Source: Lachnospiraceae bacterium
GTDB lineage: Bacteria > Bacillota > Clostridia > Lachnospirales > Lachnospiraceae
NCBI GenBank assembly: GCA_024699645.1
Contig: JAILPE010000037.1
Span: 1 to 36,251 of the forward strand
Length of the DNA: 36,251 bases
Direction: 5' to 3'
The notes under the pieces are model-generated. The model was not told where the DNA came from. It saw only the letters and a list, made by a program, of their open reading frames with translations, and made no database searches. Positions 1 through 36,251 of the stretch are shown piece after piece; position 1 is the stretch's first letter, and each line of letters starts with the position of its first letter. The position numbers and the translations under genes are program-made.

Positions 1-1591
1 GGATTTCCTCTATCCTGCCGTCAGCGGACAAAACAACTGTGTCCCCTTCAATCTTTGCTTCCGGGACAATGAGCTCATCCCTGCCCGCAAGCTTAACTTC
101 AAAGCCATATATATGCCCGTTACAACACTCTGTGTCGGTACCGGGCATTTCGTTACTATCCGCACGTTTTCCCGGCATTTCGTTGTTGCTATCCGTGCGG
201 CTACCGGATATTCCGCTTTCCGTCTCTTTGCGGACATCGATCAATTCGTTCTCTTTGAGTTGAAGCTTTCCAAAAGTATTCTTAAAATGAAGCACTATTC
301 CCTCAGTAGATCTTTCGGCATAATCAAACTCCGCGTGAGGATATCCAATGTCCGTGTTTTTATAGATTCCGTACAAAACTTCGGTCTCGGTTCTTTCTCC
401 GGGCGACTTCTTATCCACGGGATGAACATTGTCAAATTCTCCGAGATCGATCAACGGAACGAGGCAGGTTCCTTCTGTTTCAGCCACCGCTTTTGCTTGT
501 GCCTCCCTGAGATACGCCCAGTCCCGCATGTCCTCCGTATTACGGGAAATGAACATCGGAAGCTGCAGGATAACTACAGGAAGCTTTTCGTCCGAAAACC
601 CGGTGCGGAATTCGTCGATAAGCTCCTTCAGCAATGTGCAGTACCCGGAGGCCTTGCCGGAATCTTCTTCGCCCTGATAATACAGGAGCCCGCGGGAAGT
701 GTATGGCATGATCCGCTTGAGCATCGTGTGATAAAGACCGCTCGGACGGAATGCGGATTCGAGCCCCATGGGAGGCGGCCAGGGATAGTCTCCGGCCACG
801 GCCGAGAGTTCTTCGGGCGTGATGTCCGGGTTTTTCGCTTTTGCAGCGCGTTCTCTCTCCAAGTAATCCGATACCATCTGATTATATGTGAGCAGTTTTC
901 GGCTATAATCTTCGGGAGTCTGTCCTTCTACAGCCTTATTAAATGCATCGATATAAACCCGGCCTTCGGGATGCGCCGAAAGGCGTTCTTCACTGAGCCA
1001 GCAGGAAATTGATGTGCCTCCCTGATAGCAGTCCACTATACCAACCGGTACCGACAGATCCCCGTGGAGCTTTTTTGCAAAGAAATACGCCACGCCGGAC
1101 ATATCACGGAACCTGCCGTCCGTAAGCGGCGTCCAGGTTTGGTTCTGTTCTGCGAGAAGGACACCGTCATCGATCACGGGTGTCTTGATGCATTTAAAAT
1201 ATCTGACAAGCGGAAGGTCCGCGCCCATGAGTTCTTCCTCACCACCGCGCGAATTCTGCAGTTCAAACTCTATATTCGATTGTCCGTTATCGATCCAAAC
1301 CTCACCATAATAGACATCACGGATCACCTTCGCCCTACCGGGTTCCGAACTGTCAGTTACGGTCATGGTGTAAGGTCCCCCCGCATGATGTGCCGGAAGA
1401 GAGATCACAAACTTTCCAGCCGGAACTTCCTTTTCTACAGAGATGTTGTCAATCGTGACTGTGATGACAGTCTTTCCTGTAGTATCGTTAAAGTCTTTGG
1501 TTTCACCAAGATCCTCCGTTTCGCCAAATACATTTACTTCTTTATCCCTTTGAAGCACCATAGAATCCGAAAAAATTGCTGCAAGTCTCAT
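1..1591 (-). CDS. CE17-like SGNH carbohydrate acetylesterase (sialate O-acetylesterase-like), 3' end cut by window edge
   Basis: I translated this frame by hand: it is open from an ATG at 1591 to the left edge (about 530 codons, no stop). The start is preceded by AGGAAGG. There is no signal peptide, so the enzyme should act in the cytoplasm. SGNH block I appears as D-N-G-Q-S-N around residues 101-106 (Ser105 as nucleophile), a Y-Y-Q-G-E-E motif follows in the middle, and a D-N-V-H-P segment fits the catalytic His block. The family (sialate O-acetylesterase-like; CE17 in Roseburia mannan loci) removes acetyl groups from sugars, and CE17 enzymes act on 2-O-acetylated mannose. It follows the CE2-like gene by 26 bp in the same direction, the pairing seen in Roseburia. 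A short hydrophilic near-repeat rich in S, N, E, M, P and G lies about residues 460-490. The CE17 assignment rests on context plus motifs; generic sialate O-acetylesterase is the alternative. Confidence 0.8.
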   Translation of the reverse strand, partial: MRLAAIFSDSMVLQRDKEVNVFGETEDLGETKDFNDTTGKTVITVTIDNISVEKEVPAGKFVISLPAHHAGGPYTMTVTDSSEPGRAKVIRDVYYGEVWIDNGQSNIEFELQNSRGGEEELMGADLPLVRYFKCIKTPVIDDGVLLAEQNQTWTPLTDGRFRDMSGVAYFFAKKLHGDLSVPVGIVDCYQGGTSISCWLSEERLSAHPEGRVYIDAFNKAVEGQTPEDYSRKLLTYNQMVSDYLERERAAKAKNPDITPEELSAVAGDYPWPPPMGLESAFRPSGLYHTMLKRIMPYTSRGLLYYQGEEDSGKASGYCTLLKELIDEFRTGFSDEKLPVVILQLPMFISRNTEDMRDWAYLREAQAKAVAETEGTCLVPLIDLGEFDNVHPVDKKSPGERTETEVLYGIYKNTDIGYPHAEFDYAERSTEGIVLHFKNTFGKLQLKENELIDVRKETESGISGSRTDSNNEMPGKRADSNEMPGTDTECCNGHIYGFEVKLAGRDELIVPEAKIEGDTVVLSADGRIEEI

Positions 1592-1617
1592 CCCAAAATC
1601 CTTCCTAAATCTGCTTC

Positions 1618-2625
1618 TTACCGTATTGCGCGGATAAACTCCTCAATCCGCTTTGCGTCCTTCTCATGCGTGACTGCCGTGGGATGTCCCGATGCAATAC
1701 CGTCATGCTCAACATCATGGAACGGCAACTCAAGTCCGTACAGATCCTTCATTCCGGCCGCTTTCACTTTATCGATGACCTCCCGCACATAAGCAAATAT
1801 CCCGGGTGCAAGTGTTCCGAGAACGCACACGATCTTTGCATTCGGATAAGCTATACGCAGCGTATATAGAAAACTCTCATACCTGCTCTTAAAACCGCCA
1901 AGTATCCAGGGATTGCCAAGGCTTCCCTGATCGTTTGTCCCAAGATTCATGATGATCCAGTCAGGCTGAAAACGGCTGTAATCCTCTCTGATCTCCTTAT
2001 TGTAAAACCAATTTGTATACGGAAATTCTCTCGGAAGGATATTCTCGGGATCACCCGTGTATTCTACAAACATACCGTGTCCCGATACCGAAACCCATTC
2101 TGCGTTCCAATCCATATTTTTTGCAAGGACTGCGGCGTAACTTAGCTCTCCGTCCTCATCGCGGATGGTATATTCCGCTTCCGGTGCACCGAGAACCCCA
2201 TATCCGCAAGTGATCGAATCACCGATAAAGAGCGCCTTCGTGCGTGTATCCTCGGGGACAGTCATGAGTTCTCCGTCCACATCGATCCATACCACTCCGG
2301 CAAAAGACATCCCAGCCTCCGTGATCTTTACGACACGGATAATATGTTCTTCATTCGTCGCAAAGCGGGCCAGCTCAACTTCTGTTTCCGGTTCGCTAAG
2401 TACTGTTTCCTTAACGGCCTTGCCATCGACATAAACACGAAGTCCCGGCGCGTTGATCGGATCATTTGCGCCTGTTCTGAAAAATGCACATACGCGGCTC
2501 GCCGATATATGTATCGTAAAGCTTGTGTTTGTATAACCCATAACGGCCATATCGCGGTCGTGAATGATCCTTCCCTGAAACCGGATATTTTCATTCGATT
2601 CCTGCTCTATATAATGCTTTCCCAT
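1618..2625 (-). CDS. CE2-like SGNH acetylesterase (acetyl-mannan/xylan deacetylase)
   Basis: 335 residues, no signal peptide, therefore probably cytoplasmic. Residues about 1-125 look like the N-terminal beta jelly-roll of family CE2; the SGNH hydrolase domain follows. Visible motifs are G-D-S-I-T with nucleophile Ser137, G-T-N-D at 229-232 (block III) and G-H-P-T at 313-316 followed by T-H, which supplies the catalytic histidine. CE2 enzymes remove O-acetyl groups from the 3, 4 or 6 positions of mannosyl or xylosyl residues, so this enzyme would complement the neighbouring CE17-like esterase. GGAAGAG lies 8 bases before the ATG. It is separated from the upstream alpha-galactosidase by 122 bp that hold a stem-loop without a T-run, so read-through in the same transcript is likely. 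The exact substrate cannot be read from sequence. Confidence 0.82.
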   Translation of the reverse strand: MGKHYIEQESNENIRFQGRIIHDRDMAVMGYTNTSFTIHISASRVCAFFRTGANDPINAPGLRVYVDGKAVKETVLSEPETEVELARFATNEEHIIRVVKITEAGMSFAGVVWIDVDGELMTVPEDTRTKALFIGDSITCGYGVLGAPEAEYTIRDEDGELSYAAVLAKNMDWNAEWVSVSGHGMFVEYTGDPENILPREFPYTNWFYNKEIREDYSRFQPDWIIMNLGTNDQGSLGNPWILGGFKSRYESFLYTLRIAYPNAKIVCVLGTLAPGIFAYVREVIDKVKAAGMKDLYGLELPFHDVEHDGIASGHPTAVTHEKDAKRIEEFIRAIR

Positions 2626-2659
2626 AATTTTCTCTTCCGTTCTGCTTTTTCCAATGTGT

Positions 2660-2705
2660 CAGAGGCCTCTTTTTCCTGATTTTCATGTCAGACCGACGGC
2701 CTCTG
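2660..2705 (-). other. Intercistronic stem-loop between GH36 and CE2 genes
   Basis: Perfect 8-bp inverted repeat CAGAGGCC/GGCCTCTG (2660-2667 with 2698-2705) around a 30-base interior that can itself form a small CTGA/TCAG hairpin. On the minus strand it is followed by ACACATTGG, not by a T-run, so it does not look like an intrinsic terminator. An RNA-stability or processing element is more likely. Confidence 0.6.
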
Positions 2706-2747
2706 TTTTCATCTGTATTTACCTGCCGCCATCCGCCGGTCATTTTA

Positions 2748-4949
2748 TTACCGGCATCTTGTCAGATGGTATAATTTTGCTTTTGCGTCGCCCCAAATCT
2801 TATCCGTAACAAATCCTATATGCATGAGCTCCGCTCCCGAAAAGACTCTTCCGTCATCGAGCACGTACTCGCTGTCTTCATCGAGGCCCTGAAGATAGAT
2901 CACTTCTGCCCTCCTGTTCGCGACCGCGCACACCTGCACATATGAAAGGAGCGCCTCCGACTTATCTTTCGCAACAGTCATCCATGCGACCGACGCACGG
3001 TCATTTCCGTTCTTATAAAGCGGAGAATTTCCTTTGATCCTGTAGAGATCACCCTCACGAACAAGATCACTGTATCTGTGGTACATTTCTACCTGATCGC
3101 GTATCTCTGAAAGCTCTTCATCCGACATTTTCGTAATATCCATCTCGTACCCGAAAGTTCCCGCGAGTGCCACAACCGAGCGTGTATAAAGGTCTGTTGT
3201 CCTTCCCACGGTGTGGTTCGGGCAGATGCTCACATGCGCTCCGATCGCGGACAAGGGATAAATGAGCGCAGTTCCCTCCTGAATCGTAAGCCTCTCGATT
3301 GCATCGGTATCGTCCGAACACCAGATCTGAGGACTGTAATAAAGCATACCGGGATCGAACCTCGCGCCTCCGCTCGAACAGTTTTCGAGAAGAAGGTCAG
3401 GGAATTCGGTGATCAGCCTTTCCTGAAGCTCATACACTCCGAGCATATAGCGGTGCATGATCTCTCCGCCGGCACTCGCCATGCTCCCCACATCCGTGAG
3501 AGGGCGGTTCATGTCCCATTTTACGTACCTTATATTTGCGCTCTTCAGAACACGGGAGATGCTGTTAAAAACGTAGTCCCTTACTTCCTTACGGGTAATA
3601 TCGAGAACGAGCTGTGTACGACACAGCGCCGGCTCGCGTCCGGGAATCTTTACAGCCCAGTCCGGATGTGCCCGGTAAAGATCCGAGTCGGGGCTCACCA
3701 TCTCGGGTTCAAACCAGATCCCGAGATCCATCCCGATCTCATTTACAGCATTTGCAAGTGCCGAGAGACCTCCCGGCAGCTTTTCCTCGTTGACGATCCA
3801 GTCTCCGAGCGAGCAGTTGTCACTGCTGCGGTGACCGAACCACCCGTCATCCATGACGAGCATCTCTATCCCGGCAGATTTCGCCGTCCGCGCGATCTCG
3901 AGCAGCCTGTCCAGATTAAAGTCAAAATATGTAGCTTCCCAGTTGTTGATAAGTATCGGGCGCTTTTTGTGCAGATAAGGGCTTCTGATGAGATGCTTTC
4001 GGAATGTATCGTGGAATGTCCGGCTCATCGCGCCGAAACCTTCATACGAATAAGAGATCAACGCTTCAGGTGCGTAAAAGCTTTCCCCGGGCTGTAACTC
4101 CCATAAGAAATTGTAATCCGAAACGCCCATGCCCACGCGGAGCATATCATGCTGAGTTCGCTCTGCCTGTGCAACAAAATTTCCTGAATAAACAAATGAA
4201 AATCCGATCACTTCCCCCGATGTTTCTGTCGCATTTTCAGCGACCACCGCAAGGAAAGGGTGTTCCTGATGGCTTGAGATCCCGCGCTTCGATCCGATCT
4301 CAACCCTTCCGTGTCCGATCGGGCGACGGTCGATAAACCGTTCTCTCCCCCAGCTTCCGGACAGAGTAACGATCTCCCTGTTTTCCCACGGCAGCTCCAG
4401 ACATGCACTTAAAACCTTCTCCAGACGAAGGTTCTCACTTCCGTTATTTTTAACGGTCACCGAACGGGTCACAACGTCAAGTCCGCGGAAAATACTGTAG
4501 GACAGCGTAACCACAAGCCCCAGAGTATCATCAACGAGATCGATCTCGAGGGACTTCGCGTCTTCGTTCGTGCCAAAAGTTGCCGGAAGTCCGGGAATCT
4601 TCTTTTTCCCGTCATATATGCGGTGATCCGCATATTTCAGCTCACATCCGAGGAATCCTTCCGCGTTTCTGACGGAAAGAGAACCGGGTCTGAAATCACC
4701 GATCCCCTCCGATGCGTATTCAAAGGGGAAACTGTCCATGAATGTGCATTTATCGCCGGGGACTCCCTTCATAAAGCTGAAATCGTCCTCGAACAGCATC
4801 GATCTTCCCGCATCATCCGGAACCTTTCGACCAAAGTAAATGTGCCCGAGATACTCTCCGGCCACGCCTATGATATAAGTTGAACGCTCCATCTGCAGGG
4901 TGAAGCATCTTTTTTCTTCGCTATAAGTTATGCTGAATTTTTTATCCAT
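2748..4949 (-). CDS. GH36 alpha-galactosidase
   Basis: 733 residues, the usual length of bacterial tetrameric GH36 alpha-galactosidases such as AgaA or RafA; no signal peptide, so cytoplasmic. The N-terminal beta-supersandwich covers about residues 1-320. The (beta/alpha)8 domain has V-M-D-D-G-W-F-G around 365-372, the K-W-D-M-N-R nucleophile motif (Asp479), E-N-C-S-S-G-G at 522-528 and the S-D-D-T-D-A motif at 545-550 that carries the acid/base. It removes alpha-1,6-galactose side chains from imported galactomannan oligosaccharides so that the GH130 phosphorylase can work on the backbone. It lies between the GH130 and CE2 genes. AAAGGA precedes the ATG. No oddities seen; function is well supported. 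Confidence 0.95.
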   Translation of the reverse strand: MDKKFSITYSEEKRCFTLQMERSTYIIGVAGEYLGHIYFGRKVPDDAGRSMLFEDDFSFMKGVPGDKCTFMDSFPFEYASEGIGDFRPGSLSVRNAEGFLGCELKYADHRIYDGKKKIPGLPATFGTNEDAKSLEIDLVDDTLGLVVTLSYSIFRGLDVVTRSVTVKNNGSENLRLEKVLSACLELPWENREIVTLSGSWGRERFIDRRPIGHGRVEIGSKRGISSHQEHPFLAVVAENATETSGEVIGFSFVYSGNFVAQAERTQHDMLRVGMGVSDYNFLWELQPGESFYAPEALISYSYEGFGAMSRTFHDTFRKHLIRSPYLHKKRPILINNWEATYFDFNLDRLLEIARTAKSAGIEMLVMDDGWFGHRSSDNCSLGDWIVNEEKLPGGLSALANAVNEIGMDLGIWFEPEMVSPDSDLYRAHPDWAVKIPGREPALCRTQLVLDITRKEVRDYVFNSISRVLKSANIRYVKWDMNRPLTDVGSMASAGGEIMHRYMLGVYELQERLITEFPDLLLENCSSGGARFDPGMLYYSPQIWCSDDTDAIERLTIQEGTALIYPLSAIGAHVSICPNHTVGRTTDLYTRSVVALAGTFGYEMDITKMSDEELSEIRDQVEMYHRYSDLVREGDLYRIKGNSPLYKNGNDRASVAWMTVAKDKSEALLSYVQVCAVANRRAEVIYLQGLDEDSEYVLDDGRVFSGAELMHIGFVTDKIWGDAKAKLYHLTRCR

Positions 4950-4984
4950 ATTTCTGTCCTTTATCCCGGTCCCGCTTCACAAAG

Positions 4985-5037
4985 GGTCCGCAATGCTGCC
5001 GAAAAATCACCGACGACACTGCGGACCGGAATCAAAT
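4985..5037 (-). other. Intercistronic stem-loop between GH130 and GH36 genes
   Basis: Perfect 8-bp inverted repeat GGTCCGCA/TGCGGACC (4985-4992 with 5030-5037) with a 37-base interior. On the minus strand the base after the stem begins CTTTGTG, with no T-run. It is placed 44 bases after the GH130 stop and 35 bases before the GH36 start. It probably tunes transcript stability rather than ending transcription. Confidence 0.6.
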
Positions 5038-5080
5038 CACACACGAAGAAATGTTTCCCTGCATCAGAGAATAGTCTAAA

Positions 5081-6106
5081 CTATCTGATACCTACCTCAG
5101 TATCATCTCCACGCACCAAACTATGCTCTTTGATATAAGCCACAATATCGTCCACTTCTGTAAATGCCAGGCTCACATAGCTGTCCGCACATCCATAGTA
5201 AAGTGCGATACGTCCCGTTACGGGATCGTGTACGGTTGCGCAAGGGAAGGTTACGTTCGGTACGAAACCTCTTTCCTCATACCACTCTTCGGGAGTAAGC
5301 AGGAAATTCTCACAACGGTATTTAACAACGGAAGGATTGTCGATATCAAGGATTGCACCGCCGATGGAATAAACATATCCGTTGCATGTTCCCGATACAC
5401 CATGATAAAAGAGAAGCCATCCCTCGCTCGTCTCGATCGGAGCGGCACCTCCGCCAATCTTTAAGGATTCCCACCACTCGAAGCTGCGGCCCATTACATG
5501 ACGATGCTTGCCCCAGTAAGTAAGATCCGGGCTCTGCGACAGGAAAATGTCACCGAACGGTGTGTGTCCGCTGTCCGACGGGCGGCTCAGCATAACATAG
5601 TTGCCGTTTATCTTACGTGGGAAGAGTACCGCATTCCTGTTGAAAGGAATGAACGGATTCTCGAGACGCGTAAATGTCTTGAAATCCTTTGTCTTGGCAA
5701 TGCCTATGGCTGCCCCGTAAAAATCCTGGCACCACATAGTATAATATGTATCCTCAACTTTTACCAGTCGGGGATCATACGCATATATGGGCTGAAAAGG
5801 CTCACCCTTCTCGTTGACAAACTGAATCTTATTTTCCTCGAAATTCCAGTGAATTCCGTCATCACTGCGTCCAAAGTAGATCATTGATACGCCGTTTTTT
5901 TGCTCACCTCGGAACACACCGACATATTTACCCTCGAAAGGGACTACCGCACTGTTGAAGATTCGTGCCACACCCTTGACGGGGTTGCGGTTGATGATCG
6001 GATTCTCCGTATATCTCCAGATCGGAGCATCCTTGATCCCTTCCGGCCTTTCCTGCCAGGGGATATTCGGAAGCGGATCACAGTTTAAAATCTGAACCTT
6101 TGACAT
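5081..6106 (-). CDS. GH130 (subfamily 2-like) beta-1,4-mannooligosaccharide phosphorylase
   Basis: 341 residues, no signal peptide. The protein matches GH130_2 enzymes as I recall them (the metagenomic Uhgb_MP and Ruminococcus RaMP2 type): F-N-S-A-V-V-P-F near residue 50, Y-D-P-R-L with the proton-donor Asp111, the F-I-P-F-N-R-N-x-V-L-F-P-R-K block, S-R-P-S-D-x-G-H-T-P-F-G-D, and Y-Y-G-C-A-D near the end. GH130_1 mannosylglucose phosphorylases are longer (about 390 residues) and differ in these blocks. The reaction is phosphorolysis of beta-1,4-mannooligosaccharides to alpha-mannose-1-phosphate plus a shortened chain, in the cytoplasm. The start is supported by AAGGAG. It lies downstream of a solute-binding protein and upstream of GH36. 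The family call is firm; the subfamily is likely but not proven. Confidence 0.9.
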   Translation of the reverse strand: MSKVQILNCDPLPNIPWQERPEGIKDAPIWRYTENPIINRNPVKGVARIFNSAVVPFEGKYVGVFRGEQKNGVSMIYFGRSDDGIHWNFEENKIQFVNEKGEPFQPIYAYDPRLVKVEDTYYTMWCQDFYGAAIGIAKTKDFKTFTRLENPFIPFNRNAVLFPRKINGNYVMLSRPSDSGHTPFGDIFLSQSPDLTYWGKHRHVMGRSFEWWESLKIGGGAAPIETSEGWLLFYHGVSGTCNGYVYSIGGAILDIDNPSVVKYRCENFLLTPEEWYEERGFVPNVTFPCATVHDPVTGRIALYYGCADSYVSLAFTEVDDIVAYIKEHSLVRGDDTEVGIR

Positions 6107-6233
6107 GGTGTCTTATCTCCTTGTTATTCTTTTATATTTTTCATTATCAAAGTCACATGCTCCCCGGCAGAAGGTAAAAAACACTCTTAAAATCTACCAT
6201 ACGACCGGAACACAGACCCCTCGTGATACAGGA

Positions 6234-6267
6234 ATAGCCTACGCAACTCAAAGGAAGCGTAGGCTAT
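6234..6267 (-). other. Intercistronic stem-loop downstream of the solute-binding lipoprotein gene
   Basis: Perfect 11-bp inverted repeat ATAGCCTACGC/GCGTAGGCTAT (6234-6244 with 6257-6267) with a 12-base loop, about 45 bases after the stop of the binding-protein gene. On the minus strand the stem is followed by TCCTGTATC, not a T-run. Such stems after binding-protein genes often protect the upstream mRNA, allowing more binding protein than enzyme. The 206-bp gap to the GH130 gene shows no convincing internal promoter. Confidence 0.65.
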
Positions 6268-6312
6268 CTCGCTTTCTCAACCGATTAACTTGCGGTAATA
6301 TAATCTCTTAAA

Positions 6313-7761
6313 TTATTTGAACACGTTGTTAAGGGCAGTCTGTACAAGCTGCTTGTTGGTCTCCTGGAACTGTGCTGCTGTCTGCTCACCCTTGAGAAGA
6401 AGAGGGAACTGATATTCAACACCGAGAGCATTCCAAAGGTCAACACCTGTCTTCTCACCGCAGTAGTACATTACATTGTAGTTGTCCTCGGTAAGTGCAT
6501 TGTCATGCCACCAGTCATTTACGAAATCTCTCTGCTCGAAATCATCGCCGTAGTAATCCTTATAATCACGGAATACGCTGTATACAAGATAAGGATCTTC
6601 AACACCTGTGGGGATGATGTAAGCAGCACCGCTTGCGGAATTCTTTCTTGCGTTTGTTTCCTTGTTTCCGGAAGGACCGATAGGCATCGGTACCCAGATT
6701 TCCTCAAGACCCTTGTCGTAATCCTTGTTTGTATCTACGATCCATGCCGCGTTGAACCAACATGCAACTTCGCCGTTGACATAAGCGCTCATGTTGTAAT
6801 CAAAGTCTTCCTCATTCCAGGGATTTGCTACATGGTCTACATTGTACATGTTGTAGATGAACTCAAGTGTCTCGCCCACTTCTTTGCTGCTGAGGTTCTC
6901 TGTCTTGCCGCTGGCAACTGCTGTGCCGTTTGACATGTTGAGGTACTCGAACAACCAGTCAAAACGTGAACCGAAACCGTAAACATCAGTAACACCGTCG
7001 CCGTCTGTATCCTTGGTCAGCTTAAGGAGGTACTCTCTCCACTTATCCCAGGTCCACTCGCCTCTCTCATAGAGAGCGTTGGGATTCTCAAGACCTGCAT
7101 CGTCAAGCATCTTCTTATTGAACGAAAGAACGTATGATGCTGTAGGAACCGACTCACCACCTACGGGAAGCATGAAATATGTTCCGTCGATACCGTTGAT
7201 GTTGATAGTGGTCAGGTAGTTCTGATCGGTAAGGATATCCTCGTTTGCGGGAAGAACTTCCGCAAGGTTTGTTGCATAGCCGTTTGCTACTGCAGGGATA
7301 CCGAATGAAGGCTCTGTGAGGTAAATATCACAGTCGGGCTTTCCTGCAAGCACTGAGGTGTTGATGGACTCCTGAACACCTGCGTATGTAAGGTTGACAT
7401 ACTCAAGACGTACATTGTACTTCTCTTCAACCTTCTTTAATGCGTCGAAGTTCATCTGTGCAAGTTCCTCATCAGATACTGAGGGATCATCGTGGATATC
7501 GGTATGTGTGCTGTCATAATAGATGTCATACCATGTACCGATTCTGATCGTACGAGGTGTGTCGCCTTCATGACGAGGCTGTTTTACTGTCGCGGTTGTA
7601 TCGCCTGTATCTACGGTGGCTTTGTCGCCTTCGTTTGTCTTTACATCTGCGCCCGTTTTCGTCTCTTCAGGCTTTTGTTCGGATGAAGAACCGCAGGCTG
7701 CCAGATTCAGTGCCATAACACCGATCAGGATCATTGCTGTCAGCTTTTTTAACATTTTCAT
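6313..7761 (-). CDS. ABC transporter extracellular sugar-binding lipoprotein (family 1, CUT1 type)
   Basis: 482 residues. The N-terminus is a lipoprotein signal with lipobox L-A-A-C and Cys about 23, followed by a Ser/Glu/Thr-rich linker to about residue 60. The rest reads as a family 1 solute-binding protein: an N-lobe with a pattern of small and hydrophobic strands, G-E-W-T-W-D-K-W, a D-x-D-G-D-G-V-T-D-like loop resembling a calcium site, and N-x-A-W-I in the C-lobe. It should be anchored on the outer face of the membrane and deliver mannooligosaccharides to permeases, most likely the pair at 9858-11843. AGGAGG lies 11 bases before the ATG, a slightly long spacing. It sits immediately downstream of the triple-module lipoprotein. 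Confidence 0.88.
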   Translation of the reverse strand: MKMLKKLTAMILIGVMALNLAACGSSSEQKPEETKTGADVKTNEGDKATVDTGDTTATVKQPRHEGDTPRTIRIGTWYDIYYDSTHTDIHDDPSVSDEELAQMNFDALKKVEEKYNVRLEYVNLTYAGVQESINTSVLAGKPDCDIYLTEPSFGIPAVANGYATNLAEVLPANEDILTDQNYLTTININGIDGTYFMLPVGGESVPTASYVLSFNKKMLDDAGLENPNALYERGEWTWDKWREYLLKLTKDTDGDGVTDVYGFGSRFDWLFEYLNMSNGTAVASGKTENLSSKEVGETLEFIYNMYNVDHVANPWNEEDFDYNMSAYVNGEVACWFNAAWIVDTNKDYDKGLEEIWVPMPIGPSGNKETNARKNSASGAAYIIPTGVEDPYLVYSVFRDYKDYYGDDFEQRDFVNDWWHDNALTEDNYNVMYYCGEKTGVDLWNALGVEYQFPLLLKGEQTAAQFQETNKQLVQTALNNVFK

Positions 7762-7786
7762 GTTTGGTTTATCCTCCTTTTAGGAT

Positions 7787-7811
7787 CCTGCGGGACTGTT
7801 CGCCCCGCAGG
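7787..7811 (-). other. Short GC-rich hairpin between the two lipoprotein genes
   Basis: Inverted repeat CCTGCGGG/CCCGCAGG (7787-7794 with 7804-7811), loop of nine bases. It lies just upstream of the AGGAGG of the solute-binding protein gene and has no following T-run on the minus strand. It may be an RNA-processing or stability element. Confidence 0.55.
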
Positions 7812-7825
7812 GAAATTAATTATAC

Positions 7826-9766
7826 TTATTTTACAGAACCGATAGATGCGGCTGTTACAGACCAATTGGAGGATGCCTCAAACTGAAGTGTAGCGCCCCA
7901 CTGGGTTGTGTCATCACCAAGGATTTCTGCAATATCTTCAAATGTTACCTGGCAATGTTTGCCGTCGAACTTAGAGTAGCCCTGTCCGGAGCCGTCATAA
8001 TCGCCGACACCTACACGGGTCCATCCCTTAGCTGCGCCGGGGAATACAAGCCAAAGCTCGCCGGTCTCGGAGGTGTACTCTACATCGATTGCGGAACCGG
8101 GAACAAGTGCTGCTATCTGATCTGCTGTAAGATCAACGCCTGCCTGAGCCCATGCACCTGCAGATGCGGTTGCGCCAAGATCGAGATGGCTGTTGGTTGC
8201 AACGAAGGAATCGCCCTTACCTACGCGGATACCGTAAACTTCCCATTCTCCGTCAGACTCGCACTGCATTGTCGAACCCCATGTAGATACGTCTTCGCCG
8301 CAGTACTTGGCAAGATCTTCGTATGTTACATATGCCTTGCTGCCGTCACAGATTGCAAAGCCCTGTCCGGAGCCGTCTGCGTTACCTACGCCGACACGCA
8401 TCCAGCCTGCCTGTGCTTCGTTCATAACGAGCCACATATTTCCTGTTTCAGACTTGTAGCTGATTTCTACTACAGAACCGGGAACAAGTGCTGCGATGAT
8501 TTCCTCGGGCATTGTATATCCTGCCTGAGCCCATGCACCGGCCTTAGTCTGATAGCCTTCGAAGTTAACTGCATGTGTAAGAGCATAAGCGGGAGCCTTC
8601 TGTCCGACCTTAACGCCGGTAACTGCCCAATCTGTATCAGACTCGCACTGGATCTGGCTGCCCCATGTTGAGACATCATCGCCGCAGATAGCTGCGATCT
8701 GCTCGAATGTTACCTGTGCGATATTCTTCTTACCGTTTACATATGCATATTCCTGACCGGAACCGTCTGCATCACCGACGCCGACGCGCTTCCAGCCTGC
8801 TGCGGACTCGTTCATAACGATCCACATATTTCCTGACTCTGACTTATACTCGATCTCGATTACGGAACCGGGTACAAGTGCTTCCTTAACTGCATCTGTG
8901 AATGCTACACCTGCCTGTGCCCAAGCACCTGCCGATACTGAATCATAGCCTTCCCAGTTAACCACATTTGTAAGAGCAAAGAGGTTGCTGCGATCGTTTA
9001 CAGCTGCAAAACCTGCGGGATTGCCGAACTCTGCTGCGCTGTTTGCCTCGATCGTTGCGCCGTTACCGTCAAGGAATGCAATGTTGTCAATCAGAAGGTT
9101 TGAAGGTGTTGTCTTTGAATTATCGGTTTCCTTTGAAAGAACGATGTAGTTCTCGCCTGTTCCGATAAAGCCTGCCTTGGTCACATCAAACTTAGCGGTC
9201 TTGGGATTTGAGGTCTCAATATATACAGACCACTCGTTAGCCTTGTATTCCTTGTTGTCTTCACCTGCCATGCAGTAGAGACGTCCGCTTGTAGAAGCAA
9301 ACTTATCTGCATTCTCGGTTCCGAGATCGATACGGATCTCCTTTACGTCTGCAAGCTTATCCCCAAGCATAGCTGAGAGGTTGAATGCCACGAACATGTT
9401 CTTGCCGTCGACATTTGTTGCCTTAAGTGCTTTGGAGCCGTTAAAATCTACCACTTCAAGTGTGGAATTATCTGCTCCGCCGCGTCCGGTATCAACTGCT
9501 GCGAAAGCGAAATTTCCGTCTTCAAAGTCGATACTGGGAGTAACTGCCGGTTCCGGTGTAACTACCGGTAACGGTGTTTCCGTAACTGCCGGTGCCGTAG
9601 TTTTGTCCTCTGTGTCTACGCTCGGCGTAGTTTCTGCCGGTGACGGTGTCTCTGTGCTTACAGGATCAGCACCCTGCTTTTCCTCAGAACTGCCTGAGCA
9701 AGCGACGAGAGAAAATACCATCATGGCACATACCAGAACTAATGTTGCCAATTTTGTTTTCTTCAC
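7826..9766 (-). CDS. Surface lipoprotein with N-terminal beta-sandwich and three tandem ~128-residue modules (putative glycan-binding)
   Basis: 646 residues. It has a lipoprotein signal with lipobox L-V-A-C (Cys23), then a Thr/Pro/Glu-rich linker (residues ~30-78) with T-P-E-P-type repeats, then a beta-rich domain (~79-250) that resembles a galactose-binding-like fold. Three repeats follow at about 264-389, 394-516 and 521-646. Each repeat carries A-G-A-W-A-Q-A-G, L-V-P-G-S, an M/L-W-hydrophobic strand, G-W-x-R-V-G-V-G, D-G-S-G-Q and W-G. The conserved Trp residues suggest stacking on sugar rings. I do not recognise the repeat family. No catalytic motif is visible. It lies between permease and binding-protein genes, so a role in capturing glycan at the cell surface is inferred. 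GAGGAGG precedes the ATG. Confidence 0.85.
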   Translation of the reverse strand: MKKTKLATLVLVCAMMVFSLVACSGSSEEKQGADPVSTETPSPAETTPSVDTEDKTTAPAVTETPLPVVTPEPAVTPSIDFEDGNFAFAAVDTGRGGADNSTLEVVDFNGSKALKATNVDGKNMFVAFNLSAMLGDKLADVKEIRIDLGTENADKFASTSGRLYCMAGEDNKEYKANEWSVYIETSNPKTAKFDVTKAGFIGTGENYIVLSKETDNSKTTPSNLLIDNIAFLDGNGATIEANSAAEFGNPAGFAAVNDRSNLFALTNVVNWEGYDSVSAGAWAQAGVAFTDAVKEALVPGSVIEIEYKSESGNMWIVMNESAAGWKRVGVGDADGSGQEYAYVNGKKNIAQVTFEQIAAICGDDVSTWGSQIQCESDTDWAVTGVKVGQKAPAYALTHAVNFEGYQTKAGAWAQAGYTMPEEIIAALVPGSVVEISYKSETGNMWLVMNEAQAGWMRVGVGNADGSGQGFAICDGSKAYVTYEDLAKYCGEDVSTWGSTMQCESDGEWEVYGIRVGKGDSFVATNSHLDLGATASAGAWAQAGVDLTADQIAALVPGSAIDVEYTSETGELWLVFPGAAKGWTRVGVGDYDGSGQGYSKFDGKHCQVTFEDIAEILGDDTTQWGATLQFEASSNWSVTAASIGSVK

Positions 9767-9857
9767 TTTTCTTTCCTCCTCTTTTTTTAAAAGTGATTGT
9801 GTTGCCTTGGTTCTTGTATAATAAATATTGTTTTCACAATTTTATTATCTGAATTGT

Positions 9858-10904
9858 TTATCCGACGATACCCGATCGTTCCACGCCTTCAATGAACTGC
9901 TTCTGCAAAACGACATAGATTACGACGAGCGGCAGCATAACGAGCACGATACCCGCATCCATGTAAAGCTGCAGAATGTTCGGGTCATAGATCTTATATA
10001 CATTTCCGACCGTACTCGCGAGCGTAGCAACTCTTTTGCTGAGCAGCGTTGAATCGCTGATGTTGAAGAGCTTCGCGTAAAAAGTATCATTGTACTGCCA
10101 TACGAGTGAAAAAATGGCCACTGTGATGGCAGACGGGATCGCGTTTCTGAGCATGATCCTGAAGTAGGTGTACCATACTCCGCATCCATCCACATAAGCC
10201 GCTTCCTCGATCTCCTTGGGAAGTCCGCGGAAGAACTGGTTAAAGATGTAGATATAAAGACCTGACCTGAGTCCGCAGCCAAAGAATGTCATTATGTACA
10301 TCGGCCAGACCGTTCCGAGCAGGTTCGGGCTGCTTCCCATTATCAGTCCGAAGATGCCGAAAACATCGAAGTTTGCAAATGTCATATAGAGCGGAAGCAT
10401 GATCGTATGTGTAGGGATGACGATCATAACCACAACGCAGGCAAAGAGCACCTTCTTAAACGGGAAATTATATCTCGCAAAGCCGTAACCTACCATTGAG
10501 CACATCAACACCTGAAGGACCATAAGCGTTAATGAGTAGATGATCGTAGAGAGAGCCGTCGATGAGTAGTTCAGCGTCTCAAATGCGATCTCATACCTCT
10601 CTGTCGTGGGCGACTGAGGGATCATATAAACCATCGTGTTGTAGTTATCCGCATCCGAGAAGAACGACCTTGAGATGATGCCGAGTACCGGCCCTATGAT
10701 CACATAGGCTACGCCGATAAGGATCACCCAGCGTCCGAGCCCGAGCAAAAATCCCTTGATATCGTCTATGATCCTGCTCTTTGTGTTCTTATCGATTTTG
10801 ATGAAACGGAACCCTTTCGGATTTACGGCAACAAGATCTGCATCCGCCGATTTCTTCTTTGGAGCAATTTTCTTAGCTTCCTCTGCAGCGTTATCCATTC
10901 CCAT
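9858..10904 (-). CDS. Carbohydrate ABC transporter permease, MalG/AraQ type (importer B)
   Basis: About 348 residues from the ATG at 10904. A GTG six bases further upstream is also in frame but overlaps the perfect AGGAGG, so the ATG is preferred. A long charged N-terminal cytoplasmic extension (about 45 residues, Lys/Ala-rich) precedes six predicted membrane segments. The EAA loop that contacts the ATPase is present as E-E-A-A-Y-V-D-G, about 80-90 residues from the C-terminus. It forms a heterodimer with the permease immediately upstream. No ATPase gene is in the window; as in many CUT1 systems of Firmicutes a shared MsmX/MsmK-type ATPase encoded elsewhere is expected. Confidence 0.92.
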   Translation of the reverse strand: MGMDNAAEEAKKIAPKKKSADADLVAVNPKGFRFIKIDKNTKSRIIDDIKGFLLGLGRWVILIGVAYVIIGPVLGIISRSFFSDADNYNTMVYMIPQSPTTERYEIAFETLNYSSTALSTIIYSLTLMVLQVLMCSMVGYGFARYNFPFKKVLFACVVVMIVIPTHTIMLPLYMTFANFDVFGIFGLIMGSSPNLLGTVWPMYIMTFFGCGLRSGLYIYIFNQFFRGLPKEIEEAAYVDGCGVWYTYFRIMLRNAIPSAITVAIFSLVWQYNDTFYAKLFNISDSTLLSKRVATLASTVGNVYKIYDPNILQLYMDAGIVLVMLPLVVIYVVLQKQFIEGVERSGIVG

Positions 10905-10919
10905 GATCACCTCCTCCCG

Positions 10920-11843
10920 TTAGTTATAGTAGAACGTTCGTTTTTGTATGAACCGGACAACGATCGCAAGTATCGCACAGGTGATCAACGTGGATACAAG
11001 CGAGAAAGTTGAACTGAGTCCGTAATTTTTCTCTGAAAACGCAGTATTGTATGCCAGTGTTACGACACTCGAATTTACGAAGCTGTCGACTACCGTGTAA
11101 ACCACAACGGTTATGATATGCGGCATGACCATCGGGAACGTAACCTTCCAGAATGTCTCATATGCCGTGGCACCCTCTATCTTTGCAACTTCATACATTG
11201 AACCCGGGATCGACTGCAGTGCCGCGATAAATATGATTATCTGAACGCCCGAGGCATTGATGATACTGCTTATCCTGCCTACCGCACCGACAACATATTC
11301 AATGAGGCCGCTCGGAAGACCGAGGTTTGAAAACATCTGAATGTAGTACCCGACGCTTACTCCCGTGCTCGTCGCTTCGGAAACCTCGGCACCCGCAGAC
11401 GAAAGTCCGCCCACCATCATGCTCGCCGCAACGCCCATTGCATCGAGGATGGCCTCCGAATTCAGGATAACCGGCAGGAAGAAGATGGCACGCATCAAAG
11501 TACGTCCCTTAAACTTCTTATTCAGAAGCATTGCAAGCATCAGGCTGAAGAAGGTAATAAGGGGTACATCAATGAGCATGTCTCCGACCGATGTCGTAAG
11601 AACCTGCTTAAAAGTTCCATGCGCCCGGAACGCGTATATAAAATTATCAAGTCCGACAAAATCGAGAGTATAGCCTCCGCCCGGTGAAACCGTCAGTTCC
11701 GACAATGAAAACTGTACGGTCATGAAGAGGCTTCTCAGGTAGAACCACAGGAATCCGATCAGCCAGGGGACTACGAACAGGAATCCCTTCATGGAACGCT
11801 TACGGGTAAGGGTTAATTTAAATTTTTTCTTCTTTTTTCCCAT
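10920..11843 (-). CDS. Carbohydrate ABC transporter permease, MalF/UgpA type (importer B)
   Basis: 307 residues. A Lys/Arg-rich cytoplasmic N-terminus is followed by the first membrane segment (G-F-L-F-V-V-P-W-L-I-G-F-L-W-F) and five more. The EAA loop reads Y-E-V-A-K-I-E-G-A. The gene starts 1 bp after the DUF5696 stop, with GGAGGGTGAT right before the ATG, and is followed 15 bp later by its partner permease. The tight spacing links transport to DUF5696. The likely cargo is mannan-derived oligosaccharide, inferred only from the surrounding enzymes. Confidence 0.92.
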   Translation of the reverse strand: MGKKKKKFKLTLTRKRSMKGFLFVVPWLIGFLWFYLRSLFMTVQFSLSELTVSPGGGYTLDFVGLDNFIYAFRAHGTFKQVLTTSVGDMLIDVPLITFFSLMLAMLLNKKFKGRTLMRAIFFLPVILNSEAILDAMGVAASMMVGGLSSAGAEVSEATSTGVSVGYYIQMFSNLGLPSGLIEYVVGAVGRISSIINASGVQIIIFIAALQSIPGSMYEVAKIEGATAYETFWKVTFPMVMPHIITVVVYTVVDSFVNSSVVTLAYNTAFSEKNYGLSSTFSLVSTLITCAILAIVVRFIQKRTFYYN

Positions 11844-11844
11844 A

Positions 11845-14484
11845 TCACCCTCCGATCGCGTAATTCTTGGGTCCGACCGTGATGCTGTCTACACTCACTG
11901 CGGTATCCGTATGGTTTACATAAATCCTGATTCCGTTACTGTAGGCAGTAACGCTCACTCCATCCGAAATCTGCTTATAATCCGTAATATACGCGCCGCT
12001 GACTTTGGAAAGTACCTCATTGGTCCTCCTCCAGATATCAACCGCCGATTCCTTCCAGCCGTCATATTCTGTCGAATAGAGCTTGTTCAGTCCGGTCATC
12101 TTCATCTTCGTCGCCGCTTCCTTCGTGAGGATAAAGTGCGGCGATGCGCCGTTCTCAATAAGTGAAAGGATGATTTCGTCCGTATCTGTCGTATTTCCCA
12201 GATTGACTGCGTTTCCCGAGTAATCTATACAGCCATGTATCAACATCTCGTAGAAGGGAACCGCTGCGTCAACGGCCGGATAAGCGTTGTCTGTGAGCGG
12301 AGCGTTCACGATGTCGTCAGCATAAGCGAAGGAATAATCGTTACCGCTGTTGAACATCATGTTCTTTCCGGTATCCTTCATCTTTTGAAGCTGCGACTTT
12401 ACGACCTGAAGCGCCTGCTCACGGTCGATCACGTTTGTACGACGCTTATCTGAATGAAGCTCATTTCCCAGATCTCTCAGAGAAATACCGGAAACGTCAA
12501 AATCCGTGATCTTATCCACAAAGCTCTCCGTATAACGTACGAGGAACTTCGGCGAGACAAGGTAGTAAATATTCTCATCATAGCCGAGACTTGAGGTCTG
12601 CCTGAGCGTGGCGGGGGAAACCTCGCCGAACTCTCCTATATATCCGGTTCCGTAATAACGTGAGGTTTCGTTCGATGCGGAATATCTGCTGCTCACTTCG
12701 GAAACCTTCTGGAATGCACAATCAACATAGAGCGTGCCGCCCATGGCCTTAAGCTCATTCGAAAGCTCTTCAAGATCCGATTTTCCTCCGAGCTTTCCGG
12801 GTACTTTTATCTTCCCGAGAGTATCGTGGTAATATCCTCCGCCGCTCCAACCTTGAAGGTTTACCACCTGGTTTGTCACTCCGGAATCCTTTAAGTCTTT
12901 TGCAATCTCTCCTGCCTCTTCGAAGGTAGTCATTGCGGTAAGCCCTCTGTACTGGGTTCCAAGGAAGTACTTCGTCTCCTCAACACCGCTGATCACATCA
13001 TAATAAAGCTTTATATCGCCCGTCTCCGACCCGGAAGCTTTAAGGCGCCCTTCCCTGATAAGACGGTCTCTGTAGTAGTTTGCCGCGCCCGCATAACCGT
13101 TATTATCCCCGGTAAGGATCGTATAACGCACGCAAAGCGGTGTATCGTAGAAATCTGTCTCAACGATGGGAAGCTTGGCTTCGCTTCCTGTAGTTCCGAA
13201 CATCGCGAGCGTATCATTTCCTCTTAAAGTGAATGTGGTATAAACGTTGTTATATTCGTTCACATCTCCGGCAACTCCGGCCGAAACATTGGCCAGGGAT
13301 GCGCCGGATTCGATGGTGGCAAGGATTCCCGAATTTTCACGGAATATGCCGAACAGCGGGAGCTTTGCGCTCGTTGTTTTCTCGCGGACCGTATAGTCTG
13401 CAACCATCGGGTCGATTCCGTATATATACTCGGAATAATCATTTCCGGAACGGGCGGTTCCCTTACCGTTGTTGAAGTTGATGATCGATCCTGAACCGTT
13501 CGGCACGAGTATATATCCTGTCTCTTCTTTTCCTGCCGCGCCGAAGAAATTGAGCATCTGGATATTATGGATCGCTCCTCCGCCGTTCTCTTCAACGCCT
13601 TTCATATAGACAGTCGCCTCAAGGTAGTCGTCCCTGACTGTATAATCGATCGGAACCTTGAAAGTGATCGGTACGGAGCCTTCGACATCCACTGCGGACA
13701 TCTCACGCTCGTAATCCTCTTTCGTCCATCCCGCTTTCGTAAAATACTCATTTAAGCGTCGAACCTGTGAAACACCCTTTTGGGTATTCTCAAGCATGAC
13801 CATCAGGTTCTCGTCTTCGTCACTCTGAACGAACTTCTTCCTCGAGAACTTTTCTGCCGCGCTGTCCATCTTCGAAAGAACTTCCTCGAGCACATCCTTG
13901 TTGATGTAGATCGGGACGATACCGGTTGCGGCAGTGGTGTCTCCGAAGGTGTAGACGATTCTCACACCGTTTTCGATCGACTGCGCCTCGATCTGTCCGA
14001 GCTGTGCGGCCTGCGTATAGGAATCGAATGTATTCTCCATACGCTGCGTGTTGAAATAATCCAGGATCAACTGGCTCTTTAAGTACGCCTTGTTCGTTGT
14101 GTTTGCGATCCCGTCTTCATCCGCTCCGGGAGGATTGGAATATATCGTTTCGCCGGTGCGCTTATCGTATACCGCAATATTGCCGGTATTTATCTGAACG
14201 TAGAGTTTAAGTGAAGTGCTTTCAGCCGCGAGAGTATAACCCTCTACCGAATTTTCGGAATCCGTTGCTGCCTTAAACTCGGTTCCTTCCTCCACCGTAT
14301 AGTCTGTCAGGTAATCCCTGTAATGATCATAAAAATTGTATCGGATCAGGTAATACACCAGATATGCCGCAATGACTGCCACCACTGCAAGAAGCAGGTA
14401 CCGGACCCATTTATGTTTTTTTGTTCGCTGTGTTTTGAGGTTCATTTCCTTCAGCGCTTTTTTCTGTTCTTTTGTCTGTCCCAT
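11845..14484 (-). CDS. DUF5696-type membrane-anchored extracellular protein (possible glycosidase-like barrel)
   Basis: 879 residues. A basic cytoplasmic N-terminus is followed by one membrane segment at about 26-46 and a large extracellular part, with no cleavage site, so it is a signal-anchored surface protein. I recognise it as the DUF5696 type that occurs in glycan-uptake clusters of Firmicutes; no function is established to my knowledge. Residues ~60-480 are beta-rich. Residues ~490-770 alternate strands and helices like a TIM barrel, with acidic residues at strand ends (V-D-C at ~587-589; R-D-L-G-N-E-L at ~670-676; N-S-G-N-D-Y at ~712-717). A small beta domain closes the protein. This layout recalls clan members such as GH101/GH129, but that is inference. 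AAGGAGG precedes the ATG. It lies in one tight cluster with YIP1 and NHL genes. Confidence 0.8.
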   Translation of the reverse strand: MGQTKEQKKALKEMNLKTQRTKKHKWVRYLLLAVVAVIAAYLVYYLIRYNFYDHYRDYLTDYTVEEGTEFKAATDSENSVEGYTLAAESTSLKLYVQINTGNIAVYDKRTGETIYSNPPGADEDGIANTTNKAYLKSQLILDYFNTQRMENTFDSYTQAAQLGQIEAQSIENGVRIVYTFGDTTAATGIVPIYINKDVLEEVLSKMDSAAEKFSRKKFVQSDEDENLMVMLENTQKGVSQVRRLNEYFTKAGWTKEDYEREMSAVDVEGSVPITFKVPIDYTVRDDYLEATVYMKGVEENGGGAIHNIQMLNFFGAAGKEETGYILVPNGSGSIINFNNGKGTARSGNDYSEYIYGIDPMVADYTVREKTTSAKLPLFGIFRENSGILATIESGASLANVSAGVAGDVNEYNNVYTTFTLRGNDTLAMFGTTGSEAKLPIVETDFYDTPLCVRYTILTGDNNGYAGAANYYRDRLIREGRLKASGSETGDIKLYYDVISGVEETKYFLGTQYRGLTAMTTFEEAGEIAKDLKDSGVTNQVVNLQGWSGGGYYHDTLGKIKVPGKLGGKSDLEELSNELKAMGGTLYVDCAFQKVSEVSSRYSASNETSRYYGTGYIGEFGEVSPATLRQTSSLGYDENIYYLVSPKFLVRYTESFVDKITDFDVSGISLRDLGNELHSDKRRTNVIDREQALQVVKSQLQKMKDTGKNMMFNSGNDYSFAYADDIVNAPLTDNAYPAVDAAVPFYEMLIHGCIDYSGNAVNLGNTTDTDEIILSLIENGASPHFILTKEAATKMKMTGLNKLYSTEYDGWKESAVDIWRRTNEVLSKVSGAYITDYKQISDGVSVTAYSNGIRIYVNHTDTAVSVDSITVGPKNYAIGG

Positions 14485-14496
14485 GCGCTGCCTCCT

Positions 14497-15129
14497 TTAT
14501 GCCCGGAAAAGCAGTTCCTGATATATGCTGTACAGGAAACTGTAAACCTGATTTATCAAATCCACGATGAGGAGGACTATGAATACTATGAGCAGCAGGG
14601 CTATTATTGTAAGGAAAAGCGTGATGATCGTTTTTCCCAAAGTGAAGTTATGTACCGTCATGATCCCAACAAGCATCATAAACAACGTGTATGCTATCCC
14701 GATCCCGCAGATCATGGTATAAAAAGCAGCTTCATCTTCGGAAACAAACCGGCTGAACACCGTTCCGATCAGGATACACACCGTCGCCGGCAATGTAGAA
14801 TACCCGATCGCTATCACAATGTCCTTTAACCTTCCTTTACCGTCCATAAGACAGGTGATCGACCAGTTGCTGACACAGAGCAGGAAGAAGAACAAAAGCA
14901 CCGTGATCAGTTCACTGATGGAATTTACTTCCCTCGGATCGATATCGTTTACGATAAAACCCGCCGATATACGGTTAACGGACCATGCCACCGAGAAAAG
15001 GATAACAAAGATCACGGCCACAACTACGGAGCCCCTGTCCCTGTGTCGGATCTCATAGAATCCGTCTGCAGGATGACTGACTGTATGTAGTGCATATTTC
15101 CATTTATCTTTCGATAACAGATTCTTCAT
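14497..15129 (-). CDS. YIP1-family multi-pass membrane protein
   Basis: 210 residues, with about five hydrophobic segments. The N-terminal cytoplasmic part has H-P-A-D-G-F-Y-E-I-R, a typical entry of bacterial YIP1-family proteins, and the Y-S-T-L-P motif in the central segment also fits. The bacterial role is unknown; eukaryotic YIP1 proteins act in membrane traffic. The ATG abuts the TAG of the NHL/TPR gene directly, with GGAGGGG inside that gene's end, which indicates translational coupling. DUF5696 follows 12 bp later. The arrangement suggests a membrane assembly or scaffold partner for the surface proteins. Confidence 0.82.
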   Translation of the reverse strand: MKNLLSKDKWKYALHTVSHPADGFYEIRHRDRGSVVVAVIFVILFSVAWSVNRISAGFIVNDIDPREVNSISELITVLLFFFLLCVSNWSITCLMDGKGRLKDIVIAIGYSTLPATVCILIGTVFSRFVSEDEAAFYTMICGIGIAYTLFMMLVGIMTVHNFTLGKTIITLFLTIIALLLIVFIVLLIVDLINQVYSFLYSIYQELLFRA

Positions 15130-16611
15130 CTACAGCAGCCCCTCCTCTCTTACGATTCCTTTTTTCCTACGCTTTATCTTCTTAAATACGATCCCGGCCG
15201 CGATCAAAGCGATCACCCCGGTCATTATCCATCCGAGATTGTCGGCAAGTATCTTGTTGCGATAACGCTTATAGGCAATGGAGTAATACTCCTTATTCAT
15301 TCCGAGCTCGAAATAATGCATGGCGTTCTCGTTGTCGCCCGCGGTTAGATAAGCTTTTCCGATACCGTTATTCGCCAGCTCGTTATTTTCATCCAGGCGC
15401 AGGACCTCATTCCATTTATCGATCGCCTGCTTTTCGTCTCCGTTGTATCTGAGTCCGACCGCGTCATTGATCAGGCTTCCGTAATTAGTCTCGCGGAACT
15501 TCATGATCACATTCCGCCCGGCGTCGAGAACAATGATCTCTTCACCATTCTGCTCTATCGCAACCGGCGTCTGAAATGTTCCGTCCTGTAACCCGATACC
15601 GCCGAATATATACAGAAGATTTCCTTCCTTGTCGTATGTGAAGATCCTTCCTCTCTTTCTGTCCAAAAGAGAATACATTCCCTTGTTCCTATACACTACG
15701 TCAACGATCTCCGACGGCCCGTTGTAATCGCCGTAGTTGCTGTAACGAATGTCGCCGCCGACGTTTTTGTTTTCACCCTTTTGGATAACGTCCTTACCTT
15801 GAGGATTGAGTCTTCGGACTGCCTGTTTTCCCTCGGAATCGATATTGGATGCGTAGATAAATCCTTCCGAATCGACATCGATCCCGGTAAACTCAGTCGG
15901 TATGTACAGCTGGGTGTTCGAGCGCTCCTCCTTGGAAGCGAACCGTCTCCAGAATTTCTCCCAAACGGAGATCTTAACCTCGATCGTTCCGAAATATCCC
16001 GAAAACGTTCCGTCTGCTTCAAATACAAGTATTCCTTCAAAGGCGCCCTTTGAGATCACGTAGATACGGTCCGCATAATCCACGGTAACCTTAATCGGTA
16101 TGAACGCGAAGTCATCTTCCAAAATCTCGGATTTCGGTTCTTTCACAACACGCTTATATTCACCCTGCGGTGTAAGCACCACAACCCGGGCATTGTTCGA
16201 ATCCGCCACAAAGAGCTCACCGTTCTCCGAAACGCACACGCCGTACGGAGCGCTGAACCGGTCTTCTTCACCGTCCACCGTAAAGGTATCGATGATCCGG
16301 TTCACTTTTTTCATTTGACTGTCGAGCACCACTATCCGGTTGTTGCCGGTATCCGCAACGTAAATCTCGCCTTCCGCCGATATACAGAAATCCCTTGGCT
16401 CCTTAAAGGCCGTCGTCCCGACATCCGTACCGCTCACACTCCCTTCCGGTGTATATGCGGCGGGAGTTCTTACGACATCCTCCCAATAGTTGTAGTTATA
16501 GGTATCGTACGGAACCTCCTGTGCTGCCCCTGCCGGTGTTACGGGCAATGCAGCCATGACCGACAGGACAAACACGCCAAGTATTCTCTTTAATCTTGTA
16601 GTCTTTCTCAT
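15130..16611 (-). CDS. Secreted NHL-repeat propeller with TPR and C-terminal membrane anchor
   Basis: 493 residues. The signal peptide ends about residue 29-30 (A-G-A-A). NHL-type blades follow from about 70 to 380, the clearest being those with V-A-D-T-G-N-N-R-I at 85-93 and V-A-D-S-N-N-A-R-V at 135-143. Around 390-440 a TPR-like helical pair is visible (N-N-G-I-G-K-A-Y-L, then A-M-H-Y-F-E-L-G). One membrane helix at ~458-476 and a basic tail (K-K-I-K-R-R-K-K-G) close the protein. The propeller therefore sits outside the cell, tethered to the membrane, where it could bind glycan or dock proteins. It starts 6 bp after the permease stop. No enzymatic motif is visible. Confidence 0.85.
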   Translation of the reverse strand: MRKTTRLKRILGVFVLSVMAALPVTPAGAAQEVPYDTYNYNYWEDVVRTPAAYTPEGSVSGTDVGTTAFKEPRDFCISAEGEIYVADTGNNRIVVLDSQMKKVNRIIDTFTVDGEEDRFSAPYGVCVSENGELFVADSNNARVVVLTPQGEYKRVVKEPKSEILEDDFAFIPIKVTVDYADRIYVISKGAFEGILVFEADGTFSGYFGTIEVKISVWEKFWRRFASKEERSNTQLYIPTEFTGIDVDSEGFIYASNIDSEGKQAVRRLNPQGKDVIQKGENKNVGGDIRYSNYGDYNGPSEIVDVVYRNKGMYSLLDRKRGRIFTYDKEGNLLYIFGGIGLQDGTFQTPVAIEQNGEEIIVLDAGRNVIMKFRETNYGSLINDAVGLRYNGDEKQAIDKWNEVLRLDENNELANNGIGKAYLTAGDNENAMHYFELGMNKEYYSIAYKRYRNKILADNLGWIMTGVIALIAAGIVFKKIKRRKKGIVREEGLL

Positions 16612-16617
16612 AATCCC

Positions 16618-17469
16618 TTACTCCTTTATGCCGGAGGTAGTCATGGTTTCCAGTACGTTGCTCTGGCAGGCCAGGAAGAAGAGTATCGGCACTGCCGCGA
16701 TTATAAACGTTACTGCCGCAGAGGCACCTGCTCTTGCCGTACCACCGGCGGCAATCTGCTGAAGTGCGAACTGAAGCGGTTTTAATTGTTCATCTCTCAG
16801 GAACATCGAACCCGTGTTGCCCCACATCTGCTGGAACTGGAAGATTGCCAGAGTCAGCCATGCCGGCTTTACATTCGGCATAACGATCGACCAGAATATT
16901 CTGTACTCGGAGGCCCCGTCGAGCCTTGCCGATTCCATAAGTGAGATGGGAAGCTGTTCCATAAACTGTTTCATCAGGTAAAGTCCCATTCCGTATTGCC
17001 ATGCCGGCAATATAAGCGCCAAATACGTATTGTTGATATGCAGCCAGCTGATGATCATGTAGTTCGGGATCTGCGTTACCGTCCACGAAAACATCATCGA
17101 AAGAACTACCATGTTAAAGAGTATCTTCTGCCCGGGAAATTTATGCTTTGCCAAAACATAAGCGGCAAGGGATGCCACTATAACATGTCCGAGGGTACCG
17201 AGACCCGTGATTATGACGGTGTTCATGATGTACCTGGAAAAAGGCACCCATGAATCACTCATGACATTAAACAGGTCGGTAAAGTTGTTCATCGTCGGAT
17301 TCTTGACGAAGATCGCCGGAGGATACTGGAATATCTCGTCGAGAGGCTTCAATGCATTGTTCACGATCATGACAAGCGGCAGAGACATGAATATACCGCT
17401 GATGATCATAATGGTGAACAGTATTCCGTTACCTGCAACGGAACGGTTGACTTTCCTCTGTCTTGCCAT
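16618..17469 (-). CDS. Carbohydrate ABC transporter permease, MalG/AraQ type (importer A)
   Basis: 283 residues, standard length for the family, with six predicted membrane segments. The EAA loop reads M-E-S-A-R-L-D-G-A about 90 residues from the C-terminus, and the C-terminal end T-S-G-I-K-E matches the usual G-x-K-G/E ending. It starts 2 bp after the stop of its partner permease. With that partner and the fused binding protein at 18500-21457 it forms a second importer distinct from the one at 9858-11843. Confidence 0.93.
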   Translation of the reverse strand: MARQRKVNRSVAGNGILFTIMIISGIFMSLPLVMIVNNALKPLDEIFQYPPAIFVKNPTMNNFTDLFNVMSDSWVPFSRYIMNTVIITGLGTLGHVIVASLAAYVLAKHKFPGQKILFNMVVLSMMFSWTVTQIPNYMIISWLHINNTYLALILPAWQYGMGLYLMKQFMEQLPISLMESARLDGASEYRIFWSIVMPNVKPAWLTLAIFQFQQMWGNTGSMFLRDEQLKPLQFALQQIAAGGTARAGASAAVTFIIAAVPILFFLACQSNVLETMTTSGIKE

Positions 17470-17471
17470 GG

Positions 17472-18476
17472 CTATTCACCTACCCTTCGAAGAAGTCTCT
17501 GTACCAATTTGTTTGTGCCGACCATAAGGAGGAAGAGCACAGTAGCAATCGCAGATGCATAACCCATATCAAATCTCGTCGAACCGTAATCAAGAAGGTG
17601 GGTAACGACTGTTGCTCCCGCATAGTTTACGGAAGGGTTACCTGCCAGCTGTATGGAAATATCAGCAACGGCAAAGGACTGAGTGATCTGCATTACCGCA
17701 CCGAACATAAGCTGAGGCTTCATTGCCGGAAGTGTTACAAACCAGAGCTCCTGCCAGCGGTTCTTTACACCGTCGATCGCTGCCGCTTCATAAAGTGTCT
17801 TGTCAACCGTCTGCAGACCTGCGATGAAACTGAGGAATCCGGTACCGAGTGACAACCACAACTGTACAGCGATAAGGCACGGGAGGATGAGGTTCGCATC
17901 CTGCATCCAAAGCTTCTGTTCATCGATAATACCGAGGTTCATCAGGATACCGTTCAAGTATCCGTAACGATCGGACGAAAGGATGAGCGACCATACCATA
18001 TAAGCGTTACCGCAAATGGAAGGCGCATAGAAAATGAGCGTCAGGAAAGTACGTACCTTCGGACGGAACTCATTTATGATCCATGCAAACAGGAGACAGA
18101 GCAGGTAACTGATCGGTCCCGTGACCACTGCAAAAATAAGAGTATTCTTCAATGAGATCATGAAGATATCATCATTGAGGAAAAGCTTTGTATAATTGGC
18201 CCAACCGTTGAACTTCGGCGCCTCAAGCATGTTGAAGTAGGTGAAGCTCAGACCCATGGACATAAGCACCGGAAGTACCGTAAAAAGGAAGAACAGGATG
18301 AAATACGGACTCATCATGATGTAACTTGTCTTACTCTTCTTAATTCGGTACCAAAGCGTCCTCTGTTTCCTTGCGATTTCATAGCTTGCAAGCGAATAAA
18401 CACCGGGGTTGCCGCTTACTTGACCGATATTCTTCTTATCGTTCTTTTTCTCCGGGCCGAATGAATTCGTAGGCAT
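17472..18476 (-). CDS. Carbohydrate ABC transporter permease, MalF/UgpA type (importer A)
   Basis: About 334 residues from the ATG at 18476, chosen because AAAGGAGG lies 9 bases before it. An in-frame ATG at 18503 overlaps the stop of the binding-protein gene (ATGA) and could also be used by coupling. A long cytoplasmic N-terminus with basic residues precedes the first membrane segment (Y-F-I-L-F-F-L-F-T-V-L-P-V-L). The EAA loop is Y-E-A-A-A-I-D-G-V. It is the partner of the permease just downstream. Confidence 0.92.
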   Translation of the reverse strand: MPTNSFGPEKKNDKKNIGQVSGNPGVYSLASYEIARKQRTLWYRIKKSKTSYIMMSPYFILFFLFTVLPVLMSMGLSFTYFNMLEAPKFNGWANYTKLFLNDDIFMISLKNTLIFAVVTGPISYLLCLLFAWIINEFRPKVRTFLTLIFYAPSICGNAYMVWSLILSSDRYGYLNGILMNLGIIDEQKLWMQDANLILPCLIAVQLWLSLGTGFLSFIAGLQTVDKTLYEAAAIDGVKNRWQELWFVTLPAMKPQLMFGAVMQITQSFAVADISIQLAGNPSVNYAGATVVTHLLDYGSTRFDMGYASAIATVLFLLMVGTNKLVQRLLRRVGE

Positions 18477-18499
18477 TACCGAGTTCCTCCTTTCCATGA

Positions 18500-21457
18500 T
18501 CATTCTTCTTCCACCGGCAAACCGAATTCAATTCGCTTATACCGGATCTCTTCGTTGATATAGAGCACCTTATCCATCAATTGCTCACGGGGTGAAGCCG
18601 TATCCGTTTCCGTGGTAACCGTATAAAATGCGTTATTTACATTTCGCCATGAGTAATATCCGCCGGGCACCTGAGGGATTCCCTTTACCCACTCAAATGC
18701 CTTTGCCAGGTTATGATAGGTGTCGACAGGCCAGGGAAGCATTTCAAAGGCCTCTTTATTCGCCGTCGCAACACGGGCCGCCGAGCCCATGAGGCTTTCC
18801 ATCTCTCTGTCGTAAAGTGCCTGTACATCGGCGCTTGTCCACCATTTAAGGAACTGCCAGCAAGCGTCGGGCTCTTTCGTATCGGCCATGATCATCGACG
18901 CGAGTCCCGTACATCCCACCGAATGGTCAACCGTTCCGTCTGCCTTCTTTGTTCCGGGAACCATCGTAAAGTCCCAAAGCCCTGCGATATCGGGAGCCGA
19001 TACCTCGAGGTTGTTGTACACGGTATAGTCCGCGATGATTATCGGGCACTCACCGGTACGGAAACGTTCCTCCACGGAAGTCGTTTTATCGAGACCGTAA
19101 TCGGTGTAAAATTCACAATACTGTTTGAATGTATTTACCGCGATATCGGAATCGAGAGCCGATGATATGCCGCCTTCGTTGTAATACTTTCCACCGTTCT
19201 GATACAGCATCATCGCGTATATCTGTTCACCCGGCAGCATACCGAATTCCATCTGGTTCTTTGCAAGCACCGACATGATGACCTGTACATCTTCCCATGT
19301 TTCCGGGATTGAGAGGCCAAGCTCCTCCAGAATATCTTTCCTGTAGAACATAACAGGGAAAGTCTGAGTCTCGGGGAGTGCATACAGAGCGCCGTTAAAG
19401 GAAAATGCGGTGATCGCGCTGTCGTAGAAGCGATTTGTCACTTCGTCCACATCGCTGAATCGGTTCAGATCAAGGACCGCATTACGAAGTCCGTAATTGA
19501 CGGGAGTATCGTTACCCGTATTCAGGACCGCTCCCGCAATACCGTTCGTATTTGCCACCTGGATCGCAACGTCGGGTCCTTCTCCGGCAAGCTCCGCTCT
19601 CAGGAGAGTGTTCATGTCGACCAGCTGAACATTGACATTAACGCCATAAACATTGGTAAATGATTCATCTATGAGGGAGCGGATGACATTTGCCTGATCA
19701 CGTCCGGTACCGATCCAAAGCGTGATATTCTTGTTGTCCTCACTGTTCTCCCCCGTTGATCCGAGCGAGTTGTAATCGATCACAAATGAATTGAAAAGGC
19801 GGGCCGCCTCATTCTTGGCGTCACTGAACAGATTATCGCCTTCAACCTCGAGCTCCTTCGAATCGGATGTTATAAATATCCTGTCGATCTGCAGCGGCTG
19901 GCTGATAACCTGGGTTATCCATGTACCGCATGCACGTACATTCTTTTTATATGTGCTGATAACACGAACAAAGTGCTCCACGTCATTGATGAGATAATCG
20001 AGCTGATCACGCATCGTAATGAGCACGGACTCTTTGTCGGATGTAGTCCCGACAGCACTTCGCAGCGAATAGATCGCGTCATTCAACTCGTCTCTTACTT
20101 CGGTGATCTCGCTTTCAATATCCGGGAGAGCCGCTTCAATCTGATAATCACGGTAAGTATCCGGTGATACGCCTATGATACGGATGACCTTTCGGTAGAT
20201 CGCATTGAGCTTGCTGACACTATCCTGTACCTGTGCGATAACTTCGGAGAAATCGCCGAGCACGACCTCCATCCTAAGTGTATGGACACCTTGGGTCATA
20301 TAGAACTTATAAGGATTCTCTTCCTTATCCCGAAGTGTCTCGAGACGCCAGTCGGATTCATAATAGAAACCGTAGTTCTCCATTTCCCTGAAAGGAACCT
20401 CGCCGTCAACGGTGATCTTTCTTGAAACATAGATTCCTCTCATGAAGTTCTGTTTATCAAAAAGCGATATCTCATAATATCCGTCCTCGGGTACTTCGAA
20501 CTGCCACTCTACCCACTGTCCGGCTTTGTCCCAACTGATCCCGCCGATGGTATTGTTGAGAAGATATCTTGAGCTGTGTTCCGATACCGCCGCACACGAC
20601 TGATCCTGCTTGGGATAAAGAGTCTGTGAAGAGGTCTTTCTTGCATCCTCACCCTCAACAGCGATTAAAACTCCGGCGGTGTCCTTCACACCTTCCTTGT
20701 CCCATGCGGCTTTCTGTTCCGCATAAGAGAGTTCCTGCGCCCTGTTCGATAAGGTAAGGCCTCCGAGAAGCATGGGCTCGCGGCGTGACTTTATGGTAAG
20801 AGTGTGCTCTCCCGTTGTAAGATAGAAACTTAAGGGAGTCGTGATATAACCGTTGTTGTCATAAAGATATGACGATATCCATTCAGGTATCTCTATAGAT
20901 GTGGGCTTCATGTCATTCCCCTGATTATCCTTCTTCCAGGTGACATGGGTTTTTCCGCTGTCAAAGACATCCTTTGCGACATCTGTTGTCCATATGCGTG
21001 AGAACTGTATGATCCCAAGCTCGGTATAAGGCTGCTCTCCGTCAAGGAAGAACGATCTCTGGATCTCGGAATTCTTGCCTTCTACGGGATAGTAATCAAG
21101 AGAAAGCTCGTATAAGCCGGCCTTCGCTACCGAAAAGCTGTAAGTGATCTCTCCGTTTTCCCCGGTGAGCACGCTGTCGCCTTCATAACCTTCAAAATTG
21201 CTCCTTATCTCGGGCTTTGTTTCTATTCCGTCTTCGGTATATGAGGAATAATCCGAAGCATCGATCTTTATCGCTTCATTGGGGCGTGTATTGTCGGGAA
21301 CTTCGGTGAGATATCTTCCGTAATCGGTGCTGTACATCATGTCAGCAACTCCGGGAACCACCGTGTCCTTCGAAAATACGGATCTGAGCACAAAAAGCAG
21401 CACGATAGCAAGCAGTACCGCGCAGTAAATGATTATTTTCCGTACCTTTTGTGACAT
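18500..21457 (-). CDS. Membrane-anchored solute-binding protein fused to two jelly-roll modules
   Basis: 985 residues, about twice the size of a normal binding protein. One N-terminal membrane segment (~8-27) has no lipobox Cys, so it is probably an uncleaved anchor. Two beta-sandwich modules follow, ~60-240 and ~263-400. The second has V-E-W-Q-F-E-V-P-E-D-G-Y-Y-E-I, typical of CBM6/CBM35-like domains. A helical spacer (~401-510), rich in Asp/Glu and Leu, resembles a coiled coil. The family 1 solute-binding domain fills ~576-985, with P-E-T-W-E-D-V and a Trp-rich C-terminal lobe (W-Q-F-L-K-W-W). It could hold glycan and hand it to importer A. GGAGAGGGAG precedes the ATG. The stop overlaps the next ORF's first ATG by four bases. 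Confidence 0.87.
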   Translation of the reverse strand: MSQKVRKIIIYCAVLLAIVLLFVLRSVFSKDTVVPGVADMMYSTDYGRYLTEVPDNTRPNEAIKIDASDYSSYTEDGIETKPEIRSNFEGYEGDSVLTGENGEITYSFSVAKAGLYELSLDYYPVEGKNSEIQRSFFLDGEQPYTELGIIQFSRIWTTDVAKDVFDSGKTHVTWKKDNQGNDMKPTSIEIPEWISSYLYDNNGYITTPLSFYLTTGEHTLTIKSRREPMLLGGLTLSNRAQELSYAEQKAAWDKEGVKDTAGVLIAVEGEDARKTSSQTLYPKQDQSCAAVSEHSSRYLLNNTIGGISWDKAGQWVEWQFEVPEDGYYEISLFDKQNFMRGIYVSRKITVDGEVPFREMENYGFYYESDWRLETLRDKEENPYKFYMTQGVHTLRMEVVLGDFSEVIAQVQDSVSKLNAIYRKVIRIIGVSPDTYRDYQIEAALPDIESEITEVRDELNDAIYSLRSAVGTTSDKESVLITMRDQLDYLINDVEHFVRVISTYKKNVRACGTWITQVISQPLQIDRIFITSDSKELEVEGDNLFSDAKNEAARLFNSFVIDYNSLGSTGENSEDNKNITLWIGTGRDQANVIRSLIDESFTNVYGVNVNVQLVDMNTLLRAELAGEGPDVAIQVANTNGIAGAVLNTGNDTPVNYGLRNAVLDLNRFSDVDEVTNRFYDSAITAFSFNGALYALPETQTFPVMFYRKDILEELGLSIPETWEDVQVIMSVLAKNQMEFGMLPGEQIYAMMLYQNGGKYYNEGGISSALDSDIAVNTFKQYCEFYTDYGLDKTTSVEERFRTGECPIIIADYTVYNNLEVSAPDIAGLWDFTMVPGTKKADGTVDHSVGCTGLASMIMADTKEPDACWQFLKWWTSADVQALYDREMESLMGSAARVATANKEAFEMLPWPVDTYHNLAKAFEWVKGIPQVPGGYYSWRNVNNAFYTVTTETDTASPREQLMDKVLYINEEIRYKRIEFGLPVEEE

Positions 21458-21500
21458 ATTTTCTCCCTCTCCGAATTACATTCTATGATCGATATTGTCG

Positions 21501-22190
21501 TTATTCATAAAGCCATAAAGCCTCGCTGCCCTCATCAGGCTTATCCGGCATATACTTCCTAAGTACCTTTTCCATCAAAAGACTTGACAGATAACACAGG
21601 ATCGCCGGAAGTATAAACAAACTCGGGATCGGCAATATGTAAAAAGCCGTATATACCAATCCTCCGAGAGCGGCAACGTGCAGCAGTGTGACGAAGAAAT
21701 GCTGCCCGCTGACGATAAAAGCCATCATTACGGCCCGTCCCACCGATACTCTGAATCTCGAGATGATCGGGAAGAGATAAACGGTAACGGACGTGACGAT
21801 GATCGTAAAGATCACGAGGACTTTCGCCGCAAATGTGGAAAGTGATATCTCCACATGCGCAACATAACGGTTAAAAAGAAACATCAATACCGCGCAGACA
21901 ATGAGCGGTATCGTAGCAATGATGCCCCTTTTCAGGAGCCTTCGGAAATTCCCGAAATAACTTCGTACAGGATATCCGATCCCGTGCCTTACGCTTTTTA
22001 CCACAGTGTGGTAAAGCGCTGCCGATGCGGCCCCTATCGTTATGACAGGCAGACATGTCAGGATCCACATAATGCTGAGGAGGATCAATTCACCTGCCTT
22101 GGTGAGGAATGTGACGACCGGTCCGTCCACATCGAAGAGGATATGTCGGATGGCGTTGTCTCTTAGTCTGTTTTTACTTTGTTCTGCCAT
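21501..22190 (-). CDS. DUF624/YesL-family membrane protein
   Basis: 229 residues with about five hydrophobic segments. The first reads L-I-L-L-S-I-M-W-I-L-T-C-L-P-V-I-T-I-G-A-A, the hallmark of DUF624/YesL proteins, which sit beside carbohydrate ABC transporter genes in Firmicutes; their function is unknown. It is the first gene after the promoter at 22352-22380 and lies 43 bp upstream of the fused binding protein. The AAAGGGA before the ATG is a weak ribosome binding site. Confidence 0.85.
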   Translation of the reverse strand: MAEQSKNRLRDNAIRHILFDVDGPVVTFLTKAGELILLSIMWILTCLPVITIGAASAALYHTVVKSVRHGIGYPVRSYFGNFRRLLKRGIIATIPLIVCAVLMFLFNRYVAHVEISLSTFAAKVLVIFTIIVTSVTVYLFPIISRFRVSVGRAVMMAFIVSGQHFFVTLLHVAALGGLVYTAFYILPIPSLFILPAILCYLSSLLMEKVLRKYMPDKPDEGSEALWLYE

Positions 22191-22351
22191 ACGGAAATCC
22201 CTTTTTTTACTTTCATCATCATATGCCGTTTAACCGAAAAGCCTTGCCAAAAAATTACTTAAATGCTCCTGCTTGGCTTTATTCAAGAGTTTCCGGCACT
22301 TTGGACAGTTTGTATAATTTTGCACCGAATATAATTATATTATTTAGTAAA

Positions 22352-22380
22352 TATATACCATACTACGACGGGATTAACAA
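22352..22380 (-). promoter_or_regulatory. Candidate sigmaA promoter of the transporter/surface operon
   Basis: Minus-strand TTGTTA (22375-22380), 17-base spacer, TATATA (22352-22357). The -35 lies 5 bases downstream of an 18-bp palindrome. The region is very A+T-rich, so other -10 choices exist nearby. Confidence 0.55.
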
Positions 22381-22385
22381 GAGTT

Positions 22386-22403
22386 TTTGCTAAATTTAGC
22401 AAA
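22386..22403. promoter_or_regulatory. 18-bp perfect palindrome, candidate operator
   Basis: TTTGCTAAATTTAGCAAA is a perfect inverted repeat, five bases upstream of the candidate -35. Its size fits a dimeric helix-turn-helix regulator such as the LacI protein encoded just upstream. It lacks the central CG usual for LacI operators, so the match to that protein is inference. Confidence 0.5.
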
Positions 22404-22460
22404 GATTTTTAGATTTTTTACTTAAATTTTTAACTGAACTTTTAAGAATAACATACAAAA

Positions 22461-22538
22461 ATCCCCGGCACTCCCGATATGTACCCTTCTTACCGATTGT
22501 CCGGAAAAAAAGGTACATATCATCCATTTGCCGAGGAT
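22461..22538 (-). terminator. Large two-tier stem-loop after lacI, probable terminator
   Basis: The outer stem pairs 22461-22470 with 22529-22538 (9 of 10 positions). The inner stem pairs GATATGTACC (22476-22485) perfectly with GGTACATATC (22512-22521), and a small CCG/CGG hairpin can form in the loop. On the minus strand the outer stem ends GGGGAT followed by TTTTG, which fits a terminator for the upstream operon. The elaborate loop is more than a terminator needs. Confidence 0.6.
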
Positions 22539-22573
22539 ATATTTTCAAGAATATCAGATCAAATTCCGTTGAT

Positions 22574-23596
22574 TCAATTATCGATTGCTTCGCCTGTGTT
22601 ATGTATACCGGTCTCACGCTCAACAAGCCAGCCGTAGGATATCACAGTTCCGTAGCGGTAATCCGGGTTTACGCAGTGCTGCTCGAGGATGTTGAGCAGC
22701 TGGCCGATCATCTCTTCGATATTGACATGGTAGGTCGTAAGCCGTACATCATCCATTTTGTTATCGGAATAATCATCATAACCGACAACCGCAACATCTT
22801 CGGGTACGCTATAGCCCTCCTTGCGCAGCTTCCGGATGAGTCGATAGGCAGTATGGTCACATGTGCAGACAAATCCGTCCGGAAGCTTTTCGGGAAGCTT
22901 CAGATCAATGTCCTGGCCCTTTTCATTACGGTCGGATATTACATATTCCGCGTTAAAGTCGAGCTGGTTTGCGATCATATATTTACGGTAACCGACAAAA
23001 CGGTCAAGGTTACTTCTGGTCGACAGATAATTTCCGACGAATCCGACTGTCTTGCAACCGGCGCGAACAAGGTGACGGGTGAGAAGATATCCGCCGTTGA
23101 CGTTGTCACTGATCACCGCATCCATATCAAAGTCCTCGTTCTCGAAATCGAAGAGGATACAACCGATTCCTGTCCTGACAACGGAGCGGAGATAAGCGTT
23201 TTTGATCTCGCCGATCACTATGATCTGGTCGATCGATTTAAGTGAAAGAAGCTTCGGCAGCTCGCCCTTTTCCTCGTCCTCAACACGGACAGCCTCAAAG
23301 ATCGCGACAAAGTTACGTCTGGTCAATTCCAAAAGTATCTGCTGATAAACCTTCTGGTAGAAGGAATTCACGCCGATAAAGCGCTCGGAAATGATGATCG
23401 CGACATTTTTACTCTCACTGCGTTCAGGGTTCTTTTTAAAGATATAACCCAGCTCATGCGCTCTCTCTACGATTTCCTGGCGAAGCTGCTCCCCAACGCC
23501 GTCTTTGCCCGCAAGCGCCTTTGACACCGTCACGATACTGACATCAAATTCCTGCGCGATGTCCTTCATGGTAACCTTTTTTTCTGCCTTTTCCAA
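22574..23596 (-). CDS. LacI-family transcriptional regulator of the mannan locus
   Basis: 340 residues from a TTG start, chosen because AAAGGTGGG lies about 9 bases before it and the helix-turn-helix begins right after. The DNA-binding part reads V-T-M-K-D-I-A-Q-E-F-D-V-S, then T-V-S-K-A-L-A-G, followed by a LacI/GalR-type sugar-binding domain with V-I-S-D-N-V-N-G-G and V-A-V-V-G-Y-D-D-Y. It lies 20 bp after the GH5 gene in the same operon and directly before the regulatory region of the transporter operon. It is the likely sensor of an intracellular mannan breakdown product and may control both promoters; effector and operator are not known. Confidence 0.92.
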   Translation of the reverse strand: MEKAEKKVTMKDIAQEFDVSIVTVSKALAGKDGVGEQLRQEIVERAHELGYIFKKNPERSESKNVAIIISERFIGVNSFYQKVYQQILLELTRRNFVAIFEAVRVEDEEKGELPKLLSLKSIDQIIVIGEIKNAYLRSVVRTGIGCILFDFENEDFDMDAVISDNVNGGYLLTRHLVRAGCKTVGFVGNYLSTRSNLDRFVGYRKYMIANQLDFNAEYVISDRNEKGQDIDLKLPEKLPDGFVCTCDHTAYRLIRKLRKEGYSVPEDVAVVGYDDYSDNKMDDVRLTTYHVNIEEMIGQLLNILEQHCVNPDYRYGTVISYGWLVERETGIHNTGEAIDN

Positions 23597-23616
23597 AAGA
23601 TTTTCCCACCTTTCCT

Positions 23617-25098
23617 CTATTCCGCATATTTCATCAAAGCTTTGACAATATCCTCATAAACAATGTAACCGCCTGTCCGATAAAGGAGGCCGAAATTCTC
23701 GCCGTTTCCGGAGAAAGAATTGTTATCCCACCACAATGCCGTCATTCCGCGCGCCTTTGCCGATGCGATGTAATAGGCCGAAAAGTCTACACGTTCCTGA
23801 AGATTGTTATCCTTATCAAGTGCTCCGAACTCGCCTATGACCACAGGTATCCCCTTAACGACATAGCGGGTATAGAGCTTATCCATAAAGGAGTCGATAT
23901 CCCTTGTTGAGGACACTTTCTCGTGAGAGAAATAAGACGTCCCCGAAAGGTTAAGCGCAAAGTCATACGGCGTATAGGCATGCACCGATACGATAATCCT
24001 GTTTGCTTTCTCCATATCAGGTGTATCTTTCGGAAGGACGTAGTCGCTGTGCAAAGCGCCGTCCGCCGATGCGTCATAACCGGGGCACATAAGGTATCGC
24101 GTCGCGTTATACCCTCCCGACGCCCTGACCGTATCAACGAAAAGCTGGTTGAGCTCGTTGATGCAGAGGACAGATTCCTTTACATCTCCGTTCCCCGAGG
24201 GGATCCACCACTCATATTCATGCCCGACAAGTCTGGGCTCATTCATCGACTCAAAAATAAGATGTTCATCGTAGTCTTTATATCTCTCGGCCAGCTGTGA
24301 CCAGATAGCCTTGATGTACGACTCGGACTGCTCCTTATGTGCGTTGTCGGGATAGAAACAATTCGCTTCCGGATGGTTGTCGTGATGAATGTTCAGAATG
24401 ACATACATTCCGTCCTCGATCGCCCAATCGACGACCTTCTGCACGCGTGCCATCCATTGTTCGGATATATTATACTCCTTATCTACATGATTGTGCCACG
24501 AAACAGGAATACGGATCGTCTCAAATCCTGCTTTGTGGAATTCCTGAATGATACCCTTTGAGGTCTTAACGCTTACCCAAGCCGTTTCGGTATTCATCTC
24601 ATCGGTGAGTCCGGTATCTTTATATGCATCAAAGGTGTTGCCAAGGCTTACGCCGATCTTTAAATTCTTAACAAATTTCATCGATTCCGTGTCCGGAACC
24701 GCTTTTTTCTCAATCGATAATTCCGGGATCACAGCCTGCGGAAGAAACGAGTCCGTTTCCGACTTCTGCTCATCCTTCCCGCCCGTGCCGCTCTCCGACT
24801 GAGTTTCTTCGTTTCCGGATTGCGCCGCGTTTCCCAAAGCATCCTGCTGTTCCGTACTTCCCGAGGCATCCTGCTGCGTGCTTCCGAAGCCATCCTGCTG
24901 CGTGCTTCCCGAGGCATCCTGCTGCGTGCTTCCGGAGCCATCCTGCTGCGTGCTTCCCGAGGTCTCCGCACCTTGCGTTCCCTTGCTTTCCGCTGCACCG
25001 TTACCGCAACCGGCAAGTCCGAATATCAGGGATAAGCAGAGTAAAGCCGTCAAAAAAACGCGTCCGATTTTCTTTGTCTGTTTCTCAATCTTTTTCAT
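23617..25098 (-). CDS. Surface GH5 (subfamily 4-like) endo-beta-glycanase lipoprotein
   Basis: 493 residues. The lipoprotein signal has L-A-G-C (Cys31). A linker with five 8-9 residue repeats of the type G-S-T-Q-Q-D-x-x (about 46-87) and more Ser/Gln/Glu-rich sequence lead to the catalytic domain at ~135-490. GH5 motifs seen are I-R-I-P-V-S-W, N-I-H-H-D, M-N-E-P with acid/base Glu287, H-A-Y-T-P and I-G-E-F with nucleophile Glu423. N-E-P-R-L-V-G and the C-terminal W-W-D-N-N fit GH5_4, a broad group acting on beta-glucan, xyloglucan, glucomannan or mannan. Here it would be the endo-acting enzyme that cuts (gluco)mannan outside the cell. It follows manA and precedes lacI. Substrate is inferred from context; a plain cellulase or xyloglucanase is possible. 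Confidence 0.9.
   Translation of the reverse strand: MKKIEKQTKKIGRVFLTALLCLSLIFGLAGCGNGAAESKGTQGAETSGSTQQDGSGSTQQDASGSTQQDGFGSTQQDASGSTEQQDALGNAAQSGNEETQSESGTGGKDEQKSETDSFLPQAVIPELSIEKKAVPDTESMKFVKNLKIGVSLGNTFDAYKDTGLTDEMNTETAWVSVKTSKGIIQEFHKAGFETIRIPVSWHNHVDKEYNISEQWMARVQKVVDWAIEDGMYVILNIHHDNHPEANCFYPDNAHKEQSESYIKAIWSQLAERYKDYDEHLIFESMNEPRLVGHEYEWWIPSGNGDVKESVLCINELNQLFVDTVRASGGYNATRYLMCPGYDASADGALHSDYVLPKDTPDMEKANRIIVSVHAYTPYDFALNLSGTSYFSHEKVSSTRDIDSFMDKLYTRYVVKGIPVVIGEFGALDKDNNLQERVDFSAYYIASAKARGMTALWWDNNSFSGNGENFGLLYRTGGYIVYEDIVKALMKYAE
24844..24963 (-). repeat. 24-bp coding tandem repeats in the GH5 linker
   Basis: About five head-to-tail copies of a 24-base unit encode G-S-T-Q-Q-D-(G/A)-(S/F). 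The last copy is altered (G-S-T-E-Q-Q-D-A-L). The repeats are in frame, so copy-number change would only lengthen or shorten the surface linker. Confidence 0.85.
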
Positions 25099-25179
25099 AG
25101 CTACTCCTTATCTTTGCGTGTACCACATTTCGTTCACAGCCGACCAAAAGTGCTTCCGGCCCGGGCAGATCTCCCGTTT

Positions 25180-26127
25180 TTATTTTCCGAAACCTTTATT
25201 ATTGTACTGCGGTGCGGAAAAAACGAATTCCGCCTCTCCGGTCATATGAATATCCGGATGTTTATAAGGAATGATGAAATGATCTCCCTTATTATAACCT
25301 ACTCCGTCCAAAAAAGCTTCCCCTGAAATCACAGATCCTATCATAAATGGTTCATTTTGCCGGAGGGTTGCCTCACCTTTGAGATCACCTTTCCATATCT
25401 TATAGCAGCTGCACGCATAAAGCTGCTTTAACCACGAATCCGTCTCCGCCGGTTCCGCCCTTCTTTCCACGAAGGGAACCTCTATAACGTCTAAGCTCTT
25501 TTCAATATGGAGTTCCCGTTTCTTTCCGTTCTGCAGACGGTCATAATCATAAAGCCGATATGTTATGTCGCTGCTCTGCTGGCTTTCGAGGATAAGCGTT
25601 CCTGCCTTTATCGCATGTACCGTCCCCGGATTGATCTGGAAAAAGTCTCCTTTTTTAATCGGTATTTCCCGGATCAGCTCGTTCCACCTGCCATTCTCTA
25701 TCATCTCACGAAGCTCCTCTCGGGTCTTTGCATTGTGGCCGATGATGATGGTAGCGCCGGGAACGCAGTCTATGACATACCAGCATTCCGTTTTTCCGAG
25801 TGAACCATTTTCATGTTCTGCAGCGTAAGTATCGTCCGGGTGTACCTGGATTGAAAGATCCGCATTTGCGTCAATGATCTTTGTCAGAAGCGGGAATCGA
25901 TCCCCCTGAGGATTTCCGAACAGCTCCGGATGTGTTTTCCACAGCTCGGAAAGGCGTATTCCGTCGTATGTTCCGCCATCTACCGAGCCTTCTCCGTCCG
26001 GATGGGCGCTGACCGCCCAACATTCCCCGATATGATTGCTCATGATATCATAACCAAAATCATCGTGCAAGCGCTTCCCGCCCCAGACCGTCTCCTTGAA
26101 AACCGGTCTCATTCTTAGGATTTCCAT
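25180..26127 (-). CDS. manA: Mannose-6-phosphate isomerase, class I (short form)
   Basis: 315 residues, the usual size of the Bacillus-type class I enzyme. P-V-F-K-E-T-V-W-G-G at the N-terminus and the zinc-site pattern I-Q-V-H-P-D-D (Gln94, His96) with Glu114, plus N-P-G-T-V-H-A further on, are diagnostic. It interconverts mannose-6-phosphate and fructose-6-phosphate in the cytoplasm, which puts mannose from the locus into glycolysis. GAGGGG lies before the ATG. The first 68 bases overlap the end of the upstream epimerase frame. The presence of manA in the operon is strong support for mannose as the main product. Confidence 0.95.
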   Translation of the reverse strand: MEILRMRPVFKETVWGGKRLHDDFGYDIMSNHIGECWAVSAHPDGEGSVDGGTYDGIRLSELWKTHPELFGNPQGDRFPLLTKIIDANADLSIQVHPDDTYAAEHENGSLGKTECWYVIDCVPGATIIIGHNAKTREELREMIENGRWNELIREIPIKKGDFFQINPGTVHAIKAGTLILESQQSSDITYRLYDYDRLQNGKKRELHIEKSLDVIEVPFVERRAEPAETDSWLKQLYACSCYKIWKGDLKGEATLRQNEPFMIGSVISGEAFLDGVGYNKGDHFIIPYKHPDIHMTGEAEFVFSAPQYNNKGFGK

Positions 26128-27310
26128 TACTTTTTTCCCCTCTTCCCAATCTCTTTAAAACCTCAAAATACATCCTTCCGTTGTGATACGGACATGTCCA
26201 TTCGTCCGCGATCGCCTTTGCGGGATCGGGCGTTCCGTCCTTCAAAACCTGTGCATACCAGCAGGATCCCTTCCTGCGATCGACGATATGCTCCCCGATG
26301 TATTCCCAAATCTGTTTTGAAGCCTCAAGGAACTTATCTTCCCCTGTCCTCTCATAGCCGTTTATAAAGCCGATAACGGCTTCGCACTGCACCCACCATA
26401 TGCGGTCGGTGAGCACTCTTCCCTCTTCACACTCCGCAGGAACCGAATGCCCGTCGTAAGCTTCGGTATAGATCTTTTCCATAAGCGTTTTTGTGATCGA
26501 AGAAAGATCGTAATCTGTCCCTTCCGCGCCGATCACGCTTACCGCGCGGTCAATAAGCCATGACGCTTCAATATCATGCCCATAAGAATGAAGATCGATA
26601 AGCGTCTTATAATCCCTGTCGAAGAAGACCTCGAGTCTTCCTTTTTCCGGATTAAAGATCTTGTTTTTGAACAACAGCAGAATCTCCTTTATCTTCTCCT
26701 CCGTCTGCTTTGAAGGAGACACGCGGTGCAGCTCGGTATACGCCTCCATAACATGAAGAAGCGTGTTCATCGTCCTGTCCGCCATAACCCCGTTCTCCGA
26801 AAGCCGATCATTCGGATACGGTCCGAAGGAAACATCAAAGGATTCGAGATATCCCTCTTTGTCCCTGCATTTTTCTTCGATCACGGCCATCAGGTCACGT
26901 GCGCAGCGAAGTGCATGCTCATCCTTTGTTGCATCGTAATAAGCGGAAAGCCCGTATATCGCAAAAGCCAGATTATACGTATGCTTCTGCTCGTCCGAGG
27001 GCAATCCTTCCGATGTCACCGACCAGTACACCCCACCTCTCGACCGGTCCAAAAACGCGCGCTGCATAAAGTCGTATGCCTGCTTTGCGTAAGATAAAAA
27101 AATCGGATCTTTAAGCACAAGAAACGCGGTAGAAAAAGTCCAGAGAATTCGGCTGTTCAAGATGCACCCCTTATCTGCATCCTTATGGAGAACCAGATCA
27201 AAATCCATTTTCCCGTAGTATCCACCCCATCTTCGGTCAATCATTCCTTCCCAAAAAGGAAACAGATGGGTCATAAACTCCTGTGACATCTCTTCAATCA
27301 TCTGCTTCAT
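26060..27310 (-). CDS. AGE-family epimerase, probable cellobiose/mannobiose 2-epimerase
   Basis: 416 residues of the N-acylglucosamine 2-epimerase superfamily (alpha6/alpha6 barrel). The catalytic histidines are seen as S-Y-G-H-D-I-E (His245) and C-P-Y-H-N-G-R (His376), close to the H243/H374 positions known for Ruminococcus albus cellobiose 2-epimerase; W-W-V-Q-C-E-A and W-G-G-Y-Y-G are also present. Such enzymes convert the reducing-end sugar of beta-1,4 disaccharides, e.g. mannobiose to mannosylglucose. It is the first gene of the operon, with CAGGAG near the ATG. The family usually ends soon after C-P-Y-H-N-G-R-M, but this frame runs on for about 25 hydrophilic residues into manA. One extra base in the A6 run near 26131-26136 would end it at a TAATG overlap. 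Confidence 0.9.
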   Translation of the reverse strand: MKQMIEEMSQEFMTHLFPFWEGMIDRRWGGYYGKMDFDLVLHKDADKGCILNSRILWTFSTAFLVLKDPIFLSYAKQAYDFMQRAFLDRSRGGVYWSVTSEGLPSDEQKHTYNLAFAIYGLSAYYDATKDEHALRCARDLMAVIEEKCRDKEGYLESFDVSFGPYPNDRLSENGVMADRTMNTLLHVMEAYTELHRVSPSKQTEEKIKEILLLFKNKIFNPEKGRLEVFFDRDYKTLIDLHSYGHDIEASWLIDRAVSVIGAEGTDYDLSSITKTLMEKIYTEAYDGHSVPAECEEGRVLTDRIWWVQCEAVIGFINGYERTGEDKFLEASKQIWEYIGEHIVDRRKGSCWYAQVLKDGTPDPAKAIADEWTCPYHNGRMYFEVLKRLGRGEKSNGNPKNETGFQGDGLGREALAR

Positions 27311-27339
27311 GATCTTCTCCTGTTAACGATTATAGAAAA

Positions 27340-27349
27340 TTTACTTAAA
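27340..27349. promoter_or_regulatory. TTTACTTAAA element in the epimerase leader
   Basis: A 10-base element, TTTA-CT-TAAA, also seen inside the promoter spacer nearby (as part of 27370-27385) and at 22417-22426. It lies between the -10 and the epimerase start. Candidate second operator half of the locus; A+T-rich sequence makes chance recurrence possible. Confidence 0.35.
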
Positions 27350-27359
27350 AGACGCTTAA

Positions 27360-27388
27360 ATATTAGCTAACATTTAAGTAAATGTCAA
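27360..27388 (-). promoter_or_regulatory. SigmaA promoter of the epimerase-manA-GH5-lacI operon
   Basis: Minus-strand TTGACA (27383-27388), exactly 17-base spacer, TAATAT (27360-27365), about 50 bases before the epimerase start. It is the best promoter match in the window. Confidence 0.85.
27370..27385. promoter_or_regulatory. Palindrome inside the promoter spacer, candidate operator
   Basis: ACATTTA-AG-TAAATGT has perfect 7-base arms and overlaps the -35 and spacer, so a bound protein would block RNA polymerase. LacI is the obvious candidate regulator but is unproven. Confidence 0.5.
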
Positions 27389-27484
27389 CCGTTGTTTAGC
27401 CGTTACGGGAGTTTTTTGAGTTAAAAATCGAACCGAGTGATTCAAACACAACAGATTGCTTCAGAAATCAGGAAAAAACAGCAT

Positions 27485-27520
27485 AAAAAAAACAGGTCCC
27501 AAGTAAACTCAGGATCTGTT
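27485..27520 (-). terminator. Intrinsic terminator of the histidine kinase gene
   Basis: Stem of nine pairs (27491-27499 with 27512-27520, one G-T pair) followed on the minus strand by a run of eight T. It is about 20 bases after the kinase stop and insulates the mannan locus from it. Confidence 0.85.
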
Positions 27521-27538
27521 CTCCCATATATTTTTATA

Positions 27539-28630
27539 TTAATTCTTATTTCCGCTTACCGTCCTAAAGGCCGTCACAATAATCTTAACCCCTTTGCTGT
27601 CGTCAATCCTTAAGAGCGCTCCTATCGCCCGGGCTCTTTCGTCCATACTCTCAAGACCGATCCCTTTGCCGCGCTCTATGTTCCCCGGACCTTTTCCGTT
27701 ATCGGAAACCTCAAGACGCCAATATCCGGGATGTTCCCTTACAGACACCGCAATCTCGTCTCCGTTGCTGTGTTTCAAACTGTTATTTACAGCTTCCCTG
27801 GTGATCGCTATAAACGCATATTTGATCTCTCGGGGTATCGGGCTCACGATATCCATATCAAGTTTAGTCGAAAAGCCCGTAGCATCTGCCAGAATTTCCG
27901 ACATTGCGCCCGCTATATCAACAGATTCGTCATGAAGATCATGAACTGAGTTTCTTATGCTGTTCATAGCGCTGTCGAGCGTTTCTTTCATAGACGACAG
28001 TCCCATTCCGACATTTTCATCCTTATTGATGACCTGGAGCGCCCCAAGCTGCAGGATCGAACGCGTCAGCATGTGTCCGACATTATCGTGTATCTCCCGC
28101 GCGATCCTGTTCCTTTCCGAAAGAGTGGCATTCTTAACCATCATGTCCCTGTTCTTCGCGAGTAACCTGTTCTCTTCCTCAAGTCCGATCTCTCTCTCTT
28201 TAGAGGAATCCCTCAGGATTATATTCCCCTGCTTTTCTTTTTCCATATCCTCAGAGATCAACTCCGCAAGCACTGCCAGGGTGCAAAGCAGGAATGCCAT
28301 GATCATCTGCGGGTCGTAGTCCGAGAAAAAATAATAGGCATATACGGCGCACGTCGCCGCCGCGGAAACATATAATCTTTTCTTCGTTCCGAAGAAGCAC
28401 GCAATAGGAAGCAGGTAAGCGACCGGACCGTAAAAAAATGCACTGCACACGAGAGGCACATGGATCACTTCAAGGAGAACCGTTTTTCCTTTTTCCATGT
28501 ACACCTCGGAAAACATCAGGTAACACAGACCAAGTAGCATGACAACTATATGTCCGGTTTCAGTCCCGGTGATGGCGACCCCGACCAGACACATAAGCGT
28601 TATTAAGCTCTTAAAAAGTAACAATTTCAT
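27539..28630 (-). CDS. Sensor histidine kinase, NarL/DesK-type (HisKA_3), no partner regulator in window
   Basis: 363 residues. The N-terminal ~125 residues hold about four to five membrane segments with very short loops, so it probably senses the membrane or its interior. A coiled linker (~126-170) leads to the dimerisation domain with R-E-I-H-D-N-V-G-H (phospho-acceptor His181). The ATPase domain has R-E-A-V-N-N-S-L-K-H-S (N-box), D-N-G-K-G and G-I-G-L-E-S-M. All key residues seem present. It starts 24 bp after the toxin stop with only a weak AGGG as ribosome binding site, and a terminator follows. Such kinases normally neighbour a LuxR-type response regulator; none is here. Ligand unknown. 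Confidence 0.9.
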   Translation of the reverse strand: MKLLLFKSLITLMCLVGVAITGTETGHIVVMLLGLCYLMFSEVYMEKGKTVLLEVIHVPLVCSAFFYGPVAYLLPIACFFGTKKRLYVSAAATCAVYAYYFFSDYDPQMIMAFLLCTLAVLAELISEDMEKEKQGNIILRDSSKEREIGLEEENRLLAKNRDMMVKNATLSERNRIAREIHDNVGHMLTRSILQLGALQVINKDENVGMGLSSMKETLDSAMNSIRNSVHDLHDESVDIAGAMSEILADATGFSTKLDMDIVSPIPREIKYAFIAITREAVNNSLKHSNGDEIAVSVREHPGYWRLEVSDNGKGPGNIERGKGIGLESMDERARAIGALLRIDDSKGVKIIVTAFRTVSGNKN

Positions 28631-28654
28631 TTCGCCCTAATCCCGTGGTAAATC

Positions 28655-28972
28655 TTACAAACCCCTGATAATATTCAGATAATCCTGTCGTTGATCGACA
28701 ACGGCATATACCGTAACCTGTCTTTTTTCATCGTCCGCTTTGTAAAACACATAGTCTTTTTCAAGTATCAAAACCAGGTATCCCTGTCTCTTTAATATGG
28801 AATATTTGGGTTCAATCCCGGCATACGGATTACTGCCCAAAGTCATAATGGCTTTTTCAAGATATTCAAGCCTTTTTAATGCCGTGTCTGTTCCAAAATT
28901 TTCTGCTATATAAAGAATGATCCTTCGGAGTAGAGCATCCGCGGTATCTGTTCGAAGAACTTTGTACTTCAA
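28655..28972 (-). CDS. RelE/ParE-family toxin
   Basis: 105 residues, the typical size. The pattern fits the ParE/RelE fold: an N-terminal strand (K-Y-K-V-L-R-T), two helices ending in A-I-M-T-L-G-S-N-P-Y-A-G, then strands with Y-L-V-L-I-L-E-K-D-Y-V-F-Y-K and V-T-V-Y-A-V-V-D-Q-R-Q-D-Y. The start overlaps the antitoxin stop by four bases (ATGA), the classic coupled arrangement. Whether it cleaves mRNA (RelE-like) or attacks gyrase (ParE-like) cannot be decided from the sequence. Confidence 0.88.
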   Translation of the reverse strand: MKYKVLRTDTADALLRRIILYIAENFGTDTALKRLEYLEKAIMTLGSNPYAGIEPKYSILKRQGYLVLILEKDYVFYKADDEKRQVTVYAVVDQRQDYLNIIRGL

Positions 28973-29262
28973 ATTTTCCCCTCCGGTCCGCCTTTTAAAA
29001 TACTTCTCAGATCGTCAAATGTTTCCTTTACGGGGCCCACTCTTCCGTATTTAACATCTTCATCTGCTTCCGCAAGTATTTCCAAAAGCTCAATGCGAGC
29101 TTTCATTCTTTTGTATTCTTCGTAACTTAAAGATACAGTATCGCCTCTTCCGTTAACCGTAATAATAACTGCCTCGTTGTCCTCGCGACACTGTCTGGAT
29201 ATTTCATTGTAATGATTTCGCAGATCTGCGGACGGTCTGATCACTTCCCTTTGTGTCAGCAT
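28969..29262 (-). CDS. Phd/YefM-family antitoxin
   Basis: About 97 residues. An ATG at 29268 is in frame, but GGAGG is only two bases before it and eight bases before the ATG at 29262, so the latter is preferred. The Phd/YefM DNA-binding half shows R-P-S-A-D-L-R-N-H-Y-N-E and V-I-I-T-V-N-G-R-G-D-T-V-S-L-S-Y-E-E-Y, a clear hallmark. The C-terminal half would wrap the toxin. A promoter and an imperfect palindrome lie just upstream, consistent with autoregulation. Confidence 0.9.
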   Translation of the reverse strand: MLTQREVIRPSADLRNHYNEISRQCREDNEAVIITVNGRGDTVSLSYEEYKRMKARIELLEILAEADEDVKYGRVGPVKETFDDLRSILKGGPEGKI

Positions 29263-29291
29263 AGCCATTACCTCCGACGTGATATATGTAT

Positions 29292-29320
29292 ATTATATCA
29301 TAATTTGTCTATTGGAACAA
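29292..29320 (-). promoter_or_regulatory. Promoter of the toxin-antitoxin (and perhaps kinase) operon
   Basis: Minus-strand TTGTTC (29315-29320), 17-base spacer, TATAAT (29292-29297). An imperfect palindrome with GATATA/TATATC arms (29281-29299) overlaps the -10 and start region and could be the antitoxin's operator. Confidence 0.7.
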
Positions 29321-29378
29321 ACCAAAACAGGAAGACAGATAAGCGATGATCAAACTCAACAATAGCGCAGTAGTATTC

Positions 29379-29410
29379 AAAAATCCCGGATGAATCATCA
29401 CCCGGGATTT
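29379..29410 (-). terminator. Intrinsic terminator of the aldolase gene
   Basis: Nine-pair stem AAATCCCGG/CCGGGATTT (29381-29389 with 29402-29410), followed on the minus strand by further T residues. About 37 bases after the aldolase stop. Confidence 0.85.
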
Positions 29411-29446
29411 GAGATCAATAATTATGTATATAGTCTCGCTTTAAGA

Positions 29447-30415
29447 TCAAGCCTTGCCATCAGAACCAAGTACGTACTTGATCTTATGAGCAACCATATC
29501 CTTAACAGCCTGACGAGCGGGCTTAAGGTACTGACGGGGATCAAAGTGATCGGGATGCTCTGCGAAGTACTTTCTGATATTACCTGTCATAGCAAGACGG
29601 ATATCAGAATCGATGTTGATCTTGCAAACTGCAAGCTGAGCTGCCTTACGAAGCTGCTCCTCAGGGATACCTACTGCATCGGGCATATTTCCGCCGTACT
29701 GGTTAACCATCTTAACGAATTCCTGAGGAACTGAAGATGAACCATGAAGAACGATAGGGAAGCCGGGAAGTCTCTTGATGCACTCCTCAAGTACGTCGAA
29801 ACGAAGGGGCGGGGGAACAAGGATTCCATCAGCGTTTCTTGTGCACTGAGCAGCTGTGAACTTGTATGCACCGTGTGAAGTTCCGATAGCGATAGCAAGT
29901 GAATCACATCCTGTCTTGGAAACGAAATCCTCAACCTCTTCGGGATGAGTATAGCTCTCGTGACCTGCTTCAACAACGACTTCATCCTCGATACCTGCAA
30001 GTGTACCAAGCTCTGCCTCAACAACAACGCCGTGAGCATGAGCATACTCAACAACCTGCTTTGTAAGTGCAACATTCTCAGCATAAGGCTTAGAAGAAGC
30101 ATCGATCATGACAGATGTGAATCCGCCGTCGATACAGCTCTTGCAAAGCTCGAATGTATCGCCGTGATCAAGGTGAAGAGCGATCGGGATATCAGGATTC
30201 TCCTGAACTGCTGCTTCTACTAACTTTACAAGATATGTGTGGTTTGCATATGCACGTGCACCCTTCGAAACCTGAAGGATTACGGGGCTCTTAAGTTCGC
30301 CTGCGGCTTCGGTGATACCCTGAACGATTTCCATGTTGTTAACATTGAAAGCGCCTACTGCATAACCGCCGTTATAGGCTTTTTTAAACATCTCAGTGGT
30401 GGTAACTAAACTCAT
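29447..30415 (-). CDS. fba: Fructose-bisphosphate aldolase, class II
   Basis: 322 residues from the ATG at 30415 (M-S-L-V-T-T), chosen because AAAGGA lies nine bases before it; an in-frame ATG at 30433 overlaps that site. Class II zinc-dependent aldolase motifs are present: A-L-H-L-D-H-G-D near residue 78, V-M-I-D-A-S, G-T-S-H-G, L-H-G-S-S and C-K-I-N-I-D-S-D. It cleaves fructose-1,6-bisphosphate in glycolysis. Monocistronic, with its own promoter, a 5' hairpin and a terminator. Housekeeping gene, unrelated to the mannan locus except as the downstream route for its sugars. Confidence 0.97.
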   Translation of the reverse strand: MSLVTTTEMFKKAYNGGYAVGAFNVNNMEIVQGITEAAGELKSPVILQVSKGARAYANHTYLVKLVEAAVQENPDIPIALHLDHGDTFELCKSCIDGGFTSVMIDASSKPYAENVALTKQVVEYAHAHGVVVEAELGTLAGIEDEVVVEAGHESYTHPEEVEDFVSKTGCDSLAIAIGTSHGAYKFTAAQCTRNADGILVPPPLRFDVLEECIKRLPGFPIVLHGSSSVPQEFVKMVNQYGGNMPDAVGIPEEQLRKAAQLAVCKINIDSDIRLAMTGNIRKYFAEHPDHFDPRQYLKPARQAVKDMVAHKIKYVLGSDGKA

Positions 30416-30445
30416 ATTATGCCATCCTTTCATTAAATACGATAA

Positions 30446-30464
30446 GTGTTTCTTTTCGAAACAC
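30446..30464 (-). other. 5' leader hairpin of fba mRNA
   Basis: Perfect seven-pair stem GTGTTTC/GAAACAC with a five-base loop, starting just after the expected transcription start. Hairpins at the very 5' end commonly protect mRNAs of glycolytic genes from decay. Confidence 0.6.
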
Positions 30465-30469
30465 GCAGT

Positions 30470-30498
30470 ATTATATCACACAAAACCACGGCGGTAAA
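30470..30498 (-). promoter_or_regulatory. Promoter of fba
   Basis: Minus-strand TTTACC (30493-30498), 17-base spacer, consensus TATAAT (30470-30475). Confidence 0.7.
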
Positions 30499-30522
30499 GT
30501 ACCGCTAACCAAGTATTGCAGT

Positions 30523-30545
30523 ATTACAATATTGAATATTGTAAT
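30523..30545. promoter_or_regulatory. 23-base perfect palindrome upstream of fba
   Basis: ATTACAATATT-G-AATATTGTAAT, with perfect 11-base arms around one central base, about 25 bases upstream of the fba -35. It resembles a binding site for a dimeric regulator; it is not a Rex or cre consensus site. Lacking a T-run, it is not a terminator. Confidence 0.6.
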
Positions 30546-30669
30546 TAATCTGTTCGCTGTGATGTGTTAATAATCCGAATTCAAAAACTTCATTGTTCAA
30601 TACCGCTTTTTTCAACAAATGATTTCACTGCTTTCAACACAAAGTAATTAACGCTTATAGTCCCAAATA

Positions 30670-30678
30670 TGATATAAT
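30670..30678 (+). promoter_or_regulatory. Extended -10 promoter of proC
   Basis: TGATATAAT, an extended -10 (TGn plus TATAAT), 40 bases before the proC start. No good -35 at normal spacing, which extended -10 promoters tolerate. Confidence 0.65.
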
Positions 30679-30717
30679 AGCTTTCAAGTATTTATTCGGA
30701 AAGGAAGTCATAAATAT

Positions 30718-31506
30718 ATGAAGATAGGTTTTATAGGACTCGGAAATATGGCCGGTGCAATGATCGGCGGCCTTATCAAAAAGGGAACTCCTGCTAAAGA
30801 TATCATCGGATATGATATAAGCAAGGCAGTTTGCGATAAAAGAAAAGAAGAATTCGGAATAACCATTGCAAAAAACAACGATTCACTTGTAAACGAATGC
30901 AAAAGCGTTGTTCTTGCCGTTAAGCCGCAGTTCCTTACCTCTGCACTTGACGAGATTTCAAAATTTTCATCGGACACTGTGGTCATTTCCATTGTTGCAG
31001 GGAAAACTCTCGAATTCCTTTCGGACAACATAAAAGGCACAAAGAAGATCATCCGCTGCATGCCCAACACAGCAGCACTTGTGGGTGCCGCAATGACGGG
31101 TGTGGCTGCAAGTGATGACGTTACAAAGGAAGAGCTCGAAAGTGCCCTCTCAATTATAGAAAGCTTCGGAAAAGCGATCGTTATCCCTGAAAAGCTTATG
31201 GACACCGTAACCGGTGTTTCGGGCAGTTCACCTGCTTTCGTATTTATGTTTATCGAAGCGATGGCCGACGCAGCGGTCCTCGAAGGAATGCCCCGCGCTA
31301 TGGCTTATGAATTCGCTGCCGGCGCAGTTTACGGAAGCGCAAAGCTTATGATGGAGACCGGAAAACATCCCAGCGAGCTTAAAGACATGGTGACATCGCC
31401 CGCAGGAACGACCATCATGGGTGTCAAAGCACTCGAAGACGGCGCCTTCCGCTCAACCGTTATGGACGCTGTTGTTGCAGCTACCGAACGTTCCAAGGAA
31501 TTATAA
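30718..31506 (+). CDS. proC: Pyrroline-5-carboxylate reductase
   Basis: 262 residues, the standard length. The N-terminal NAD(P)-binding motif reads G-F-I-G-L-G-N-M-A-G-A-M; A-V-K-P-Q follows near residue 66, then R-C-M-P-N-T-A, and the family signature region with S-G-S-S-P-A-F-V and S-P-A-G-T-T near the C-terminus. It carries out the last step of proline synthesis in the cytoplasm. AAAGGAAG precedes the ATG by about ten bases. It is the only plus-strand gene in the window and is convergent with rpoC. Confidence 0.97.
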   Translation: MKIGFIGLGNMAGAMIGGLIKKGTPAKDIIGYDISKAVCDKRKEEFGITIAKNNDSLVNECKSVVLAVKPQFLTSALDEISKFSSDTVVISIVAGKTLEFLSDNIKGTKKIIRCMPNTAALVGAAMTGVAASDDVTKEELESALSIIESFGKAIVIPEKLMDTVTGVSGSSPAFVFMFIEAMADAAVLEGMPRAMAYEFAAGAVYGSAKLMMETGKHPSELKDMVTSPAGTTIMGVKALEDGAFRSTVMDAVVAATERSKEL

Positions 31507-31608
31507 ATTCGTAAATGATTTTCGACCGATCCGTAAGGCCAAGCGCCTCCACAGACTCCCGGATCATTTGCGATCGTAAGCTATAAATAGCATAAACAAT
31601 TAACACAA

Positions 31609-31642
31609 ACAGGCCCCGGCAAATCTCTTTGCCGGGGCCTGT
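31609..31642 (-). terminator. Strong intrinsic terminator between proC and rpoC
   Basis: Perfect 15-pair stem (31609-31623 with 31628-31642), four-base loop, G+C-rich core CCCCGGC/GCCGGGG. On the minus strand it is followed by TTTGTGTTAATTGTTT, so it ends the rpoB-rpoC transcript. On the plus strand the following sequence is less T-rich, but it may also stop proC transcripts. Confidence 0.9.
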
Positions 31643-31671
31643 GATCATCTTAACCTCTTACAAGAAAGGTA

Positions 31672-34600
31672 TTATTCTGCATCTTCGGGACCAACATCCT
31701 CAGACTCGGAATCCTCGTAGTAAGTTCCTTCGTCCTGGAATCCTTCCGCATCACTGTCGTCCTCGTAGTACTCGCCCTGATCTTCCTCGTAGTATACTTC
31801 ACCCTCGGAATACTCATCATCATAGTAATCGTCGTATACTTCATCCTCAAGCGTATCAGTGCTGAGGCTGACATTACGATAAGCCTTCATACCTGTTCCT
31901 GCAGGTATAAGTTTACCGATGATGACGTTCTCCTTAAGGCCGATAAGCGGGTCGATCTTGCCGCGGCTTGCTGCCTCTGTGAGTACCTTTGTGGTCTCCT
32001 GGAACGATGCTGCCGAAAGGAAGGAATTTGTAGCAAGCGCTGCCTTAGTGATACCGAGCATTACCTGCTTGCCTTCTGCAGGCTCCTTTCCCTCTGCCTT
32101 CATCTGTTCGTTAATATCGTTAAACTCAAGGATATCTACCATGCTTCCGGGAAGAAGGTTTGTGTCGCCGTTATCTTCTATACGAACCTTCTTAAGCATC
32201 TGACGAACGATAACCTCGATATGCTTATCGTTGATCTCAACACCCTGAAGTCTGTATACTCGCTGTACTTCCTGGATCATGTAATCCTGTACGGCTCTGA
32301 TACCCTTTATCTTTAAGATATCATGAGGATTAACCGAACCTTCGGTAAGTTCATCACCTGCTTCGATAACCTGTCCTTCCTTAACCTTGATACGTGATCC
32401 GTAAGGAATGAGGTATGTCTTCGATTCAGGATTATCCTCATCATTTGAAGTTACCGTAACTTCACGTTTCTTTGATTCTTTGATCTGTACAGTTCCGCCG
32501 AACTCTGCGATGATCGCAAGTCCCTTAGGTTTACGTGCCTCAAAAAGCTCCTCGACACGGGGAAGACCCTGTGTGATATCGTCACCGGCAACACCACCTG
32601 TATGGAATGTACGCATCGTAAGCTGTGTACCGGGCTCACCGATAGACTGAGCCGCGATGATTCCGACTGCCTCACCAACCTGTACGGGCTCACCTGTTGC
32701 CATGTTCGCTCCGTAACACTTAGCACAAATACCGAGATGTGATTTACAGGTAAGGACGGTACGGATCTTAACCTTCGCTCCGATACCTGCCTCAATGGCT
32801 GCCTTCTGCTTATCAATGAGGATTTCCTTCTTTACTTCATCCTCTTCGGCATTGGGATCTATTCCATTATCTTTACACCATGCGATCGATGCTTCGATGA
32901 TCGCCTTTGTCTTCATGATCGCCTTTGCACGCTTAGGTGTGATCATGTGATTCTTCTTAACGATTATCTCTCCGTTATCATCATAAATATCTTCACATGA
33001 GAAACGTCCTGTAATACGTTCTCTGAGTGATTCGATAACTTCCTTGCCGTCAGCGAATGCCTTAACTTCCATTCCGACGATCTCTTCTTCACCTGCGCAG
33101 CAGTCATCCTCGCGGATAATGAGCTCCTGAGATACATCGACAAGACGACGTGTAAGGTAACCCGAGTCAGCTGTACGAAGAGCGGTATCCGAAAGTCCCT
33201 TACGGGCACCGTGTGCGGAAATGAAGTACTCAAGTACGTCAAGACCTTCACGGAAGTTAGCCTTAATGGGAAGTTCGATAGTCTTACCTGATGTATCGGC
33301 CATAAGTCCACGCATACCGGCAAGCTGTTTGATCTGCTTATCGGAACCACGGGCTCCTGAATCGGCCATCATGTAGATGTTGTTGTACTTATCAAGACCT
33401 GCCATCAGCTTCTTGGTGATCTGATCATCGGCAACCTTCCATGTCTCGATTACTGTCTTATAACGCTCTTCATCGGTAAGGAGTCCGCGACGGAACTTCT
33501 TGCTGATTATATCTACTGTTGCTTCCGCATCAGCGATTATCTTCTTCTTTTCCGGAGGAACTGTCATGTCAGAGATTGAAACTGTCATCGCTGCACGAGT
33601 CGAATACTTATATCCGAGTGACTTGATGGCATCAAGTGTCTCAGCTGTCATTGTTGCTCCGTGTGTATTGATACACTTTTCAAGGATTCCCTTGAGTTCC
33701 TTTTTCTTTACAAGGTAATCTACTTCAAGGTCAAGAACATGTTCGGGATCCGTTCTGTCAACAATTCCGAGATCCTGAGGAATAGCCTCGTTGAAGATAA
33801 ACCTTCCGAGTGTCGTATAAAGGAACTTCGAAACCTTACGCTCATTACCGTCAGCGTCTCTGTAAACACCTTCGCGCTTAACGTAGATATACTGATGAAG
33901 CGTGATCTCACCGTTCTCATATGCAAGGAGTGCATTGTCCATCGAGTAGAACTTTCTGCCGAGAAGATCTACCATCCTGCAGACGATCCTTCTGTCACGC
34001 TCGGGATCTACACATACTTTAACGATAGTATCTGCATTGATCTCTGTTGCCTTGATCGCTGCAATTGCTTTCTGTGCAGCTGCCTCGTCTTTTGCCTTAA
34101 GAACTGCCTTTTCCTTCTTTGCCTGGTAATCCTGATATGCGGCAACAGCTTCATCAACGCTTTCATACTCAGCGACAAAACTGTCCTTCTCGTCTGCATG
34201 AGCGGGATTTGTGAGGTAATCCTGATACTTATGGATCGTCAGGTAGTAAATACCGAGTACCATATCCTGTGAAGGAACGGCAACGGGACCACCGTCTGAA
34301 GGCTTCAAAAGGTTATTGGGTGAAAGCATAAGGAATCTTGCTTCTGCCTGTGCTTCAACCGAAAGGGGAAGATGCACTGCCATCTGGTCACCATCGAAGT
34401 CGGCGTTGAAGGCCGTACATACGAGGGGATGAAGCTTGATCGCTTTACCTTCGACAAGGATAGGCTCGAATGCCTGAATACCGAGTCTGTGAAGTGTAGG
34501 AGCTCGGTTCAGCATAACGGGATGCTCACGAATAACATCTTCGAGCACGTCCCAAACGTCACGATCGAGACGCTCGACCATCTTCTTTGCCTGTTTGATA

Positions 34601-35778
34601 TTGTTAGCTATCTGTCTCTCAACAAGCTCCTTCATAACGAAAGGCTTGAAGAGCTCGATTGCCATCTCCTTGGGGAGACCGCACTGATAGATCTTAAGTT
34701 CGGGTCCAACGACGATAACCGAACGTCCGGAATAGTCAACACGTTTTCCGAGCAGGTTCTGACGGAAACGTCCCTGCTTTCCTTTAAGCATATCGGAAAG
34801 TGACTTAAGAGGACGATTGCCGGGGCCTGTAACCGAACGGCCACGTCTGCCGTTATCAATAAGCGCATCAACAGCTTCCTGAAGCATACGCTTCTCGTTG
34901 CGGACGATAATATCGGGAGCACCGAGTTCAAGAAGTCTGCGAAGACGATTGTTTCTGTTAATGATACGCCTGTAAAGGTCGTTCATATCGGACGTTGCAA
35001 ATCTGCCGCCATCGAGCTGTACCATGGGACGCAGATCCGGAGGAAGCACCGGAATGTTCTCAAGGATCATCCACTCGGGACGATTTCCCGACTCACGGAA
35101 TGCTTCTACAACCTCGAGTCTCTTAATGATCCTCGCACGTTTCTGTCCTGTTGAATTTTTAAGTTCCGTCTTAAGTGTTGCGGATTCTGCTTCAAGGTCG
35201 ATCGCCTGTAAAAGCTCTTTTACAGCCTCAGCGCCCATTCCCACACGGAAACTTCCCGCAGAATACTTTTCGCACTCATCAAGGTATTCTTTCTCGGTAA
35301 GAACCTGCTTATATGTCAGGTTAGTCTTTCCGGGATCAAGAACTATATAAGCCGCAAAGTAGAGGATCTTCTCAAGTACTCTCGGTGAAAGATCGAGCAT
35401 GAGACCCATACGGCTGGGGATTCCTTTAAAATACCAAATATGTGATACCGGAGCCGCAAGTGTGATGTGACCCATACGCTCACGACGTACCGAAGACTTT
35501 GTTACTTCGACACCGCATCTGTCGCAGACGATGCCTTTGAAACGGATCTTCTTATACTTTCCGCAATGACATTCCCAGTCTTTGCTGGGTCCGAAGATCT
35601 TTTCGCAGAAGAGTCCGTCCTTTTCGGGCTTCAAGGTACGATAGTTAATGGTTTCAGGCTTCTTAACCTCTGCTCTCGACCATTCACGGATCTTTTCGGG
35701 TGATGCAAGTCTGATACGGATTGCATCATAGTTTATCTCCTTGGGATAGTTCTCCGACCTGCTATATGAATTATCCAT
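31672..35778 (-). CDS. rpoC: DNA-directed RNA polymerase subunit beta'
   Basis: 1368 residues, longer than the ~1200 of Bacillus. The N-terminal zinc site uses Cys70, 72, 85 and 88. The catalytic loop N-A-D-F-D-G-D-Q (458-465) binds the active-site magnesium. The second zinc site uses a Cys in R-E-D-D-C-C plus Cys residues in V-L-T-C and I-C-A-K-C. The bridge helix/trigger loop region ([16 protein letters not shown]) is intact. Two extras are an Ala/Lys-rich insert at about 516-611 and an acidic, Tyr-rich tail over the last ~60 residues. AAAGGAG precedes the ATG; rpoB ends 19 bp upstream. Confidence 0.98.
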
Positions 35779-35797
35779 CGTTTTGCTCCTTTATTTA

Positions 35798-36251
<454 letters not shown>

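Follow-up and report, generated by a model that had tools for sequence, protein, structure and literature searches.

A conserved eight-gene unit of Bacillota with two CUT1 permease pairs and a GH129-like DUF5696 protein as a candidate glycan import system

We describe a core unit whose eight genes keep a constant order (SBP fusion, permease pair 1, NHL-TPR, YIP1, DUF5696, permease pair 2) and which, on balance, probably encodes one extracellular-facing glycan import system, in which two CUT1 pairs would operate with a tethered CBM-bearing SBP, the NHL-TPR and YIP1 proteins and a GH129-like DUF5696 protein. The unit lies at positions 9858–21457 of a 36,251-nt stretch of DNA, here called the window, from Lachnospiraceae bacterium (GCA_024699645.1, contig JAILPE010000037.1, positions 1–36,251 of the forward strand), and the gene order, domains, anchors, barrel fold, GH129 homology, gene fusion and permease groups behind this reading are drawn from sequence and prediction. 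In contrast to the Sus systems of Bacteroidota, little has been described of the route by which Gram-positive bacteria of gut, rumen and soil pass large, decorated fragments of plant polysaccharide to their ABC importers. The unit, conserved in 41 of the 398 Bacillota genomes sampled and including three accessory proteins of uncharacterised role, is a defined candidate for such handover. An earlier note on this DNA knew of no described function for the set, and our literature search on the eight-gene module likewise found no description.

The open reading frames which that note had named within 11845–22190 are all present on the minus strand, each where it had been placed (Table 1), and the tight packing it described was borne out, with successive core gaps of −4, 2, 6, 0, 12, 1 and 9 bp (range −4 to 12 bp), the junction of NHL and YIP1 being exactly 0. 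The gap from YesL to the SBP fusion is 43 bp, and that from the core to the next gene 91 bp. Of the two permease pairs assigned to the same interval, pair 1 does lie inside it, but pair 2 falls outside, at 9858–11843, beginning 1 bp past DUF5696 as part of the same unit.

Table 1. Features of the eight-gene unit and its surroundings in the window
Feature	Coordinates	Strand	Basis or remark
YesL/MusI-like DUF624 membrane protein, 229 aa, lineage-specific accessory	21501..22190	-	Pfam DUF624, NCBIfam
SBP fusion, 985 aa	18500..21457	-	Pfam SBP_bac_1 in C-terminal part
Permease 1F, MalF-type	17472..18503	-	Pfam BPD_transp_1
Permease 1G, MalG-type	16618..17469	-	Pfam BPD_transp_1
NHL propeller + TPR, N-terminal signal-like and C-terminal TM segment	15130..16611	-	Pfam NHL; TPR match sub-threshold
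YIP1-family membrane protein, 5 hydrophobic segments	14497..15129	-	Pfam Yip1
DUF5696, 879 aa: N-terminal TM helix, GH129-like beta-sandwich, TIM barrel, C-terminal beta domain	11845..14484	-	Pfam DUF5696, predicted structure
Permease 2F, MalF-type	10920..11843	-	domain matches
Permease 2G, MalG-type	9858..10910	-	domain matches
Membrane-anchored protein with three CBM65 matches; outside core	7826..9766	-	frequent Lachnospiraceae neighbour
Second solute-binding protein; outside core	6313..7761	-	frequent neighbour
LacI-family regulator	22574..23596	-	domain match
Perfect 18-bp palindrome, candidate LacI-type operator	22386..22403	.	sequence search and shuffles
Histidine kinase gene	27539-28630		near module within window

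Conservation of the unit was read from 134 loci. Order was counted in 109 of them, including three pairs more than 98% identical, as the other 25 had too little flanking sequence. Relatives were the best 80 of 550, and 20 neighbourhoods and 33 full-length ones were hand-picked for contig extent and spread. With HMMs built iteratively from these same loci, which are related by descent, DUF5696 is accompanied by NHL, YIP1 and 2F in 109/109 flanked loci each, by 2G in 107/109 and by the SBP fusion in 106/109; among 35 representatives below 50% identity the corresponding numbers are 35, 35, 35, 33 and 32. Strong DUF5696 matches span 18 GTDB families, and the NHL protein and SBP fusion were both matched in 41/41 of the genomes carrying them, versus two genomes (NHL protein) and eight (SBP fusion) among the 357 without a strong DUF5696 match. 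Conserved order and presence or absence across these families show that the module families co-occur beyond chance. Furthermore, NHL and YIP1 form one polypeptide in 14/109 loci and, judging by the length of the annotated YIP1 protein, also in P. cellulosilyticus. The proposal that the set forms a single machine is therefore supported, given the strong order and co-occurrence and the natural fusion of NHL with YIP1 in some lineages. Plasmid-borne spread was rejected as the main explanation, as only 2 of 72,556 plasmid records match and both are typed non-mobilizable.

YesL, which the earlier note had included in the set, is not a core member: it stands upstream of the SBP fusion in only 39/109 loci having the SBP fusion upstream, and an HMM search found it at 0/44 such loci in the phylum-wide and Paenibacillus/Cohnella sets, the HMM being seeded from the window's YesL and divergent DUF624 genes possibly escaping it. 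A conserved LacI operator was also discarded as a feature of the module, since among 102 loci the palindrome recurs with ≤4 mismatches only in the window (0) and one other locus (L037, 4). For the window's palindrome, 5/100 shuffles also gave a match with ≤3 mismatches.

The importer components have the features of CUT1 systems, namely MalF/MalG-type permease pairs and an SBP, by domain and fold matches. Domain boundaries read from predicted secondary structure place in the SBP fusion an N-terminal TM helix, two CBM35/CBM6-like jelly rolls (∼60–240 and 262–400), a helical region (403–518) and a solute-binding domain (∼523–977). CBM35 is matched in 10/17 SBP-fusion N-termini, and fold matches to the solute-binding domain include the mannotriose-bound protein 4r9g at rank 8. 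In a permease tree the four groups 1F, 1G, 2F and 2G separate almost cleanly, three misplaced rows being sequence-picking errors, and the second solute-binding protein is a putative partner of pair 2. No ATPase gene is encoded in the window and OB_MalK has no match in its own genome, a 93% complete draft, nor in 3 further genomes of the genus; a MalK-type ATPase is found in 20/24 genomes of that genus, and in P. cellulosilyticus a ugpC gene lies immediately upstream of the SBP fusion.

The guess that DUF5696 contains a GH101/GH129-type barrel proved right. Its AlphaFold2 model (pLDDT 89.9) gave GH129 structures as the top Foldseek matches (E 2.6e-32), followed by GH101, and the GH129 likeness extends over the whole protein. 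A 27-sequence DUF5696 profile scored E 5.9e-17 against ZgGH129 and 2.1e-8 against NagBb, and hhalign to a four-sequence GH129 set gave a probability of 99.0 (E 2.9e-18), so that by profile homology and predicted structure DUF5696 is a distant GH129/GH101 relative. An N-terminal hydrophobic segment is present in 126/134 DUF5696 proteins. The GH129 model had no match in a search of 199 Bacillota genomes; since other members of the phylum do carry GH129-type genes, either the search was insensitive or the genomes drawn lacked them; the GH101 model matched 4 of 249 genomes (2 over cut-off), and a plasmid search for GH129 was unproductive.

The earlier note had placed the set in a mannan locus. This context is real and recurs, with mannan enzymes beside the module in Lachnospiraceae and Paenibacillus, including the window's own locus, and with GH26 in 18/56 and 12/53 flanking proteins scanned (the scans covered 53/71, 56/71 and 57/82 non-redundant picks, after genes matching the window's enzymes were set aside). 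The module is nevertheless not a mannan device as such, because in other lineages it adjoins GH43, GH106, GH35/42, GH3 or no glycoside hydrolase. Nor is a glycan cargo universal, since one P. cellulosilyticus plasmid carries a module with LLM flavin oxidoreductases and no glycoside hydrolase at its flanks, and two further modules are flanked by giant surface proteins.

We suggest that the CBMs of the SBP fusion would retain partly degraded polysaccharide on the cell surface while secreted enzymes cut it, and that DUF5696 would bind or position the glycan chain but not cut it. NHL-TPR and YIP1 may form a scaffold linking receptors to permeases, and a shared MalK/MsmX-type ATPase encoded outside the window would power both pairs. 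Here the cargo would be a beta-mannan oligosaccharide passed to cytoplasmic GH130, GH36, an epimerase-like protein and PMI. A broader proposal, which we put forward tentatively and hold to be possible rather than probable, likens the module to Sus-type glycan capture, of which it would be the Gram-positive equivalent. The two CUT1 pairs, which differ from each other, would sit in one complex at the surface together with a tethered receptor bearing CBMs and an NHL-TPR/YIP1 scaffold; a GH129-derived pseudo-glycosidase would feed the chain to the permeases much as SLC3 heavy chains serve amino-acid transporters, and the surrounding enzymes would vary with the polysaccharide.

A rival view, in line with the earlier note, is that DUF5696 trims captured glycan as an active glycoside hydrolase, belonging to a new family close to GH129/GH101 and perhaps using non-canonical residues. 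The GH129-like fold spanning the whole protein is in its favor, as is the mannan-type set (n = 65), in which R670, D671 and D679 are each found in 65/65 sequences and D588 in 63/65. Of the acidic residues that the earlier note had singled out, 588 and 671 thus hold within this set, though not family-wide, and 675 is Glu in merely 20/65 even there. Moreover, D679 and D739 are Asp in 36/42 representatives each and sit in loops after predicted barrel strands, and the MAFFT alignment, which is gapped, pairs D671 with the GH129 nucleophile Asp (which we take to be D435 of NagBb). In ungapped register, however, that Asp falls on R670; taken as the nucleophile position, 671 is D/E in 23/42 representatives and 670 in 8/42. 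The acid/base Glu, presumably E478 of NagBb, aligns with N712, a position that is mostly Asn/Ser and is acidic in only 10/42 representatives and 16/134 sequences (9 Glu, 7 Asp); at E 0.01 the protein matches Pfam DUF5696 alone and neither GH129 nor GH101. On these two positions we rejected a canonical GH129/GH101 enzyme, and the trimming that had been proposed is weakened by the predominance of Asn/Ser at the acid/base position and by the variation at that of the nucleophile. From these alignments we judge glycan trimming unlikely, an active hydrolase of a new family improbable, and DUF5696 to be probably a non-catalytic, GH129-derived subunit.

It could also be that two ordinary CUT1 importers merely travel together, with the accessory proteins doing separate jobs such as envelope sensing, assembly or quality control. 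The permeases of the two pairs do fall in different groups, and in 5/27 phylum-wide loci the SBP fusion and pair 1 lie downstream; two loci (L087 and L092) lack both within 20 kb, so the two halves of the module can separate. Against this, the halves occur together in all 41 DUF5696 genomes, and NHL-YIP1-DUF5696-2F form an unbroken run in all 109 flanked loci, most neighbours overlapping or abutting, and we regard mere co-travel as quite unlikely. Finally, the module might be a sensor in which the NHL and DUF5696 ectodomains read glycan and YIP1 signals, with transport secondary, as a histidine kinase gene near the module in the window and a two-component pair upstream of it on pNP243 of B. 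fibrisolvens D1 could suggest. The genes sit within a permease operon, however, and in the Pfam search none of NHL, YIP1 and DUF5696 has a domain for signalling, which leaves this idea very improbable.

Like GH129 (NagBb, ZgGH129) and GH101, DUF5696 has an N-terminal sandwich, a TIM barrel and a C-terminal beta domain, with detectable sequence homology; unlike them, it has an N-terminal extension, is membrane-anchored and encoded in an ABC-importer operon, and its acid/base position is not conserved and its nucleophile position variable. MalF/MalG-type permeases, SBP_bac_1 receptors and an ATPase-free locus are shared with CUT1 importers such as MalEFG, which use a shared MsmX/MalK ATPase, whereas the module has two distinct permease pairs, CBM-like domains fused to its receptor and a further three conserved membrane proteins. 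As in the MusEFGK2I maltose importer of Corynebacterium, where MusI is reportedly needed for uptake, a DUF624/MusI-type protein adjoins a CUT1 importer, but here it does so in a minority of loci, and its match to NCBIfam MusI_fam (NF052431; E 3.5e-23, 82.5 bits) is below the curated 160-bit cut-off. The mannan-utilization loci of Roseburia intestinalis, as described in PMC6385246, likewise contain a mannanase, an SBP, two permeases, GH130, an epimerase and esterases; the words DUF, NHL, YIP1 and YesL are absent from the main text of that paper. An architectural analogy is with the SLC3 heavy chains 4F2hc and rBAT of animal amino-acid transporters (PMC8537225), which join one TM helix to a glycosidase-fold ectodomain; it is an analogy only, since SLC3 proteins are of GH13 type and serve a secondary transporter, whereas DUF5696 is of the GH129 lineage, belongs with an ABC importer and is associated with it by gene order and co-occurrence. 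DUF5696 has this same architecture, a single TM anchor and a glycosidase-fold ectodomain without a conserved catalytic pair, and is likely a bacterial case in which a glycosidase fold has been put to new use as the subunit of a transporter.

The eight minus-strand genes running from the SBP fusion (a 985-aa solute-binding protein with N-terminal jelly rolls) through a first MalF-/MalG-type permease pair (1F, 1G), NHL-TPR, YIP1 and DUF5696 to a second pair (2F, 2G) are separated in the window by seven gaps of -4 to 12 bp, with outer gaps of 43 and 91 bp. ORF and domain scans and gap measurement confirmed the ORFs, families and spacing of the earlier note, and its single gene unit is borne out by order and co-occurrence across loci. 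The unit is bigger and more sharply bounded than described there: the interval 11845-22190 left the second permease pair just outside, and YesL, counted as a core member, is not one. The gene unit is real, phylum-wide and apparently undescribed; its mechanism is what we infer. In the open papers searched we found no description of DUF5696, nor of the gene set in literature on YIP1, NHL repeat, mannan, ABC transporter, Paenibacillus and DUF624, and the main texts of two beta-mannan papers do not mention DUF, NHL, YIP1 or YesL. NCBI annotation already names the module genes singly.

Gene order was examined in 134 loci, made up of the window, 20 loci of relatives, a phylum-wide set of 33 and 80 named ones; the counts rest on the 109 that extend at least 8 kb upstream and at least 2.6 kb downstream. 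Beside DUF5696, NHL, YIP1 and 2F were each present in 109/109 loci and 2G in 107/109, while the SBP fusion lay upstream in 101, and in 106 when both sides are counted. When each 50%-identity group was represented by a single locus (n=35), the counts were 35 for NHL, YIP1 and 2F, 33 for 2G and 32 for the SBP fusion. Permease 2G was not found at L095 and L110, the SBP fusion was not found at L048, and neither it nor pair 1 was found within L087 and L092. Since the SBP fusion is relocated downstream in L094, L095, L099, L103 and L104, the order suggests two sub-units, SBP fusion-1F-1G and NHL-YIP1-DUF5696-2F-2G. In other loci the NHL-YIP1 gap has a median of -8 bp (108/110 within -150 to 60) and the DUF5696-2F gap one of -4 bp (129/132 within the same range). 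In 14/109 loci NHL and YIP1 form one ORF of about 670-840 aa with YIP1 C-terminal, a natural fusion which argues that the two act as one unit. The DUF5696 protein of L110 has a lipobox-like LSGC.

One draw of 398 Bacillota genomes served all three profile searches. DUF5696 was present at E 1e-90 or better in 41 genomes from 18 families; two further genomes exceeded the Pfam cut-off through weak matches in the barrel, the proteins concerned being GH129 and DUF6259. All 41 matched the NHL profile at E 1e-20. They likewise matched the profile of the SBP-fusion N-terminus at E 1e-10, G157 by a contig-end fragment only. Among the 357 genomes without strong DUF5696, NHL occurred in 2 and the SBP fusion in 8, 2 of these strong. 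The Fisher p values of 6e-54 (NHL) and 3e-48 (SBP fusion) ignore shared descent and come from profiles derived from such loci.

The window is one contig of a 2.13 Mb draft genome. Among named relatives, those closest to it are Lachnospiraceae of the rumen, with 85% identity to Lachnospiraceae MAG RUG.326 (among the matches listed, the best 80 of 550). Its module neighbours are GH5, PMI, a GlcNAc-2-epimerase-family protein, GH130, GH36, a CE2-type esterase, a SASA esterase, a CBM65 protein and a second SBP, and because the roles of such families are established, the locus is predicted to be a beta-mannan locus. Flanking proteins included GH26 (18) and CBM35 (in 16) in the Lachnospiraceae-dominated set (n=56 scanned), GH26 (12), mannosidase-like GH2 (4), GH9 (3) and GH113 (2) in Paenibacillus/Cohnella (n=53), and GH10 (3), GH42 (2), GH3 (2), GH26 (1) and many unrelated genes in other Bacillota (n=57). 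Since these families differ between lineages and loci, the importer is the constant part and the enzymes are variable. No glycoside hydrolase was found beside the P. cellulosilyticus plasmid module L213, which has a ugpC ATPase directly upstream and several LLM-class flavin oxidoreductases behind, which suggests a non-glycan or modified-sugar cargo. Sugar may not be the cargo in every branch. The palindrome between the LacI-type gene and YesL has a near-copy at equal distance in one other locus only (L037), making it a possible local operator.

Coordinates and single-locus features of the window and other loci
Locus	Position	Feature
Window	9858-21457 (-)	Eight-gene module
Window	11845-14484 (-)	DUF5696, 879 aa
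Window	21501-22190	YesL (DUF624)
Window	22386-22403	Perfect palindrome TTTGCTAAATTTAGCAAA
Window	28655-29268	ParE-type toxin and YefM/Phd-type antitoxin pair, between mannan genes and aldolase
Window	29447-36250	Class II fructose-bisphosphate aldolase, pyrroline-5-carboxylate reductase-like gene (+ strand), rpoC, rpoB end; directly upstream of mannan locus
L032	C32:69500-89499	Second complete module in the window's own genome, with GH5-type enzyme and own SBP
L213	3534-25157	P. cellulosilyticus plasmid module
L109	5368-10203	1611-aa protein with surface-protein domains after 2F
L110	2480-8074	1864-aa protein, likewise, same lineage
L113	3914-5797	Close NagBb-type GH129 homologue, Bacillota genome (PDB 5wzn, E 2.6e-253)
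L116	2302-4290	DUF6259 protein
L115	2634-4769	DUF6259 protein
L096		GH43
L087		GH106
L090		GH35/42
L093, L094		GH3
L092		Apiosidase-like protein near module
B. fibrisolvens pNP243		GH43 near module

In the SBP fusion model (pLDDT 83.9), a TM helix is followed by two jelly rolls, an extended helical region and the solute-binding domain, which matches oligosaccharide-binding proteins, a mannotriose complex among them. At E 0.1, CBM35 was detected in 10 and CBM6 in 2 of 17 N-termini, and the second jelly roll has cycloisomaltooligosaccharide glucanotransferase among its PDB relatives (E 2.5e-8). When 113 permeases of 30 loci were placed in a tree, 1F (support 100/100) and 1G (99/94) each grouped together, as did 2G with weaker support (86/92); the 2F rows stood together next to 1F, though in no single resolved clade; three rows fell in the wrong group where an overlapping first gene was missed in gene picking. 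Every position thus has its own permease lineage. The window has no ATPase gene, and OB_MalK was not found in its draft genome but occurs in 20 of 24 genomes from the genus, a single strong match being present in several of them; a shared MsmX-type ATPase would presumably energize the importer.

The earlier note had proposed a GH101/GH129 barrel for DUF5696 that perhaps trims glycan. The barrel was upheld: the predicted structure (mean pLDDT 89.9, pTM 0.85) matched GH129 enzymes best in Foldseek (5opq, E 2.6e-32, target TM 0.69), then GH101, GH36 and GH31. Sequence comparisons agree, with ZgGH129 found by a diverse DUF5696 profile (E 5.9e-17), NagBb by a mannan-type profile at E 0.0026 only, and hhalign giving 99.0% and 94.5% in two comparisons. 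Weak Pfam DUF5696 matches in other genomes were GH129/GH101, DUF6259 and GH13 proteins in 7/7 scanned, as expected from their common barrel. In the barrel, DUF6259 proteins (L115, L116) weakly resemble DUF5696 and GH101/GH129 and so probably belong to the same superfamily. No GH129 was detected when 199 Bacillota genomes were searched, despite the homologue in L113. Through this NagBb-like protein we placed the catalytic positions in 42 DUF5696 representatives that share less than 50% identity: an acidic residue stands at the acid/base position (N712) in 10/42, and at the nucleophile position in 23/42 if D671 or 8/42 if R670, which makes trimming probably wrong. Enzymatic activity may nevertheless persist in the mannan-type clade, where D671 and R670 are both invariant (65/65). 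Across the 42, the conserved residues (W546 in 39, R688 in 38, Y717 in 37, D679 and D739 in 36, N715 in 35) look more like a binding cleft than like the GH129 active site.
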